Shown here piece after piece: positions 1-64,000 of a stretch of DNA of 64,000 nt. The DNA comes from Mycobacterium sp. 155 (lineage in GTDB: Bacteria > Actinomycetota > Actinomycetes > Mycobacteriales > Mycobacteriaceae). Below the pieces are notes generated by a model, which ran no database searches, had not been told where the DNA came from, and saw nothing but the letters and a program-made list of their open reading frames with translations. How positions within the stretch are numbered: position 1 is the first letter of the stretch; each line of letters begins with the position of its first letter. The stretch is taken from assembly GCF_000373905.1 (NCBI RefSeq), contig NZ_KB892705.1, forward strand, positions 2,189,020 to 2,253,019. The letters run 5' to 3'. Made by a program: the position numbers and the translations under genes.

Positions 1-10
1 CCGGACCTAC

Positions 11-44
11 GGCGCCGACCCGACCTGCGGCGCCGACCCGACCT
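11..44. repeat. Short tandem repeat, two 18-bp units
   Basis: GGCGCCGACCCGACCT occurs at 11-26 and 29-44, separated by GC, and the window opens with a partial third copy. It lies downstream of the metE-like gene and no function can be assigned. Confidence 0.6.
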
Positions 45-47
45 ACT

Positions 48-97
48 TTGTCACGCTGGGGTGGCTCTCGAAATCGAGAGCCACCCCAGCGTGACAA
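48..97. terminator. Long perfect hairpin downstream of the metE-like gene
   Basis: Positions 48-70 and 75-97 are perfect reverse complements (23 bp) around the loop AAAT. It lies 67 bp beyond the stop of the minus-strand metE-like gene, so it probably ends the iscS-mnmA-metE-like transcript. It could serve both strands because the sequence is symmetric. No long T-run follows, which is common in mycobacteria. Confidence 0.6.
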
Positions 98-163
98 TCG
101 GCGCGGCACGAGGGAAGCCGGCAGGATGCCAGCGGTAGACGAGCCTCCGCGGGCCTATGGGGG

Positions 164-1174
164 TTAGATGGCGTCCGGATCCTGCGCGAAGCCGTCGGCG
201 GTCTTTTGCGCGAGCTCAAGTGCGACCCGCGCCCACTCGGGCGTCGCACCGGCCAGTCCGCACGCCGGAGTGATGCCGATCCGGTCCCGCAACACCTCAC
301 GGGCGAAACCCAGTCGGTCGGTGACCGTCACGACCGCCTTGGCGACCTCTTCGACCGACGGCCTGCGTTCGGGTGCGGTGGCGGGCACCACCCCGAGCAG
401 CACTGTGCGCCCGGCGTCGACGAACTCGCCGATACCGTCCAGATCAGCCGGGGTCAGGGTCGAAAGATCGACGGAAACAGCGTGAACAGTGCTGCGCAGC
501 AAGCCTTTCCACGGTAAGCCCGGAGCGCAGCTGTGCATGGCGGTTTCGGCGCCGACGCGCGCGACGCAGCCGTCAAGCAAGCCCATGGCGACGGTTTCGT
601 CGACCGGATGCACCGGCGACAAGCTGGTCACCCCGGTCAACCGACCTGCCAGCGCGGCCGGCAACGACGGCTCGTCGAGCTGCACCACCACGGTTGTCTC
701 CAACCTGCGCGCGACGTCGGCCCGGTGCTGCGCCAGCCCCTCGGCCAAAGATGCGGCGAGGTCGCGCAACGCGCCCGGGTCGGTGATGGCCCGATGCCCG
801 CCGGACAGTTCCAGCTGCGCGGCCAGCGTGATGGGCCCGGGCGCCTGGACTTTCACGACGCGCCCGCTGCCGCGCAGCCCGGCCTTTTCCCAGGCCTCCT
901 CGAGCGCATCGACATCCTCGCCCAGCAGACTCACCGCGCGGCGCAGCGCGGCACTGCGGCCCGATGCGATGCGGTAGCCGCGCGGCACGGTGTCGATGCC
1001 GACGTCGACCAGCAGCGCCCCAGCCCGGCCGATCATGTCGGCGCCGATGCCGCGGGCGGGCAGTTCCACCAGATGGGTCAGCGTGTGCAGTTCCCCTACG
1101 ACGACCTCGGCGGCCTGCCGCGCGGCGGTGCCAGGCCAAGACCCGATACCGGTCGCGGCCGCGAAAGCGCTCAC
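164..1174 (-). CDS. MetE C-terminal-like (cobalamin-independent methionine synthase family) protein
   Basis: This 336-residue protein resembles only the C-terminal catalytic half of cobalamin-independent methionine synthase. Family-like segments are QAPGP near 110, QLDEPSLPA near 167, MHSCA near 213 and [10 protein letters not shown] near 300; the His and Cys residues in the last two could be zinc ligands. Full MetE is about 750 residues, so this is not a complete methionine synthase, and its methyl donor and acceptor are unknown. It corresponds to Rv3015c as I recall. Its start overlaps the mnmA stop by 4 bp, making it the last gene of an iscS-mnmA operon. The fold assignment is firm and the substrate is open. 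Confidence 0.8.
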
Positions 1175-2241
1175 GCGCGTGCGATGGTGGCGCTGGCGAT
1201 GACCTCGTCACCGTCCGGATCGGGACGGTAAAGCACCATGGTCTGCCCAGGTGCGACGCCGCGCAGCGGGGTCCGCAGGTTCACTATCAGGCGGCCGTCG
1301 AACAACTCTGCCACGACGTCGGCGATCCCACCGTGCGCCCGCACCTGCACCTGGCACTCCACGGGCCCGTCAAGAGCGACGCCGCTGGTGAAGACCGGGT
1401 TCTCCCCCGACAGCTGCCGCACCTCGAGGTCCTCGGCCGATCCGACGCGGACGGTGCCGGTTTCGGCGTCGATCGCGGTCACGTACCGGGGCCTGCCGTC
1501 GGCGCCGGGGCCCGCGATTCCCAGACCCTTGCGTTGGCCGATGGTGAAACCGTGCACGCCTCCGTGTTCGGCGAGCACTGTGCCGCTGGAATCGATCACC
1601 GAGCCGCGGCGCACCCCGATACGCGCGCCGAGGAAAGCCTGGGTGTCCCCCGACGGGATGAAGCAGATGTCATGGCTGTCAGGCTTTTCAGCGACTGCCA
1701 GCCCGCGGGCGGCAGCCTCTTCACGGATCTGCGGCTTGGGTGTGTCGCCGATCGGGAACAGCGCATGTCGAAGCTGCTCGGCGGTCAGCACACCCAGCAC
1801 GTACGACTGATCCTTGTCAGCGTCGACCGCGCGGCGCAGCCTGCCGTCTTCCAGCCGTGCGTAGTGACCCGTCGCGACGGCGTCGAAACCCAGCACCAAG
1901 GCCCGGGCCGACAGTGCGGAGAACTTGATCCGCTCGTTGCACCGCACGCACGGATTCGGGGTCTCACCGCGCGCGTAGGCCTCGACGAAGTCGTCGATCA
2001 CATCGTCTTTGAACCTGTCGGCGAAATCCCAGACGTAGAACGGGATCCCGAGCACGTCCGCGACGCGCCGGGCGTCACCGGCATCCTCCTTGGAACAACA
2101 TCCCCGCGATCCGGTGCGCAGGGTGCCCGGCGTGGACGACAGCGCCAAGTGCACGCCGACGACATCGTGGCCGGCGTCGACCATGCGGGCGGCGGCCACC
2201 GACGAATCCACTCCACCGCTCATCGCGACCAGCACCCTCAT
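1171..2241 (-). CDS. mnmA: tRNA-specific 2-thiouridylase MnmA
   Basis: MnmA activates U34 of tRNA-Glu, -Gln and -Lys with ATP and installs sulfur at C2. The 356-residue protein opens with the PP-loop SGGVDSS (ATP pyrophosphatase). [12 protein letters not shown] holds the first catalytic Cys near residue 99 and SHDICFIP the second near 193; both are intact, as needed for the persulfide mechanism. Length is normal for the family. It sits directly downstream of cysteine desulfurase with a 4-bp overlap, so sulfur donor and acceptor are translated together. It matches Rv3024c. Confidence 0.95.
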
Positions 2242-3455
2242 GAGCGAGCCGTTCCGGAACTCGCCAGCGCCGCCAGCCGGGCCCGCTCCACTGCGCCCGG
2301 CAGTACCTCAAGCGCAGCGTCCACGTCGGCGTCGGTGCTGTTGTGCCCCAGCGACAGTCGCAAGGATCCGCGGGACGTCGCCGGGTCGGCGCCCATTGCG
2401 ATCAGCACGTGAGAGGCCTGCGCCACCCCGGCCGTGCAGGCTGATCCGGTCGAGCATTCGATGCCCTTGGCATCGAGCAGCATCAGCAACGAATCGCCTT
2501 CGCAACCACGGAAAGTGAAGTGCGCGTTGCCGGGAAGCCGTCCCGTGCCAGCGGCCCCGTTGACGTAGGTGTCATCGATCGTTGCCAATACGCCCTCAAT
2601 CAGCCGATCCCGCAACGCGCGTACCCGTGCGCTGTTGACCGCCATACCGTCGATCGCCACCTTCGCAGCCGCTGCCATGCCGACGGCGCCAGCCACAAAC
2701 GGTGTGCCGGAACGGATGTCGCGTTCCTGGCCGCCGCCGTGCAGCAGTGGCACGCATGCGACGTCCCGACGCAACAGCAGTACCCCGGCACCGGCAGGCC
2801 CGCCGAACTTGTGCGCAGCCACGCTCATCGCCGCCAGCCCGCTGGCCCCGAAGTCCACCGGGATCTGACCGACCGCCTGCACGGCATCGCTGTGCATCGG
2901 CACCCCGAACTCCGTGGCGACCGCCGCCAGCTCCGTGATCGGCATGATGGTGCCGACCTCGTTGTTGGCCCACATGATCGATACCAGCGCCACGTCGTCG
3001 TGCTCCTGCAGCGCAGCCCGCAGAGCTTCGGGGGCCACCGCACCGTCCGGGCCGACCGGCAGCCACGTGACCTCGGCGCCCTCGTGCTCGGCCAGCCATT
3101 CCACGGCGTCGAGCACCGCGTGGTGTTCGACCGGGCTGGTCACGATCCGCCGCCGCGTGGGCTCGGCATCGTGGCGGGCCCAGTAGATGCCTTTGACCGC
3201 CAGGTTGTCGCTTTCGGTGCCGCCGGCGGTGAAGATGACCTCCGAGGGCCGCGCCCCCAGCAGCTGGGCCAGTGTCTCGCGGGACTCCTCCATCCGGCGC
3301 CGGGCCAGCCGGCCCGATCCGTGCAGCGACGATGCGTTGCCCGCGGTGGCCAGCACAGCCGTCATCGCCTCGATGGCAGCGGGATGCATCGGGGTGCTGG
3401 CGGCGTGATCGAGGTAGACCTGCGCACCCGAGGACACGGTCGGTGAGGCAGCCAT
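2238..3455 (-). CDS. iscS: Cysteine desulfurase (IscS/NifS type)
   Basis: This PLP enzyme removes sulfur from L-cysteine as a protein-bound persulfide for tRNA thiolation and probably Fe-S clusters. The sequence shows [11 protein letters not shown] at the N terminus, the PLP lysine in AAHKFGGP near residue 215, and the mobile-loop Cys in [11 protein letters not shown] near 338. The 405 residues fit group I desulfurases. It heads an operon with mnmA (4-bp overlap) and the metE-like gene. It matches Rv3025c. The first eight or so residues before the conserved core are uncertain. Confidence 0.94.
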
Positions 3456-3500
3456 AACGCTCCCAGGATAGCCGCGACCGGCTATCGGCCCGAATGCCGG

Positions 3501-4355
3501 TCAGGCGACCAGAGCGTGAGCGGGCGTGACAGGCAGAGTCTGCTCCCCACGCACCGCCGCCTCGCAGCGTGCGGCCAGATCGCGGCGGTTCTCGCCGGGC
3601 AGTTGCAGCGACCCGACGTGCACGTGGCACACGGTGCGACGGGCGGTGATGACGCGCCGGACAGACTGCAGCAGGGTGCCCTGCCCGACGAAGGCCGGAA
3701 CCGTGGACAGCCGGCCGTCGCGGTGCCGGTAGGTCAGTCGCAGCGGCTGCACGGGGCGGGCGGCGTCGATGGCGGCCTGGAACATCGCGGGACGGAACTG
3801 GCCGTGGGCCAGTCCGCACCAGGTGGTGCCCTCGGGGAACGCCACCACGGTGTGCCCTTCGGTCAGACGCTGCGCGACGGTGTCCACGACCGACGGCAGC
3901 CGGCGCAGACTGCCCCGGTCGATGGGGATGACCTTCATGATGCGGGCGAGCCGTCCCAGAGCAGGCCACTCCACCAGGTCGGCGCGGGCGACGAAGGATC
4001 CCGGCAGCACTGCCCCGATGGTGAAGATGTCCAGCCAGGACACGTGCCCACTGACCACCAGCACACCCTGAAGGTTGCGGATCGGACCGCCTGACACGGT
4101 GATACGCACGCCGAAGCACCGCAGCATCAATCGGCAGTACAACCGCTGGATGTGTGAGCGCCCGGGCAACGGCACCGCCAGCAGCGGCACGCCGGGTGCC
4201 AGGAGGACCGCCATGGCGACCCGCACGGTGGTGCGGACCCAGACGACCGATCTGCGGCCGGTGTCGGCGCTGCCGGCCTGCACGCAGCTGGCATCACACG
4301 ATGCCCTGGGCAACCATGGGTGTGCGCGGCCTGCGGCTGTGCGCGGACTGGTCAC
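3501..4355 (-). CDS. PlsC-type 1-acyl-sn-glycerol-3-phosphate acyltransferase family protein
   Basis: The protein belongs to the LPLAT family that acylates lysophosphatidate or related acceptors at the membrane. The catalytic H-x4-D box is present in GHVSWLDIF near residue 107 and the phosphate-binding FPEGTT near 174. A hydrophobic segment near 45-62 (VAMAVLLAPGVPLLAVPL) probably anchors it. The chosen GTG start overlaps the upstream GNAT gene stop by 4 bp (GTGA), so the two are translationally coupled. It is syntenic with Rv3026c. The acyl acceptor cannot be read from sequence; pairing with an OlsB-like GNAT suggests acyl transfer to an amine-containing lipid. Confidence 0.85.
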   Translation of the reverse strand: MTSPRTAAGRAHPWLPRASCDASCVQAGSADTGRRSVVWVRTTVRVAMAVLLAPGVPLLAVPLPGRSHIQRLYCRLMLRCFGVRITVSGGPIRNLQGVLVVSGHVSWLDIFTIGAVLPGSFVARADLVEWPALGRLARIMKVIPIDRGSLRRLPSVVDTVAQRLTEGHTVVAFPEGTTWCGLAHGQFRPAMFQAAIDAARPVQPLRLTYRHRDGRLSTVPAFVGQGTLLQSVRRVITARRTVCHVHVGSLQLPGENRRDLAARCEAAVRGEQTLPVTPAHALVA

Positions 4356-5194
4356 GAGCCCATCCCGTCGGCCATGTCGGCTGCTGCCGACACCGAGCGC
4401 AGTCGCTTGAGGTAGCGGATGTCGGCCCGGCGCCTGTCGAGCAGGGCCGGGAAGTCACCCACCCCGAAGTCGGGGTCGTGGGCCGGTTCGCCGCACACCT
4501 GCGCGCCCAGCCGTAAGTAGCCGCGCATCAGCGGCGGCACCGAGATCCGCGACGGCGGGGCGATGTCGTCGAGGCTCTCGCCGTCGAGCACGACGGGTCG
4601 GTACGGGTACACGGTGAACTCCTGCGGTGCGGCATGGCGACGGCGGACGAAATCGCGGACCCCGCGGATCAGCGTGCCGGGCGGGCCGTCGGCGTTGCCC
4701 GCGGTGGGCACCGAGACGCAGCCAGTGACATAGTCGTAGCCGCAGCGGTCCAGGTAGGCCAGGATGCCCGCCCACATGAGCAGGACCACCGCGCCGTTGC
4801 GGTGGTCGCTGCGCACGACGGCGCGGCCCATCTCCACCAGAGACGGCCGCAGTGCATCGAGGCCCGTCACATCGAACTCGGTGGCTGTGTAGAGCCCGCC
4901 GGCGGCGATCGCGCCGGGCGGCGGCAACATGCGGTAGCAGCCGACCAGTTCGCCGGCGTCCTCGTCCCGTACCAGCAGGTGGTCGCAGTACTCGTCGAAC
5001 CGGTCGGCATCCAGACCAGCGGAGTCGCCGTCGCGCTTGAACGCGAATCCCGGCTCAGCGGTGAACACGTCGTGACGCAGTCGCTGTGCCGCGTAGATGA
5101 GCTCGGCGTCGGTGGACAACAACAGTGAATACCGCGGCGAATCCGCTGACGGGGTGGGACGGTCGGCGGCGATGAGTACAGATGGAGTGCTCAT
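4352..5194 (-). CDS. GNAT-fold acyltransferase, OlsB/hemolysin-like
   Basis: This 280-residue protein resembles the OlsB-like branch of the GNAT fold, which uses acyl-ACP or acyl-CoA to N-acylate ornithine or similar amines. Recognisable parts are RLRHDVFTAEPGFAF, DRFDEYCDHLLVRD, GCYRMLPP, EMGRAVVRSDHRNG and the C-terminal PPLMRGYLRLGAQVCGEPA, all typical of the family. It is coupled to the PlsC-like gene, an OlsB/OlsA-like arrangement. An ATG at 5194 is preferred to the GTG nine bases upstream. It matches Rv3027c. Whether mycobacteria use it for an ornithine-type lipid is not known to me. Confidence 0.8.
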   Translation of the reverse strand: MSTPSVLIAADRPTPSADSPRYSLLLSTDAELIYAAQRLRHDVFTAEPGFAFKRDGDSAGLDADRFDEYCDHLLVRDEDAGELVGCYRMLPPPGAIAAGGLYTATEFDVTGLDALRPSLVEMGRAVVRSDHRNGAVVLLMWAGILAYLDRCGYDYVTGCVSVPTAGNADGPPGTLIRGVRDFVRRRHAAPQEFTVYPYRPVVLDGESLDDIAPPSRISVPPLMRGYLRLGAQVCGEPAHDPDFGVGDFPALLDRRRADIRYLKRLRSVSAAADMADGMGS

Positions 5195-5290
5195 AGCCAG
5201 CACAGTCGCCCAGCCGGGTCGCCGGCTGGCGTCGTCAGCGTGACATGTCCGTGATGGCTAGGTGACGAATTGGACCGCCGGGCTGCTCAG

Positions 5291-5340
5291 CAGACGCAAA
5301 ACTGCCCCTTTTCGTGCGAAAAGGGGCAGTTTTGTGTCTG
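5291..5340. terminator. Strong hairpin ending the etfBA transcript
   Basis: Positions 5291-5314 pair with 5317-5340 over 24 positions with a single mismatch. The stem includes AAAACTGCCCCTTTT and its complement, giving a T-rich flank on either strand. It sits 24 bp past the etfA stop and before the GNAT operon, so it should separate the two minus-strand units. Confidence 0.75.
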
Positions 5341-5363
5341 CTCGCGCGAGAAAACGCGAAAAA

Positions 5364-6320
5364 TCAGCCCTGGCGAGCCTTGATGGCGTCGGTGAGCTGC
5401 GGGGTGACGTTGAACAGGTCGCCGACGATGCCGAGATCGGCGATCTCGAAAATCGGCGCCTCTTCGTCCTTGTTCACCGCGACGATCGTCTTCGACGTCT
5501 GCATACCGGCGCGGTGCTGGATCGCCCCGGAGATACCCAGCGCGATGTACAGCTGCGGCGACACGGTCTTGCCGGTCTGCCCGATCTGGAACTGGCCCGG
5601 GTAGTAGCCCGCGTCGACCGCGGCACGCGAAGCACCGACAGCGCCGTCGAGCGAGTCGGCCAGCGCCTCGACGATCGCGAAGCTCTCCGCGCTGCCGACA
5701 CCACGCCCGCCGGCGACCACGACGGTGGCCTCGGTGAGCTCTGGGCGGTCGCCGGCCACCGCGGGCTCACGCTTGGTGATCTTGGTGGCGGTCTCGGCCT
5801 GAGCCGGAACCTCGACGTTGACGACCGCACCGGCACCGGCGGCAGGCACGGCCTCGATCGAGCCGGGACGCACGGTGATCACCGGAGTGTCGCTGGTGAC
5901 CTGTGCCTCGACGGTGAAAGCGCCACCGAAGATGCTGTGGACGCCCACCGCGCCTTCCTTGACCTGGATCACGTCGACCAGCAGACCCGAACCGATGCGG
6001 GCCGCCAACCGTGCGGAGATCTCCTTGCCGTCGGCGCTTGCGGCGAGCAGCACGCCCGCGGGCGCGGCAGTCTCGACCAGACCGGCGAGCACGTCGACCA
6101 CCGGGGTGACCAAGTAGTTCTCGACGTCATCGGATTCGGCAACGTAGATCTTGGCCGCACCGGCGGCCTTGAGGTCGTCTACCAGCGGTGCTGCCGTGCC
6201 GGGCTTGCCCACCACGACGGCGGCAGGCTCACCTAGCGCCCGGGCGGCGGTAATCAATTCAGCGGTGACCTTCTTCAGGGCACCCTCGGAGTGCTCAACG
6301 AGCACAAGTACTTCAGCCAT
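5364..6320 (-). CDS. etfA: Electron transfer flavoprotein alpha subunit
   Basis: EtfA binds FAD and, with EtfB, carries electrons from acyl-CoA dehydrogenases to the respiratory chain. The C-terminal FAD domain is clear: [11 protein letters not shown] near 205, then [33 protein letters not shown] and a closing [16 protein letters not shown]. The 318-residue length is standard. It follows etfB by 51 bp on the same strand and ends before a strong hairpin. It matches fixB/Rv3028c. Confidence 0.96.
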
Positions 6321-6371
6321 GGGTTTCTCGTTATGTCTTTCGCGTCTCGTTAGATTCGATGGGAGCAGCTG

Positions 6372-7163
6372 CTAGATGAGTTTCTGAGCAACGAGGTACT
6401 CGACAACCTTGGTACCGCCGTTGCCGTCGTCGGTGACCTTCTCACCAGCGGCCTTCGGCGGCTTCGGGGTCGACGACAGCACCTTCGACCCGGCACTGGC
6501 GACACCGACCTCGTCGGCGTCGACGCCGATCTCGGCAAGGGTGAGCACGGTGACTTCCTTCTTCTTCGCGGCCATGATGCCCTTGAAGGACGGGAAGCGG
6601 GGCTCGTTGATCTTCTCGTTGACGCTGACGACAGCCGGAAGCGCGGCCTCCAGGGTGAAGACACCGTCGTCGGTCTCACGCTCTGCGGTGACCCGGCCGT
6701 TCTCGACCGTCAGCTTGCGCACATGGGTGAGCTGCGGCAGGCCCAGGTACTCGGCGATGACAGCCGGGACCGCGCCACCGACACCGTCGGTTGCCTCGTT
6801 ACCGGCGATGACCAGCTCAGTGCCCTCGATGGTGCCCAGCGCGCGGGCCAGCGCCCACGCTGTCTGGATCACGTCGGACCCGTGCAGGCCGTCGTCCTTG
6901 AGATGCACAGCCTTGTCGGCCCCCATCGACAGAGCCTTGCGGATGGCCTCGGTGGCGCGCTCCGGGCCCGCGGTCAGCACGGTGACCGTACTGTCGCCCC
7001 CCTCACGCTCCTTGATCAGCAGTGCCTCTTCAACGGCACGTTCGTTAATCTCGTCGAGCACGGCGTCGGCGGCCTCGCGATCGAGGGTGAAATCGCCGTC
7101 GGTGAGCTTGCGCTCCGACCAAGTGTCTGGGACCTGTTTGATCAGGACCACGATATTCGTCAT
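6372..7163 (-). CDS. etfB: Electron transfer flavoprotein beta subunit
   Basis: EtfB forms the heterodimer with EtfA. The 263-residue protein begins MTNIVVLIKQVPDTW and contains GADKAVHLKDD, ELVIAGNEATDGVGGAVPA and FPSFKGIMAAKKK, all family landmarks. The ATG at 7163 is chosen over an in-frame start 45 bp upstream because AGGAGGA precedes it at normal spacing and the family starts here. It is first in the etfBA operon, transcribed away from the MGLP cluster. It matches fixA/Rv3029c. Confidence 0.96.
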   Translation of the reverse strand: MTNIVVLIKQVPDTWSERKLTDGDFTLDREAADAVLDEINERAVEEALLIKEREGGDSTVTVLTAGPERATEAIRKALSMGADKAVHLKDDGLHGSDVIQTAWALARALGTIEGTELVIAGNEATDGVGGAVPAVIAEYLGLPQLTHVRKLTVENGRVTAERETDDGVFTLEAALPAVVSVNEKINEPRFPSFKGIMAAKKKEVTVLTLAEIGVDADEVGVASAGSKVLSSTPKPPKAAGEKVTDDGNGGTKVVEYLVAQKLI

Positions 7164-7230
7164 GACTCTGGTTCGTCCTCCTCGTGAGGCCGGAGACCGG
7201 CCTGCCATATTACGTTCTTTGCAGCTAACC

Positions 7231-7276
7231 CCATGTTACTGGTCGGTAACTTATGGTAGTTCGCAGGAACACCATA
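7231..7276. promoter_or_regulatory. Overlapping inverted repeats between etfB and the MGLP operon
   Basis: GTTAC (7235-7239) and GTAAC (7246-7250) flank a 6-nt centre, with an outer CCAT/ATGG pair around them. A second inverted repeat TATGGT (7252-7257) / ACCATA (7271-7276) follows. The site lies in the 216-bp divergent promoter region and looks like a TetR-type operator. The regulator is unknown. Confidence 0.45.
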
Positions 7277-7379
7277 GCTGGTCGAGCTTGGCCTGCGGTG
7301 ACCACTATCACACATGGGTGGTAAGGGAACCGTTCACGAGTAGGCCACCAACCGGTCGACTGGGTTAGCCTGCGTTGCA

Positions 7380-8153
7380 ATGAGCACATTTGTTGACGGT
7401 CCGGAAGACGCTCTGCCACTGACAGGCGAGCGGACCATCCCCGGCTTGGCCGAGGAGAATTACTGGTTCCGCCGGCACGAGGTGGTGTACCAGCGGCTCG
7501 CCGAGCGCTGCGCCGGGCGCGACGTGCTGGAAGCCGGCTGCGGCGAAGGCTATGGCGCCGATTTGATCGCCGACGTCGCCCGCAAGGTCATCGGCCTGGA
7601 CTACGACGAAGCAACGGTCGCCCATGTCCGGGCCCGCTATCCGCGCGTCGACATCCGGCACGGCAACCTCGCCGAACTTCCCCTGCCAGATGGCGCGGTC
7701 GACGTCGTGGTTAATTTCCAGGTCATCGAACACCTATGGGACCAGGCACAATTCGTCGCCGAGTGCTACCGGGTGCTGCGCCCCGGCGGTGTGTTCCTGG
7801 TGTCGACCCCGAACCGGATCACCTTCTCCCCCGGCCGCGACACTCCGCTCAACCCGTTCCACACCCGCGAACTCAACGCCGCCGAGCTCACCGAGCTGCT
7901 CGAAGACGCCGGGTTCCAGATCGAGGGTTTGTACGGAGTTTTCCACGGACCCGCCCTGGCCGAACTCGATGCCCGCCACGGCGGTTCGATCATCGACGCC
8001 CAGGTGGCGCGCGCGGTCGCCGACGCACCCTGGCCCGAGCGGCTGCTCGCCGACGTCGCGGCGGTATCCACCGACGACTTCGACATCACTCCGGCCGGGG
8101 AACGCAACATCGATGACAGCCTCGACCTGGTCGCGGTCGCGGTACGCCCGTGA
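7380..8153 (+). CDS. SAM-dependent methyltransferase of the MGLP cluster (Rv3030-like)
   Basis: This class I methyltransferase has motif I VLEAGCGEGYGAD near residue 50, motif II GLDYDEATV and a post-core VVNFQVIEHLWD. Its M. tuberculosis counterpart Rv3030 lies in the cluster proposed for 6-O-methylglucose lipopolysaccharide synthesis, where it is thought to O-methylate glucose units. It is the first gene of a three-gene operon with the GH57 enzyme (GTGA overlap) and the glycosyltransferase. The N terminus SxxxDGPEDALPLTGERTIPG is characteristic of the mycobacterial family. The precise position methylated cannot be inferred here. Confidence 0.88.
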   Translation: MSTFVDGPEDALPLTGERTIPGLAEENYWFRRHEVVYQRLAERCAGRDVLEAGCGEGYGADLIADVARKVIGLDYDEATVAHVRARYPRVDIRHGNLAELPLPDGAVDVVVNFQVIEHLWDQAQFVAECYRVLRPGGVFLVSTPNRITFSPGRDTPLNPFHTRELNAAELTELLEDAGFQIEGLYGVFHGPALAELDARHGGSIIDAQVARAVADAPWPERLLADVAAVSTDDFDITPAGERNIDDSLDLVAVAVRP

Positions 8154-9700
8154 ATGCCCCGAGCTCACACCCCGAACCGGTACCGGGGCTGTTCACTCTG
8201 GTCCTGCACACGCACCTACCGTGGCTGGCCCATCACGGCCGTTGGCCGGTGGGCGAAGAATGGCTCTACCAGTCCTGGTCGGCGGCTTACCTGCCGCTGA
8301 TGCGGGTACTGCATACCCTGGCCGCCGAGGACCGCAGCCACCTGATCACGCTGGGTATGACACCGGTGGTCACCGCACAGCTCGACGATCCGTACTGCCT
8401 CACCGGTATGCACCACTGGCTGACCAACTGGCAGTTACGCGCGCTTGAGGCCACAACGCTGAGCAGCCCGGAAGGGTTGCGCGAGTTCGGGGTTCGCGAG
8501 CATGCCGAAGCCGCCGCGGCGGTCGAGGACTTCTCCATCCGGTGGCGGCACGGTGCCAGTCCGATGCTGCGCGAACTGATCGACGCAGACACCATCGAAC
8601 TGCTCGGCGGCCCGCTGGCCCACCCGTTCCAGCCGCTGCTCAACCCGCGCCTGCGTGAGTTCGCGCTGCGTGAGGGGCTGGCCGACGCCCAGGCGCGCTT
8701 CGCCCACGCCCCGCAAGGTATCTGGGCACCAGAATGTGCGTACGCGCCGGGCATGGAAACCGGTTATGCCGCAGCGGGTGTGGGCCACTTCATGGTCGAC
8801 GGCCCGTCGCTGCACGGCGACACGGCGCTGGGCCGCCCGGTCGGCGACTCCGACGTCATCGCGTTCGGACGCGACCTACAGGTCAGCTATCGCGTGTGGT
8901 CCCCCAAGTCCGGCTATCCGGGGCACGCCGCCTACCGCGACTTCCACACCTACGACCACACCACCGGCCTGAAACCGGCTCGGGTCACGGGACGCAACAT
9001 GGCCTCCGAGGACAAGGCGCCCTACGACCCGCAGCGCGCCGACCGGGCCATCGACGACCACGTCACGGACTTCGTCGCGGTCGTGCGTCGGCGACTGCTC
9101 AGCGAGGGAGAACGCATCGGCCGGCCCGCGCATGTGATCGCGGCATTCGACACCGAGTTGTTCGGCCACTGGTGGTACGAGGGTCCGGTGTGGCTCGAGC
9201 GGGTGCTGCGGGCACTGCCCGAGGCCGGCATCCGGGTGGGCACCCTCGCCGATGCCAAGGCCGACGGATTCGTCGGTGCCCCAGTCGAATTACCACCCAG
9301 CTCATGGGGTTCGGGCAAGGACTGGCAGGTCTGGAACGGTCCAGCGGTCAGCGACCTCGTCCAGCTCAACACCGAGGTCGTCGACACCGCGCTGAGCACG
9401 GTGGACAAGGCCCTCACCCAGAACACCGCGTTAGGGTCCCCCACCCCGCGGGATCATGTCGCCGACCAGATCCTGCGGGAAACCCTGCTCACAGTGTCCA
9501 GTGACTGGTCGTTCATGGTCAGCAAGGACTCCGCGGCCGACTATGCACGCTACCGCGCGCACCTACACGCCCACGCCACGCGGGAAATCTGCGATGCGCT
9601 GGCATCGGGCCGATTCAAGCACGCCCGCCGCCTGGCAGACGGCTGGAACAGGGCCGACGGACTGTTCGGTGCCCTCGACGCACGTCGGCTCCCCAAATGA
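8150..9700 (+). CDS. Glycoside hydrolase family 57 protein, probable alpha-glucan branching enzyme (Rv3031-like)
   Basis: GH57 enzymes cleave or branch alpha-1,4-glucans. The 516-residue protein shows HTHLPWLAHHG at the N terminus, the nucleophile Glu in WAPECAY near residue 195, and the acid/base Asp in FDTELFGHWWYEGP near 335. A C-terminal helical domain ends with HARRLADGWNRADGLFG, as in the GH57 branching-enzyme clade. The GTG start overlaps the methyltransferase stop by 4 bp. By context it probably trims or branches the glucan of MGLP. Confidence 0.9.
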   Translation: MNAPSSHPEPVPGLFTLVLHTHLPWLAHHGRWPVGEEWLYQSWSAAYLPLMRVLHTLAAEDRSHLITLGMTPVVTAQLDDPYCLTGMHHWLTNWQLRALEATTLSSPEGLREFGVREHAEAAAAVEDFSIRWRHGASPMLRELIDADTIELLGGPLAHPFQPLLNPRLREFALREGLADAQARFAHAPQGIWAPECAYAPGMETGYAAAGVGHFMVDGPSLHGDTALGRPVGDSDVIAFGRDLQVSYRVWSPKSGYPGHAAYRDFHTYDHTTGLKPARVTGRNMASEDKAPYDPQRADRAIDDHVTDFVAVVRRRLLSEGERIGRPAHVIAAFDTELFGHWWYEGPVWLERVLRALPEAGIRVGTLADAKADGFVGAPVELPPSSWGSGKDWQVWNGPAVSDLVQLNTEVVDTALSTVDKALTQNTALGSPTPRDHVADQILRETLLTVSSDWSFMVSKDSAADYARYRAHLHAHATREICDALASGRFKHARRLADGWNRADGLFGALDARRLPK

Positions 9701-9725
9701 CCACCAGCCGGAGAAAGCACCAGCC

Positions 9726-10967
9726 ATGAAAATCCTGATGGTGTCGTGGGAGTACCCGCCGGTGGTCGTCGGCGGTCTCGGCAGGCACGTGCATCATCTG
9801 GCCACTGCGCTCGTTGCGGCCGGCCACGAAGTCGTGGTACTGAGCCGTCGCCCGACCGATACCGACCCGAGCACGCATCCGTCGACCGACGAAGTCAGCG
9901 AGGGTGTCCGTGTCGTCGCCGCCGCGCAGGACCCGCACGAATTCGGTTTCGGCACCGACATGATGGCCTGGACGCTGGCGATGGGGCACGCGATGGTGCG
10001 CACCGGCCTGGGCATCAAGGACCATACCGGCGGCCCGTGGCGACCGGATCTGGTGCACGCGCACGACTGGCTGGTCGCTCACCCGTCCATCACCCTGTCC
10101 GAATACTTTGATGTGCCACTGGTTTCCACTATCCATGCCACCGAGGCCGGCAGGCACTCCGGCTGGGTGTCGGGCCCGATCAGCCGACAGGTACATGCTG
10201 TGGAGTCCTGGCTGGCGCGTGAATCGGATTCGCTGATCACGTGTTCGGCCTCGATGAGCGCGGAGATCACCGAGTTGTTCGGGCCCGGGCTCGCCGAGAC
10301 CAGGGTGATCCGCAACGGTATCGACGCCGCGCTGTGGCCGTTCGCGCGGCGCCGGCCGCGCCAGGGGCCCGCTCAGTTGCTCTACGTCGGGCGCCTCGAA
10401 TACGAGAAGGGCGTACACGACGCGATCGCAGCACTGCCCCGGATCCGGCGCGTCCATCCCGGCACCACCCTGACTGTCGCCGGTGACGGCACGCAGCAGC
10501 AGTGGCTCGTGGACCAGGCTCGGAAACACAAGGTGCTCAAGGCCACCCGATTCGTCGGCCGCCTCGCCCACGATGAGCTGGTGGCCGCATTGCATGCCGC
10601 GGACGCTGCGGTGCTGCCCAGCCACTACGAACCGTTCGGGATCGTGGCGCTGGAGGCCGCAGCCACCGGCACACCGCTGGTCACCTCCAACGTCGGCGGG
10701 CTCGGTGAAGCGGTGATCGACGGCCAGACCGGGATGTCGTTCGCGCCACGGGACGTGACCGGGCTGGCCGATGCGGTCCGCGCTGTGCTCGACGACCCCG
10801 CCGCGGCGCAGCAGCGGGCCATCACCGCCCGAGACCGGCTGACCTCCGATTTCGACTGGCACACCGTGGCCGCCGAGACCGCCAAGGTGTACCTGGCGGC
10901 CAAACGTGGTGAACACGAACCACATCCGCGCCGCCCCATCGTCGAGCACGCACTGCCCGACCGCTGA
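9726..10967 (+). CDS. Glycosyltransferase family 4, MGLP/glucan alpha-1,4-glucosyltransferase (Rv3032-like)
   Basis: This GT-B fold enzyme elongates alpha-1,4-glucan. M. tuberculosis Rv3032 was linked genetically to MGLP and glycogen synthesis. The 413-residue protein starts MKILMVSWEYPPVVVGGLGR, with the acceptor-side GGLGRHVHHLA. The nucleotide-sugar domain carries YVGRLEYEKG and the E-x7-E motif EPFGIVALE. The ATG at 9726 is chosen because it begins at the family N terminus and is preceded by GGAGAAAG; the longer open frame upstream lies within the GH57 gene. It is third in the operon. Confidence 0.93.
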   Translation: MKILMVSWEYPPVVVGGLGRHVHHLATALVAAGHEVVVLSRRPTDTDPSTHPSTDEVSEGVRVVAAAQDPHEFGFGTDMMAWTLAMGHAMVRTGLGIKDHTGGPWRPDLVHAHDWLVAHPSITLSEYFDVPLVSTIHATEAGRHSGWVSGPISRQVHAVESWLARESDSLITCSASMSAEITELFGPGLAETRVIRNGIDAALWPFARRRPRQGPAQLLYVGRLEYEKGVHDAIAALPRIRRVHPGTTLTVAGDGTQQQWLVDQARKHKVLKATRFVGRLAHDELVAALHAADAAVLPSHYEPFGIVALEAAATGTPLVTSNVGGLGEAVIDGQTGMSFAPRDVTGLADAVRAVLDDPAAAQQRAITARDRLTSDFDWHTVAAETAKVYLAAKRGEHEPHPRRPIVEHALPDR

Positions 10968-11034
10968 GGGCGACCCACTCCGGTCGTGCCACGCTGGCCG
11001 AGCAGTTCGGGATTGCTTGGTCTGGCTGACTGCC

Positions 11035-11349
11035 CTAGCGCGGCAACGAAAGAACCGACACCGCAATGAGAATCAGCACACCGACGGTCACCACATGGAC
11101 TTCACGCGTCGGGGTGATCCGGTTCGGCAGCGGATGGCGGGCCAGAACGCGTTGCCTGCGCAGCCCCACCGCATAGACCAGCAGCGCGACCGCGACCGCG
11201 ACACACGCGGCCACCAACCCGAATCCGGCTTTGTGGTGCTGAATGTCATGGAGCATGAGCAACGCCCCGTTGCCCAGCACCGCGAACGCCGTGCGCGTCC
11301 AGGACAGCGAGGTCCGCTGTGCCTGAAGACCGGGATCGACAGCGGTCAC
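11035..11349 (-). CDS. Small DUF202 membrane protein (second of a pair)
   Basis: The 104-residue protein has the DUF202/YidH signature [21 protein letters not shown] at its start and three likely membrane helices (about 23-34, 42-62 and 85-101). The GTG start at 11349 overlaps the stop of the preceding DUF202 gene by 4 bp. Function of the family is unknown. M. tuberculosis has a comparable pair elsewhere (Rv2272/Rv2273, from memory); in this window the pair sits inside the MGLP region. Confidence 0.75.
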
Positions 11350-11729
11350 CGGCTGGCGATCCTGACCACGGCGACGACCAGGACCAGCACACCGATCAGA
11401 CACAACCCGACCGCCAGGTACGCCGGCGTGGGGTGGCGGGGCAACGACGTGCCGGTGCGCATCGCATGTTCCACTTGCCGCCAGCGCCACAAACCGACCC
11501 CCGAGGTCAGTGTGGCAAGGATCGTCAACAACAGGCCGAGGATGTGGCGCGCCTGGGGCACACCCAGTTCGGGCACGAACTGGATGACGGCTACCGCGGC
11601 AGCGAGAAGCCCGAGCGCGGTGCGCTGCCAAGCCAGGAACGTCCGCTCGTTGGCAAGCGTGAAGCGGTAATCGGGCTCCTGTGCTTCATCCGGACAGGGG
11701 CCTGCTTCGTCGTCAGTTCGTTCGCTCAG
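11346..11729 (-). CDS. DUF202 membrane protein (first of a pair), start codon unusual
   Basis: The conserved part reads [20 protein letters not shown], followed by three hydrophobic segments, matching YidH/DUF202. No ATG, GTG or TTG lies near the family N terminus in this frame. The best placed start is a CTG at 11729-11727 that overlaps the acetyltransferase stop (CTGA), giving about 127 residues and the usual family length. It is followed with a 4-bp overlap by a second DUF202 gene. The function is unknown and the start is an inference. Confidence 0.6.
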
Positions 11730-12466
11730 TTGCTCGCAGCCTTTTTGCGCTCGATGTCGGCCAGCGCGGCAGCCAGTTCGGCCCGCTGCGCCGCCGAGGT
11801 GTCCCAGGCCAGCTTGCGGTTCTTGACCACCTTCGCCGGGGACCCGACGGCGATCGAGTAGTCCGGAATGTCGCCCTTGACCACGGCGTGTGCGCCCAAC
11901 ACGCAGCCGCGGCCGATGGTGGTGCCGCGCAGCACCGTGACTTTCGCGGCGATCCAGGTGTCGGGGCCGATGCGTACCGGACCCTTGACGATGCCCTGGT
12001 CCTTGATCGGCAGCTCGATGCTGTCCATCTTGTGGTCGAAGTCGCAGACATAGCACCAGTCGGCCATCAACGCGGACTCGCCGAACTCGATGTCGAGGTA
12101 AGTGTTGATGACGTTGTCGCGACCGAACACGACCTTGTCACCCAGGCGCAACGAGCCCTCATGGCAGCGGATCGTGTTCTTGTCACCGATATGCACCCAG
12201 CGGCCGATCTCCATCTGCGCGAGCTCCGGGGTGCACTGGATCTCCACACCCTTGCCCAGGAACACCATGCCGCGCGTGATGATGTGCGGATTGGCCAGCT
12301 TGAACTTCAGCAGCCGCCAGTACCGGACCAAATACCACGGCGTATAGGCGCGGTTGGCGATGACCCACTTGAGGGAGTCCAAAGTGAGGAAGTTGGCCTG
12401 CCGAGAATCGCGCAGCCGGGACCCCCGCCAGCGCTTGTGAATCGGGGCGCCCCACATCGTCGTCAT
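11726..12466 (-). CDS. Left-handed beta-helix O-acetyltransferase of the MGLP cluster (Rv3034c-like)
   Basis: The protein has a hexapeptide-repeat left-handed beta-helix, visible as [33 protein letters not shown] and [20 protein letters not shown], the end typical of maltose/serine O-acetyltransferases. It is predicted to acetylate sugar hydroxyls with acetyl-CoA, and MGLP is known to carry short acyl groups. It matches Rv3034c and heads a minus-strand operon with two DUF202 genes. It is divergent from the lipoprotein gene at 12.6 kb. The acceptor is inferred only from context. Confidence 0.83.
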
Positions 12467-12560
12467 GGCCCGAAAGCCTACGCGAGCGGCGGCGACCGAA
12501 TTCGGAGTCGCTCCGGTCCTGCAGCCTCACATTCGCAACGGTTACCCTCAGCTTGACCAC

Positions 12561-13922
12561 ATGCGCGAACCACGGGTGCCGGACCGGGCGCACCGACCGT
12601 ACGTGCCGATCCGCCCGAGCCCCGAACGAAAGGACACCGTCATCCGCCGATACCTTGCGCTGGCGGTAGCGGCGCTGCTCACGGGCGTGCTCGCCGGGTG
12701 TGAGAACACCGATTCATGGGTCGATGCGCATCCCGCGTCGGGCTGGTCCGCGCAGTACGCCGACGCCGCCAACAGCAGCTACAGCGCAGTGCACGGAGCC
12801 GACACGTTGAAGTCGGCCTGGAGCCGCACGGTCAAGGGCGATCTGGGTGCCCAGGTGGCGCTGGGCGCGACCGGTTACCTCGCCGCAAACGGTCAGACTG
12901 CCGGCGGCTGCTCGTTGATGGTCTGGGAGTCCGACAACAACGCACGCCAGCGCTGGTGCACCCGGCTGATACTTGGCGGCGGCTGGTCCAGTCCGCTGTT
13001 CGACGGCTTCGACAACCTTTACGTCGGTCAGCCCGGCACTATGTTGTCCTTTCCGCCAACGCAGTGGATCCGGTGGCGCCAACCGGTGATCGGCATGCCG
13101 ACCACCCCACGCCTCCTCGACGACGGCCAACTGCTGGTGGTGACCCATCTCGGGCAGGTACTGGTGTTCGACAGCCATCGCGGCACCGTGGTCGGCACTC
13201 CGCTCGACCTGGTCACCGGCATCGACCCGACCGACTCACAGCGCGGGCTGGGTGACTGCCAACAGGGCCGGCCGCGCTGTCCCGTGGCGGCCGCGCCCGC
13301 CTTCTCCAAGGCCACAAACATCGTGGTGCTGAGCCTGTGGGAGCCGGACGCCGAAGGCCCTGTCCTGGTCGGCCTGCGGTACCGCCCGAATCAGAAACCG
13401 ATGCTGAACCGCGAGTGGACCAGCACGGCGGTGGGCCAGGGGCCGCTGGCCAGCCCGGTGCTCTCCGCGGACGGATCGACCGCGTACGTCAACGGCCGCG
13501 ACCAACGCCTCTGGGCGATCGATACCGCTGACGGCAAGGCGAAGTGGTCGGTACCGCTGAACTTTCTCGCCCAGACGCCGCCGTCGGTGTCACCCGACGG
13601 GCTCATCGTGGCGGGCGGCGGCCCGGACGCCAAACTGATCGGGGTCCGCGACAACGGCGACAAGGGCGACGTTGTGTGGACCCGCGACGACGTCACGCCG
13701 CTGACCACCACGAGCCGAGCCGACGGCATCGGCTACGCCGTGGCGCGTGAGGGCGGGCACGGCCAGACGCTGATGGTGTTCGATACCAGCGACGGGCGCA
13801 CCCTCAACAGCTACCCGCTGCCCGACGCCACCGGCTGGCCCGTCGGCGTATCGATCGGTCACGATCGCCTGGTGATCGCCGCGACCAGCGACGGTCAGGT
13901 GTACGGCTTCGCTCCGGCGTGA
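12561..13922 (+). CDS. Beta-propeller (PQQ-repeat-like) lipoprotein, Rv3035-like
   Basis: A signal segment RRYLALAVAALLTGVLAGC ends in a lipobox Cys, so the mature protein should be lipid-anchored outside the membrane. The body carries PQQ/WD-like blade motifs such as LLVVTHLGQVLVFDSHRGTV, AYVNGRDQRLWAIDTADGKA and VIAATSDGQVYGFAPA. The start is uncertain: an ATG at 12561 or a GTG at 12603 gives a long N-terminal extension. A good ribosome site (GAAAGGA) lies just before GTC-ATC codons at the natural signal-peptide start, where no standard start exists. It corresponds to Rv3035; the ligand is unknown. Confidence 0.75.
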   Translation: MREPRVPDRAHRPYVPIRPSPERKDTVIRRYLALAVAALLTGVLAGCENTDSWVDAHPASGWSAQYADAANSSYSAVHGADTLKSAWSRTVKGDLGAQVALGATGYLAANGQTAGGCSLMVWESDNNARQRWCTRLILGGGWSSPLFDGFDNLYVGQPGTMLSFPPTQWIRWRQPVIGMPTTPRLLDDGQLLVVTHLGQVLVFDSHRGTVVGTPLDLVTGIDPTDSQRGLGDCQQGRPRCPVAAAPAFSKATNIVVLSLWEPDAEGPVLVGLRYRPNQKPMLNREWTSTAVGQGPLASPVLSADGSTAYVNGRDQRLWAIDTADGKAKWSVPLNFLAQTPPSVSPDGLIVAGGGPDAKLIGVRDNGDKGDVVWTRDDVTPLTTTSRADGIGYAVAREGGHGQTLMVFDTSDGRTLNSYPLPDATGWPVGVSIGHDRLVIAATSDGQVYGFAPA

Positions 13923-13934
13923 CCGGGCCTGCGG

Positions 13935-14624
13935 TCACGCCAGCAAGTCCGCCAACGCATCTCGCGGCACAGACGCCTGCGTGGCGCCGGCCGCCTCGGC
14001 GAACAACTCACCCTGGCCGAAGAAGAAGATCACCGCATCGTCGGTGATCGCGAAGTTCTGGTAGTGCGTCGGGTCGAGCCCGGCACTCGACGGTATCGCC
14101 TGCTCCACACCGGACTGCTTCTGCAGTTGGCGCTGCACGATCGGGTAGATCACGTCGAGCGGCTTGGTCCCCGGCTTGAACAGTGTGTCGAACGTGATGG
14201 GCGCCCGGGTCAGGAGGCTGTAGTTGAACGCCTTGTACCAGGTCTGCGGGTGCGCCCCACCGACGTTTTGATACACCTCGAACACCAGGCTCTGGGTACG
14301 AGGCGGCATACCCGAGCTGTAGCGGGTTCCCTTGGCGTCCAGCACGTAAGGCTGGTCACGTGATCCCGGCATCTGCGAGACGTTGACGAACCCGTCCCTC
14401 GTCTGCGTCAGGTAGTCCGTCAACGCCTGCTGGTCCGGATAGTCGACCGGGAACGTGTAATCGAGCGTGTATGCCGCGTTGGCGGCGTGCACGGTGCAGG
14501 TCTGATCCAGATCGACCGTGCCGTCGAGATCGGCACATGCGTTCTGAGCCGCCGCTACCGGCGTAGAAAGCCAGCCGATCAGCACACCGGCCGCCAGAGC
14601 GGCCACTACAGGGGGAAATCGCAT
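13935..14624 (-). CDS. Secreted DUF3298/RsiV-like protein (Rv3036c, TB22.2-like)
   Basis: The protein begins MRFPPVVAALAAGVLIGWLS and has a signal peptide cleaved near PVAAAQ. It continues with YTLDYTFPVDYPDQQALTDY and ends with the DUF3298-type TFDTLFKPG... and TDDAVIFFFGQGEL. It matches TB22.2/Rv3036c, a culture-filtrate protein of M. tuberculosis as I recall. The ATG at 14624 is preferred to one 18 bp upstream because a signal peptide starts here. It is convergent with the propeller lipoprotein, 12 bp apart. The role is unknown. Confidence 0.83.
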   Translation of the reverse strand: MRFPPVVAALAAGVLIGWLSTPVAAAQNACADLDGTVDLDQTCTVHAANAAYTLDYTFPVDYPDQQALTDYLTQTRDGFVNVSQMPGSRDQPYVLDAKGTRYSSGMPPRTQSLVFEVYQNVGGAHPQTWYKAFNYSLLTRAPITFDTLFKPGTKPLDVIYPIVQRQLQKQSGVEQAIPSSAGLDPTHYQNFAITDDAVIFFFGQGELFAEAAGATQASVPRDALADLLA

Positions 14625-14698
14625 TGTCAGTCGTCCTCGCAAGCGATCAACTCAGGCCGGCTCCGACTCCGGCGCGTCAACCACAGGGTACGTGGCAG

Positions 14699-15805
14699 TC
14701 ACCGTGACGGCCGACAAACAAACGCCGTCGCGGTGCTCGCGGCGCCCGATCCCAGCCGGGTGATGACGACGGAGAGTTGCTCCGCGCCGCGCAGACGCAG
14801 CCGTCGCCGCAACACATCTGGGTCCACGTTCACGCCACGCACCAGGATTTCGACGGCGCCGACCGACCGTGCCGCCAGCACCTCACGCAGTCGACGCTCG
14901 TGATAGCCGAGTTGTTCGAGCACCTCGAACCCGCGCAGCCCGACAGGCAGCTCGTCGCCGGACAGATAGGCGATGTCGGGGTCTAGTTGCCACAGACCGT
15001 GCCGAACCGCATAGTGTCGGACCAGCCCCGCCCGCACCACGGCACCGTCGGGATCGATGATCCAGCGCCCGGCCGGTGCGACCGCACAGTCGTCGGGCTC
15101 GGCATCGGTGATCTGTTCGTCGCGGTCGAGCAGGGTGGCCCGCCTTCGAACACCGGTTCCGGCCAGCCCCGGCGACCACAGACACGCCTCCCGCACTCCC
15201 CCGCCTACCGAGGTCACCTCAATCTCGCCCTCGAACCCCATCCTCGCGAGCTCATCGAAATCTATTCCGGGAGCACACTTTACGACTGTGTCGCGACCTC
15301 GGTAAATGTCCAGCAGAGCGTCGAGCGCCGGTGTGTAGGCGCGCGGATCGAACCGCCTGCGCCCACCCGCTCGGCGTGCGGGGTCCAGGATCGCCACGGC
15401 ATCGCGGGTGATCGGCCGCAGCGCGTCGGCACGGCACAATGCGACACCGGGCACGTTGTGCGCAGCCATCGCCAGCCGCACCGGATCGATGTCACTGCCC
15501 ACCAGGTCGGCTGCCGAATTCTGCAGTGCCACAAGCTCGCTGCCGATCGAGCAGGTGGCGTCATGCACTCGTGCACCGGCCAACCGGTGGGCCCGGTGTG
15601 CGGTCACCGGCGCCGCGGTGGCCTGCTGCAGCGCCTCATCGGTGAACAACCAGCGCGCCGGGTCATCGAACTTGGCGACGGCCCGGCGGCGCAGTTGTAC
15701 CGTCTCGACCAGTATCGTCACCCGCTCACCGAATTGCGTTCGGAGAGCTGCGATATCGCTGAGCAGACTGGCGTCGGACAGCTGACGCCGGGCCACCTGG
15801 TCCAA
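14699..15805 (-). CDS. SAM-dependent methyltransferase with THUMP-like domain (Rv3037c-like)
   Basis: The protein contains a class I methyltransferase core (VHDATCSIGSELVAL near 80, SDIDPVRLAMAAHN near 100, ILDPARRAGGRRRFDP near 138) and the THUMP-like C-terminal domain found in the Rv3037c family. Rv3037c was listed among putative MGLP methyltransferases, but the motif DPARR also resembles RNA methyltransferases. The only usual start is a TTG at 15805. The 22 codons upstream stay open and read ADVAYLRSEAG, which resembles the family N terminus, so the true start may be upstream and non-standard. It is 53 bp after the next methyltransferase gene. Confidence 0.75.
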   Translation of the reverse strand: MDQVARRQLSDASLLSDIAALRTQFGERVTILVETVQLRRRAVAKFDDPARWLFTDEALQQATAAPVTAHRAHRLAGARVHDATCSIGSELVALQNSAADLVGSDIDPVRLAMAAHNVPGVALCRADALRPITRDAVAILDPARRAGGRRRFDPRAYTPALDALLDIYRGRDTVVKCAPGIDFDELARMGFEGEIEVTSVGGGVREACLWSPGLAGTGVRRRATLLDRDEQITDAEPDDCAVAPAGRWIIDPDGAVVRAGLVRHYAVRHGLWQLDPDIAYLSGDELPVGLRGFEVLEQLGYHERRLREVLAARSVGAVEILVRGVNVDPDVLRRRLRLRGAEQLSVVITRLGSGAASTATAFVCRPSR

Positions 15806-15858
15806 CGCCTGCAGGCCTGCCTCCGACCGCAGATATGCGACATCGGCAGTACTGAAAA

Positions 15859-16851
15859 CTACGACGGCTTAACCCCGGTGACCATGACATTGTAGAACCA
15901 GCCCTTGGGCACCACGCGGCGCCAGACGTTGCTGTCCACCCAGCTCAGTGCCATCCAGCTGTTGAATGCGAACTTGGCCCAGCCCCAACCGAGTCGGCCC
16001 GCAGGCACCGCGGCCTCGAACGTCCGCACCGGCCAGCCCAACATCGCCGCGGTGAACTCCTCACTGGCCGTCCGCACCTCGACCGCGCCGGCGTTTGTGG
16101 CCATCCGCTCGAGATCCGCTGGATCGAAGGTGTGCAGGTCCACCACGGCCTCCAGGGCCGCTGCCCGGGACGACTCGTCGAGTTCGGCCTGCGGGCGGCG
16201 CCAGCCGTCCAGGCCCGGCAACTTGGTGACATTGGTGGTGGCGCGCCAGGTCAGGGTGGACAGTTCGCGCGCGTAGCGGTTGCCGACCTTCGTGGGTTCC
16301 CCTGCGAAGACGAATCGGCCGCCCGGCTTGAGTACCCGCACCACCTCACGCAGGGAAAGTTCGACGTCCGGAATGTGGTGCAGCACAGCATGCCCTACCA
16401 CCAGGTCGAAGGTGTTGTCCTCGTACGGGATGCCCTCGGCGTCGGCGACGCGCCCGTCGATGTCCAGGCCGAGTGACTGCCCGTTGCGGGTCGCCACCTT
16501 GACCATGCCGGGCGACAGGTCGGTCACCGAACCACGCCGAGCGACACCGGACTGGATCAGATTGAGCAGGAAGAAGCCGGTGCCACAGCCCAGCTCGAGC
16601 GCCCGGCCGTAGGGCAGCTGACGCTGCTCGCCCTCGGGGACGATGGCGTCGAAGCGGCCGCGGGCGTAATCGATGCAGCGCTGGTCGTAAGAGATGGACC
16701 ACTTCTCGTCATACGTCTCGGCTTCCCAGTCGTGGTAAAGCACCTGAGCGAGCTTGCTGTCGTGCATCGCGGCCTCGACCTGTTCGGCCGTGGCGTGCGG
16801 GTTAGGAGCCGGCATGTCAGCGTCGGTGCCGGATTCCTTGATCTCTGTCAT
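15859..16851 (-). CDS. SAM-dependent methyltransferase (Rv3038c-like)
   Basis: This 330-residue class I methyltransferase has motif I ALELGCGTGFFLLNLI near 87, VTDLSPGMVKVA, VADAEGIPYEDNTFDLVVGH and AVLHHIPDVE, typical of UbiE/Methyltransf_11 enzymes. The C-terminal part includes FVFAGEPTKVGNRYARE. It matches Rv3038c. It stands 30 bp downstream of echA17 on the minus strand and leads into the THUMP-like methyltransferase. The substrate is unknown. Confidence 0.8.
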   Translation of the reverse strand: MTEIKESGTDADMPAPNPHATAEQVEAAMHDSKLAQVLYHDWEAETYDEKWSISYDQRCIDYARGRFDAIVPEGEQRQLPYGRALELGCGTGFFLLNLIQSGVARRGSVTDLSPGMVKVATRNGQSLGLDIDGRVADAEGIPYEDNTFDLVVGHAVLHHIPDVELSLREVVRVLKPGGRFVFAGEPTKVGNRYARELSTLTWRATTNVTKLPGLDGWRRPQAELDESSRAAALEAVVDLHTFDPADLERMATNAGAVEVRTASEEFTAAMLGWPVRTFEAAVPAGRLGWGWAKFAFNSWMALSWVDSNVWRRVVPKGWFYNVMVTGVKPS

Positions 16852-16881
16852 ACAGGGCAGCCTAATAGTCGGCGGCGCGGG

Positions 16882-17547
16882 TCAGGTCCGGTCGGTACGC
16901 CGGTCGACGGCCGCCTTTGCCGCTGCCAGCGCCGTAACCGGATGGTCGACGAAGCGGCGCGCCCACGCCAGCGCGGCGTCATAGACGTGATCGGGTGCCA
17001 CCATCTCGTCGACCAGGCCCAACGCGACAGCTTCCTCGGCTCCGACGAATCGACCGCTATAGGCCAGCTCCTTGGCCTTACCGCTGCCGATGACTGCGGC
17101 CAGCCTCTGGCCCGCACCGCCGCGGGGCGCCAACCCGGCCAGGATCTCGGTCGCGCCGAACTTCACGTTGTCCCCGCTGATCCGCCAGTCGGCGGCCAGC
17201 GCCAACGCCAGTCCACTGCCCAGCGCGTATCCGGTGATCGCAGCGACGGTCGGCCTCGGGATCGCGGTTACGGCATCCAGGCAGTCGCGCAACACGCCCT
17301 CCGCCACGGCGGCCTCGTCGGTATTGAGCGTGCGCAACTCGGGTACGTCATCACCCGCGCAGAAGATCTCGTGGCCGCCGAACAGCACGACCACCGCGAT
17401 ATCCGGGCGCTCGGCCAGTTCCCCGGCGGCCGTGGTGAGCTCCCGGTACACCTGTCGAGTCAGGGCGTTAGTCGGTGGACGCGACAGCAGCAGCGTCGCA
17501 ATCCAGGGTTCCGCGTCGCTCGTGACGACACTGACGAACTCGTTCAC
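16882..17547 (-). CDS. echA17: Enoyl-CoA hydratase/isomerase family protein
   Basis: The crotonase-fold protein has the oxyanion-hole segments [16 protein letters not shown] near 56 and [20 protein letters not shown] near 105. The catalytic Glu region [13 protein letters not shown] and [16 protein letters not shown] are also recognisable. The 221 residues are at the short end for the family. The GTG start overlaps the Nudix gene stop by 4 bp. It is syntenic with echA17/Rv3039c. It may hydrate 2-enoyl-CoA in beta-oxidation, though some EchA proteins have other reactions. Confidence 0.85.
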
Positions 17548-18383
17548 GACGCGCCGCCCGCAGCAGTCTCACCGGCAGATGAGCGGTGGCTGCGCGCCGC
17601 GTTGTACCGCTCGCTGTCGAAGAACTCGATCTCCCAGTTACCGCCCGTGACGGTCAGGTTGGGTTCGATGGCGACGATTTTGCGTTCGACGGCCAGCACC
17701 TCGGCGACCGTGCGGCCGTTGAGTGAATCCAGCTGCGTCCACGTCGGCGGGAGCAGGAACGACCGCCCCTCGGCAAAGTCGTCGAGCCCGGCCTGTGGGG
17801 TGCTCCAGAACGCGCGGTCACTCTCGGTGTTGTCGCCGTCGGCGCGCTGACCCTCGGGCAGGGCACCGACGAAGAAGTACGTGTCGTAGCGGCGGGTCCG
17901 TTCCTCTTTCGGAGTCACCCAGTTCGCCCACGGCCGGAGCAGATCTGCCCGCAGCACCAGCTTCTCCTGGCGCAGGAAGTCGGCGAACGACAGCGCATTG
18001 CCGGCCAGCGCGGCCCGGGCGTCGCGGTACACCGACGCGTCGCCGACGATGGCGTCGGGATCGTTGTCAGGGCCGGCGAACAGCACCCCGGACTCCTCGA
18101 ACGTCTCGCGCGCCGCGGCACACACGAGTGCCTCGGCCAGCGCGGTCTCCACCCCGAGTCGCTGCGCCCACCACGCCGGTTCCGGGCCGTACCAGGCGAT
18201 GTCGGCGTTGCGATCGCGCTCGTCGACCCCGCCGCCCGGGAACACCATGACGCCACCGGCGAACTCCATCGCCGTGTGCCTGCGCATCAGGAACACCTCG
18301 ATCTCCGAGGCAAGCGCTCGTCGGTGCACGTCACGCACGAGCATCACCGTCGCCGCAGGCCTCGGGACCAAAGGGTCGGTCAT
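17544..18383 (-). CDS. Nudix hydrolase (Rv3040c-like)
   Basis: The N terminus [11 protein letters not shown] leads to a Nudix box of the form GGGVDERD... followed by REx(2)EE within [15 protein letters not shown]. Here the box has a long insert of about 35 residues between its glycine strand and helix, as in the NUDT19-like branch acting on CoA or acyl-CoA. The ATG at 18383 gives 279 residues and fits the family start; in-frame codons upstream belong to a duplicated 29-bp repeat. It ends overlapping echA17, suggesting a CoA-related role. It matches Rv3040c. Confidence 0.83.
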
Positions 18384-18445
18384 GTCGGCTCCTCGCGCAA
18401 GCGCTCGTCGGTGCTCGTCGGCTCCTCGCGCAAGCGCTCGTCGGT
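18384..18445. repeat. Direct repeat of 29 bp (two copies, 33-bp period)
   Basis: Identical 29-bp copies lie at 18384-18412 and 18417-18445, with the core CGCGCAAGCGCTCGTCGGT. A shorter copy of the core (GCAAGCGCTCGTCGGTGC) is inside the Nudix gene near 18310. The repeats fill the spacer between the ABC ATPase and Nudix genes, and the stop codon of the ABC gene begins at the edge of the second copy. Confidence 0.8.
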
Positions 18446-19299
18446 CACACCCGTCTCCTGTGCGCCGCCCGGCTCCGGATGCGTCGCGCAAAGTACCGCC
18501 CGTCGATCACGTCCAGAGCGATCGACTGGCCGAATGCCTTGGACAGGTTCTCCGCCGTCAGCACGTCCGCGAGGAGCCCGGCGGCGACAACGCGGCCCTC
18601 GGACAGGATCAACGCGTGGCTGAATCCGGGAGGGATCTCCTCGACATGGTGGGTGACCAGCACGATCGCCGGCGCGTCGGGGTCGGCGGCCAGATCGGCC
18701 AGCCGCGCCACCAGCTCCTCACGCCCACCCAGGTCGAGTCCGGCCGCGGGTTCGTCGAGTAGCAGCAGCTCCGGATCGGTCATCAGCGACCGGGCGATCA
18801 GCACCCGCTTACGCTCGCCCTCCGAGAGGGTGCCGTAGGCACGTTCGGAGAGATGTTCGGCGCCGACGCTCTCCAGCATGTCCACGGCCTGCGCGTAATC
18901 GACCTCCTCGTAGTTCTCGCGCCACCGGCCCAGCACCGCATAACCCGCTGAGACCACCAGATCGCGCACGAGTTCGTCGTCGGGAATCCGCTGTGACAGC
19001 GTCGAACTGCTCAACCCGACACGGGAGCGCAGCTCTGACATGTTGGTGCGGCCCAGCCGTTCGCCGAGCACGTATGCGGTACCCGAGGACGGGTGTTCGG
19101 TGGCGGCGGCGATCCGCAGCAGAGACGTCTTGCCCGCGCCGTTGGGACCGATCACCACCCAGCGTTCATCGAGTTCGACGGCCCAGGTGATCGGTCCGAC
19201 AAGAGTATTCCCACCTCTGCGGAGCGTGACCCTGGCGAAGTCGATCAGCAGGTCTTCGCTGCCGGCACTGTCGGCTGCGTCTTCTCCGGATTCGGGCAC
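18445..19299 (-). CDS. ABC transporter ATP-binding protein (Rv3041c-like)
   Basis: This single nucleotide-binding domain shows Walker A GPNGAGKTSL near residue 55, the signature LSEGERKRV near 157, Walker B LLLLDEPAAG near 175 and the H-loop VTHHVEEIPPGF near 212. Its 284 residues carry no membrane segments, so a permease partner is needed; none is adjacent except the small YczE-like membrane protein, which is not an ABC permease. The GTG start lies 55 bp inside the 3' end of the YczE-like gene. It matches Rv3041c; the cargo is unknown. Confidence 0.87.
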   Translation of the reverse strand: MPESGEDAADSAGSEDLLIDFARVTLRRGGNTLVGPITWAVELDERWVVIGPNGAGKTSLLRIAAATEHPSSGTAYVLGERLGRTNMSELRSRVGLSSSTLSQRIPDDELVRDLVVSAGYAVLGRWRENYEEVDYAQAVDMLESVGAEHLSERAYGTLSEGERKRVLIARSLMTDPELLLLDEPAAGLDLGGREELVARLADLAADPDAPAIVLVTHHVEEIPPGFSHALILSEGRVVAAGLLADVLTAENLSKAFGQSIALDVIDGRYFARRIRSRAAHRRRV

Positions 19300-19943
19300 T
19301 CGACCATCGTAGTGATGCCGGCGACGGACTTTCGGTCGCGCCCGCCGCTGAAATCGTGGAACAGCATGGCGCGCGGGGTGAGCCTGAGGAACAGCTGTAC
19401 CAACGGGCCGATACCAAAGGCATAGACGAGGGTGCCGACCCCGACCGAGCCGCCTAGTAGCCAGCCAACCGCGAGCACGGTCGCTTCAATCGCGGTTCGC
19501 ACCAAGCGGATCGACAGCCCGGTACGGGCGACCAGGCCGGTCATCAGACCGTCCCGCGGACCCGGGCCGAGCCCGGCACCGATGTAGAGCACAGTGCTGA
19601 TGCCGTTGAGCACCACAGCGCCGAGCATCATCGCGATACGTGCCGCCATGGCGGTGGGTGCGGGCAGCAGGGCGAGCGTGGTGTCGACAGTGACGGCAAT
19701 GACGATCACGTTGGCGACGGTGCCTATGCCCGGCCTGTTGCGCAGCGGGATCCAGGCCAGTAGTACGACGACCCCGGCGAGGGCGGATGCGAGCCCGATG
19801 GTCAGCGGCGTGTGCCGGGTCAGCCCCTGGTGGAAGACGTCCCAGGGGTCCAGGCCCAGGCCGGCGCGGATCATCATGCCCATCGAAACGCCGTAGCCGC
19901 ACAGGCCGATCAGCAGCAGCGTGCCCCGTTTGAGTGCGGTCAT
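19245..19943 (-). CDS. YczE/YyaS/YitT-like integral membrane protein
   Basis: The protein has five to six hydrophobic helices, starting RGTLLLIGLCGYGVSMGMMI and including the family segment GLGLDPWDVFHQGL near residue 30 and GAGLGPGPRDGLMTGL near 130. This GLGxxPWD...GPRDGL pattern defines the YczE-like family. The ATG at 19943 is chosen because it begins at the first helix. Its gene is divergent from a MocR regulator, a pairing often seen for these proteins. Transport substrate is unknown. Its 3' end overlaps the ABC ATPase by 55 bp. Confidence 0.82.
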   Translation of the reverse strand: MTALKRGTLLLIGLCGYGVSMGMMIRAGLGLDPWDVFHQGLTRHTPLTIGLASALAGVVVLLAWIPLRNRPGIGTVANVIVIAVTVDTTLALLPAPTAMAARIAMMLGAVVLNGISTVLYIGAGLGPGPRDGLMTGLVARTGLSIRLVRTAIEATVLAVGWLLGGSVGVGTLVYAFGIGPLVQLFLRLTPRAMLFHDFSGGRDRKSVAGITTMVECPNPEKTQPTVPAAKTC

Positions 19944-20106
19944 CAGGCATGGTCCGGAAATCGCACACGGATGGCATCGAGCTCGCTGCATATCCGGCGC
20001 GCGTCTGCATCACACTCTGCGATGCCGTTGCGCGGGTCGTACACACGGCGGAGATTTTCCGCGAGCCGAGATATCCAATTCGTTCGCATGCTGCGATCAT
20101 TCCGAC

Positions 20107-20135
20107 CAACTGGCTTGATCATCAATAGCCAGTTG
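20107..20135. promoter_or_regulatory. Inverted repeat, candidate MocR operator
   Basis: CAACTGGCT (20107-20115) and AGCCAGTTG (20127-20135) are perfect 9-bp arms around an 11-nt centre containing TGATCA. A third half-site, ACTGGCC, lies at 20142-20148 just before the MocR start. The position between the divergent MocR and YczE-like genes suits control of both. Confidence 0.6.
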
Positions 20136-20153
20136 ACGGATACTGGCCTCACC

Positions 20154-21593
20154 ATGAGTAACGTTATGGCCGCACGTGCGTTGGATGTGGACCTTTTGGC
20201 CCGCGAGCTCGGAAACTGGCGCACTTCCAGTCTGAGTGGCCCCGCATATCTGGGCCTGGCCGATGCCATCCGACTGCTGATCGTCGACGGCAGACTGCCG
20301 GTCGGGTCACGGTTACCCAGTGAGCGGGCGCTGGCCGATGCGCTGCGGGTTTCACGCACCACCGTCACCGCGGCGTTCACCCAGCTACGCGATGACGGCT
20401 ACCTCAACGCCCGCCGCGGCGCGCGCAGCACCGCAGCCCTGCCGGTGCGGCCGGAACTGGTCGCTGAACCGACTCAGCCGGCCGTCAGCCTGGCTGCGGC
20501 CGCACTGTCCGCACCGTGTGCCGCGGTGCTGGACGCGTTCGCCGAGGCTGCGCACGACATCACCCCGTATCTGCACGAGCCGGGTCACGAGCTCACCGGA
20601 GTCAATTCGCTCCGTGAGGCGATCGCCGCGAGATATCGCGAGCGCGGACTCCCCACCGATGCCGACCAGATCATGGTGACGAGCGGCGCCCAACACGCGA
20701 TCGGCCTGATCCTGGCCGCCCATACCCAGGCCGGTGACCGGGTACTCGTCGAGCAACCTACGTATCACGGTGCCCTGTCGGCGATCACGCAAGCCGGAGC
20801 ACGCCCGGTACCGGTATCACTCACCGAGGACGGCTGGGAACTCGACGCCGTGCACGCGGCGTTGCGGCAGCTCGCACCAAGCCTGGCCTACCTGGTACCC
20901 GACTGTCACAACCCCACCGGGTTCACCTTGCCCGCCGAGGGCCGGAAACGGTTGGGACAGATCATTTCCGAAACCCGCACCCGCACGATCGTCGACGAAT
21001 CGATCTCCGACATGTGGATCGATGAGCCACCACCGGACCCACTGGCCGCCTCAGTCACCCGGGACAACCTGGTGCTGACCATCGGCTCCATGTCGAAGTC
21101 CTTCTGGGGGGGCCTGCGGGTCGGCTGGATCCGCGCCGATCGCGCGACCCTGGCCACTGTCGCCGCCATCCGGCAATCCCTCGATCTCGGCACGCCGATT
21201 CTCGAACAGTTGGCCGCGGCAAGGCTTCTCGCTGCACGCGCAGAGGTCCTGCCGGAACGTCGCGAGCTGCTCAACCGCCGTCGGCGGTACCTGGTGTCCC
21301 TGCTGGCCCGCGAACTACCGGACTGGCGTCCCGGTGACGGACGCGGCGGAATGTCGCTGTGGGTGCGGCTGCCTGCACCGATGAGCACAGCACTGTCCGC
21401 GAGTGCTTCACGGCTCGGCCTGGATCTGCCCGCTGGTCCGCGGTTCGGGGTGGACGGCACGCTGGAACGCTTCATCCGGCTGCCCTATGCCCTGCCCGAG
21501 CCGCAATTGGAGGAAGCGATCGAGCTGCTGGTGCGCGCGTGGCGCAGCATCACCGGGTTAAGTGGCCCGCAGCAGCCGACGCTGGTGGTTTAG
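20154..21593 (+). CDS. MocR-family regulator (GntR HTH fused to aminotransferase-like domain)
   Basis: The N-terminal winged helix (RLPVGSRLPSERALADALRV, SRTTVTAAFTQLRDDGYL, about 45-95) is followed by a fold-type I PLP domain. That domain shows VTSGAQHAIGLIL near 180, CHNPTGFTLP near 250 and the PLP lysine in SMSKSFWGGLRVGW near 312. MocR proteins sense PLP or amino compounds and control adjacent metabolic or transport genes. It is divergent from the YczE-like gene with an inverted repeat between them. The ATG at 20154 gives 479 residues, normal for the family. Confidence 0.9.
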   Translation: MSNVMAARALDVDLLARELGNWRTSSLSGPAYLGLADAIRLLIVDGRLPVGSRLPSERALADALRVSRTTVTAAFTQLRDDGYLNARRGARSTAALPVRPELVAEPTQPAVSLAAAALSAPCAAVLDAFAEAAHDITPYLHEPGHELTGVNSLREAIAARYRERGLPTDADQIMVTSGAQHAIGLILAAHTQAGDRVLVEQPTYHGALSAITQAGARPVPVSLTEDGWELDAVHAALRQLAPSLAYLVPDCHNPTGFTLPAEGRKRLGQIISETRTRTIVDESISDMWIDEPPPDPLAASVTRDNLVLTIGSMSKSFWGGLRVGWIRADRATLATVAAIRQSLDLGTPILEQLAAARLLAARAEVLPERRELLNRRRRYLVSLLARELPDWRPGDGRGGMSLWVRLPAPMSTALSASASRLGLDLPAGPRFGVDGTLERFIRLPYALPEPQLEEAIELLVRAWRSITGLSGPQQPTLVV

Positions 21594-21600
21594 CGCACCC

Positions 21601-21897
21601 CTACTGATACTGGGACAGCGCCAGGCAGGTGCCGTAATTCTGGGGGGTGCACGGAACACCTCTGACCGATGGAAGCTGACCTGGCGCGTTCGCGATGCCC
21701 GAGCCCTCGCTGGCCGGCGTGAGTACCGGCAGAGCGCCGCCGCCCGACGGGCCGCTGACGCAGACTCCCGGGAACTTGGACGGCACAGTGCCCGACGGGC
21801 ACGGCTTGGCCTGAGCTTGCGTGGCGAATACCAGCTGTCCCACGGTTGCCGCAACCGCGAAACCACCGATCAGAACTGCACGCTTCACCTTCGCCAT
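21601..21897 (-). CDS. Small secreted protein with four cysteines
   Basis: The 98-residue protein has a clear signal peptide (KRAVLIGGFAVAATVGQLVF) with cleavage likely after ATQAQA at residue 30. The mature 68 residues contain Cys 33, 46, 83 and 91, enough for two disulfides, around a Ser/Gly/Pro-rich middle. It is convergent with the MocR gene (7 bp apart). I do not recognise the family; similar short secreted proteins occur in mycobacteria. Confidence 0.7.
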   Translation of the reverse strand: MAKVKRAVLIGGFAVAATVGQLVFATQAQAKPCPSGTVPSKFPGVCVSGPSGGGALPVLTPASEGSGIANAPGQLPSVRGVPCTPQNYGTCLALSQYQ

Positions 21898-21958
21898 GCC
21901 GACACCCTACGTGACGGCCCCGCCGGAGGCAGCCAGAACCCGGCCCCAGCAGGTCACA

Positions 21959-23227
<1,269 letters not shown>

Positions 23228-23234
23228 TTAACCG

Positions 23235-24977
<1,743 letters not shown>

Positions 24978-25127
24978 TTAGTCGGGAAAACCCGCATATC
25001 GAACTGAATCTTAACGCTTCCGAACCCCTGAGCGCCCCTGGGTCCTACAAACTGTCGTAAACAAGTTCGGAGCTTCTCTGGCGGCGGCCTGACCAGGTAG
25101 GACAAGCCTGAATGTTACCGTCGCCCC

Positions 25128-26198
25128 GTGCTGATCAACCGCCCGCGCGCTGCAGCTGCACTGATCGCCGCGACCGCGGCACTGTCCGCCGGCTGCGGCG
25201 GTTCGGACGGCGCGCCGCCGCAGGCCCAGCAGTCGATCACCACAAGTGTTACGAAGATCGCCGACGCCGGCGTGTTGGGCAACCAACGCCGGCCCGACGA
25301 GTCGTGCGCACCAGGGCCGGCAGCCGCCGATCCCGCTTCCCGCGACGTCCACAACGCCGAGGGCAACGGCATTCCCCCGTCGACTCAGGTGTCCGGCGAC
25401 CCGCAACGCATCGTGGTGCTCTCGGGCGATCAACTCGACGCGTTGTGCGCTCTGGGTCTGCAGTCCCGCGTCGTCGGGGCCGCCAGGCCAGTCGATTCCG
25501 ACAGCCAGCCGTCCTATCTGGGTAAGACAGTGCACGACATCGCAGCGGTCGGCGACCGCAACGCACCCGACCTCTCCGCGATCTCCGCGGCCCACCCCGA
25601 CTTGATCCTGGGTTCCACGGCGCTGACCCCGGACGCCTTCGGTGCACTGGCGGCGATCGCACCGACCGTGTTCACCGGCGCACCCGGCGCCGGCTGGCAG
25701 GACACCCTGCGCTCGGTGGGCGCGGCGACTGGACGCGCCGACGCGGCCAACGATCTGGTCGACAAGTTCAACGACGCAGCCCGCAAGACCGGCACTGACA
25801 ACGACGCCGCGCATTTTCAGGCCTCCGTGGTCCAGCTGACCGAGGACACCGTGCGCGTCTACGGCGCCGACAACTTCCCTGCCAGCGTGCTGGCGCAAGT
25901 CGGGTTGGACCGGCCAGCCGCACAGCGGTTCACCGACAAGCCGTTCGAGGAGCTGGCCGGCTCCAGCAGCGATTTCTCCATCGCCGACGCCGACATCGTG
26001 TACGTGTCCTTCACCTCTCCGGCCGCACGCGATCACGCCCCGGCGATCCTCGACAGCCCGGCGTGGCGCGCGCTGTCGGCAACCAAGGACAACCGGGTGT
26101 TCGTGGTCAACAACGAGGTCTGGCAGACCGGTCAGAACATCGTCGCGGCCCGCGGCATCCTCGATGACCTGCGTTGGGTCAACGCGCCGATAAACTGA
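25128..26198 (+). CDS. fecB: FecB-like periplasmic-binding lipoprotein
   Basis: The protein has a lipoprotein signal ending LSAGCGG at about residue 24 and the type III periplasmic binding fold. Its blocks are PQRIVVLSGDQLDALCALGL, PDLSAISAAHPDLILGS, LDRPAAQRFTDKPFEELAG and VFVVNNEVWQTGQNIVAARG. FecB proteins bind ferric siderophore or heme-like compounds outside the membrane and pass them to a permease; none is adjacent. It is divergent from ctaD. It matches Rv3044. The GTG at 25128 is the start; ligand identity cannot be read here. Confidence 0.9.
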   Translation: MLINRPRAAAALIAATAALSAGCGGSDGAPPQAQQSITTSVTKIADAGVLGNQRRPDESCAPGPAAADPASRDVHNAEGNGIPPSTQVSGDPQRIVVLSGDQLDALCALGLQSRVVGAARPVDSDSQPSYLGKTVHDIAAVGDRNAPDLSAISAAHPDLILGSTALTPDAFGALAAIAPTVFTGAPGAGWQDTLRSVGAATGRADAANDLVDKFNDAARKTGTDNDAAHFQASVVQLTEDTVRVYGADNFPASVLAQVGLDRPAAQRFTDKPFEELAGSSSDFSIADADIVYVSFTSPAARDHAPAILDSPAWRALSATKDNRVFVVNNEVWQTGQNIVAARGILDDLRWVNAPIN

Positions 26199-26221
26199 CC
26201 GTCGTCCACTAGTCTGGCGGC

Positions 26222-26497
26222 GTGTTTCACATCCTCACGCTGACCTACCTCAAGCCGACCGATGTCGTCGACCAGACCCGCCCGGCGCACGTCGCATGGC
26301 TCAACGACGAGGTTGCCGCAGGCCGTGTCCTGTTGGCCGGCCGCCAGGAACCCGCCACCGGCGGAGTGCTCATCACCGGTGACATCAGCGTCGAGGAGGC
26401 GCAGCAGCTCATCGACAAGGACCCCTACACGGTGGCCGGGCTGGCAAGCTACGAGCGGGTGTCGTTCAACGGGTCGATTCGCGCCCCCGGGCTCTGA
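26222..26497 (+). CDS. YciI-like protein
   Basis: The 91-residue protein has the YciI fold pattern: FHILTLTYLKP, a His in RPAHVAWLNDEVAAGRVLLAG, and DPYTVAGLASYERVSF. The conserved His-Asp pair of the family is present. Function is unknown; YciI domains are often subunits or partners of redox or sugar enzymes. A GTG start follows fecB by 23 bp, so it may be cotranscribed with it. Confidence 0.8.
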   Translation: MFHILTLTYLKPTDVVDQTRPAHVAWLNDEVAAGRVLLAGRQEPATGGVLITGDISVEEAQQLIDKDPYTVAGLASYERVSFNGSIRAPGL

Positions 26498-26661
26498 GCT
26501 CGCACTCCCAGGCGATCGCCAGGGAGAAACGTCACAGTCGAATGTGGGACTAACGTCGACATCGCAATAGTTGCACGTGTCGGGCCGCGTGCTGCGGCGC
26601 ACCAGTTAGCTGGGCTGATGTCCCCAGGACCATGCACTGACGACGATCGAAGAGGGCTGTG

Positions 26662-27714
26662 ATGAGCACTGTTTCCGCATACGCCGCGAACTCGGCAACC
26701 GAGCCGCTGACCAAGACCACCATCACCCGTCGGGAGGTAGGGCCGCACGACGTCGCTTTCGACATCCACTTCGCGGGCATCTGTCACTCTGACATCCACA
26801 CCGTGAAGGCTGAATGGGGCCAGCCCAACTACCCTGTCGTTCCCGGTCACGAGATCGCTGGTGTCGTCACCGCCGTCGGCTCGGAGGTGACCAAATACAA
26901 GGTCGGCGATCACGTGGGCGTCGGCTGCTTCATCGACTCCTGCCGCGAATGCGACGCTTGCAAGGCCGGCCTGCAGCAGTACTGCACCGGTGAATACGGC
27001 ATGCACGGCACCTACAACTCGACCGAGCGTGACAACAGCCCCACCTACGGCGGCTACAGCGGCGCGATCGTCGTCGACGAGAACTACGTGCTGCGCATCC
27101 CCGACAGCATCCCGCTGGACAAGGCCGCTCCCCTGCTGTGTGCCGGCATCACCCTGTATTCGCCGCTGCGCCACTGGAATACCGGCCCCGGCAAGCAGGT
27201 CGCGGTGATCGGCCTCGGCGGGCTGGGCCACATGGGTGTCAAGTTGGCACATGCGATGGGCGCGCACGTCACCGTGCTCTCACAGTCGCTGAAGAAGATG
27301 GAGGACGGCCTCCGCCTCGGTGCCGACGAGTATTACGCGACCAGCGACCCGGACACCTTCCGCAAGCTGCGCGGCCGCTTCGACCTGATTCTCAACACGG
27401 TGTCGGCCAACCTCGACATGGGTGCTTATCTGGGCTTGCTGGCCACCGACGGCACACTCGTCGAACTGGGCGCGCCGGAGAAGCCGCTGGTGGTCCCGTT
27501 CTTCCCGCTCGCCGCCTACCGGCGCAACCTGTCCGGATCGTTGATCGGTGGCATCCCGGAGACGCAGGAGATGCTCGACTTCTGCGCCGAGCACGATGTG
27601 GCCCCCGAAATCGAGGTCATCGCGCCCGACTACATCAACGAGGCCTACGAGCGCGTGCTGGCCAGCGATGTGCGGTACCGGTTCGTCATCGATACCGCTT
27701 CGCTCCGCAGCTAG
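26662..27714 (+). CDS. adhC: Zinc-dependent alcohol dehydrogenase AdhC
   Basis: This medium-chain dehydrogenase (cinnamyl/NADP type) oxidises alcohols or reduces aldehydes. Catalytic zinc ligands lie in [13 protein letters not shown] (Cys near 39) and GHEIAGVV (His near 61). The structural zinc cysteines are in [16 protein letters not shown] near 95-108. The Rossmann glycines are in [17 protein letters not shown] near 180. The 350 residues start [16 protein letters not shown], closely like Rv3045. The ATG at 26662 is preferred to the GTG immediately before it. Confidence 0.94.
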
Positions 27715-28080
27715 TCAGTTCGAGCCGCCCGCATCGGTCGCCTCGCCCGATGCGGGCGCTTGGCGTTCTACGCCGGCGAGGGGCCAACCGACGGCGGCGA
27801 GCCTGGCCGCAACCCGGTTGATGTTCTCCGCGCCAGCGTCGTGGTCAGTGACCTCGGAGATGAATTCCGCGATCTCGTCGCGGTCGATTGTTCCGTCTGC
27901 GAGTGCAGCCGAGCCGTTCGCAGTGATGTTGCGCACCACCTCCTTGACCTGCTCGTCGGTCAACGGGGTGGCGCGGAGCAGCGCCAGCAGGGGCACCCGG
28001 TCGGCACCCGGAACGCCTTCGGGGTAGCCAGCGCGCAGCCAGTTCAGGATCGATGTCAGCAACGTCTGAGCGGTCACCAC
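27715..28080 (-). CDS. DUF3349 family protein (Rv3046c-like)
   Basis: The 121-residue protein has the DUF3349 arrangement: an N-terminal helix ILNWLRAGYPEGVPGADRVP, LLALLRATPLTDEQVKEVV and DRDEIAEFISEVT. Mycobacteria carry several copies and none has a known role to my knowledge. It is convergent with adhC with no intergenic space, and its 3' end contains a 12-bp stem hairpin. Confidence 0.83.
   Translation of the reverse strand: MVTAQTLLTSILNWLRAGYPEGVPGADRVPLLALLRATPLTDEQVKEVVRNITANGSAALADGTIDRDEIAEFISEVTDHDAGAENINRVAARLAAVGWPLAGVERQAPASGEATDAGGSN
27726..27758. terminator. Hairpin between convergent adhC and the DUF3349 gene
   Basis: CGCCCGCATCGG (27726-27737) pairs perfectly with CCGATGCGGGCG (27747-27758) around a 9-nt loop. 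It lies within the last codons of the minus-strand gene and just past the adhC stop, so it can end both transcripts. Confidence 0.6.
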
Positions 28081-28260
28081 GCCAGTCTCGTATCACTCAG
28101 CACTCGACACCACGTGGGGACCGGACAGTTCTCGGGGCATTCATTGGTTGTTCACTCGGAATCGGTGTGGAAAACGATCCGGCTCAACGCAACCCGTGAC
28201 GAGACGGCGTCGTTGACTGCCCGCGGGGCTGATCAAGCTGCCGCCCCGCGAGCCCGAACT

Positions 28261-29247
<987 letters not shown>

Positions 29248-29298
29248 TCACCTGCTCGTCTTACTTGCTCCACGCTGCCCCCGACACTACCCCTGGGG

Positions 29299-30840
29299 TC
29301 AGTCGCCCGCGCTCACCGCAACACCTTGTGTTTTCGTGTCGTGCTTCTCTCGCAGGAAATCGAACTCCGACGGGTCCAGATGACGGGTTGACAGCCAGTA
29401 CTGCCAGGTCATGCCACTCCATAGAGTGCGGTTGACGCCATGGTCATCCATGTACCAGCTCCGGCAACCGCCGGTGTTCCACACCGTGTCGCGCAGATCG
29501 TGTTGCAACTCGGCATTGAACGCGTCCTGGGCGGCCCGGCTGGGCATGAGCGCCTCGGCACCCTCGCGGTCGACCGCGGCGATCGCCTGACCCACATATC
29601 GGATCTGCTGTTCGATCATGAACACCACCGAGTTATGTCCGAGTGCGGTGTTCGGACCGAGCAGGAAGAACAGATTGGGCATACCGGCGACGGCGATACC
29701 GCGGAGGGCCTGGATACCCTCCCGGTTCCAGCGGTCTACCAGGTCCTCGCCGCCGGAGCCCTTGATGTCGACGTAGGTGTAGGAGTCGGTGACGTGGAAT
29801 CCGGTCGCCCACACCACTACATCCACGGGATGTTCGACGCCGTCAGCAGTGACGATGCCGCTCGGGGTCATCCGGGTGATCCGTTCGGTGATCACCTGCG
29901 CGTTGGGGTTGGCGATGGCCTCGTAATAGGTGTCGGAGTTGAGGATTCGCTTGCAACCCGCGGTGTAATTCGGCGTGAGCTTGCGGCGCAATTCGGGATC
30001 TTTGATGCTGCGGTTGATGTTGTAGCGGCCCATCATCTCGCCGATCTTGAGCAGCCGCGGTTGTTGGGTCATGGCGAACCCGACACCCTCGTGAATCCAG
30101 TAGATCGCAGCGCGTAGCAGGGCCCGGGTGCCGGGCACGTAACTGAACATGCGGCGCATCCACAGCGGGAATTTGTTGTTCACCCGCGGCATCACCCAGG
30201 CCGGCGTGCGCTGGTACAGCTGCAGTTCGGCGACATCCTTGACGATCTCGGGCACGATCTGGATCGCGCTGGCGCCGGTGCCGATGACCGCCACCCGCTT
30301 GCCGTGGATGTCGACGCTGTGGTCCCACTGCGCGGAATGGAAAGCGGCCCCGGCAAATTCGTCGCGACCATCGATGTCCGGGATCGACGGGATGTGCAGG
30401 CCTCCTGCTCCGGAGACGAGGAATTGGGCGATGTATTCCTGGCCGGTGTCGCTGAAAACGTGCCAGCGCAATTCGCTGTCGTCCCAGTGCGCGCGGTCGA
30501 CGTGGGTGTTGAACCGGATGTAGCGGCGTAGGCCGTATTTGGCCGTCACCCCCAGCAGGTAGTCCTGGATCTCCGGCTGGAACGACCACATGTGGGTCCA
30601 GTCGGCCTTCGGCTCGAACGAGAACGAGTACATGTGCGACGGGATGTCGCAGGCGCAGCCCGGGTACGTGTTGTCACGCCAAGTGCCGCCGATCTCGTCG
30701 GCCTTCTCCAAGATGAGGAAATCCACCCCGCGACGCTGCAACTCGATGGCCATACCCAAGCCCGAGAACCCGCTGCCGATGATGAGGGCCCGGGTCCGTA
30801 CGGGTTGCTGGACGTGTGCGGACTGTTCGGCAGCCGTCAT
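29299..30840 (-). CDS. Flavin-containing Baeyer-Villiger-type monooxygenase (Rv3049c-like)
   Basis: The protein has two Rossmann motifs: FAD-binding GSGFSGLGMAIEL near residue 22 and NADP-binding GTGASAIQIVPE near 187. Between them is the Baeyer-Villiger fingerprint FAGAAFHSAQWDHSVD. It probably inserts oxygen next to ketones or oxidises hydrophobic xenobiotics using NADPH. Length is 513 residues, normal for the family. It matches Rv3049c. A TetR gene lies 94 bp upstream on the same strand and may regulate it. Confidence 0.9.
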   Translation of the reverse strand: MTAAEQSAHVQQPVRTRALIIGSGFSGLGMAIELQRRGVDFLILEKADEIGGTWRDNTYPGCACDIPSHMYSFSFEPKADWTHMWSFQPEIQDYLLGVTAKYGLRRYIRFNTHVDRAHWDDSELRWHVFSDTGQEYIAQFLVSGAGGLHIPSIPDIDGRDEFAGAAFHSAQWDHSVDIHGKRVAVIGTGASAIQIVPEIVKDVAELQLYQRTPAWVMPRVNNKFPLWMRRMFSYVPGTRALLRAAIYWIHEGVGFAMTQQPRLLKIGEMMGRYNINRSIKDPELRRKLTPNYTAGCKRILNSDTYYEAIANPNAQVITERITRMTPSGIVTADGVEHPVDVVVWATGFHVTDSYTYVDIKGSGGEDLVDRWNREGIQALRGIAVAGMPNLFFLLGPNTALGHNSVVFMIEQQIRYVGQAIAAVDREGAEALMPSRAAQDAFNAELQHDLRDTVWNTGGCRSWYMDDHGVNRTLWSGMTWQYWLSTRHLDPSEFDFLREKHDTKTQGVAVSAGD

Positions 30841-30934
30841 GGCTTCAGGTCCTTTCCTGGGAACACTGGTACCGGATACTCGCCAGTGTGCGGACCTGGG
30901 CCGCGGCTGTCAACGAGTCCGTAAAGCAGACCGA

Positions 30935-31675
30935 TCAGCCAACGTGTTCGCGACGCTGAACACCCTCGTGCAGCGGCAGATCAGGGTCGATCCAGACGCC
31001 CAGCAACTCACAGGTGCCGTTGATCGAGCCGACCATGATGGTGGTCAGGTGGTTGACGAACTCGTCGGCAGGCATCCGACGCGGGCTGTCCTGCTTGCTG
31101 CCCAGCCACCAGTCGGTCGCCGAGGCCGCCGCGCCGAAGGTCGCGAACGCGGCCAGCTCGATCGCCGTGCTGTCGAGTTCCATCTCACGCAGTTCGTTGG
31201 AGAACATGTCGGCCATCGCCAACGTGATGTCGCGGCCCTCGTTGAGGGCGCGCATCGCCGATTCGCTCTGCTCGGCGAAGCGGCCCTGGATCAGGAAGCG
31301 CAGCACATTCGGGTGCTCGTCGACCATTCGGACGTACTGCTCGACACTGCGACGGATGACTTCCCGGGCCGGATCGGACGCGAGGTTGATCGAAGGGAAG
31401 ATCTCCGCCCACAACATGTCGCGCAGCCGCTCGCCGATGGCTTGGAACAAGTCGGATTTGTCGGCGAAATGGCGGTAGATCTTGGGTTTGGCGGTGCCGG
31501 CCTCCTCGGCGATCTCTCGCAAGCTCAGCTCCGGACCCAGCCGGTCGATGGCCCGGAACGCGGCCTCGACGATTTCGGACCGCACCCGCTTCCGATGCTC
31601 ACGCCAGCGTTCGCTGCGGGCGTCTACTTTGACACCCGCTTCTCCGCTGGTATGTGATCTGACGCCGCGCCGCAC
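30935..31675 (-). CDS. TetR/AcrR family transcriptional regulator (Rv3050c-like)
   Basis: The N-terminal HTH reads VRSEIVEAAFRAIDRLG, SLREIAEEAG, TAKPKIYRHFADKSDLFQ (about 35-85), and a helical ligand domain follows. The GTG at 31675 gives 246 residues; the open frame extends further upstream but no better start is seen. It matches Rv3050c. It is transcribed toward the monooxygenase gene, so autoregulation and control of that gene are plausible. The inducer is unknown. Confidence 0.85.
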   Translation of the reverse strand: MRRGVRSHTSGEAGVKVDARSERWREHRKRVRSEIVEAAFRAIDRLGPELSLREIAEEAGTAKPKIYRHFADKSDLFQAIGERLRDMLWAEIFPSINLASDPAREVIRRSVEQYVRMVDEHPNVLRFLIQGRFAEQSESAMRALNEGRDITLAMADMFSNELREMELDSTAIELAAFATFGAAASATDWWLGSKQDSPRRMPADEFVNHLTTIMVGSINGTCELLGVWIDPDLPLHEGVQRREHVG

Positions 31676-31827
31676 GCGATCACTGTACCCGTCCTGATAG
31701 CGCTGACCTGCCCAGACCGTCCGGCAACACGGAAACAACCCGCCGGAGTGGCGATTGTCCCCGCCGGGCCGGACACCGGCGAGCTTCGGTACTATCGCTG
31801 CGACAGCCCACCGATGAGACGAGGCTC

Positions 31828-33006
31828 ATGACGCAGCGATACGACCTGGTCATTGCCGGTGGCGGCCCCTCCGGGTCAGCTGCGGCGTGGCAGGCCGCAC
31901 AAACCGGCGCCAAGGTGGTCGTCCTGGACAAGGCGGATTTCCCGCGGGACAAGCCGTGTGGTGACGGCCTCACCGCGCGGGCAGTCAGCTATCTGCAGAA
32001 GATGGGGTTGGCCGACGAGGTGGCCAAGTTCCATCGCGTCAACAGGGTCACCGTGTACAGCCCCAGCGAGTGGGAGCTGTCCTTCCCTCGCCGTCCCGGG
32101 ATGCCCGACCACGGCCACACCGTCAGCCGTACCGAGTTGGACACCCTGCTGCTCAAGCACGCCGAGTCGGCGGGTGCCGAGGTGCGCCAGGGCTCAGAGG
32201 TCGCCGGGCCCGAGTTCGACGCCAACGGCCGGGTGGTCGGTGTAGTGCTCAAGAGCGGTGAAAAGGTGTACGGCGACGCGGTCATTGCCGCCGACGGCGC
32301 CTACTCCCCCATCAAGCGAGCCCTGAAGATCGACTCGGAGTACAACGGCTATTCGGCGATCGCCATTCGCTCGGAGATGCACGCCAACCGCCCCGACTCG
32401 GACAGCTTCGACATCTATCTCAAGCTGCTGTTCCAGGGCGATCAGCTGCCCGGTTACGGCTGGGTGTTCCCGATGGGCGGCGGCAGGTTCAACATCGGCC
32501 TGGGCTACGTCAACAGCTACAAGAACTGGCAGTCCATCAACGCCACTCAGTTTCTCGGCGACTTCCTGCGCACGTTGCCACGCGAGTGGGAGCTGCCGCC
32601 GATCGAGGAGCTCAAGAAGAACAAGAGTGTGCGTGCCTGGCGGTTGCCCATGGGCTTCACAGCTTGGCCACCGTGGCGTCCCGGTGTCCTGTTCGTCGGC
32701 GACTCACTGGGTGCCGGCAAGCCGGTGTCCGGCGCGGGTATCTCCAAGGCCCTCGAATCGGGTTTGACGGCAGGCGAATGCGCCGTTGCGGCACTGACCA
32801 ACGGTGGGCCCGACGATTTCACCAACTACGCGCAGCGCATGCAGGCTGCGTGGGGCCGTGAGTACCGCCGCGGCCGCTTCTTCAACAAGCTTGCGGGAAT
32901 TCCCGCAGTCGCCGGTCCAGGGCTCAAGGCGTTGGATAACCATACGTTCCGTGACCTGCTGCTGAAGTCGATGTACAAGAAGGCCCAGAGCCCTCAGCAC
33001 ACCTAG
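31828..33006 (+). CDS. Geranylgeranyl reductase family FAD oxidoreductase
   Basis: The protein has an N-terminal dinucleotide fold (VIAGGGPSGSAAAWQAAQTG), the family motif FPRDKPCGDGLTARA near residue 37, and the second FAD motif GVLFVGDSLGAGKPVSGAGI near 290. These enzymes reduce double bonds of isoprenoid chains. The mycobacterial relative MenJ (Rv0561c) saturates one isoprene of menaquinone. Lack of men genes nearby means it could be a paralogue with a different polyprenyl substrate. It is divergent from the TetR gene. Length of 392 residues is normal. Confidence 0.85.
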   Translation: MTQRYDLVIAGGGPSGSAAAWQAAQTGAKVVVLDKADFPRDKPCGDGLTARAVSYLQKMGLADEVAKFHRVNRVTVYSPSEWELSFPRRPGMPDHGHTVSRTELDTLLLKHAESAGAEVRQGSEVAGPEFDANGRVVGVVLKSGEKVYGDAVIAADGAYSPIKRALKIDSEYNGYSAIAIRSEMHANRPDSDSFDIYLKLLFQGDQLPGYGWVFPMGGGRFNIGLGYVNSYKNWQSINATQFLGDFLRTLPREWELPPIEELKKNKSVRAWRLPMGFTAWPPWRPGVLFVGDSLGAGKPVSGAGISKALESGLTAGECAVAALTNGGPDDFTNYAQRMQAAWGREYRRGRFFNKLAGIPAVAGPGLKALDNHTFRDLLLKSMYKKAQSPQHT

Positions 33007-33036
33007 ATCGCCGCATCACCGGGTTACCCTGGCGCC

Positions 33037-33303
33037 GTGAGCACCCAGCAAGTCCCCGGTGGTGTCGTGCACAAGCTGCCGGCCGACCTGCGCTCGGCAT
33101 TGATGGGCAACGCCACGGCTCTGGCTGCGTGGAAAGACATCACGCCCTTGGCGCGTAACGAGTTCATCTGTTGGGTCGAGGATGCCCGGCAGGACACGAC
33201 CCGGGAGCGCCGGATCCGTCGCACTCAAGAAGAGTTGGAGGAAGGCAAGCGCCGGCCCTGCTGCTGGCCAGGGTGCAAGCACCGCGAGCGCACCGGTAGG
33301 TAG
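33037..33303 (+). CDS. YdeI/OmpD-associated (OmdA) family small protein
   Basis: The 88-residue sequence carries LPADLRSALMGNATALAAW, then NEFICWVEDARQDTTRERRI and RRTQEELEEGK. This matches the C-terminal domain of YdeI/OmpD-associated, or bacteriocin-protection, proteins. Only that domain is present. A GTG start lies 30 bp after the reductase gene, so it may be cotranscribed. The C terminus CCWPGCKHRERTGR adds three cysteines. The role is unknown. Confidence 0.7.
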   Translation: MSTQQVPGGVVHKLPADLRSALMGNATALAAWKDITPLARNEFICWVEDARQDTTRERRIRRTQEELEEGKRRPCCWPGCKHRERTGR

Positions 33304-33333
33304 GCGTGTCGGTGATCGTCCGGCCCGCGGGTC

Positions 33334-34002
33334 TCAGCTTCCTGCGCGGAGCACCAGACTGACTTCGCACGATCCACGCGGGTCGGCTGTAACTGTGGCG
33401 CAGTAACTTCCAACGCGATCGGCATTGCTGTCGATGACTTCCTGAATGAGGCCCTGCTGGATACCGCGCACGACTTCGGGCGCGCTCTGAGCCACCTCCG
33501 CCAGCGGGCAGGTGCAGATCTGCACCGTCATCTCGCCGAACGAATTCAGCACCGAGCGCACCTGGAAACCCAAGTCGCCGAGGGTGGCCGTCACCAGATC
33601 GGCGATCGTCGATTCGTCTCGGCTGCGGGCCAGGTTAACCCGGTGGGCCAGGTCGGCACCGATGCGCAGTGCCCGCTCCTCGCGTTCGCGTTCGGTGCCG
33701 CCCAGATGCGCGGCGAACAGCGACACGATGTCGGCATAGTCCAGTTTCGGCGCTACCTCGTAGGTCAGCCGGGGCCGTCCTGCCCGACGGAGCTTCGCCC
33801 GGTCCCCGCGACGGATGAATCCTTGTCCTTCAAGCGTCGTCAGATGAAATCGCGCTGTGGTGATGTGGATCTGCAGTGTGTCGGCAACATGTTGAGCATC
33901 GACCGGGCCCGCCGCGTCTCGCAACACGCTGAGAACCTTCTGCCGTTGCCAACCGACCGCCCGCTCCGAAGGCGCTTCACGATCGTGACGTGGCACAGGC
34001 AC
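33334..34002 (-). CDS. Winged-helix regulator with C-terminal cysteines
   Basis: The N-terminal winged helix (QKVLSVLRDAAGPVDAQHVADTL, HITTARFHLTTLEGQGFI, RRAGRPRLTYEV) is of the ArsR/DeoR-like kind used by SufR-type regulators. The C-terminal half ends with clustered cysteines: ICTCPLAEVA, GSYCATVTAD and GSCEVSLVL. In SufR-like proteins such cysteines bind an Fe-S cluster, so redox or iron sensing is a fair inference, not proven. It is 12 bp downstream of a methyltransferase gene, forming a two-gene operon with a possible iron box upstream. Confidence 0.75.
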   Translation of the reverse strand: MPVPRHDREAPSERAVGWQRQKVLSVLRDAAGPVDAQHVADTLQIHITTARFHLTTLEGQGFIRRGDRAKLRRAGRPRLTYEVAPKLDYADIVSLFAAHLGGTEREREERALRIGADLAHRVNLARSRDESTIADLVTATLGDLGFQVRSVLNSFGEMTVQICTCPLAEVAQSAPEVVRGIQQGLIQEVIDSNADRVGSYCATVTADPRGSCEVSLVLRAGS

Positions 34003-34014
34003 GTCTCGAGTCTG

Positions 34015-34818
34015 TCACGACACCGGAACGACGCCGACGACGGCAATGGCGGTCAGCGAATGCCGGTACCGGTGGAAGGTCTTCCGCATCCCGATGACCC
34101 GACGCCGGGCGGCACGGTGCACGATGAGTCGGCCGACGATGCGCAGAGCGCCGGCCACACCTTCATCGGCCACGATTCGAGCGGGTTGCAGTAGCGCCAT
34201 CGGAGCGTGATCAACGGCGTCGATCTCGAATCCGGCATCGGTTAACAGCTGGGTCCATTCGGCCGTGGTCAGCGGGCGGGCGTTGACCTTGATGGCAGCG
34301 GCCATCTCCCGGCGGATCTCGTCCTTCGTCTGTTGTGTCAACGTGTCGGGTGTCAGCCCGAGTTCATGGATCGCGTAGCGTCCGCCGGGCCGCAGTACCC
34401 GGAACGCCTCGGCGACGATGGCCCGCTTGGCCTTGTCCCCCTGCATGGTCAGCATCGCCTCCCCGACGACGACGTCGGCGCTGGCATCCGGCAAACCAGT
34501 GACCGCGGCATCGGCTACCACCACCGTCCCACCGATCGCAGCGACGACGCCACGCACCGTCTCTGCTGTGGCTGCAGTGTCATCCACACCGACATAGGAC
34601 CGCGGCGCCAGCGCAACGATATCGGCAGCGGTCCGGCCGAGCCCGGGCCCCAGTTCCACGACATCGGCGCCGGTGACACGAGCGGCAGCGAGCAGCCTTC
34701 TGGTCAACTCGAGACCGCCCGGACGGAGCACCCGCTTGCCGAGCCGGGCCAGCAGCCAGTGTCCAGGCAGATCGGCATCAGATCGCCCGGCCAGCGGAAG
34801 AGATTCTCGGGCAGTCAT
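34015..34818 (-). CDS. SAM-dependent methyltransferase
   Basis: This 267-residue class I methyltransferase has motif I VVELGPGLGRTAADIVAL near 50, VGVDDTAATAETVR, ASADVVVGEAMLTMQGD and VLRPGGRYAIHELGL, typical of Methyltransf_11. The C-terminal tail RIVGRLIVHRAARRRVIGMR is basic and partly hydrophobic. The ATG at 34818 is chosen since it begins the conserved core; a frame extends 84 bp upstream across the possible iron box. It is the first gene of an operon with a Cys-containing regulator. The substrate is unknown. Confidence 0.75.
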   Translation of the reverse strand: MTARESLPLAGRSDADLPGHWLLARLGKRVLRPGGLELTRRLLAAARVTGADVVELGPGLGRTAADIVALAPRSYVGVDDTAATAETVRGVVAAIGGTVVVADAAVTGLPDASADVVVGEAMLTMQGDKAKRAIVAEAFRVLRPGGRYAIHELGLTPDTLTQQTKDEIRREMAAAIKVNARPLTTAEWTQLLTDAGFEIDAVDHAPMALLQPARIVADEGVAGALRIVGRLIVHRAARRRVIGMRKTFHRYRHSLTAIAVVGVVPVS

Positions 34819-34906
34819 TTTCGGATCATCCTTTCGACGACGACTATGAAGACCGTCGCTACATTTAGAGGAGATATATCCGGCAAAACTACGCTCGAGC
34901 ACTCAA

Positions 34907-34925
34907 TAAGGCAAGGCTTACCTGA
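34907..34925. promoter_or_regulatory. Iron-box-like (IdeR/DtxR) palindrome
   Basis: TAAGGCAAGGCTTACCTGA matches the mycobacterial iron-box consensus TTAGGTTAGGCTAACCTAA at 14 of 19 positions, with arms AGGCAAG/CTTACCT. It lies about 90 bp upstream of the methyltransferase start, a reasonable promoter position. Consensus recalled from literature; binding not tested. Confidence 0.5.
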
Positions 34926-34968
34926 TCACGATTGTCTTCGCCGCTGGCGGCTGCCCGGATGTACTGCG

Positions 34969-35682
34969 TCAGCGTCGACCGCGCTCAACCCGCTTGGGCT
35001 GGCGGGCGACCTTACCCGCAGCGGCGCGCGCGGCCTGTTTCGCGAGAGTCTTCTCCCGTGCAGTGCGTTTCGGTACCTGCTGGTCCTGCCCCCGTGACGA
35101 ACCGGGCTTGCGGCCCCGCACAATCCCGATGAACTCCTCGACCAGCGCCGGCTGCGGCCCTTCCGGGAACGCGAGCGCCACGGGACAGGTGGGCGCGTCG
35201 ATGATCGGACGATACGTGAGATCCTTGCGGTGATACAGCCGCGCCAGCGACTGCGGAACGATGAGCGCGCCCATCCCCGCGGCGACGAGTTCTATTGCGT
35301 TCTCGGTAGTTTCGGGTCGGTGATCGACCGGCATGCCGACGGTGTCCGCGCAAGCGATGACGTTGTCGAGTGGAAGCAGCGTCGGCTCGCCGTCGAGGTC
35401 CGCGGTGGTGATCGTGTCGACGGCACTGAAAATATGATCGGTCGGCACCACGGCCACCGTTGTTTCCTCGTAGAGGGGGATGACGGCCAGCCCAGCTGTG
35501 TCGGCGGGCAGCCGGAGCAACGCCATGTCGACGGTGCCGTCCCGCACCGCGGCGGCCGCGTCCACCGCGGCGACGACGTACAACCGGAGCGGAACCTCCG
35601 GATGGCGCTCCGCCCAGATCCGAGCCCACTTTGCCGGAGTCCCGCCGGGGACGTACCCGAGGGTCAGGGACAGCAGGGTCAC
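34969..35682 (-). CDS. LysR-type substrate-binding domain protein lacking the HTH
   Basis: The 237 residues correspond only to the effector-binding half of LysR regulators: LTLGYVPGGTPAKWARIWAE, GTVDMALLRLP, NAIELVAAGMGALIVPQS and a closing PALVEEFIGIVRG. No helix-turn-helix precedes it and the open frame starts at the domain edge. The C-terminal 40 residues are strongly basic (KRTAREKTLAKQAARAAAGK), possibly for nucleic acid binding. It is divergent from a DUF5997 gene 28 bp away, a pairing I recall from other actinobacteria. It probably senses a small ligand. Confidence 0.75.
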   Translation of the reverse strand: MTLLSLTLGYVPGGTPAKWARIWAERHPEVPLRLYVVAAVDAAAAVRDGTVDMALLRLPADTAGLAVIPLYEETTVAVVPTDHIFSAVDTITTADLDGEPTLLPLDNVIACADTVGMPVDHRPETTENAIELVAAGMGALIVPQSLARLYHRKDLTYRPIIDAPTCPVALAFPEGPQPALVEEFIGIVRGRKPGSSRGQDQQVPKRTAREKTLAKQAARAAAGKVARQPKRVERGRR

Positions 35683-35710
35683 CGTCTCAGGCTACCGATA
35701 CGCTGATGCC

Positions 35711-36097
35711 ATGAGCAGGCCGAACGCGCAGTCCATGAAACCCGCCACGGCGGCCAAGAAGCTGGACGTGTACTTGCCCGCGACGCCTGCGGAATTCCAG
35801 GAGAACCCGATCACTCGCGCTGAGCTCGCCGCGCTGCAGGCGGACCCTCCGCAGTGGCTCAAAGATCTCCGCAAGGACGGGCCGCACCCGAAGAACCTCG
35901 TGGCCGCGAAACTGGGCATCTCGATCGCCGGTCTCACCCGCGGCGGCGTCGAGAAAGCACTCACCACCGCACAGATCGAGCAGTTGCTCGAGGAGAAGCC
36001 CGAGTGGCTGATCGCCGAACGCGAGAGTTATCAGGAGGTGCTGCGCGAGCAGCGACGCGTGAAGGCGCTGCACGCGGAGCAGGCTCGCGACAGCTGA
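35711..36097 (+). CDS. DUF5997 family protein
   Basis: The 128-residue protein reads SMKPATAAKKLDVYLPATPA, then EFQENPITRAELAALQADPP, WLKDLRKDGPHP and GISIAGLTRGGVEKALTTAQ, the pattern of the actinobacterial DUF5997 family. The segment LGISIAGLTRGGV resembles a helix-turn-helix and the protein is basic, so DNA binding is possible. It is divergent from the HTH-less LysR-like gene, and the two may supply complementary halves of a regulator. ATG at 35711 is chosen by family start. Confidence 0.75.
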   Translation: MSRPNAQSMKPATAAKKLDVYLPATPAEFQENPITRAELAALQADPPQWLKDLRKDGPHPKNLVAAKLGISIAGLTRGGVEKALTTAQIEQLLEEKPEWLIAERESYQEVLREQRRVKALHAEQARDS

Positions 36098-36156
36098 GTC
36101 GGGGAACCGCCACCTAATAGACTTCCGCGGGGTCGTCAGAAAGGGCACACCGTCTC

Positions 36157-36813
36157 GTGCAGTTCGACCACATCATCATCGCTACCACCGATCTCGACCA
36201 GTCTGCGCGTCAGCTCGCCGAGACAGCCGGACTGGCGGCCGTGGAGGGAGGCGTCCACGACGGCTTGGGCACGCACAATTACATCGTTCCGCTCGGCTGC
36301 GGTTACCTCGAGTTCGTCGCTGTGCACGACGCAGACCTCGCCAAGGGCAACCCATTTGGGCAACTGGTGTTGTCCGCGCTCTCCAACGCCGACGAAGCGT
36401 TCGCCGGCTGGGCAGTAGAGGTCACCGGCGATGATCTTGAGACTCGGGCACGTCACGACAAGCTGCCGATCGGCCGCCTCACTCGTCGCGGGCTGGGCGT
36501 AAAACACCTCGGCATGACGCGTGCCCTCATTTCACCTGGGCTGCCATTCTTCCTGGCAAGGGATCCTGGCAGCACCAATCCCGGGGCGATGGTCGCCGCG
36601 CACACCCTGACGCCGCGCGGCGTGAAGAGAATTTCAGTCGCCGATGACCAAGCGGATCTGGATGCCTGGCTGATGACACATGTTGGTCCTGACAATCCGA
36701 AACTGCCCGTCGCCTGCGGCTCGCCCGGGCGGGGCATCACCCAGGTAGACATTGAAACCGACCAAGGCGCAGTGACATTGAGTCACACCGCACCCACGAT
36801 GGCGCGGCGCTGA
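36157..36813 (+). CDS. Glyoxalase-like (VOC, Glyoxalase_3 type) protein
   Basis: The protein starts QFDHIIIATTDLDQSARQLAE and continues GGVHDGLGTHNYIVPLGCGYLEFVAVHD, the conserved N-terminal half of Glyoxalase_3-like VOC proteins, with a metal-site His in the first strand and Glu in YLEF. The 218 residues end in a second VOC half (ITQVDIETDQG). A GTG start is used. The substrate is unknown; neighbours give no hint. Confidence 0.75.
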   Translation: MQFDHIIIATTDLDQSARQLAETAGLAAVEGGVHDGLGTHNYIVPLGCGYLEFVAVHDADLAKGNPFGQLVLSALSNADEAFAGWAVEVTGDDLETRARHDKLPIGRLTRRGLGVKHLGMTRALISPGLPFFLARDPGSTNPGAMVAAHTLTPRGVKRISVADDQADLDAWLMTHVGPDNPKLPVACGSPGRGITQVDIETDQGAVTLSHTAPTMARR

Positions 36814-37060
36814 CACCCACCCTGAGACACCGGCGGCAAATTCGGCGGTCGTCAGATCGTGCGCACGGCTGGTGGCGACACCGCTCTCCATACGGAGAAG
36901 TTCAGCTGCAACGGCGACCTGCTGTGGGGGTTACTCAGGATCCAACCGGTCAGAGTGTCATGGACGCGGGGATTCCCGCCCCCGCCAAACGATCAACGCT
37001 GGGGCGCGCTGCCGGCGCTAATCGCTGCGGCATGCTGGCGCAATCGGTCAGCGATCTGTC

Positions 37061-37540
37061 CTAGCCATTCCTTAGTGCCGCTTCGATATCCGCGACCCGG
37101 TGCGCACTGACACCCCATGGCTCGTGGAGTCCGAGATGAGAGTCCAGATCCCACAGGACGCACCGTTCACCCGGCTCGGCGACCATGGACCAGGCGATGA
37201 CGGTGCGGCGCAGCTGTTCATCCATGCACTCGCCGCCCGCCGCAGCGCCGGGTGGCGCACCGCCCTCGGGATGATGGTGTAGGAACTGGCCGTAGGCGGC
37301 GTCGCAGAATGCCGCATAGCGGACGGTGCACAGGATCAGGCCGTGCCAGGCTTCATCGACTGCACGCGACGGCATTCCGATGATCTGACCGTCGCGCAGC
37401 GCCACCGCGCAGCATCGAAGCCACTGCCGCAGGCCGGTTTCGACGAGTTCACGTGGTTGCCAGGGGCAGGTCTTGAATACCGCCTCCGGCAATTCCAAAT
37501 CGGCGATATGTCGGGCGTCGGCCTTTCTCAGCGTGATCAT
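37061..37540 (-). CDS. Glycine-rich-domain-protein-like (GRDP-like) small protein
   Basis: The 159-residue protein contains VDEAWHGLILCTVRYAAFCD followed by AYGQFLHHHPEGG. This resembles the His-rich GRDP-like motif (VDxxWHxxxL...Y..FC...G.F.HH.P). Three His in LHHHP plus WH could bind metal. It starts at an ATG sharing its A with the stop of the Cys/Gly-tail gene (TGATG), so the two are coupled. The biochemical role is unknown. Family assignment is by motif only. Confidence 0.65.
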   Translation of the reverse strand: MITLRKADARHIADLELPEAVFKTCPWQPRELVETGLRQWLRCCAVALRDGQIIGMPSRAVDEAWHGLILCTVRYAAFCDAAYGQFLHHHPEGGAPPGAAAGGECMDEQLRRTVIAWSMVAEPGERCVLWDLDSHLGLHEPWGVSAHRVADIEAALRNG

Positions 37541-37845
37541 CAGCAACCACCGCCGCCGCAACCACCGCCCCCACCGCAACTGCTTCCGCCGCCGCAGCCG
37601 CTGTGTCCGCCACCGCAACCCGAATGGCCCCCATGGCTTCCGCCACCGCAACCCGCGTGTCCACTATGCCCACCGACGTCGGCTCCGGTAGCCCAGATAG
37701 CTGCTGTCCCGCCGGCACCGGCAACAGACCCGAACCCACTGCGGCGGGCCGCCCCACGCCCACGACGCCGCCGTTTGGCGGTAGCGAAGATCGCGAAGAG
37801 CGCTATGTCGAACGCGATGACCACCACCGGAATCACCCACCACAC
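37540..37845 (-). CDS. Membrane-anchored protein with Gly/Cys/His-rich C-terminal tail
   Basis: The 101-residue protein has one N-terminal membrane helix (about 3-23), a basic stop-transfer segment AKRRRRGRGAARR, and then a tail from residue 58 made almost only of Gly, His, Ser and Cys. Cys are at 66, 77, 84, 90, 96 and 101, with spacing shrinking from 11 to 5; His are at 60, 63, 71, 74 and 81. By charge the tail should face the cytoplasm. The gene is translationally coupled to the GRDP-like gene. It could be a metal-binding or modified tail. I do not recognise a defined family. Confidence 0.65.
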   Translation of the reverse strand: MWWVIPVVVIAFDIALFAIFATAKRRRRGRGAARRSGFGSVAGAGGTAAIWATGADVGGHSGHAGCGGGSHGGHSGCGGGHSGCGGGSSCGGGGGCGGGGC

Positions 37846-38313
37846 GATTTCGTCCTCTCCTGTCGTCCACTTCCTTACCGGACAAGCGGACCACGCACCG
37901 CATGGCTACCGATCCCAACTTGTGCGGACTGTGTGGCGCGTCGCCGTCACCGCGGCCAACAGCTGTAAGGTCCGGCCGCGCACATCTCCTTGGCTTACAG
38001 GCTCTTACCAGCAGTTTTACAGACTAATTCGGGTAGTGGACTACTCAGGTGCGCCAGCGTCGACGTCAATAGGCTCACGACAGCTTGACAGCGACAACGG
38101 GGAGGTGCCCAGTGGTGACGAGACCAGCAACCCTTGCATCCAGCCGCCGACCGCCACGGCTCCTGCCCGCACATGGGGACTGCTTCTTCGACCGCAGCGA
38201 CCAGCTCGCCATCGAACACCCTGAATCTGACTAGGCCAGCCTCAGCCCCGCACCGCAGCACGCGCCACCCGGACACCCGGACACCCTTGACCCAAACATA
38301 GGGGGATCGAAGC
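37846..38313. other. Intergenic region before the giant gene
   Basis: This 468-bp region separates the divergent Cys/Gly-tail gene and the 1453-codon gene. Apart from one 40-codon frame with a good ribosome site (38112-38234) I see no gene, repeat or clear terminator. The stretch near 37990-38100 is less GC-rich and may hold promoters for the plus-strand genes. Confidence 0.5.
38112..38234 (+). CDS. Possible 40-residue small protein or leader peptide
   Basis: A frame starting GTG at 38112 is preceded by GGGGAGGTG, an excellent ribosome site seven bases away. It encodes 40 residues beginning VTRPATLASSRRPPRLLPAH and ending DQLAIEHPESD. It lies 79 bp upstream of the giant gene on the same strand, so it could be a leader or a small partner. 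It has no recognisable domain. Confidence 0.4.
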   Translation: MVTRPATLASSRRPPRLLPAHGDCFFDRSDQLAIEHPESD

Positions 38314-41300
38314 GTGAATCCAGAGCCGCTCTACCTGTTCACCGGCTCGCCAAACCGGTTGGCCATCTTCCTGATTGACTCCAGCACCGGATCCCCGTTG
38401 ACGCTTCGCCCGGTCATGGCCGAGGTGGTCGTCCCCTGCCCGCCTGTGCTGCGGCCAGGCCAGAGGGACTATGAGGATCTTCTCGGCGGAATCTACGAGT
38501 TCGACAACCAGATCAGCCCCGAAGAACACGCTCGCGTCGCCGCGGTGATGAAAGACACCTACGCCCGAGTCCTGACCGACACCGCTCAAGATCAGCTCGC
38601 GGCCGCCGGGAACCGGATGCGGCAATTCAGCCACGAGTCGCTGCAACGTGTCACCGACCAGTCCAGCACACGACTCGGCGCCATGGCCCCCACTGACCTG
38701 CCAAGTGCCCTCGACGCCGCGATGCGCGCGACCGCCGCCGATATGGGACTGCAGACCCGCTCGCCCGACGAGGTGAACACACCCAAATGGTCAAATCCCC
38801 TGGGTGTCTTGACAACCGACCCCGCCGGCTACGTGTCGTTCGATCTCACCCGTCTTCGACCGGACGCACGCGCACTGCTGGACACCGCGATCCAAACACG
38901 CCAATCCGACCCCACCATCGAACCCGGCGCCCGCATCTACATTCAACCGCTCGGCCAACAACCAACCGATGTGCTCACCCAAGCGCGATTCGGCGCCGAC
39001 GCGATCGTCGGGCTGGTCCGCGCGGACGGTGAACAAGTCCCCGTGCGCCAAGGTGGCGGGCAGGCATTGCAGAATCCGTCGCTGACCGACTGGCTGCTCT
39101 CACCCGGATCGTTCGCATCCAACCCCGCAGGCCTGGTCGGTGACGGTGGATGTGAACAGATCTATCCCGCAACGCTAGCCCTGTATGAGTTCGTGGTCCG
39201 TCAGGTGGTCCGCCTTACCGACGGCAACGACGTACAGGTCCCGGATCCCTATAAGCCGGCCTATGTCGACGAGTACCTGGTCACCTGGTCATCGCTGGGG
39301 CATTCCCTCGGCGAAGTGCTCTACAGCCTTCCCCTGGCACCCGGCGAAACGGTGCGCCTGGCCGCCATCGACTGGTCCTGGGACAGTGACACCGCACGCA
39401 CCGAACAGACCACCGAGTCCGAGGACCTCCGGCATGACACCCACCGGGACCGGGTGATCGACGAAACCGTCAAGGCCGCCCTCAAAGAGCATCAGAGCGG
39501 ATCGTCAATCATGGGCGGGATGGCGCACTCGCTCGGGGCCAGCGGCAGCGCGAACTGGGGAATTCTCGGCTTGGGCGCCGCCTCCGGAGACACGAACTCG
39601 ATCGGAGGGGCGACTGCCAGCACCGACGGCAGTCGCGATCTGACCGCCGACAATGTCCAGCGGCTATCGGACAGCTTCGCCCAAGCGAGCACCAGCCAGC
39701 GGCAACTCAATTCGACGGTCGTCATCCAGGCCGAGCAGGCCGAGAAGGAGACGATCCAAACCCGCACCTTCACCAACTACAACCATGCGCACACCTTGAC
39801 GGTGCTCTACCACGAAGTGCTGCGCCATTACCGCGTCACCACCAAATGGATCCGGCGACGCCCAGCGGTGCTCATCCCCCGCCCCACCTACGGATGGGAT
39901 AGCACCACGCTTCGTCAATATCGGCCGGCGCTTGAGGCGGCGCTGCTCGACCCGCTGGCGCAACCCGGCTTCGACGCCCTCGAACAACTCCTGCTCGTCG
40001 AGACCGACGACGCGTACAACCCCGCCCAGGGTCCCGTGCCGATCGTTCAGCAAAAAGACTGGCAATTCGCCGAATTCGAGATCACCACCAACGTCGCAGA
40101 CAACACCAGCGGGGACCCGGTGTGGCTCTACGCCGAACGGCTCGGCCAACCCGACATCCAGATGGTCGAAGGCACCAACCCCAACATCAACTCCAACGGG
40201 CGATTCCAGAATCGACAGACAACAACGTTCACTGTCAGGGCCGACGGCGGGCAGCCCATCCGCTGGGGCGACCTCATCGGGTTCCACCTCTCCCGTCCCC
40301 AAGGGGCTGACCCAAAGTTCCTGTGGGTCTGCATCGTCGGCATCAGCACGGCCGCTCCCGGCGGGCAAATCGAACTGCGCCCACCCAATTCAGGTGAAGT
40401 GCATCTGCTTCAAGCCGACACGAACTACTTCGTCAGCATCACCGCCGCCGGTCCTGACGTCCCCCAGCCGGCCACCGCGCCCACCGGGCGCCGTCGCCTC
40501 ACCATGCAGCAGAACGGCGCCATCGCACGCCTCACCGAACACATCCAGGCCTTCCCCGAGTATTACAGCAGCGTCCGCTACTTCGGCCGCCCCGCCGTGG
40601 ACGTCGCCAAAGAACTCGCAGGCCTCTCGTGGAACGGCACCACCGTGCTCGACCACGTCGAACCCACTCCCTTAGAGATGTTCGGCAGCGATATCGCCTA
40701 CCCCCTCGCCGGCGGCACCACCGCCATGGACTCACTGTCCGTCGACCTCGCCTCAGCACTCGACGGCGCCGACCCGACCCGCCGGCAATGGGCGATCGCC
40801 ACGCTGGCCAGACTCAACGAAGAAGACCAGCAGAACGTCGCTGCTCTGCTGTCACTGGCCTCGTCACGCGCCGAACGCCTCGTCACGCTGCCCACGCGTG
40901 GCGTGTTCGCCGAAGGCCACCTCGGTCATTGCAACGTGGCCGAGGAGATCGACAACACCCGGTTCTGGAAATGGGAGGAGCACCCTCTGCCGATCGAAGC
41001 CCCGGAGATCGCCCCTGTTACCCCGGTCACCCCAGCGCCTCAAAACACCGCAGTGTCGCCCACACCGTTCCCCCAGTCGCTGGTCAACATCGTCAGTCCC
41101 ACCGCGGCACCAGACCCGGTCGGGCTCAGCGCAGCCCTCAAACTCTTGGGCACCCCCAACATTTTCCGCGACATGTCCGGGGAATCCGAACTCACTGATC
41201 TCCTCAAGAAGCTTTCCGACAACACGATTTCGATCGCCGAGGCCGCCAACAAGGCCAGAGAGATTCAGGCGAAACTCGGCAGCGGAGCCGGATCAAGCGG

Positions 41301-42675
41301 GGGTTCCGGCGGCAGCACAACACCCAAAGCCGGACTGGGCGCCAACCGCACCACACCCGCCGACAGGAGCTCCACCACCACTCAGGACCTCCAAGATTTG
41401 CAACACGTCCTCAGCAATGCCCAAGGCAAGAACTTGCTCACCGCCGACGACGCCCGCAACGCGTACACCAATGCCCTGCAAAACGCCTACGCGCCACCGG
41501 TGACCGACGTGTCGTATCCGACTCCTGGCGGCGGCAGCGGCACAGGGGGTACGACGAGCACACCGATCTCGTCAGCCACCGACGCCCAACTCGCCGAAGC
41601 CGCGGCAGTGGTGTTCTTCAACGCAGTCGACATCGACAACTACTTCACCGACGTCACAGGCCAACCATTTGAGCAATGGTTCCGCAACAATCTCGCCGGC
41701 CGCAGCAGCTGGGCCGGCTTCACCCTCGCCAGCGACGCCACCACCCAGGACCGCTTCATCACACTGTGGAACGCTGTCCCCGCCGTTGTCGGCAGTGACC
41801 ACGGAGACGGCACCCCCAGCATCACGCTCCCTGAGCTCGCCACCCTCCTCGCCATCATGCTCCACGAGACGGGGCCGGACCTGAACTTCCGGGGAGCCGA
41901 AGGAATTGGAAATGCAGCTCATCTCGGCCTGGCCTACGCATTCGAGCGCTTCCTGATTACGCCGGCCAATCGGAGCGAACAACCGTTCTGGAAAGCCTCG
42001 TACAACCTGTCGAACGGAAATCGCACTGCCTACGAGTGTTTCCACGATCCGGGCTACCTAAAGGTTTACGGCACATTGCAACCCACATCACAGACTGTGC
42101 GCGACCTCCCCGCATGGTCGGGCAAAGACTGGCCGCAGGGGGTGCCCACAACAAAGACTGGCGTCGAAACAGCGTTCCTGCAGGAGGCCGACTTCTACAA
42201 GTTCCGCGGCCGCGGCACCATCCAATCCACCGGGCGCGGCGCTTACCTTCCGATCGTGCGATACGTCCGCGGCTACAGCGGAGACGACACCAACGTCCTC
42301 GATGTCCAACAGCGTTGGAATGACATAGCAACCGCGGTAGCCGGGCAAGGGACCACCATCACCACCGATGACCAGTTCGCGTTCATATCCTCAAACATGG
42401 ACTGGGACAAGCTCTTCCAGTCAATCCTCATCCAGGTGGTAGCTCTGCGCGGGCACAACAACATTGCGGGCAAACATTACCTACCGATGTCGTCGGACCC
42501 GACAGTCCTCAGAGGGACCGGACGCGGGTCAGCCTCATGGGTCGCACAAGCGATCTCCGGGAGAGACCCCCGCGACGACTCCTATCCTCTCGACGTCCGA
42601 AGCCGAATGCTCGAGTTCATTGGAACGCTCTGGAAGACTCCCATGCCACCCTTAGGGGGCACCGTTAACCTCTAA
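38314..42675 (+). CDS. Giant protein with GH19-like C-terminal domain
   Basis: The 1453-residue product has no signal peptide or membrane helix. Residues 1-890 form a body of unknown family. The most conserved-looking part is FTNYNHAHTLTVLYHEVLRH near 485-505, preceded by a Gly/Ser/Ala-rich loop near 405-435. Pro/Thr and Ser/Gly linkers (near 890-915, 990-1005, 1070-1085) lead to a C-terminal domain resembling GH19 chitinases/endolysins. MLHETG near 1182 carries a likely catalytic Glu-1185 and FRGRGTIQSTGRGAY near 1297 matches the family substrate strand. It may cut peptidoglycan or chitin. Codon use admits more A-ending codons (CAA, GAA, ACA) than neighbours, suggesting transfer. Phage-tail or toxin-like roles are possible. 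Confidence 0.7.
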   Translation: MNPEPLYLFTGSPNRLAIFLIDSSTGSPLTLRPVMAEVVVPCPPVLRPGQRDYEDLLGGIYEFDNQISPEEHARVAAVMKDTYARVLTDTAQDQLAAAGNRMRQFSHESLQRVTDQSSTRLGAMAPTDLPSALDAAMRATAADMGLQTRSPDEVNTPKWSNPLGVLTTDPAGYVSFDLTRLRPDARALLDTAIQTRQSDPTIEPGARIYIQPLGQQPTDVLTQARFGADAIVGLVRADGEQVPVRQGGGQALQNPSLTDWLLSPGSFASNPAGLVGDGGCEQIYPATLALYEFVVRQVVRLTDGNDVQVPDPYKPAYVDEYLVTWSSLGHSLGEVLYSLPLAPGETVRLAAIDWSWDSDTARTEQTTESEDLRHDTHRDRVIDETVKAALKEHQSGSSIMGGMAHSLGASGSANWGILGLGAASGDTNSIGGATASTDGSRDLTADNVQRLSDSFAQASTSQRQLNSTVVIQAEQAEKETIQTRTFTNYNHAHTLTVLYHEVLRHYRVTTKWIRRRPAVLIPRPTYGWDSTTLRQYRPALEAALLDPLAQPGFDALEQLLLVETDDAYNPAQGPVPIVQQKDWQFAEFEITTNVADNTSGDPVWLYAERLGQPDIQMVEGTNPNINSNGRFQNRQTTTFTVRADGGQPIRWGDLIGFHLSRPQGADPKFLWVCIVGISTAAPGGQIELRPPNSGEVHLLQADTNYFVSITAAGPDVPQPATAPTGRRRLTMQQNGAIARLTEHIQAFPEYYSSVRYFGRPAVDVAKELAGLSWNGTTVLDHVEPTPLEMFGSDIAYPLAGGTTAMDSLSVDLASALDGADPTRRQWAIATLARLNEEDQQNVAALLSLASSRAERLVTLPTRGVFAEGHLGHCNVAEEIDNTRFWKWEEHPLPIEAPEIAPVTPVTPAPQNTAVSPTPFPQSLVNIVSPTAAPDPVGLSAALKLLGTPNIFRDMSGESELTDLLKKLSDNTISIAEAANKAREIQAKLGSGAGSSGGSGGSTTPKAGLGANRTTPADRSSTTTQDLQDLQHVLSNAQGKNLLTADDARNAYTNALQNAYAPPVTDVSYPTPGGGSGTGGTTSTPISSATDAQLAEAAAVVFFNAVDIDNYFTDVTGQPFEQWFRNNLAGRSSWAGFTLASDATTQDRFITLWNAVPAVVGSDHGDGTPSITLPELATLLAIMLHETGPDLNFRGAEGIGNAAHLGLAYAFERFLITPANRSEQPFWKASYNLSNGNRTAYECFHDPGYLKVYGTLQPTSQTVRDLPAWSGKDWPQGVPTTKTGVETAFLQEADFYKFRGRGTIQSTGRGAYLPIVRYVRGYSGDDTNVLDVQQRWNDIATAVAGQGTTITTDDQFAFISSNMDWDKLFQSILIQVVALRGHNNIAGKHYLPMSSDPTVLRGTGRGSASWVAQAISGRDPRDDSYPLDVRSRMLEFIGTLWKTPMPPLGGTVNL

Positions 42676-42885
42676 CTGTCCTTCTTCCGCGCGAGCAATT
42701 CCCGCAACGCCTGCAACGCCCGAGACAAGGGCTTCCGGGGTTTCCGTCCAGACAAACAACGGCCAACCCCTTTGCAGGAACACCTGTGCTGCACACCGTT
42801 CCCGTAAAGGCTCAGTTCTCGCCACATCACCTAAGCGGGAGCTCGTCACGGATTTGTCGCTGTTGGAACAACAGCGCATCGCCAC
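42676..42885 (-). pseudogene. Frame-shifted coding remnant
   Basis: On the minus strand one frame reads CAAQVFLQRGWPLFVWTETP, and a second frame then continues protein-like as LSRALQALRELLARKKDS before a stop. Joined by a single frameshift near 42740, these would make the C-terminal end of a normal protein. I do not recognise the family. This suggests a decayed host or element gene at the junction. Confidence 0.4.
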
Positions 42886-42945
42886 GCTGCGCGAGCGCGG
42901 GCAGGTCGACCGAACCAGCCGAGCGGTGTGCCCGATCCATCTTCC

Positions 42946-43107
42946 GTGCGGTCATGGCGCCGAGGCATTCACGCTAACACCAACGGCCTTCTGCGCCAGT
43001 TCTTTCCGAAGGGCAAAGATCTTCGATCTACACACAGCTACGCGCCGTCTTCCGCGCCCAAACCTGCATACGAGCGCAAAGCTGCCAGACCGACACCCTG
43101 GAAAAGA
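42946..43107 (+). pseudogene. Remnant of an IS30-family transposase
   Basis: In one plus frame the sequence reads [20 protein letters not shown] followed by GKDL. It closely resembles the IS30 transposase C-terminal motif ([23 protein letters not shown]) with its catalytic-region Glu/Asn block. Downstream the match continues only by changing frame (IYTQLRAVF). No upstream transposase domain or terminal repeats are visible, so this is a dead fragment of about 50 codons. Confidence 0.6.
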
Positions 43108-43110
43108 AGC

Positions 43111-43136
43111 GGGCCAGGGGATGTTTCCCCTGGCCC
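43111..43136. terminator. Perfect 11-bp hairpin in the junction
   Basis: GGGCCAGGGGA (43111-43121) pairs with TCCCCTGGCCC (43126-43136) around TGTT. It follows the transposase remnant and may be an old terminator. Confidence 0.5.
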
Positions 43137-43473
43137 ACGCCTTAGCTACGAAGCGCTCACAACATGCAGCTGACGCAGACCCAAGTGCGGATGTCTGTGC
43201 AGGTAGATGACTCGCAACCGATGAGACCCACTCCCGCGTGCCCCACCCGTGCCCCACACGCAGCTTCGACACGCCGAAGGCCTGGCGGCCGCCTCGGTAG
43301 AGGGTGTCGCACCAATCCTGCACAATCGAGGCAGGCCGCGAGTCCGTGCGCGGCCGTCGCTCCCCGGAGCGCCACAGGCACGTGCCGAACCCGCTGGATA
43401 GCGCTCGACTCCCGCCACGGACGGGACTGCCGAGGTAAGTCCGGCTCACTGCGCACCTGCAGGAGCCACTCCG

Positions 43474-43710
43474 TTGTCCAAGCTCGATCTCACAGCCCTC
43501 ACCGTTGGCGGCATCGCCCCCTCCTTCGTCAGCGTCGAACACGCTGCACAACTGATGGACGTCAGCCACTGGACCGTCCGTAGGTGGATCACCAACGGGC
43601 ACTTGGCCGCTCGCAAGATGCCGAGCGGTGGCCTTCGCGTCGCGGTCGTCGACCTGGAGAATATCGGTGAGCCGGTGCGGCCCGACAAGCAGAGGAAAGG
43701 CGCGGCGTAA
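43474..43710 (+). CDS. Excisionase-like HTH protein
   Basis: The 78-residue protein contains FVSVEHAAQLMDVSHWTVRR followed by WITNGHLAARKMPSGG, a MerR/excisionase-type winged helix with a short wing. Such proteins bend DNA for phage or integrative-element excision or act as small regulators. A TTG start at 43474 is preceded by GGAG. It is the first intact gene past the IS remnant and ends before a strong hairpin. No integrase is adjacent in this window. Confidence 0.72.
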   Translation: MSKLDLTALTVGGIAPSFVSVEHAAQLMDVSHWTVRRWITNGHLAARKMPSGGLRVAVVDLENIGEPVRPDKQRKGAA

Positions 43711-43737
43711 CCAACGCGTTCGGTCCCTCAACTGCGT

Positions 43738-43770
43738 CAAGCCCGGCAGCCGAATCGGCTGCCGGGCTTG
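43738..43770. terminator. Bidirectional hairpin between convergent genes
   Basis: CAAGCCCGGCAGCCG (43738-43752) pairs perfectly with CGGCTGCCGGGCTTG (43756-43770) around AAT. It lies between the excisionase-like gene and the convergent six-gene operon. Confidence 0.75.
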
Positions 43771-43787
43771 TTCCGTCTCCGGGTCGG

Positions 43788-44102
43788 TCACCCGTGCTGC
43801 CCGCAGAGCGGCGGCCACCCGTCACCGGTTCCCCCGCACACCACGCAAGTGCGGCCGGCCAACTCCTCCGCCTCGTCGATCCTGTCGAACACCTTGTCCG
43901 CTGCGGCCGGCGACAGCGACGACGCCGTGGCCCCCGGATTGATCGAGCCGGGCTCGAAGTCGGCCACGACCAACTCGGGATCCAGCTCACGGACGTCTCG
44001 GATCATCCGTGCGTAGAGCTGCGCCCACCCGGGCCAGGGGCACGCCGGCCATATGTGCGGCCACCGCTCTTCGGTGTCGGTGTCGATGTCAGTGTCGGTC
44101 AC
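43788..44102 (-). CDS. Unknown small protein with C-terminal zinc-ribbon half
   Basis: The 104-residue protein starts at a GTG overlapping the upstream stop (GTGA). It is acidic at the N terminus (TDTDIDTDTEERWPHIW) and ends with RTCVVCGGTGDGWPPLCGQHG-like zinc ligands (Cys-x2-Cys...Cys-x2-His). It contains RMIRDVRELDPELVVADFEP. I do not recognise a family. It is the last gene of a six-gene operon. Confidence 0.6.
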   Translation of the reverse strand: MTDTDIDTDTEERWPHIWPACPWPGWAQLYARMIRDVRELDPELVVADFEPGSINPGATASSLSPAAADKVFDRIDEAEELAGRTCVVCGGTGDGWPPLCGQHG

Positions 44103-44491
44103 GAGCTCTCCTCCGGCTCCGTTCCGGCGGCGGGTTCCGCCCACTCCAGCCCGATCACGCCACCGTCCCGGATCACCACCGCCGAGAGGTCGTGCGACCC
44201 GTCGCAGAACCCGCGCGCATGCAGCCACAGCCCATCTGCGGCCACGTCGTACACCAGCTCATCGCCGAGATCCCATGCCAGCGTCCCGTCGATCACCGCG
44301 GCAGTCGCGAACACCACCGGGTCACGCAGGGAGATGAAGTCGTCGTGGAACTCCTCCGGCTGGAAAATGTGCGTGGCGCAGGTGCCGTCGCGGTGCCGAA
44401 CCCACACCAGACCGTGGCGGATCACCCTGACCTCGACCACCTCGGTGTCGCGCAGGTCCTGGGGCAGGTGCCGATGCACGTTGTCAGTCAC
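44099..44491 (-). CDS. Unknown small protein, DUF2442-like
   Basis: The 130 residues read VHRHLPQDLRDTEVVEVRVI, RHGLVWVRHRDGTCATHIFQ, then VFATAAVIDGTLAWDLGDEL. This pattern resembles the DUF2442 family, in which a strand-rich fold reads a DNA- or protein-like ligand. It overlaps its neighbours by 4 bp on both sides. DUF2442 and DUF4926 genes often sit together in small mobile loci as I recall; function is unknown. Confidence 0.6.
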   Translation of the reverse strand: MTDNVHRHLPQDLRDTEVVEVRVIRHGLVWVRHRDGTCATHIFQPEEFHDDFISLRDPVVFATAAVIDGTLAWDLGDELVYDVAADGLWLHARGFCDGSHDLSAVVIRDGGVIGLEWAEPAAGTEPEESS

Positions 44492-44688
44492 GGCTGGCCC
44501 TTCCGGGACTGGAGGTCGTCCTCGTTGAGGGTCGCCACGGCGACCGTGGTCCCATCCGCATCGAAGACCTCCACCTCGAAATCGCGGCCGCCTGGGTGAA
44601 CGTGGACGATCACGCCGCGGGCGCCCGCGGTCAGGCCCTCCGCTGGGACGTCGGTTGCCAGCGTCACCGGGTCGAGCTCACGGAACAT
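44488..44688 (-). CDS. DUF4926 family protein
   Basis: The 66-residue protein FRELDPVTLATDVPAEGLTA... GVIVHVHPGGRDFEVEVFDA... VAVATLNEDDL fits DUF4926, a small SH3-like barrel with the LxxDxxxxGLxxGxxGxVV pattern. ATG at 44688 is the family start. It lies in the middle of the six-gene operon, directly before the DUF2442-like gene. The function is unknown. Confidence 0.72.
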   Translation of the reverse strand: MFRELDPVTLATDVPAEGLTAGARGVIVHVHPGGRDFEVEVFDADGTTVAVATLNEDDLQSRKGQP

Positions 44689-44695
44689 CCGCTCC

Positions 44696-45238
44696 TCACT
44701 TCCTCTTCTTGCACGCGGCGCACCAGAACTCCGCCCGCCACTCGGTCTCGTTTTCCTGCACGCGTCCGCACCCGCCACAGGTGCTCCGCAGCTCGTTCAG
44801 CGCGGCGAACACGGCGTCTCTGCCCGCGTCCGTCGTGGTTGTGAACACCGCCTGCGGCCCAAGCCGACTCGCCGACACCATCTGCACCCGGGCACCGGGA
44901 TCGACCTCGGCCAGCTCATCCACCAGCTGATCGACACGCTGCTGCCAGCCCGGGCGGTACCGCACGAGCGGACTTGAGGCGTGCCTGCCGCAGAGGGTCT
45001 TGATCCAGCCATTAGGGCGCCGGTGCCGCTCCGCCGGACTGACTCCGCAGACCTCGCATACGGTCGCTGACCGTTCCTCGGCCCGGTCGCAGATCGCCTG
45101 CGCCTGCGGGGTCCACGGGCTCACCTCGGCCCGCATCCAGCCGTACTTCTCGTACGTGGACACGTGGGTGACGCCGATCGCCGCCAACTCGGCGCGGAGG
45201 TCCGCCTCGATCTGGGCCCAGCCCCTGCCGACGCTCAT
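44696..45238 (-). CDS. Unknown protein with two zinc-ribbon motifs
   Basis: The 180-residue protein begins SVGRGWAQIEADLRAELAAIG and carries CEVCGVSPAERHRRPNG... TLCGRH near 62-85 and a C-terminal CGGCGRVQ... WCAACKKRK. The first motif is shared with the next gene upstream, indicating a common small family. ATG at 45238 overlaps the upstream stop (ATGA). Seven bases separate it from the DUF4926 gene. The function is unknown; zinc ribbons of this kind are common in actinophage and mobile-element proteins. Confidence 0.6.
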   Translation of the reverse strand: MSVGRGWAQIEADLRAELAAIGVTHVSTYEKYGWMRAEVSPWTPQAQAICDRAEERSATVCEVCGVSPAERHRRPNGWIKTLCGRHASSPLVRYRPGWQQRVDQLVDELAEVDPGARVQMVSASRLGPQAVFTTTTDAGRDAVFAALNELRSTCGGCGRVQENETEWRAEFWCAACKKRK

Positions 45239-46302
45239 CGCACCCGCTTGATCGCAGCAACCAGACCCGACTCCACCTCGGTGCCATCGGCCAACCGCAC
45301 CCGCCACGCCCGCTGCACACTCGGTAGCGCCAGCACCGTCGCGTCACGGTGGCGGGTGCCGTCGATCGTCACCTCTGCGTGGTTCATGTCCCAGATGCTG
45401 GCGGCGTCGTCTCCGTAGCAGGCGACACTCCACACGCCGCGGTGTTCCGGCGTCAAGTCGTTCACCAGTTCGCCGATCCGCTCGTATCCCTCTGCGGTGG
45501 CGCAGGACGGGCACAGCGTCTTGAGCCACCGGCGTCGGTTGGCGTGCTGACTGCCGGGCTGCCCGCAGAGTTCGCACGTTGCTGAGCACCGGGTTTCGGC
45601 TTCCCGCACCAGTGCGCGCATGCGGTCACGGGCGCCGTCGACCTCAGTGTGGAAGTAGTACCGCAAGCCGGCGAACTTCTCCTTCACCTGCCGCAACTCG
45701 TAGACCGGATCGACCGCCGCGAGGTCAGCGTCGAGCTGGCAGATGATCGGATACCAGCCCTTGTCGCAGCTGATCCACCGTCCCCAGTCCGGCGGGATGC
45801 GCCGCATGATCGCGATGAGGGCCTCGCGGTACTCACCGGCATCATCCGGGACGTGGAGCTTGTCGCGGGTCGCGTCGGGGTCCATGTTGCTCAGCGTTTG
45901 CATCAGCTGACCGAACGCCGCGTGACGCTCGTCAAGGTCGCCGCTGTCCATTGCGGCGCGCAGGTCACCGGACGCCGCGCGGGCGGCACGCTGCTGCGCC
46001 TTCTCGGTGTCGGTCAGCTCCTCGGGTTCGCGGAGCGCCATGAGCCACGCCCGGGTCCGCGCGTAGCCGTTCGCGGCGTCTGCTTCGGCCTCAGCCAGTC
46101 CCCACAGCGTCGGTGCCCACAGCTGCACGGCTTCGTCTTCGGCGCCGGGTTCACCGAGGACCGCGCGGACACCGAGAACCTCGCCGCTGGACCAGACGGA
46201 CTCGTAGTCGGACCAGCCGTCACGGCGGACGAGAGCTGCTCGCTCGCGAAGATCGGAAGCGCGGCGGTGACGGTGCTCGTCGCTGGGTGAATCGATCGGC
46301 AT
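45235..46302 (-). CDS. Unknown 355-residue protein with zinc-ribbon motif
   Basis: The N-terminal two thirds are helical and acidic (LWGLAEAEADAANGYARTRA). A middle segment reads PPDWGRWISCDKGWYPIICQ, and near 252-280 there is CELCGQPGSQHANRRRWLKT followed by LCPSC, matching the motif of the 180-residue neighbour. ATG at 46302 shares its A with the upstream stop (TGATG). The GWYPIICQLD segment and Cys motif recur in actinobacterial hypothetical proteins. No function is assigned. Confidence 0.6.
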   Translation of the reverse strand: MPIDSPSDEHRHRRASDLRERAALVRRDGWSDYESVWSSGEVLGVRAVLGEPGAEDEAVQLWAPTLWGLAEAEADAANGYARTRAWLMALREPEELTDTEKAQQRAARAASGDLRAAMDSGDLDERHAAFGQLMQTLSNMDPDATRDKLHVPDDAGEYREALIAIMRRIPPDWGRWISCDKGWYPIICQLDADLAAVDPVYELRQVKEKFAGLRYYFHTEVDGARDRMRALVREAETRCSATCELCGQPGSQHANRRRWLKTLCPSCATAEGYERIGELVNDLTPEHRGVWSVACYGDDAASIWDMNHAEVTIDGTRHRDATVLALPSVQRAWRVRLADGTEVESGLVAAIKRVR

Positions 46303-46571
46303 CAGCGGCCCTCCCGCAACAGCACTACTGCGCAGCCCTGGTCCTCGGTGATCGTCAGCGCCGCGATACCGGTGAACCCGGCCTCGTAGCCGGACGTCAA
46401 CAGCGGGGTGTCCGCGGGGATGTACCTCAGCCGTTCCATGAGCTCCCCCACCGTGGCGACTGGCCCGGTGGCGATCTCCGCTGTGCTGTCGTCGGAGCAG
46501 CGGATCCACACCAAGCCCGCCTGCGGGACCGGCACGGCCTCGATGATGCGCATCTCCGCGTTGTCGTTCAT
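46302..46571 (-). CDS. Unknown small protein heading a six-gene operon
   Basis: The 89-residue protein reads MRIIEAVPVPQAGLVWIRCS, then TVGELMERLRYIPADTPLLT and SGYEAGFTGIAALTI. The second segment resembles the DUF1654-free LxxLPxxxPVxxGY pattern of small phage proteins (a threshold-like LREL/PxDTPV motif). It is the first gene of the minus-strand operon that runs to 43788 with overlaps at nearly every junction. The function is unknown. Confidence 0.6.
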   Translation of the reverse strand: MNDNAEMRIIEAVPVPQAGLVWIRCSDDSTAEIATGPVATVGELMERLRYIPADTPLLTSGYEAGFTGIAALTITEDQGCAVVLLREGR

Positions 46572-46614
46572 GCCGTCAGTGTGGCGGTCCCGTCCGACAT
46601 GTCGCGAGCGATTT

Positions 46615-46648
46615 CTCCGATGCACGATCTGGTGCATGTGCATCGGAG
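46615..46648. promoter_or_regulatory. Operator-like inverted repeats in a divergent promoter
   Basis: CTCCGATGCAC (46615-46625) and GTGCATCGGAG (46638-46648) are perfect 11-bp arms around a 12-nt centre that itself contains GTGCAT (46632-46637). The half-site GTGCAT therefore occurs three times, and GATGCATC appears again near 46690. The site lies between the six-gene operon and the VOC gene triad. Confidence 0.65.
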
Positions 46649-46767
46649 CATGCAGAACTCGACGGACCTGCGGCGATCCCGAAGGACGATGCATCTTCAC
46701 CGGAAGTGCTTGAGCAGCAATTCTTTTCGGTGTATCCGATGTCGCACCCGCGTGGCACGATTCGGAC

Positions 46768-46959
46768 ATGCACACCACCGACACCCGCCCCGTCATCCGC
46801 GCCAGCACCGCGAGCATCGCCGCGGCGGCGGAGTTCTTGAGCATGATGTTCGACGCCCCGGTCGTGATCACCTCCGCTGGCGCCGAGGTACCGACCCCCG
46901 GCGAACGTCATCTGATCCTGATCGTCGCCGAGACCTCATCGATGGGAGATGCCGCATGA
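46768..46959 (+). CDS. Small VOC-like half protein
   Basis: The 63 residues read VIRASTASIAAAAEFLSMMF, DAPVVITSAGAEVPTPGERH and LILIVAETSS. The strand-helix-strand pattern resembles half of a VOC (glyoxalase fold) domain, like its two downstream neighbours. The stop overlaps the next ATG (ATGA). It may be a separate half-domain partner or a shortened copy. Confidence 0.5.
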   Translation: MHTTDTRPVIRASTASIAAAAEFLSMMFDAPVVITSAGAEVPTPGERHLILIVAETSSMGDAA

Positions 46960-47330
46960 ACGCCGCCACCCTGTCCAGGATCATGATCTTCACCGAGCCT
47001 GAGCACGTCGCCGACACCGTCGCCGTCCTCGCCGCACTCACCGAGACCAGGCCGACCACCGTGCCGATGCGCCGGCGGGACCGCATCACGATGGATCGCT
47101 ACGAGATCATCAGTGGTGGGATCAACATCCAGGTGATGGGTGGTGACCCCGCCGTCCCCGCGCTGATCGAGTTCCACGTGCCCGGCGCTGTGGAGCTGGC
47201 CGCAGCGATCGAGCGGGTCTCGGCGGTGGGGTACACCGCTGAGCCGTGGCCAGTCGGTGATCCGGATCCTGCGCACGCTCTGATCCGGGTCGGCGAACTG
47301 GAGATCAACGTGCAGCGAGCACCGCGGTGA
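46956..47330 (+). CDS. VOC-fold protein
   Basis: The 124 residues start with a VOC-like first half (SRIMIFTEPEHVADTVAVLA) and continue ISGGINIQVMGGDPAVPALI, EFHVPGAVELAAAIERVSAV, ending HALIRVGELEINVQ. This is one glyoxalase/bleomycin-resistance type domain. It lies between two other VOC-like genes with 4-bp overlaps each side. Metal ligands are not obvious, so it could be a binding rather than catalytic VOC protein. Confidence 0.6.
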   Translation: MNAATLSRIMIFTEPEHVADTVAVLAALTETRPTTVPMRRRDRITMDRYEIISGGINIQVMGGDPAVPALIEFHVPGAVELAAAIERVSAVGYTAEPWPVGDPDPAHALIRVGELEINVQRAPR

Positions 47331-48235
47331 TCACGGAGATACGTCTGGTCTCCAATGACGGGGGCTCCAGCGCGGCGTTCTGGTCGGTCATCTTCAACCG
47401 TCCGGCGGAGGACCTCGGCGGTGGTCGATGGCGTGTCACACCGGCGACCGGTCCCGCGATCGTGATCACCACAGCGTCCGTCGCGGAGACGATCAGCCGG
47501 TACGTCGATCTGACCGTGACAGTTGATCACGCGGCGGCGGATCGGTTGCGGGAGCTAGGCCGCTACGAAGTGGCGCTCGACGGAACCCAGGCAGTCGATC
47601 TCAATGGCTGCGACAACACCGTGTACCTGCGCCCACGCGGCTGGGATGGCGCGAGCGACGTTGCCTGGGAAGAGCCCAGCGACGAGGAGAAGAAACGGAT
47701 CCGGGAGTCGACAGCATCGCCGCTGCGCCTGTCCCTGGTCGTGCTGTACATCCCGCCACCGACGCTGGACCGGGCCGCGGCGTTCTACGGGGCGATCCTC
47801 GATGTCGAACCGGTGCGGAAACAGAACGACGCCCAACCGGAGTACTACGTGATCAGTTCGTACGCCACCGGCCTGACGATCGAGGTCCACCCCGCGGTGT
47901 CGCGGCCGGCGACCGTGACAAGGTTGGAGTTCCGCGGCCCGCACGTCCGGCAGGCGATCCAGCGGCTGGCGGACGAGGCGTACGCGCTCCCGGAACCGCA
48001 CACGTCTGGCGGGTGGTGGTGCAGCGACCCGGCGGGTAACACCGTGGTGCTGATGGGGTCCGCGAGCTACGACCGGTTGACGGAGCCGATGGGTCTGCGG
48101 TTCGTGGAGCTCACCGCCGAAGAGGCCACCGCGAACAGGCGGCGGGCACAGGAGCTGATCGGGAAGCCGTTGCCGGTGAGCGAGTACGAGCGGGGCTTGT
48201 ACCTGGCGGAGGGGAAGCCGGTACCAGAGGACTGA
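47327..48235 (+). CDS. Two-domain VOC-fold protein
   Basis: The N-terminal domain (ITEIRLVSNDGGSSAAFWSV) and the C-terminal domain (SLVVLYIPPPTLDRAAAFYG, GGWWCSDPAGNTVVLMG) both have glyoxalase-fold signatures; the latter is typical of glyoxalase/dioxygenase-like proteins. The GTG start overlaps the previous stop. The three genes form an operon divergent from the zinc-ribbon operon, with an operator-like repeat between. The last 50 residues (EEATANRRRAQELIGKPLPV) are helical. The substrate is unknown. Confidence 0.65.
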   Translation: MITEIRLVSNDGGSSAAFWSVIFNRPAEDLGGGRWRVTPATGPAIVITTASVAETISRYVDLTVTVDHAAADRLRELGRYEVALDGTQAVDLNGCDNTVYLRPRGWDGASDVAWEEPSDEEKKRIRESTASPLRLSLVVLYIPPPTLDRAAAFYGAILDVEPVRKQNDAQPEYYVISSYATGLTIEVHPAVSRPATVTRLEFRGPHVRQAIQRLADEAYALPEPHTSGGWWCSDPAGNTVVLMGSASYDRLTEPMGLRFVELTAEEATANRRRAQELIGKPLPVSEYERGLYLAEGKPVPED

Positions 48236-48272
48236 TCCCGCCGCTTCCGTCGATCAGTCGCTCGGCGTGCGA

Positions 48273-48689
48273 TTACCGCCGCTGCTCGTCCACGCCGAGT
48301 TCGGCCAGCAGGCCCCGGATCCGCTGCTCGATCTCATCGCGGATGGGGCGGACGGCATCGACTCCCCGACCGGCGGGGTCGGGCAGCTCCCAGTTGAGGT
48401 ACCGCACACCCGGGAAGAAGGGGCAGGCGTCACCGCAACCCATGGTGATCACCACGTCAGATGCCTCGACGGCGTCGGGGGTGAGGATCTTCGGCTTCTG
48501 GTCGGCGATGTCGATGCCGACCTCGGCCATCGCTCGCACGACGGAGGGGTTGATGGTGTCGGCGGGCGCGCTGCCGGCGGAGCGGACCTCCACCCGGTCG
48601 CCGCCGAGCGCGGTCAGGAACCCCGCGGCCATCTGTGAGCGGCCGGCGTTGTGTACGCACACGAACAGGACGGAGGGCTTGGACATCAT
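48273..48689 (-). CDS. arsC: Arsenate reductase (low-molecular-weight phosphatase type)
   Basis: ArsC reduces arsenate to arsenite. The protein starts SKPSVLFVCVHNAGRSQMAA with the C-x5-R phosphate loop at Cys 11, and has ITMGCGDACPFFPGVRY with two further cysteines, as in actinobacterial thioredoxin- or mycothiol-linked enzymes. The 138 residues are normal. The start overlaps the acr3 stop (ATGA). It is the last gene of the cadI-acr3-arsC operon, where reduction feeds the arsenite exporter. Confidence 0.92.
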   Translation of the reverse strand: MMSKPSVLFVCVHNAGRSQMAAGFLTALGGDRVEVRSAGSAPADTINPSVVRAMAEVGIDIADQKPKILTPDAVEASDVVITMGCGDACPFFPGVRYLNWELPDPAGRGVDAVRPIRDEIEQRIRGLLAELGVDEQRR

Positions 48690-49759
48690 GATTCCTTCGG
48701 AGTGAAGCGGGAGCGCAGGCCCAAGGACACGTAGACGAGGGCCACCAGGACGGGTACTTCGATCAGCGGGCCGACCACCCCGGCCAGCGCTTGGCCGGAG
48801 GTGGCACCGTAGGTGGCGATCGCCACGGCGATGGCCAGTTCGAAGTTGTTGCCCGCCGCGGTGAACGCCAGGGTGGTGGTCCGCTCGTAGCCGAGGTCCA
48901 GCACCATGCCCAGCAGGTAACCCCCGCCCCACATGATGGCGAAATATGCCAGCAGCGGCAGCGCGATGCGGGCAACGTCGAAGGGCCGGTTGGTGATCTG
49001 ATCGCCTTGCAGCGCAAAGAGAATCACGATGGTGAACAGCAACCCGTAGAGCGCCCACGGCCCGATGCGCGGCAAGACCTTCGACTCATACCAGCCGCGG
49101 CCCTTGGTCTTGTCCCCGATGCGGCGCGAGAGGTAGCCGGCGGCCAAGGGGATGCCGAGGAAGATGAGCACGGATTTGGCGATCTGCCAGGGTGAGGTGG
49201 TGATGGTGGTCTGCGGTAGGTGCAGCCAGCCGGGTAGCACCGAGAGGTAGAACCAGCCCAACACGGCGAACATGATGACCTGGAAGATCGAGTTCAACGC
49301 GACGAGCACGGCGGCGGCTTCGCGGTCCCCGCAGGCCAGGTCGTTCCAGATGATCACCATGGCGATGCAGCGGGCCAACCCCACGATGATCAGCCCGGTG
49401 CGGTACTCGGGCAGATCCGGCAGCAGCAACCAGGCCAGGGCGAACATCAACGCCGGTCCGAGCACCCAGTTCAGCAGCAGCGAGGCGATCATCAGCTTGC
49501 GGTCGCCGGTGACCGTGTCGAGGCGGTCATAGCGCACCTTCGCCAGGACCGGATACATCATGATCAACAAGCCCAGGGCGATAGGCAGCGAAATCCCGTC
49601 GATCTGAACGCTTTCCAGCGCGGTGTTCAGACCCGGTATCCACCGGCCCAGCAGCAGCCCGACCAGCATGGCCGCGCCGATCCACACCGGCAGGAACCGA
49701 TCCAGGGTGGAGAGCTTCGCGACGACCGGTTGGTGACTCGCAGAGGTCGATGCGGTCAC
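48686..49759 (-). CDS. acr3: Arsenite efflux permease of the ACR3 family
   Basis: The ten-helix transporter extrudes arsenite. Recognisable parts are GLLIMMYPVLAKVRYD near 85, GLARCIAMVIIWNDLACGDR with the essential Cys near 145, and TAAGNNFELAIAVAI near 310, all ACR3 landmarks. The GTG start at 49759 overlaps the cadI stop (GTGA); an upstream in-frame extension is rejected because it lacks family similarity. Length is 357 residues. Confidence 0.93.
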   Translation of the reverse strand: MTASTSASHQPVVAKLSTLDRFLPVWIGAAMLVGLLLGRWIPGLNTALESVQIDGISLPIALGLLIMMYPVLAKVRYDRLDTVTGDRKLMIASLLLNWVLGPALMFALAWLLLPDLPEYRTGLIIVGLARCIAMVIIWNDLACGDREAAAVLVALNSIFQVIMFAVLGWFYLSVLPGWLHLPQTTITTSPWQIAKSVLIFLGIPLAAGYLSRRIGDKTKGRGWYESKVLPRIGPWALYGLLFTIVILFALQGDQITNRPFDVARIALPLLAYFAIMWGGGYLLGMVLDLGYERTTTLAFTAAGNNFELAIAVAIATYGATSGQALAGVVGPLIEVPVLVALVYVSLGLRSRFTPKES

Positions 49760-50184
49760 TGCGGACCGCAGCAGACGGTGTCGTCGCCGGTGAGCAGATT
49801 CGGAGCGGCACCGAAGGTTTCGGCGTCGGCGAGCACGGTGTAGACCTCCCACCGCTCACCGCCCGGACCGGTCACCCACACCTTGTCTTGCGTCGCGAAG
49901 CAGCAGGTGGTGCCGATCTCCTCCTCGGTGAACATCCCGGCGTCAGTGAGGCGGACGATCTCGGCGTGCACGGTGGCGCTGGACTCGACTTCCACGCCGA
50001 GATGGTTGAGGGTACCGCCGTGACCGGGGTTCTCGATCAACACCAGTTTCAGCGGCGGATCGGCGATCGCGAAGTTGGCGTAGCCGGGCTTGACCTTGGC
50101 GGGTTCGGTGCCGAACAGCTTGGTGTAGAACCCGATCGACCCGTCGAGATCGTCGACGTTGAGGGCGAGCTGGATGCGGGACAT
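49756..50184 (-). CDS. CadI/ArsI-type VOC protein
   Basis: The 142-residue VOC protein matches the cadmium-induced CadI of M. tuberculosis closely (SRIQLALNVDDL, PGYANFAIADPPLKLVLIEN). The metal/arsenic site residues are His 61 in LNHLGVEV, the vicinal pair Cys 94-Cys 95 in GTTCCFATQDK, and a Glu near 113 in RWEVYTV. ArsI dioxygenases cleave the carbon-arsenic bond of methylarsenite. Position 5, His in the Bacillus-type enzyme as I recall, is Gln here, as in CadI. A C-terminal CC (138-139) adds thiols. It is first in the cadI-acr3-arsC operon. Confidence 0.88.
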   Translation of the reverse strand: MSRIQLALNVDDLDGSIGFYTKLFGTEPAKVKPGYANFAIADPPLKLVLIENPGHGGTLNHLGVEVESSATVHAEIVRLTDAGMFTEEEIGTTCCFATQDKVWVTGPGGERWEVYTVLADAETFGAAPNLLTGDDTVCCGPQ

Positions 50185-50207
50185 GATGACGACCTCCCGA
50201 GCTTTGA

Positions 50208-50262
50208 GACGTATATCGAAACCGTTGACGGGACCGTTCTACCCACCTTTTCGACATATGTC
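50208..50262. promoter_or_regulatory. ArsR-type operator in the ars divergent promoter
   Basis: GACGTATATCGAAA (50208-50221) and TTTCGACATATGTC (50249-50262) form an inverted repeat with 12 of 14 matching pairs. The right arm contains the perfect palindrome GACATATGTC. It lies between arsR and cadI, the expected location for the arsenite-responsive repressor. Confidence 0.7.
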
Positions 50263-50285
50263 AACGGGGTGCGTAGTATCGGACC

Positions 50286-50639
50286 ATGCCCAAGGCCCTG
50301 CCCGTGATCGACATGACCGACCCGGTGTGCTGCTCCCCGGTCGCCGCGGCGCCGGCCGATGACGCCGCCGCCCTGGACGTGGCCATGCGCTTGAAGGCTC
50401 TCGCCGATCCCGTCCGAGTGAAGCTGCTGTCCCTGTTGTTCACGTGCGGCGAGCCGTGCACCACCGGGTCGCTGGCGGCCGCGGTCGATCTCGCTGAGTC
50501 CACGGTCAGCCACCACCTCGGGCAGCTCCGCACCGCCGGGTTCGTCACCTCGGACCGCCGCGGGATGAGCGTGCACCACACCCCGCGCCGCGACGCACTC
50601 ACCGCGCTGTGCCGTGTGCTGGACCCCAACTGCTGCTGA
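50286..50639 (+). CDS. arsR: ArsR-family arsenite-responsive repressor
   Basis: The winged helix reads KALADPVRVKLLSLLFTCGE, then LAAAVDLAESTVSHHLGQLR and VTSDRRGMSVHHT. Cysteines at 15, 16 and 54 correspond to the Cys15-Cys16-Cys55 arsenite site of Corynebacterium ArsR1 as I recall. Extra Cys are at 58, 109, 116 and 117. Binding of As(III) or Cd should release the operator at 50208-50262 and switch on cadI-acr3-arsC and its own gene. Divergent layout fits. Confidence 0.92.
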   Translation: MPKALPVIDMTDPVCCSPVAAAPADDAAALDVAMRLKALADPVRVKLLSLLFTCGEPCTTGSLAAAVDLAESTVSHHLGQLRTAGFVTSDRRGMSVHHTPRRDALTALCRVLDPNCC

Positions 50640-50729
50640 CGGCGGGGTGAACGGGCCGATCTCCTTGAAACCCTGAAGATCTCGCGCCGCGCACCCCCGC
50701 GGTGGACGCCGCGGGGGTACAGCTGCGGC

Positions 50730-50810
50730 ATGACGAATCCGTACGACGACGAGCAGATCCACGACCAGGGTGACGAGTACAGCGACGAGGAGCGGCACCG
50801 CGATGAGTGA
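50730..50810 (+). CDS. Possible 26-residue acidic peptide
   Basis: A frame starting ATG at 50730 encodes TNPYDDEQIHDQGDEYSDEE and stops within the start of the next gene (8-bp overlap). The composition is strongly acidic and the ribosome site is weak. The overlap hints at coupling, but the length makes this tentative. Confidence 0.3.
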   Translation: MTNPYDDEQIHDQGDEYSDEERHRDE

Positions 50811-51210
50811 CCTGATCGCGGAGATGCACCGGCTGCTCGACGCGTTCGTGGAGCTGGAACCGGACCTGCTTGAAGTCATGGTCGCGGAACGGCTGCTTCG
50901 CACGGCTCGGGACGCGATCAAGGCTGCGGTCGCGGCTGATCGCTGCAGGCAGGCGGACCCGTGTGAGTGCGGGCATGAGGATGTGCCGATCTGCTGCGTC
51001 GCCGGCGAGGTGACCCCGGACGGGAACGAGCAGATGCCCTGCCACGGAGACGGACCGCACCCCGAGATCGGCTGCTGGTGCGTGTGCCACGGCCCCGACT
51101 GCCCGGTCAGCGGCGGGAGCGTCTGCCGCTGCGACGTTGCCGATGAACCGGATCAGGGCCTGTATCTGCGGTCGGGTGTGGTTGCGGTTCCGAGCGACTG
51201 GGAGGTCTGA
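50803..51210 (+). CDS. Cys-rich unknown small protein
   Basis: The 135-residue protein has a helical N terminus (LIAEMHRLLDAFVELEPDLL) and a Cys/His-rich middle: CECGHEDVPICC, MPCHGDGPHPEIGCWCVCHG, PDCPVSGGSVCRCD. At least eleven Cys suggest two or more zinc sites. ATG at 50803 overlaps the preceding 26-codon frame. I do not recognise it; such proteins are frequent in actinophages and integrated elements. Confidence 0.55.
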   Translation: MSDLIAEMHRLLDAFVELEPDLLEVMVAERLLRTARDAIKAAVAADRCRQADPCECGHEDVPICCVAGEVTPDGNEQMPCHGDGPHPEIGCWCVCHGPDCPVSGGSVCRCDVADEPDQGLYLRSGVVAVPSDWEV

Positions 51211-51425
51211 TCCCGCGAGAGTGACTGTGCCCCTGCCCTTCCGGGTGGGGCACAGCTGTGTTCGGGGTGTCCGCTGTCTCTGTTTTGGAGAATCGTCGCG
51301 TTATCACTTTGGGGTTCAACGTAATTCGGCGTCGGGCGTGGGGTGGGTCACGGGTGCGAACGAGGGGCTGGATCGTGAATTCGTGTGCTACAGCTGGAGA
51401 TACCAACTCAGCAAAGGAGTGACAC

Positions 51426-51614
51426 ATGGACAAGATCATGAACACGGCTTACGTCGAGCCGCCCGCCGCCGGTCTGGAGCTCGGGGTAACCGGTCAGGCC
51501 GTCCGCAACATGATTCACCGCGGCGAGCTGCCCGCGCTGCGGGTGGGCCGCCGGTTCAAGATCCGGCGCGAAGACCTCGACGCCTACCTCGCGGGCGCCA
51601 TGGTGGTGGTCTGA
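51426..51614 (+). CDS. Excisionase/helix-turn-helix small protein
   Basis: The 62-residue protein has the excisionase-type core VEPPAAGLELGVTGQAVRNM followed by IHRGELPALRVGRRFKIRRE and a final DLDAYL. The motif ending ...RFKIRREDLDAYL is the classic 'excisionase family DNA-binding' pattern. A strong AAAGGAG lies seven bases upstream of ATG. The stop shares its A with the next ATG (TGATG), so it is coupled to the 197-residue gene. Confidence 0.8.
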   Translation: MDKIMNTAYVEPPAAGLELGVTGQAVRNMIHRGELPALRVGRRFKIRREDLDAYLAGAMVVV

Positions 51615-52207
51615 TGAACAACCTGTACTCGCGCCACTGGGAAAAGGACGGCGCCCACAGCAGCAACGCTCGCATCAACGTGGATCGTGCCGACGAACGT
51701 CTCGGTGTCCCGAGCGGCACCGTTGACGCGCTGCGCCGGCAGGGCCTGATCTGGGATCTATGGGGCACCGACGCCTCCACGATCCCGCTGCGCTCGATCC
51801 GCGAGTTCGAGGCCCGCAGCTGGGGCGACCTGCCAGGTCTGATCCTCGACACCAACAGGCTCTGGGACCGCGACCTCGGACGGGTGCTCCTCCAGGTGCT
51901 GGACACGTCGTCGACCCGCGGCTTCAAGGAGATCGAGAACTATCTGCGCGAGACGGGCGGCGTCGAGCACGCCAACAGCATCGCCCGGGTACGGGCCTAC
52001 CAGGAGATGCGCGACGGAGCCGTACCGATCGACTTGAGGGGACTTCCACCCAGCTACACGAACCTGGTGGGTGGCTTCAAGGGAACCAAGATCCCGGTCC
52101 AGCAGGTAGTCGACTGGATCGACGCGAACTGGGGGCCGATCGTGATCCAGACCCTGGTCAAGACCATCGAGGAGAGCGACAACGCCGACTTCCTCGTCAC
52201 CACCTGA
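51614..52207 (+). CDS. Unknown protein coupled to an excisionase-like gene
   Basis: The 197-residue protein starts NNLYSRHWEKDGAHSSNARI and includes RADERLGVPSGTVDALRRQG, which looks like a helix-turn-helix, followed by SIREFEARSWGDLPGLILDT. A helical rest contains IENYLRETGGVEHANSIARV. It may be a regulator or replication accessory placed before the RepA-like gene. It ends 25 bp before a hairpin. No family is recognised. Confidence 0.55.
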   Translation: MNNLYSRHWEKDGAHSSNARINVDRADERLGVPSGTVDALRRQGLIWDLWGTDASTIPLRSIREFEARSWGDLPGLILDTNRLWDRDLGRVLLQVLDTSSTRGFKEIENYLRETGGVEHANSIARVRAYQEMRDGAVPIDLRGLPPSYTNLVGGFKGTKIPVQQVVDWIDANWGPIVIQTLVKTIEESDNADFLVTT

Positions 52208-52230
52208 CCTGAACAACCCCCAGAAACGGC

Positions 52231-52261
52231 GAAAGCCCGGGTGTCGGAACCCGGGACTTTC
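52231..52261. terminator. Hairpin before the RepA-like gene
   Basis: GAAAGCCCGGGT (52231-52242) pairs with ACCCGGG-A-CTTTC (52249-52261) with one bulged base. It lies between the coupled HTH genes and the RepA-like gene, so it may reduce read-through into the latter. Confidence 0.6.
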
Positions 52262-52313
52262 AATGCCAACCGCCCCTGACAAGACGGAACCTCCGCGAAG
52301 GAAGGCCTATCCC

Positions 52314-54464
52314 ATGGTCGCACAGAATCCGACCGATGCAACTGTCGGCGCGTCCGCGCCGACCCCGAACCCCAACGCGGACAACACCGCAACGTCGATC
52401 CCGTGGGGCGACATCGCCGCGGTGGGCCTCTGGCAGAGTGGCATCGCCAAGTGCGGCTGTGCCGAGCATCGGCACTCTGCCGATGACGGTTGGTTCGGCG
52501 GAGCGCCGGTCACCCTGCACAACCCGAACAGCTGTGGCAAGGCCCGCGGTGACGCCGAACTGGATCCTCGCCTCACCCGCCACCTCGGTGTGGTCGTCCC
52601 CGACGGTGCGGCCAGCGTGTCGGTGCCGCCGGAGGTGCTCGCAGGTGCCCTGCGCGGCATCCCGGCCGTCGAAGCGCTCACGGCGGTGGCCGCTGAACGG
52701 GAGGCGGAGGCCACGTACACGGCGGCTGGTATCGAGCGGATCGAGCGGCGGCTGGCTCTCGCAGCGGAGCTTGACGCCCGCGGCCTCGACGGAGATCTCG
52801 CCGCACGGCTGCGTGATCAGATGCCCCCTGCACGTACGCCTCGGCGGTACCTGCCGATCCTCCTCGACAGTGGGCGGCCGGTGCCCCGCTGCGGGACGTG
52901 CGGTCGCACCCGGCCCGCGGCAGCCGGAACGGGTGCTTCGAAGCCCGCTGCGGCGTCAGGGATTCCACCGATCGGCAACGTTGGTGCTCCGGCTCCCGCG
53001 ACGTCAGGGGTTCCGCCGATCGGCAATCTCGGCGGTCCAGCGGCGTTCACCGTGCCGCCTGCGCCGGGTGCCGCTCCGGCTCCCGGCAGTGTCCCACCGA
53101 TCGGCAACGTCGGTGCTCCGGCTCCCGCGGCGGGTACGGTTCCGCCCGCTGCGAATCGGCCGGTCGGTCCGGCACCCACCAACGTGCCGTTCAGCGAGTC
53201 CGACCTGGAGGGCGCTGAACTGGAGGACGCCCAGGCAGCGCTGAAGAGGGATCCCGACGATGTGTTCGCAGCGGCGACCATCAAGCGGCACGCGGAGAAG
53301 ACGGAACTCCGGCGAACTCTCACGCCGTACCTGGACCGGATCCCCGACCCGGACACAGCCGGTGGCGAAGTAATCGCCGCGATGCGCATGACCCGTGCCG
53401 ATCGCGACGAAGCCGTCGACGCCGCTCTCAGCGGGCGCCTGACCCTTCTTGACCTCCTGATCCGCGACCTCGCTCCGACAGCACGGGACGCGAAGTCGGC
53501 GTGGGAGCGCGTACGCGAACCCGAGACGTCAGGCGACCGGTACGTCGGCGGCGGCGCGTTCATTCACGGCATCCCGGAAACCACTCCGGCTATCTGGGGG
53601 TCCGGCGAAGATGTCTACTGGGCGGAGGGTGAGGCGACGATCGTCGCCGGATCGCAGGGCGTCGGCAAGTCCACGCTCGCCGGGAACCTGGTGCTCGGCA
53701 TGATCACCGGAGGAATGGAGTTCCTGGGCTACCCGATCAAGAAGATCGACCGAATCCTGTACCTGGCCATGGATCGCCCGAAGCAGATCGCCCGCGCCCT
53801 CCGCCGGCAGCTCAAGCACCTCGACCAAGAGACCATCGACCGGCACCTGGTGATCTGGAAAGGCCCGCCGCCCGAGGATCTCGCCGCGCACCCCGACCGC
53901 CTCCTGGCCATGGCGGAGAAGGCCCGCGCCACCGTGGTGATCGTGGATTCCCTCAAGGACGCGGCACTCGGCCTGTCCAGCGATGAGGTGGGCGCCGGAT
54001 GGAATCGGGCGCGGCAGACCGCACTCGCCGCGGGTGTCGAGGTGCTGGAACTCCACCACGACCGGAAGGCGAACGACACCTCAGCGCCGATGATCGAGAA
54101 GCTGTACGGCAGCGTGTGGATCACCTCAGGGGTGGGTTCCGTGATCCATCTCGGCGGTGAGCCCGGCGACCCTGTGGTCCGGATGTACCACCTCAAGCAG
54201 CCCGCGAACGAAGTCGGACCCTTCGATATCAACCACGACAACGTCACCGGAAAGATGACGATCCACGAGTCCGTCGATCTTCTCGGGCTGTGCCGCCAGC
54301 CCGGTGGGGTAAGCGCGAAGGCCGCCGCCGCAGCGCTGTACGACATGGAGCGCCCTTCCCCGGCACAGGTGGAGAAGGCGCGACGCAAGCTCAAGAAGCT
54401 GGCCGAAGAGGGCACCGTCACGGAGGCGATCATCGGCAGCGCCTCGATGTTCATCTCGACGTGA
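52314..54464 (+). CDS. RepA-like RecA-fold ATPase (probable replicative helicase/primase-helicase)
   Basis: The 716-residue protein has an N-terminal Cys/His part (KCGCAEHRH near 50) and CGTCGRTR near 200, probably zinc-binding. A low-complexity linker with PPIGNVGAPAPA repeats spans about 220-300. A C-terminal RecA-like ATPase domain has Walker A GSQGVGKSTLAGNL near 446, LYLAMDRPKQIARALRRQL, Walker B-like VVIVDSLKDAALGL and ELHHDRKA. This matches the RSF1010 RepA/AAA_25 helicase family of mobile elements. ATG at 52314, with GGAAGG before it, is preferred to an in-frame ATG inside the upstream hairpin flank. The iteron-like array follows the gene. Confidence 0.82.
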   Translation: MVAQNPTDATVGASAPTPNPNADNTATSIPWGDIAAVGLWQSGIAKCGCAEHRHSADDGWFGGAPVTLHNPNSCGKARGDAELDPRLTRHLGVVVPDGAASVSVPPEVLAGALRGIPAVEALTAVAAEREAEATYTAAGIERIERRLALAAELDARGLDGDLAARLRDQMPPARTPRRYLPILLDSGRPVPRCGTCGRTRPAAAGTGASKPAAASGIPPIGNVGAPAPATSGVPPIGNLGGPAAFTVPPAPGAAPAPGSVPPIGNVGAPAPAAGTVPPAANRPVGPAPTNVPFSESDLEGAELEDAQAALKRDPDDVFAAATIKRHAEKTELRRTLTPYLDRIPDPDTAGGEVIAAMRMTRADRDEAVDAALSGRLTLLDLLIRDLAPTARDAKSAWERVREPETSGDRYVGGGAFIHGIPETTPAIWGSGEDVYWAEGEATIVAGSQGVGKSTLAGNLVLGMITGGMEFLGYPIKKIDRILYLAMDRPKQIARALRRQLKHLDQETIDRHLVIWKGPPPEDLAAHPDRLLAMAEKARATVVIVDSLKDAALGLSSDEVGAGWNRARQTALAAGVEVLELHHDRKANDTSAPMIEKLYGSVWITSGVGSVIHLGGEPGDPVVRMYHLKQPANEVGPFDINHDNVTGKMTIHESVDLLGLCRQPGGVSAKAAAAALYDMERPSPAQVEKARRKLKKLAEEGTVTEAIIGSASMFIST
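52962..53155 (+). repeat. Imperfect PPIGN-coding repeat inside the RepA-like gene
   Basis: The unit encoding PPIGNVGAPAPA or a variant occurs three times (near 52968, 53010 and 53095) with spacers of Gly/Pro/Ala. At the DNA level CCGATCGGCAACGT is repeated. It encodes a flexible linker between the zinc part and the ATPase domain. Confidence 0.65.
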
Positions 54465-54490
54465 ATCCGGACAAATAGGGTCACGGACCC

Positions 54491-54609
54491 CCTCACGCAC
54501 GTTTTCGGCGGGCGACCTCACGTTTCACCTCACGCACCCTCACGCCCTCCGTGAATGCGCAGGTTACAGCCTCACGCAACCCCTCACGGAGGGTCACGCA
54601 CGCCTCACG
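54491..54609 (+). repeat. Seven direct CCTCACG iteron-like repeats
   Basis: CCTCACG occurs at 54491, 54516, 54528, 54538, 54570, 54582 and 54603, all in the same orientation. Related GTCACG copies are at 54480, 54593 and 54620. An inverted repeat CCCTCCGTGA (54545-54554) / TCACGGAGGG (54585-54594) is embedded. Spacing is irregular (10-32 bp). Iterons normally bind a Rep protein. Confidence 0.65.
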
Positions 54610-54614
54610 CGCTC

Positions 54615-54660
54615 GGGGGTCACGCGGAAGCCCCCCTTTAGAGGGGGCTTCCGTGACCCC
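54615..54660. terminator. Long hairpin next to the iterons
   Basis: Positions 54615-54635 and 54642-54660 pair over 19 bp with a 2-nt bulge; the inner stem is GGAAGCCCCC/GGGGGCTTCC. It may be a terminator for the RepA-like gene or a structural part of an origin (nick or primer site). Confidence 0.65.
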
Positions 54661-54863
54661 CTGCTGAAGAAAATCAGAAACAGACCGCCGCCGATCCGCC
54701 GAGACGCCACCTGGTACTCCGCCGATTGAGAAGTTCTTCCGGGACTTCTCATCGCGCATGGAATCTCGTCACTCACCCCGCCGAGAACTCCAGCAGACCC
54801 CGCAGCGACGACTCCAGACCCCGCGCTGGTGATCGCCCACGGCCGATCACCGTGACGGTGGCG

Positions 54864-55775
54864 CTACTCCGCGTTCACGACCAGCGGCTTCACCGCGTGC
54901 TGCTGTCGCCAGGTGATCGGCGGCACGCCGTGCTGGCGCCGGAACGCCGCGACGAAGGAGTAGGGCGAGCCGTAGCCCACCCTCGCCGCGATGCCGGACA
55001 GGCCGAGGTCGGTGGTGCGCAGCAGGTCCCGGGCCAGCGACATCCGGTGCTCGGTGAGGTATTGCAGCGGTGGCTGGCCGAGCACCTCACCGAAGATCCT
55101 CGCGAACGCCGCACGGGACAGTCCCGCCACCGCCGCCAACCCGTCCACCGTCCACGCGCGTGCAGGTTCGTCGTGCATCGCCTGGAGCACATCACGCAGA
55201 CGCGGGTCCGCCGCCGCCCGGTACCACCTCGGTGCGGTCGGGCTGTTGCGGAAGTCGCTGCGCAGGGCCAGCACCAACAGCACGTCGAGGAGTCGGTCCA
55301 GCACCGTCTGCTGTCCGGCGTCGACCACGGCGAGCTCCCGCGACAGCAGACTGATGACCTCCCGGAGAGGACCATCCGCGGCCGAGGAGAGCGTCAACAC
55401 CGGCGGCAGCGCATCGACCACCCCGCCGGTGACGTCACCGGCGAAACGGTACGCACCACACAGGAACACCGTCGAACCGTGTTCGGGCTCCGGGAGCCGC
55501 CGACGGAACTCGTCGGGGTCCAGGCAGGCGGCCCCGGGCTCGTGCGCCAGATGATGCGGCACCCCGCCGCGCACCAGGGTGATCTCCCCCGGGATCAGCT
55601 CGATCGCGTCGCGCACATCCTCCCGCCACAGCCAGGCGCGGCCGCGGGTCACCGCGTGCACCGCCAACTCGATCGAACCGCCGAGCAGCAGCCCCCACGG
55701 CGGCGTCACCACGGTGCGGGCGAACACCGCGCCCGTGGCTCGTGCGCGCATCAGGTGGTCGTAGAGCAGGTCCAC
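54864..55775 (-). CDS. AraC-family transcriptional regulator
   Basis: The N-terminal half is a cupin-like sensor (WGLLLGGSIELAVHAVTRGR, LIPGEITLVRGGVPHHLAH). The C-terminal pair of HTHs is ARAWTVDGLAAVAGLSRAAF and LGLSGIAARVGYGSPYSFVA, with RQHGVPPITWRQQ ending the domain. This is the AraC_binding_2/cupin_6 type that often controls NAD(P)-binding NmrA genes. GTG at 55775 is chosen as family start; longer frames reach 55874. It is divergent from the NmrA gene, which is probably its target. Confidence 0.87.
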   Translation of the reverse strand: MDLLYDHLMRARATGAVFARTVVTPPWGLLLGGSIELAVHAVTRGRAWLWREDVRDAIELIPGEITLVRGGVPHHLAHEPGAACLDPDEFRRRLPEPEHGSTVFLCGAYRFAGDVTGGVVDALPPVLTLSSAADGPLREVISLLSRELAVVDAGQQTVLDRLLDVLLVLALRSDFRNSPTAPRWYRAAADPRLRDVLQAMHDEPARAWTVDGLAAVAGLSRAAFARIFGEVLGQPPLQYLTEHRMSLARDLLRTTDLGLSGIAARVGYGSPYSFVAAFRRQHGVPPITWRQQHAVKPLVVNAE

Positions 55776-55889
55776 CCGAACCAGAGTGCGCGAGACGCTT
55801 CCGGCGGGCAAGCAGATGAGACGCTCGCGCAACGAATGGAGCTTTCGACGCATTGAACCGCCCAGCACCGGCACGGAACAGTGAGGTGC

Positions 55890-56726
55890 ATGGACGACAC
55901 AGGAGCGGTACTGGTTCTCGGCGGCACCGGCCGCACCGGATCACGCATCGCGCAGGCGCTTGCCGAGCAGGGGGTGCCAGCGCGCACCGCCTCCCGCAGC
56001 GGCAGCGAGGCGCGATTCGACTGGGACGACCCGCAAACCTACCGGTCGGCGCTCGACGGCGTGGACCGCGTGTACCTGGTGCCACCCACCATGCGGGTGC
56101 GGTTCGCCGATCAGGTTGCCGCGTTCCTCGACGCCGCGGTGGACGCCGGTGTCCGCCATGTCACCCTGCTCAGCGCGCACGGCGCGGAGAGCGCACCGTC
56201 GGTGATCGATCTGGCCGCCGTGGAGAAGCTCGTGTCCGAACGCGACGACATCACCCGCACCATCCTGCGGCCGGCCTGGGTGATGCAGAACTTCACCGAC
56301 GAGCACCTCCCCCTGATCGACGACACCCTGATGGTTCCGAGCGGCGGCGGCGCCGAGGCCTTCGTCGACGCCGACGACATCGCGGCAGTGGCCGCCCGCA
56401 CGCTGCTGGAACCGGCCGCCCACGACGGCGCCCGCTACCAGCTGACCGGTCCCTCAACACTGACCTTCAAGGAGATCGCGACCATCATCTCCGACATCAG
56501 CAGCCGGCCCGTGACCTACGTCGACATCGACCAGCAGACCTGGATCGACGGCGCGGTCGCCGCCGGCGCGCCCGCGGACTACGCGGCGATGCTGCAGTGG
56601 CTGACCGGCACGATCATCGACGGCGACGGTGCCACCCCCACCGACCACGTCGAACGCGTGCTGGGGCGCCCCGCCACCGACTTCACCACCTTCGCCCGCC
56701 GCAACGCCGCGGCGTGGACCCACTGA
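55890..56726 (+). CDS. NmrA-like NAD(P)-binding SDR protein
   Basis: The atypical short-chain dehydrogenase begins AVLVLGGTGRTGSRIAQALA, the dinucleotide glycine motif. It follows with VTLLSAHGAE, TILRPAWVMQNF and YQLTGPSTLTFKEIA, typical of NmrA/quinone-oxidoreductase-like proteins. The catalytic Tyr-x3-Lys is absent, as in this subfamily. Its 278 residues are usual. It forms a two-gene operon with the NTF2-like gene and is divergent from the AraC gene. Redox sensing or reduction of small compounds is likely. Confidence 0.86.
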   Translation: MDDTGAVLVLGGTGRTGSRIAQALAEQGVPARTASRSGSEARFDWDDPQTYRSALDGVDRVYLVPPTMRVRFADQVAAFLDAAVDAGVRHVTLLSAHGAESAPSVIDLAAVEKLVSERDDITRTILRPAWVMQNFTDEHLPLIDDTLMVPSGGGAEAFVDADDIAAVAARTLLEPAAHDGARYQLTGPSTLTFKEIATIISDISSRPVTYVDIDQQTWIDGAVAAGAPADYAAMLQWLTGTIIDGDGATPTDHVERVLGRPATDFTTFARRNAAAWTH

Positions 56727-56741
56727 ATCGAGGAGCAGAAC

Positions 56742-57185
56742 GTGACCAAGTACATCAACGACGCGTCGGCCTTCGGCGCTAACGGGCCGTTCTTCGACGT
56801 GATCCGCACCGGACTGGCCGGGTTGGTCGACGGGGAGGACTACTTCGACCTGCTCGCCGAGGACGTCGTGTTCGAGTACGTGATCTCGGTGCCCGGGTAC
56901 CCCCGCCGTGTCGAAGGCCGGGACGCGGTGCTGGAGCTGTACGGCGGATACGACGATTACATGACCCTTCACAGTGCCGACGGGCTGCGCGTGTACCGTG
57001 ACCCGGCCGCGTCGGTGGTGATGCTGGAGTACGAGGTGCATGGGCATCCCGTGCACGGCGGGGACGCGTACGACAACCGCTTCGTCTCCATCATCACCGT
57101 GGCAGACGGGAAGGTGACGCATTGGCGGGACTACCTCGATCCGATCGCAGTGTTCAATGCCACCGGGTGGCCCACGGTGGGCTGA
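56742..57185 (+). CDS. NTF2/SnoaL-like protein
   Basis: The 147-residue protein fits the SnoaL-like alpha+beta barrel: GLAGLVDGEDYFDLLAEDVV, RVEGRDAVLELYGGYDDYM, VMLEYEVHGHPVHGG, FVSIITVADGKVTHWRDYLD. The final IxVxxGKVxxWRDYxD motif is characteristic. It follows the NmrA gene by 15 bp with a GTG start. Such proteins may be isomerases or binders; the substrate is unknown. Confidence 0.83.
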   Translation: MTKYINDASAFGANGPFFDVIRTGLAGLVDGEDYFDLLAEDVVFEYVISVPGYPRRVEGRDAVLELYGGYDDYMTLHSADGLRVYRDPAASVVMLEYEVHGHPVHGGDAYDNRFVSIITVADGKVTHWRDYLDPIAVFNATGWPTVG

Positions 57186-57204
57186 TGCGCCGGCTCCCCC
57201 GCGA

Positions 57205-57238
57205 AGAAACCCCGGTGCACCACGCATCGGGGGTTTCT
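57205..57238. terminator. Hairpin ending the NmrA/NTF2 operon
   Basis: AGAAACCCC (57205-57213) pairs with GGGGTTTCT (57230-57238). It starts 20 bp past the NTF2-like stop. Confidence 0.7.
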
Positions 57239-57291
57239 CCGGCTCTCACGGCGTTCGCTTCGCACCATCCAGCACACCCGGTTCAATATCC

Positions 57292-57317
57292 GATTGGCAC
57301 GGTAGGATCGATTACAG
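57292..57317 (+). promoter_or_regulatory. 26-bp promoter-like block, copy 1
   Basis: GATTGGCACGGTAGG plus 11 further bases is repeated with 23 of 26 identities at 57716-57741. It lies 23 bp before the HTH gene start. TAGGAT within it could act as a -10 element. Confidence 0.55.
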
Positions 57318-57339
57318 ACCCCGAAGTGAAGGACCCGCT

Positions 57340-57540
57340 GTGACCACCGACGACGCCACCCCGACCCCCGACGAGCTCATCTCCCGACCCGACGCCGGTC
57401 GGCTGCTCGGACTCAGTGCCAAGGGTGTTGACGGCCTGATCAAGCGCGGCGAGTTGCGCGCGTGGCGCGTCGGCACCCGAGTGAAACTGGCCGCCGCCGA
57501 GGTGAACGCCTACCTGAGCACGGCGCAGATCCGGCCGTAG
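57340..57540 (+). CDS. Excisionase-like HTH protein
   Basis: The 66-residue protein contains ELISRPDAGRLLGLSAKGVD then GLIKRGELRAWRVGTRVKLA and ends AAEVNAYL, the excisionase-family pattern. GAAGGA precedes the GTG start. It lies between two promoter-like repeats and before a terminator, so it appears monocistronic. It may regulate the downstream small-gene cluster or act in excision. Confidence 0.78.
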   Translation: MTTDDATPTPDELISRPDAGRLLGLSAKGVDGLIKRGELRAWRVGTRVKLAAAEVNAYLSTAQIRP

Positions 57541-57555
57541 CCGACGCACTCCACC

Positions 57556-57589
57556 AGCCCCCGTAGCCACCGCGGTGCGGGGGCTTTTT
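57556..57589 (+). terminator. Rho-independent terminator
   Basis: AGCCCCCG (57556-57563) pairs with CGGGGGCT (57578-57585), followed by TTTTT. It closes the HTH gene transcript. Confidence 0.8.
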
Positions 57590-57625
57590 CGTGCCCACCG
57601 ACGGGGAGGTCCGGCGTGGAACCGG

Positions 57626-57658
57626 TTCTCTATTTTAGAGAATAGCTGCTGGTCAGAC
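57626..57658 (+). promoter_or_regulatory. Dyad plus GGTCAGAC module, copy 1
   Basis: TTCTCTATTTTAGAGAA (57626-57642) is a perfect 7-bp dyad. It is followed by TA, six bases and GGTCAGAC (57651-57658). The same arrangement with identical spacing is at 60589-60621. It lies 117 bp before the gene at 57775. Confidence 0.65.
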
Positions 57659-57715
57659 ACCACATCCTCACCTGAGAGCAGTCTTAGAGTTGGGCGCGAT
57701 TGGTAGCTTTGGCAC

Positions 57716-57741
57716 GATTGGCACGGTAGGCTTGATTGCAG
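57716..57741 (+). promoter_or_regulatory. 26-bp promoter-like block, copy 2
   Basis: This block matches 57292-57317 at 23 of 26 positions and lies 34 bp before the TTG start at 57775. The region immediately upstream repeats GATTGG and TTGGCA. Confidence 0.55.
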
Positions 57742-57774
57742 CAAGCAAGAGACAGATCGAGCCAGGAGGACACC

Positions 57775-58251
57775 TTGACCGTCACCCTCACCACCTTCAC
57801 CATCGACGACGTCTACGACGCCCTCGAAGCCCTCCCCGGCGCACACCCGGACCCGAAGCGGGTCGGCAACGCCGACGTGGCCCTGACCGTCACGGGCGCC
57901 GACCTCTCCATGGTCGAGACCTGGGTCCCGGCCCGTGTCTACTGGCCGCGTCGCGGCAACCCCGCCGCCGTCGCCGTGTCCGCCTACGTGACCTACGCCG
58001 AGGCCGAGGCCGGCGGCTGGATGGCCGCCTACGACTACATCGAGTTCACCGACCACGCCACCGCGGCGGAGGTCGCAGAGACGGTGCAGAAGCGGGCCGA
58101 TGAGCTGGTCACGGAGGTGAACGAGGCGGCGCGGCTCGTGCTCGACGGTCGCCTGGCGGACGCGGCGCGGTTCGCGGAAGAGCACCGGATCAAATGGGAG
58201 CCGGCGGATATGTCTCTCGAGGCCATCTACGAAGAGCTGGACGTCGCCTGA
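57775..58251 (+). CDS. Unknown small protein of the mobile block
   Basis: The 158-residue acidic protein begins TVTLTTFTIDDVYDALEALP and contains GAHPDPKRVGNADVALTVTG, YVTYAEAEAGGWMAAYDYIE and a helical end with RFAEEHRIKWEPADMSLEAI. The TTG start has AGGAGGA five bases upstream, so expression should be strong. It is the first gene of a run of small unknown proteins. No family is recognised. Confidence 0.6.
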   Translation: MTVTLTTFTIDDVYDALEALPGAHPDPKRVGNADVALTVTGADLSMVETWVPARVYWPRRGNPAAVAVSAYVTYAEAEAGGWMAAYDYIEFTDHATAAEVAETVQKRADELVTEVNEAARLVLDGRLADAARFAEEHRIKWEPADMSLEAIYEELDVA

Positions 58252-58262
58252 CCCGCCCGACA

Positions 58263-58306
58263 GCCCCGGTTGGACCGGCAGCGGGGTTCGAATCCCCGCC
58301 GGGGCA
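58263..58306 (+). other. tRNA-like minihelix 1 (T-arm plus acceptor stem)
   Basis: GCCCCGG (58263-58269) pairs perfectly with CCGGGGC (58299-58305), followed by A as a discriminator. Directly inside the 3' strand lies a T-arm: stem CGGGG/CCCCG (58282-58286, 58294-58298) and loop TTCGAAT (58287-58293). Only 12 nt (58270-58281) fill the space of D and anticodon arms. No CCA is encoded. It lies in the 89-bp spacer between two small genes. Confidence 0.65.
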
Positions 58307-58340
58307 CGCAACACATCGCCAACAGGAACGGAGCACGACC

Positions 58341-58739
58341 ATGACCACCACCCTCACCGCCGAGTCCCCCACCGCCGCGCTGAACCCCACCGTCGTGTGG
58401 GAGGCCCTGCTCGACGCGCAGGGCGGGATCGGCGAGGTCCTCCCCGCCGAGCGGGCGCTGGAAATGGTGACCTGTCAGAGCGACGTGTTCGTGTTCGCCG
58501 TGGTGAAGCGCCGGTCGATCCGCGTGACCGCCTCCCGGTTCAGCGCCGATCACGTGACGGCCGAGCGCACGGTCAAGATCCGGCTCAACGAGTTCGATGG
58601 CCGCTACGACATGCGCTCCGAGGCCGGCCGGACCTACGCCGCCGCCGATGCCGCCGAGGCCGCTGTGGACGCAGCGGTGGCGCTGTCGCAGATGCTCATC
58701 CTCTCGGCTCCGAACGCCGACGCCGCTGTGGCGGCGTAG
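58341..58739 (+). CDS. Unknown small protein of the mobile block
   Basis: The 132-residue protein reads NPTVVWEALLDAQGGIGEVL then MVTCQSDVFVFAVVKRRSIR and VTAERTVKIRLNEFDGRYDM. The last part is a beta-rich domain, and an Ala-rich helix (AAADAAEAAVDAAVALSQML) follows. GGAACGGAG lies ten bases before ATG; the same leader occurs before the next two genes. No family is recognised. Confidence 0.6.
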   Translation: MTTTLTAESPTAALNPTVVWEALLDAQGGIGEVLPAERALEMVTCQSDVFVFAVVKRRSIRVTASRFSADHVTAERTVKIRLNEFDGRYDMRSEAGRTYAAADAAEAAVDAAVALSQMLILSAPNADAAVAA

Positions 58740-58754
58740 CCGACCAGTTCGGCA

Positions 58755-58798
58755 GCCCCGAAGGTCACCGAGGGCGGGTTCGACTCCCGCCCGGGGCA
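58755..58798 (+). other. tRNA-like minihelix 2 (T-arm plus acceptor stem)
   Basis: GCCCCGA (58755-58761) pairs with CCGGGGC (58791-58797) over six of seven positions, followed by A. The T-arm has stem GCGGG/CCCGC (58774-58778, 58786-58790) and loop TTCGACT (58779-58785). The insert is again 12 nt (58762-58773), total 44 nt, as in copy 1. T-stem sequence differs but pairing is kept. Confidence 0.65.
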
Positions 58799-58865
58799 CT
58801 GCGCCCGTAGCAATCCGGCTACAGGGTCAACAGCGGGCTTCGGCCCGGGAACGGAGAACGACACC

Positions 58866-59177
58866 ATGACCATCACCGCCGAGGCCCCCGCCCAGTCGCA
58901 CACCTGCCCGGACTGCCTGCACACCGCGCGCATCACCGCGGTGTCCGCCGGCCTGGACCCCGACCGGCTGGCTGCTCGGGTCCGCGCCGAGCTGTGTCGC
59001 TGGGCGGCCGACGACATCGACGCCGAGGTGATCCGCTTCGGCCCTGACCACGAGCTGATGGTCGACGTCGTCGGCCACGAGGTGTGGGAGGGCGAGTGGA
59101 ACCGCTCCGCGGATCAGCAGCTGCGCTTGGCCCTCGTCCACATCGCCGCCGCACTGGCCGCCGGCGCGAAGCTCTGA
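58866..59177 (+). CDS. Unknown small protein with CPDC motif
   Basis: The 103-residue protein starts TITAEAPAQSHTCPDCLHTA, with Cys-Pro-Asp-Cys near 14-17 as a possible zinc or redox pair, and continues RWAADDIDAEVIRFGPDHEL, WNRSADQQLRLALVHIAAAL. GGAACGGAGAACGACACC precedes ATG. It follows minihelix 2. No family is recognised. Confidence 0.6.
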   Translation: MTITAEAPAQSHTCPDCLHTARITAVSAGLDPDRLAARVRAELCRWAADDIDAEVIRFGPDHELMVDVVGHEVWEGEWNRSADQQLRLALVHIAAALAAGAKL

Positions 59178-59200
59178 CCCGAAACACGAACGGAGACACC

Positions 59201-59446
59201 GTGAACACCACCGAGCCCCTCACCCTCCGCGGCGCGATCCTCGCCGAGATCGGCCCCCTCACCGGCGCGGAGGACTACGACATCGACGCCATCGAGGCCG
59301 AGCTGCGGCGCCTCGGCGTCACCGCCGAGCAGCTGCGCCTCCTCGACGCCGACGTGGACGGCCAGCTCGCGATCGACGCCGAGAACCTCAACGTGCTGCT
59401 CTGGCTCATCGCCGTGGAGCACGAGCGCCTCGCGCCCGTCGCCTGA
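59201..59446 (+). CDS. Unknown 81-residue acidic protein
   Basis: The protein reads TTEPLTLRGAILAEIGPLTG, EDYDIDAIEAELRRLGVTAE, then LLDADVDGQLAIDAENLNVL. It is acidic and helical with no recognisable domain. GTG start at 59201 is preceded by CGAACGGAG, the shared leader. It lies 23 bp after the CPDC gene. Confidence 0.55.
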   Translation: MNTTEPLTLRGAILAEIGPLTGAEDYDIDAIEAELRRLGVTAEQLRLLDADVDGQLAIDAENLNVLLWLIAVEHERLAPVA

Positions 59447-59464
59447 CCCCGAACCCCACCAGCT

Positions 59465-59506
59465 CCGGTGCGCCGCCGCCGGCCCAGATGCCCAGCGGCG
59501 CACCGG
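59465..59506 (+). other. 12-bp stem hairpin in the spacer before the glutaredoxin-like gene
   Basis: CCGGTGCGCCGC (59465-59476) pairs perfectly with GCGGCGCACCGG (59495-59506) around an 18-nt loop. It fills the spacer between two small genes, like the minihelices upstream, but lacks the T-arm. Confidence 0.6.
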
Positions 59507-59548
59507 GTCCCACTTCCCGAGCACGAACACCAGAAGGAGATCGATCCC

Positions 59549-59830
59549 ATGTCCCTGTCCGCCACCGTCTACTCCAAGCCGGGCTGCCCCGGCTGCACGT
59601 GGTCGAAGTCCCTGCTGTCCCAGCACGACATCCCGTTTATCGAGCACGACGTGACGACCGACCCGGCCGCCTATGACCGGCTGAGCGCCATCTACGCGGA
59701 CGTCCGCCGCGGGCAGCCGATGGCGGTGCCGGTCACGGTGCTGATGTCGGAGCAGGGCCTGGAGACCGTCTTCGGTCCTGTCACGCGCGAGCACCTGCGC
59801 CGCTGGACCCGAGCGGCGGTGGCCGCGTGA
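59549..59830 (+). CDS. Glutaredoxin-like (NrdH-redoxin type) protein
   Basis: The 93-residue protein starts SLSATVYSKPGCPGCTWSKS with a CPGC redox centre, and continues VTTDPAAYDRLSAIYADVRR then MAVPVTVLMSEQGLETVFG, giving the cis-Pro of thioredoxin folds (VPVTV). It may reduce ribonucleotide reductase or other disulfides. GAAGGAGA lies ten bases before ATG. It is coupled to the next gene by a GTGA overlap. Confidence 0.82.
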   Translation: MSLSATVYSKPGCPGCTWSKSLLSQHDIPFIEHDVTTDPAAYDRLSAIYADVRRGQPMAVPVTVLMSEQGLETVFGPVTREHLRRWTRAAVAA

Positions 59831-60135
59831 TCCCCGACATGAACACGACGGACCTGACGCGACCGGAGATGATCGAGCGCGTGCTGACGCAGTACGGGCG
59901 CATCGCGGCGATCGACGGCTACGGGTATCTGATCGGCTCCGTAGGCGACCATGGCATCTTCCTGGCCCCGGCCGGCGGCGACCTCACCGAGGAGATGTAC
60001 GAGCTGTGCCACGTCGAGGCCGCCGCGGCGGGACTGAGCGACGAGCGGCTGTACGTGCACGCGGTGCGGTCGTTGATCTTCACCGACGACGTGGTCTTCA
60101 GCCACGTGCGTTGGACCGGGGCGGTGGCGGCATGA
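59827..60135 (+). CDS. Unknown 102-residue protein
   Basis: The protein reads MIERVLTQYGRIAAIDGYGY, LIGSVGDHGIFLAPAGGDLT and MYELCHVEAAAAGLSDERLY. No domain is recognised. The GTG start overlaps the glutaredoxin-like stop and its end overlaps the next ATG (ATGA), so the three form one coupled unit. Confidence 0.55.
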   Translation: MIPDMNTTDLTRPEMIERVLTQYGRIAAIDGYGYLIGSVGDHGIFLAPAGGDLTEEMYELCHVEAAAAGLSDERLYVHAVRSLIFTDDVVFSHVRWTGAVAA

Positions 60136-60356
60136 CCGAGAAGCCAGGCGACCTGATCGACCTCCGCCACGCCGCGCGCCTTCTCGGACCCGAGCCGGTC
60201 GGCATCGCCGGACTGATCGCCGCGGGCATGCTCACCACGTACCACGTCGGCGGCATCGTGATGCTGTCCCAACAGCAGGTGATCGATCTGCGGTTCCGCG
60301 CGGCCGGTCTGATCCCGGCTGCGGAAGTCTGGAACAAGCCCGCACCACCGCACTGA
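60132..60356 (+). CDS. Excisionase/MerR-like small HTH protein
   Basis: The 74 residues read LIDLRHAARLLGPEPVGIAG, LIAAGMLTTYHVGGIVMLSQ, then QQVIDLRFRA. This resembles the excisionase-type HTH of the other three small proteins in the element, with a more divergent recognition helix. It closes the coupled three-gene unit before a strong hairpin. Confidence 0.6.
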   Translation: MTEKPGDLIDLRHAARLLGPEPVGIAGLIAAGMLTTYHVGGIVMLSQQQVIDLRFRAAGLIPAAEVWNKPAPPH

Positions 60357-60371
60357 CCCACACGAAACAGC

Positions 60372-60405
60372 AAGCAGCCCGTCACCGTTCGGTGGCGGGC
60401 TGCTT
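60372..60405. terminator. Hairpin after the three-gene unit
   Basis: AAGCAGCCCGTCACCG (60372-60387) pairs with CGGTGGCGGGCTGCTT (60390-60405) with one G-T pair. It lies 16 bp past the last stop. Confidence 0.7.
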
Positions 60406-60437
60406 CCGTTGCCGTGCCCGCGTTCTCCGCGGTGCTC

Positions 60438-60461
60438 GCGGTTATGCGATCGCATAACCGC
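60438..60461. repeat. Perfect 24-bp palindrome
   Basis: Positions 60438-60461 read identically on both strands, with the centre TGCGATCGCA and outer GCGGTTA/TAACCGC. It contains the octamer GCGATCGC. It lies upstream of the dyad module and 236 bp before the next gene. It could be a repressor, partition or recombinase site. Confidence 0.75.
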
Positions 60462-60588
60462 TGACCCGACCCTCTACGTCGGCGCACCCCCGCTCACGCG
60501 TGGGCGAAATGTTCCGGTATGTCCCTGGCAGCAAAAAAAACTTCCCGATTCAGCTAACTTTCCATTTCCGCTGGTCGACGGTTCGACG

Positions 60589-60621
60589 TTCTCTAAAGCA
60601 GAGAATATACGCAGGTCAGAC
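60589..60621 (+). promoter_or_regulatory. Dyad plus GGTCAGAC module, copy 2
   Basis: TTCTCTAAAGCAGAGAA (60589-60605) is an imperfect 7-bp dyad, followed by TA, six bases and GGTCAGAC (60614-60621). It has the same element order and spacing as copy 1. It lies 76 bp before the ATG at 60697. Confidence 0.65.
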
Positions 60622-60696
60622 CCACTTTCTTGGTTGGATATCGTAGCCGTCATAGGTATCATTGATGTCATCAGCAACGCCCGAGGAGGAGCCAAC

Positions 60697-61272
60697 ATGG
60701 TCACCGTCCAGCCGACCGCCACCGCCACTGTCACCATCCGCAAGGCCGGCCGCCGCCACTACATCGACGGCGCCCCCTACTCGTCCCGCGCCACGCTCAG
60801 CAATGCCGGCTGCAAGTGGGACCCGGACGCGCGCGGCTGGTGGACCGGTAAGGCCGACGTCGCGGAGAAGCTCGTCGCGCACCTCACCCGCAACGCCCCC
60901 GACCCCGACGCCCCGGAGACGGTCTCGCCCGACGCCGCCGTGCTGAAGGGCCGCGCCAACTACAAGGGCAAGAGTTACTACGTCCTCGCCGCCGGCATCA
61001 GTGCCCGGACTGGTAACCGTTACGCGAAGCTCTGCTCCCGCGACGGCGCGCTGGTGTTCTGGGTGAAGGACTTCGAGCAGTTCCAGGTCGCGGTACGTTA
61101 CGAGCGCCCGAGGAGCATCGACGGGCTGCGCCGGTTCGCCGAGGAGGCGAAGCGCGGCGGTGCCCGTCGGGTGAGCTACAACGGCTTCCGCGGCTGGGAG
61201 TGCGCGGGCTGCGGCGAGGAGCACGAGGAGAGCGTCGCCACCTGCTGGGAATGCGGCGGGAGCCGTGACTGA
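60697..61272 (+). CDS. Unknown protein with C-terminal zinc ribbon
   Basis: The 191-residue protein opens VTIRKAGRRHYIDGAPYSSR, then LSNAGCKWDPDARGWWTG, a motif (G..WD...R.WW) seen in helicase-associated and DUF5710-like mobile-element proteins. A second block reads YKGKSYYVLAAGISARTGNR. The end CAGCGEEHEESVATCWECGG carries four zinc-ligand Cys. CCGAGGAGGAGCC precedes ATG. Its stop overlaps the next ATG (TGATG). The function is unknown. Confidence 0.62.
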   Translation: MVTVQPTATATVTIRKAGRRHYIDGAPYSSRATLSNAGCKWDPDARGWWTGKADVAEKLVAHLTRNAPDPDAPETVSPDAAVLKGRANYKGKSYYVLAAGISARTGNRYAKLCSRDGALVFWVKDFEQFQVAVRYERPRSIDGLRRFAEEAKRGGARRVSYNGFRGWECAGCGEEHEESVATCWECGGSRD

Positions 61273-61802
61273 TGCAGATCGCAGGTAGCACCGGCCGTCT
61301 CCTCCCGCCGCCGGAGCCGAAGCGGGAACGCCCCGCCGCGGCCCGGTGGTTCCGGGCCGGAGAGAAGGAGCCCTGGCGGCTGCAGGTGCGGCGCAGCGTG
61401 CACCGTCCCGGTCGCGCCGCGAAGGTGACCGGAGCCGGTCGAGCACAGAAGATGCTGGTGCTCGGCGACGTCGACGAGGCGCTGACCGTGGCGCACGCCC
61501 GCGACGGTTTCGTGATCACCACCTTCACCGATCCCGGTCTGCGCTCACCTCGGCAGGCGTCACGTCGCCTCCCGGCCGATCCGAAGGGACCGGTCCGGAC
61601 GAACGAGCGGGGTGAGGTCATGGCGAGCGACGCGCAGGTAAACCGCGCCGCACAGCTGTGGTGGGACGCCGGGGATGGCGACTTCTGCGCAAGCAGTGGG
61701 GGCGTCATTCTCGCCCGGCCACAGGCCGGGTGGGACCTCCTCACCCGGGAGGAAATCAGCTGGTACATCGATCTTTTGAAGAAGGGGGCACGCGATGCGT
61801 GA
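61272..61802 (+). CDS. Unknown 176-residue protein
   Basis: The basic N terminus (LPPPEPKRERPAAARWFRAG) leads to HARDGFVITTFTDPGLRSPR and a C-terminal half ASDAQVNRAAQLWWDAGDGD. No domain is recognised. It is translationally coupled to both neighbours (TGATG before, 8-bp overlap after). Confidence 0.55.
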   Translation: MQIAGSTGRLLPPPEPKRERPAAARWFRAGEKEPWRLQVRRSVHRPGRAAKVTGAGRAQKMLVLGDVDEALTVAHARDGFVITTFTDPGLRSPRQASRRLPADPKGPVRTNERGEVMASDAQVNRAAQLWWDAGDGDFCASSGGVILARPQAGWDLLTREEISWYIDLLKKGARDA

Positions 61803-62466
61803 CGGCGACGTGAACAGGCGTGAGGGGTGGTGCCGCCGATGCCGGGGCATCATCCCTGCCGGGGCGGGCGTGTTCCACAAGCGGGCGCTGGTGCACGCCG
61901 AGGCGTGCCCGGAGCCGGAGGAGATCGTGCGGCCCAACCGGTACGCCGGCGCCTGCGACCTCTGCAACGGCTGGGTCGCCGAGGGCGAGGGCGTCGCGGT
62001 GCGGCAGGACACCTCGACCGTGACGGGCGCCCGGTACGCGGCCCGCCACGACGGCTACTGCCCGGCGAACGCGAAACCGGCGCCGGTCGAGGGCGGCTTC
62101 ACCGCGCAGTGGACCGCCGCCAGCGTCGGCACCAAGATCGAACCCAACACCGTACACAAGGGCTGGGATCCGCACCCGTGGGTGCGCGAGCTCACCAAAG
62201 GCGTGCACGGCGAGCAGCGGTACCGGTGGATCCGCGGCCGGCGCGACTACTCCGGCGTGTCGCCGGACGGCAGCGCGGGCATCACCACCAGCTTCACCCT
62301 GCGCCACGGCCACATCTATGAGGCTGAGTGTGTGGTGCGGACCCCCGGGCGCGGGCAGATCCACAACGCCCGCCGCCGCATGTTCTTGCAGGTGACGGCC
62401 GACGGTGACGTGAAGATGCTGGCCGAGGGCTCCGAGGAGGTGCAGACGTGGCTGGCCGCGGGCTGA
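61795..62466 (+). CDS. Unknown Cys-rich protein
   Basis: The 223-residue protein has two N-terminal Cys motifs: WCRRCRGIIPAGAGVFHKRA and CDLCNGWVAEGEGVAVRQ, each followed by HxxxC/H-type ligands (HAEACPE, RHDGYCP). These look like tandem zinc-binding modules. The C-terminal part reads GHIYEAECVVRTPGRGQIHN. It overlaps the DUF3440 gene by 19 bp. The function is unknown. Confidence 0.58.
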   Translation: MRDGDVNRREGWCRRCRGIIPAGAGVFHKRALVHAEACPEPEEIVRPNRYAGACDLCNGWVAEGEGVAVRQDTSTVTGARYAARHDGYCPANAKPAPVEGGFTAQWTAASVGTKIEPNTVHKGWDPHPWVRELTKGVHGEQRYRWIRGRRDYSGVSPDGSAGITTSFTLRHGHIYEAECVVRTPGRGQIHNARRRMFLQVTADGDVKMLAEGSEEVQTWLAAG

Positions 62467-63716
62467 GCGCGAACAAGCGCGGTCTCGGGATCGACGTCCT
62501 CACCGCCGCGCAGCAGCGCCTGGCCCGCACCTTCGACGACTTCCCGGTGGTCTACTGCTCGTTTTCGGGCGGCAAGGACTCGGGTGTGATGCTCGAACTC
62601 GCCGCCCGGGAGGCCCGGTCCCGGGGCCGCAAGCTCGGGGTGCTGATCGTCGATCTCGAGGGCCAGTACCAGCACACCATCGACTTCATCTCTGCCATGT
62701 TGACCCGCCACGCCGACGTCGTCGAGCCGTTCTGGGTGGCGCTGCCGCTGAACCTGCGCAACGCCGTGAGCCAGTTCCAGCCGCACTGGCAGTGCTGGGA
62801 CCCGACCAAGAAGGCGCAGTGGATCCGGCCGCTCCCGCCCGGTCCCGGCCTGGTGTCCGATCCGAAGTTCTTCCCGTTCTTCACCCGCGGCATGGAGTTC
62901 GAGGAGTTCGTGCCGCGCTTCGGCGAGTGGTACTCGCAGCGGCATGGCGGCAAGCTCACCGCGTGCCTGGTCGGCATCCGCGCCGACGAGTCCCTCAACC
63001 GGTACCGCACCGTCGCGAGCTGGCGCAAACGCACCCACGAGGGCCTGCAGTGGACCACCTGGATCGGCGACGGCCTGGTGAACGTGTACCCGATCTACGA
63101 CTGGCGCACCGAGGACATCTGGCGCTTCAACGGCCGCGAGAAGGTTCCGTACAACCGCGTGTACGACCTCATGCACCAGGCCGGAGTCAGCATCCACCAG
63201 GCGCGCCTGTGCCAGCCGTACGGTGACGATCAACGAAAGGGCCTGTGGCTCTTCCACATCATCGAACCGGACACCTGGTCGCGGGTCGTGTCGCGGGTCC
63301 AGGGCGCAAACTTCGGCGCGATCTACGCCACTCACACCGGCAACATCCTGGGGCGCGTGAAGATCGAGAAGCCGCCCAGCTGCGACACCTGGCAGCAGTA
63401 CGCCACCGCGCTGCTCGCCTCGATGCCGCCACCGACAGCGGACCACTTCCGGGACAAGATCGCGAAGTTCCTGCACTGGTACGAGACCCGTGGGTACCCG
63501 GGCGGGATCATCCCGGACGACGGCCCGTTGACGAAGGACTCGCCCAGCTGGAAACGCATCTGCAAGTCGCTGCTGTCCTACGACTACTGGTGCAAGGGCC
63601 TGTCGTTCAGCGTCCCGGTGAACACCCGCAGCTACACCAGCTACAAGAACTACATGCAGCTCAAGCGAAGGGAGTGGGGCTATGACGACCTCACCAGAAC
63701 TGCTCACCTTGACTAA
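62448..63716 (+). CDS. DUF3440 PAPS-reductase-like (IbrA-type) protein
   Basis: The 422-residue protein has the N-type ATP pyrophosphatase loop CSFSGGKDSGVMLELAAREA (residues 37-56) and the DUF3440 landmarks VDLEGQYQHTIDFI, WIGDGLVNVYPIYDWRTEDI and HQARLCQPYGDDQRKGL. IbrA of E. coli belongs here and is paired with a ParB-like IbrB. These proteins adenylate a substrate and probably move sulfur or activate a nucleic acid; the actual reaction is unknown. It is followed by an overlapping GNAT-like gene. Confidence 0.85.
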   Translation: MAGRGLSANKRGLGIDVLTAAQQRLARTFDDFPVVYCSFSGGKDSGVMLELAAREARSRGRKLGVLIVDLEGQYQHTIDFISAMLTRHADVVEPFWVALPLNLRNAVSQFQPHWQCWDPTKKAQWIRPLPPGPGLVSDPKFFPFFTRGMEFEEFVPRFGEWYSQRHGGKLTACLVGIRADESLNRYRTVASWRKRTHEGLQWTTWIGDGLVNVYPIYDWRTEDIWRFNGREKVPYNRVYDLMHQAGVSIHQARLCQPYGDDQRKGLWLFHIIEPDTWSRVVSRVQGANFGAIYATHTGNILGRVKIEKPPSCDTWQQYATALLASMPPPTADHFRDKIAKFLHWYETRGYPGGIIPDDGPLTKDSPSWKRICKSLLSYDYWCKGLSFSVPVNTRSYTSYKNYMQLKRREWGYDDLTRTAHLD

Positions 63717-64000
63717 CGTCGACCGGCGGTTCTACCCGCTCATCGGCCCGTTCCTGGGCCGACGCGAGGTGCACCGCGCCATCGGCAGCGCGGTGTACGA
63801 CGACGACGACAAGACCTGGATCATCGCCCGCAAGGGCCGGAGGGTCACCGGATTCATCGCCTACCGCGCCCAGCGCGGCGTGATCGCAGCGGAGAGCTGC
63901 TACATCGCCCGCCGCAACGGTGACCACGAGGACCCCGCGGTGCGGGAGACCCTGCTGCAGAAGCTGATCGAGGTCAGCCACCCGTCGCCGCTGACCGCAA
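63682..64000 (+). CDS. GNAT-like protein, truncated by the window edge
   Basis: A 106-codon open frame starts ATG at 63682 inside the 3' end of the DUF3440 gene, behind GAAGGGAG, and runs off the end. It reads LTNVDRRFYPLIGPFLGRRE, DDKTWIIARKGRRVTGFIAY and ESCYIARRNGDHEDPAVRET. This fits the middle of an acetyltransferase fold, as in GNAT neighbours of DUF3440 genes. The C terminus is not visible. Confidence 0.6.
   Translation, partial: MTTSPELLTLTNVDRRFYPLIGPFLGRREVHRAIGSAVYDDDDKTWIIARKGRRVTGFIAYRAQRGVIAAESCYIARRNGDHEDPAVRETLLQKLIEVSHPSPLTA

Follow-up and report, generated by a model that had tools for sequence, protein, structure and literature searches.

Punctuation of transcripts by tRNAs and the action of RNase P on operon mRNAs are both already known. 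Organelle punctuation uses real tRNAs that are needed anyway; in bacteria, RNase P cleavage of operon mRNAs was reportedly described by Li and Altman in 2003, and the precursor of the P1/P7 C4 antisense RNA, a phage RNA, is said to be an RNase P substrate. The Y RNA-like YrlA (RF02553) is a tRNA-mimicking RNA of phages and bacteria, and the tRNA-like domain of tmRNA combines an acceptor and a T-arm with a reduced D-arm. RNase Z-type enzymes cut CCA-less precursors after N73, and the RNase P model substrates AT1 and pMini3bpUG end in CCA.

RNase P is described in passages of PMC11143913 as reading the T-loop and T-stem and placing the 5′ cut at a measured distance of 12 bp; hairpins made of acceptor, T-stem and T-loop serve there as model substrates. 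Pairing of the enzyme with RCC is described in the same passages and in parts of PMC12710915, the latter reporting that RCC pairing and the N−1 residue affect both cleavage and site choice. The announcement of CaiB, a DR-cluster Gordonia phage, describes repeated intergenic regions as short motifs just upstream of genes and does not mention a tRNA-like shape for them.

Two minihelices in a Mycobacterium mobile element

We analysed a window of 64,000 nt of Mycobacterium sp. 155 (NZ_KB892705.1, positions 2,189,020–2,253,019, forward strand), in which a first-pass annotation had noted two 44-nt tRNA-like minihelices (hereafter minis); their sequence and coordinates proved exact. Both copies lie between small genes of a mobile element, with the following features:

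57626..57642, strand not assigned: operator- or promoter-like inverted repeat TTCTCTATTTTAGAGAA ahead of the gene run; putative function
57775..58251, plus strand: 158-aa small ORF that opens with TTG and whose stop lies 11 nt upstream of copy 1; neither a PHROG nor a Pfam family above the cut-off
58263..58306, plus strand: mini-tRNA-like copy 1, with 7-bp acceptor, 12-nt spacer containing GG, 5-bp T-stem, TTCGAAT loop and discriminator A
58341..58739, plus strand: 132-aa small ORF that separates the two copies, with its ATG 34 nt downstream of copy 1 and its stop 15 nt upstream of copy 2; no family from the family searches
58755..58798, plus strand: mini-tRNA-like copy 2, with 6-bp acceptor and 6-bp T-stem (A7-C66 unpaired), GG in the spacer, TTCGACT loop and discriminator A
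58866..59177, plus strand: 103-aa small ORF whose ATG lies 67 nt downstream of copy 2; neither a PHROG nor a Pfam family above the cut-off
59201..59446, plus strand: small ORF of the same gene run, 81 aa
59549..59830, plus strand: glutaredoxin-like gene of the same gene run (PF00462, E 2.2e-10)
60373..60404, plus strand: GC-rich hairpin after the last ORF of the run, read by eye; possible transcript end
60589..60605, strand not assigned: the inverted repeat again, as TTCTCTAAAGCAGAGAA, here preceding the following gene run; putative function

Copy 1 reads GCCCCGG / TTGGACCGGCAG / CGGGG-TTCGAAT-CCCCG / CCGGGGC / A, and copy 2 reads GCCCCGA / AGGTCACCGAGG / GCGGG-TTCGACT-CCCGC / CCGGGGC / A. The initial description of a 7-nt acceptor with a 5-bp T-stem holds for copy 1; in copy 2 acceptor pair 7 is a mismatch (A-C), a sixth T-stem pair (G-C) forms instead and the helix is best read as 6+6 bp, so that the stacked acceptor and T-stem total 12 bp in both. 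The equal 12-nt spacer is likewise a property of this pair and not of the wider family described below, in which the spacer as parsed is 9–16 nt in 43 of 45 copies.

A degenerate pattern derived from both copies matches only these two sites in the 64-kb window and nothing in 100 shuffles. A strict structural descriptor also returns the two copies alone, and a relaxed one adds a single poor match at 51783–51825; the T-loop part GGTTCGANTCCC with one mismatch allowed occurs twice in the window against 1.93 expected, which is the chance level. Folded alone, each copy is only moderately better than its shuffles (z −1.5 and −2.1); the evidential weight rests on the relatives. Model R2, of which both copies are themselves part, scores copy 1 at 58.1 bits and copy 2 at 59.4 bits.

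A full tRNA and a chance origin were both considered and rejected. The window has neither an ARAGORN match nor an Rfam gathering match (RF00005) that would make either element a full tRNA, and copy 2 reaches 15.2 bits with RF00005 in the own-genome scan against a cut-off of 29. Chance origin is contradicted by the empty shuffles and also by the permuted-loop and T-stem-shuffle controls given below.

The gene run around the copies consists of small plus-strand ORFs, mostly without a recognised family; an HTH_17 gene stands ahead of it, a PAPS-reductase-like gene and a ParB-like gene follow, and ordinary-looking chromosomal genes stop at about 57.2 kb of the window. The inverted repeat TTCTCTA..TAGAGAA or TCTCTAAA..AGAGA is common to three promoter-like regions, the third at about 1249–1266 of the neighbouring locus L340, and its position ahead of three gene runs suggests that it is likely a shared operator. 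The third of these runs holds a further, weaker mini (L340:1691–1749, contig 2254710–2254768; R2 31.7 bits), about 6.9 kb beyond copy 2 and again between a stop and an ATG. It carries an extra spacer hairpin and is read as 6+6 bp with one T-stem mismatch, and its MFE fold differs from the canonical fold; its flanks match those of the other copies, with ‘ggta’ before it and ACG from the discriminator onward.

The PAPS-reductase-like gene and its ParB-like neighbour occupy window positions 62448–63716 and L340:101–742, and a PAPS-reductase-like gene is also found near mini-bearing operons of the Gordonia phage VanLee (L146:46801–47502) and of the phage Cafasso (L301:35417–36127). BLAST of 2.7 kb around the copies returned nothing in phages or plasmids, and with longer pieces the only matches were to the PAPS-reductase-like gene and, from plasmids of Mycobacterium and Rhodococcus, to an ArsR/ArsI region at the far end. 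A DNA search with 631 bases around the copies gave apparent GC-rich background in 100 genomes and one own-genome match, which overlaps the third mini.

Relatives in viral contigs and actinobacteriophages

The RNA family is recurrent in viral contigs and actinobacteriophages and rare in the sampled chromosomes. A seed pattern that fixes only GCCCC, GGTTCGA..CC and GGGGC and leaves the spacer length free finds at least 120 stretches in viral contigs, in which T-stem letters outside the pattern still pair. After removal of 13 matches overlapping ARAGORN tRNAs, 103 distinct sequences with 53 distinct T-arms remained; all three free outer T-stem pairs are Watson-Crick in 25 of the 53, whereas 2000 shuffles gave a mean of 1.4 and a maximum of 7. 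With spacers of up to 12 nt the figure is 15 of 28 T-arms against a shuffled mean of 0.9. This shuffle test on the free pairs is the fairer test of covariation, because pair counts in alignment A4 lean towards the model. Further copies with compensatory changes, which the first-pass annotation had proposed to look for in related elements, were found.

A4 is the CM-fitted alignment on which the models were built (138 matches from 90 sources, namely the window, 87 of the 120 viral loci, SWU2 and VanLee); earlier diverse alignments misaligned the spacer and were left out. A descriptor scan of the 120 viral loci (1.14 Mb) gave 105 matches with the TTCGA loop against a mean of 0.53 over 59 permuted loops, a number inflated because the loci had been seeded by the GCCCC/GGGGC pattern; the T-loop itself had also been among the search criteria. 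Other acceptors are found in 25 descriptor matches in 13 viral loci (TTCGA or TTCAA loops, before any filter for tRNAs). Some viral-contig matches resemble tRNA pieces or att-like ends, and viral-contig matches were for this reason kept out of the position counts.

On chromosomes, an R2 search over 118 genomes of the genus found clear copies only in the own genome (59.4 and 58.1 bits). No other match in the genus scores above 37.1 bits; the own-genome match of this score is a stretch of a tRNA-Arg gene, and most of the others, which share the score, are taken to be of the same kind. The class-level search, run over 394 genomes with stricter filters that miss weak copies, gave matches at E up to 5e-4 in five genomes, one of which is the own genome. 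The pattern found 118 stretches in genome contigs, of which 80 were scanned with the descriptor; 39 of the 63 resulting matches overlapped ARAGORN tRNAs and were dropped. The remaining 24 include Streptomyces, Nonomuraea, Brachybacterium, a Phycisphaerae MAG and a Chloroflexota MAG, and several of them look like tRNA 3′ ends rather than minis. A Chloroflexota MAG contig has, over a stretch of about 2 kb (L256:1113–3202), four mini-like matches that all lie on one strand.

A 45-nt viral copy used as query matched 89 phage records, most of them Mycobacterium, Gordonia and Streptomyces phages; among the 60 matches listed, the sites are mostly unannotated and a few are tRNA genes. For annotated genomes we used parts of seven phage genomes, mostly right arms, chosen for a match (VanLee, Cafasso, Endor1, Octobien14, Dagobah, MakoManhole and SWU2), together with D29, which was not chosen in this way. 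R2 at E up to 1 gave 44 matches over the eight phages, one of them an annotated tRNA-Lys, and none in the D29 locus. As the training set of R2 includes 16 of the 17 VanLee copies and the SWU2 copy, recovery of these copies is no test of the model; their positions remain a test, since R2 knows nothing of genes.

Of the 43 non-tRNA matches, 42 are intergenic (overlap with annotated genes of at most 12 nt), against 7.4% of positions expected, and with VanLee and SWU2 left out the count is 24 of 25. The sole exception shares 30 nt with the beginning of an annotated gene. The next gene lies on the same strand as the intergenic mini in 42 of 42 cases and the previous gene in 41 of 42. The stop codon-to-mini distance is 5–13 nt in 26 of the 42, and the distance from mini to next start is 28–51 nt in 33, falling into two groups (28–40 nt, 15 copies; 44–51 nt, 18 copies). 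With a leader of 12–51 nt in 34 of 42 cases, there is little room for both a promoter and a ribosome-binding site, and the genes on either side would most simply be co-transcribed.

Counted over same-strand gaps of 65 nt or more in the fetched parts, minis occupy 17 of 18 leftward and 0 of 6 rightward gaps in VanLee, 8 of 9 and 2 of 6 in Cafasso, where the strand of the mini follows the operon, 5 of 9 and 0 of 7 in Endor1, 2 of 6 and 0 of 6 in Octobien14, and 2 of 13 and 0 of 4 in Dagobah; 2 of 8 leftward gaps in MakoManhole and 1 of 7 in SWU2 hold one. Coverage is uneven, as Dagobah, SWU2, MakoManhole and the empty D29 locus illustrate, so that the device is dispensable. Phage loci selected by BLAST in addition to these gave 20 matches, 18 of them intergenic; the other two lie inside overlapping annotated genes of Journey13 and, with 13 nt of overlap, in a haloarchaeal virus. 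The range may be wider, given weak candidates in the haloarchaeal virus and in one phage each of Bacteroides and Salisaeta.

Several side observations accompany these loci. In the haloarchaeal virus, HRPV-1, the weak mini-like hairpin (L356:1484–1528; R2 20.9 bits) contains a D-arm-like loop and sits at a gene boundary, where it slightly overlaps the upstream gene. Seventeen of the 45 copies in the combined set described below have, as a raw count, a hairpin of at least 5 bp within 36 nt on their 3′ side; many leaders after minis in VanLee (L146) and Cafasso (L301) contain a second small hairpin, and in 14 leaders of VanLee and 6 of Cafasso a box like CACCCAAC stands ahead of the ribosome-binding site. 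An ARAGORN tRNA-Val call spanning a mini and its flank in VanLee (L146:44227–44317) is probably false.

Precursor-tRNA-like features and the proposed cuts

The 43 phage copies and the two window copies form a set of 45 in which the structural features can be counted. The stack is fully paired over 12 bp in 33 copies and over 11 bp in 7, and 5 copies have one or two mismatches (G-U allowed); measured from loop to discriminator, 38 copies span 12 nt and the other 7 span 11 nt. GG is present in the spacer of 44 of the 45, against a mean of 33.0 and a maximum of 40 in shuffles. The 11-bp subfamily (5+6, with GGCAGAC- or GGCACAC-like spacers) comprises five copies in Endor1 and two in Cafasso (L301:32262 and 32648), and was also recognised by eye in Sitrop and Oaker.

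At the 3′ side, discriminator 73 is a purine in 45/45 copies and C74 is present in 45/45, C75 in 0/45, so that CCA is encoded in none; the position after C74 is G, T or rarely A. At the 5′ side, −1 is A in 33/45, and the predicted cut falls in a YA/G context in 31/45. The −1/73 pair occurs in 1/45 copies, close to the shuffled mean of 2.76; the two positions are rarely paired, with no avoidance evident over what base composition gives. Flanks are looser among 67 distinct viral-contig copies (purine 73 in 55, C74 in 54, C75 in 8). For comparison, 38 of the 46 tRNA genes of the own genome were read and 37 could be scored: C74 is found in 37/37, CCA in 9/37 and −1 A in 10/37. CCA is thus rarer in the minis (Fisher p 4e-4) and −1 A more frequent (p 5e-5), both p values being optimistic, since related copies are treated as independent and phage copies are set against the tRNA genes of one genome. 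The flanks of the minis resemble those of the CCA-less majority of host tRNA genes.

We consider it probable that the minis are minimal substrates of RNase P and RNase Z that punctuate polycistronic mRNA. The first-pass suggestion of processing signals that would cut such an mRNA gains support from the sense-strand position in gaps of small-gene operons and from the precursor-tRNA-like flanks. In the mechanism we propose, each element would act as a dedicated minimal precursor-tRNA mimic within the transcript: the 12-bp stack (11 in one subfamily), the TTCRANN T-loop and the D-loop-like GG would present the part of a tRNA that RNase P reads, with the anticodon arm dispensed with; host RNase P would cut 5′ of G+1 in the YA/G context, and an RNase Z-type 3′ endonuclease would cut after the purine discriminator. 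The upstream mRNA would then end about 5–13 nt past its stop codon and the next mRNA would receive a short leader with its own ribosome-binding site, so separating gene blocks whose stability and yield could be set block by block. Cuts at both ends are proposed because the minis have the T-loop and stack described for RNase P, though not C75, and are CCA-less like the precursors that RNase Z-type enzymes cut; the 3′ cut is expected after the discriminator because C74 is encoded and CCA is not, as in most host tRNA genes. For the window copies the predicted sites are:

58262..58263, plus strand: predicted RNase P cut of copy 1, between A−1 and G+1
58306..58307, plus strand: predicted RNase Z cut of copy 1, after discriminator A73, with C74 encoded and no CCA
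58754..58755, plus strand: predicted RNase P cut of copy 2, between A−1 and G+1
58798..58799, plus strand: predicted RNase Z cut of copy 2, after discriminator A73, with C74 encoded and no CCA

Among the points that temper this mechanism are these: the minis encode only R73-C74 of RCC, although most host tRNA genes likewise lack C75; the 11-bp subfamily departs from the 12-bp ruler; and the third mini of the host element has a mismatched T-stem and a non-canonical MFE fold.

The same placement could also be read as that of tRNA-shaped stabilisers or insulators in the 3′-UTR, which would stay uncut in the mRNA and block 3′ exonucleases or shape ribosome exit. The start of 26 of 42 minis 5–13 nt after a stop codon and their GC-rich, stable hairpins fit such a role; a roadblock hairpin, however, needs no TTCRANN loop, D-loop-like GG, R73-C74 or avoidance of CCA, and we regard this reading as unlikely. 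Less likely still, the excised minis would serve in trans as decoys that titrate a tRNA-binding enzyme or an antiviral tRNA-targeting nuclease. Seventeen copies in the fetched part of VanLee and the retained tRNA-elbow features are in keeping with titration, and an immune nuclease that cuts tRNA tails is described in part of PMC12851939; but nothing in a decoy role calls for a place in successive gaps with similar spacing to the stop and start codons, an arrangement that processing explains better, nor is CCA encoded. Such a role could be additional to processing rather than replace it, and the released RNAs of about 42–44 nt may have a second, trans-acting function.

That the minis are intrinsic terminators or attenuators is very improbable. 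A GC-rich hairpin shortly after a stop codon is what a terminator would offer, yet, read by eye, no T-run follows the window copies and only 1 of the 45 (L296:20451) continues into CTTTT, and C74 is followed by G, T or rarely A; a terminator also requires neither T-loop nor GG, and, with so little room for a new promoter before the next start, terminators in almost all gaps would shut off the genes further along the run. Hardly credible is the first-pass alternative of att-site remnants from tRNA 3′ ends. Integrated elements often leave tRNA fragments, as part of PMC9897764 describes, and by eye some Streptomyces loci that the genome pattern returned resemble tRNA 3′ ends, but GGTTCGANTCCCNNCNGGGGCA matches only the two copies and no tRNA in the own genome, the 5′ acceptor strand is also present, the T-stems differ yet covary, and many sense-oriented copies stand within one phage operon, 17 of them in VanLee.

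Punctuation by RNase P and RNase Z, if true, would mean that phages turn the tRNA-processing machinery of the host into a general mRNA cutter by means of a mark of about 42–44 nt, tying phage gene expression to tRNA-processing enzymes. It would explain the unannotated operon gaps of about 80–120 nt in phages such as VanLee and Cafasso, and would make minimal substrates of natural origin available for both enzymes, as well as a compact signal by which polycistronic RNA could be cut.

Comparison with known systems

No Rfam family matches the elements in the window at gathering score, and at E up to 1 the VanLee locus has no match on the sense strand of a mini, a weak match of RF04354 (24.7 of 65.7 bits) lying opposite one of them; in these two scanned loci the minis are thus absent from Rfam. 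YrlA is likewise absent from the window at its gathering threshold. Two YrlA matches in VanLee (L146:29330–29558) score 47 and 33 bits, short of the gathering score of 69; they lie near a tRNA-Arg, just before a Ro-like gene, and away from the 16 minis at 36171–45453. The tRNA-like domain of tmRNA resembles the minis in its acceptor and T-arm; identity with a tmRNA was rejected, as ARAGORN finds none in the window.

A dedicated, repeated mini-tRNA mark in phages did not turn up in searches of the open-licence PMC literature (without preprints), and we are inclined to regard the minis as a class of cis-acting viral RNA that has had no name so far, consisting of purpose-made mini-tRNAs that would punctuate small-gene operons of actinobacteriophages and related mobile elements. 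The P1/P7 C4 RNA, going by the title of the work, is an antisense RNA precursor, whereas the minis are a mark repeated along an operon. With the study of Li and Altman, again judged by its title, the minis would share the action of RNase P on polycistronic operon mRNA; they differ in being one defined tRNA-shaped element that recurs up to 17 times per phage. AT1 and pMini3bpUG are described in passages of PMC11143913 as laboratory-made RNase P model substrates, whereas the minis are natural, keep the D-loop-like GG and do not encode CCA. Like the tRNAs of organelle punctuation, finally, the minis are tRNA-shaped RNAs placed between genes, with cutting at both ends as their proposed purpose; unlike those real tRNAs, they have no anticodon arm.
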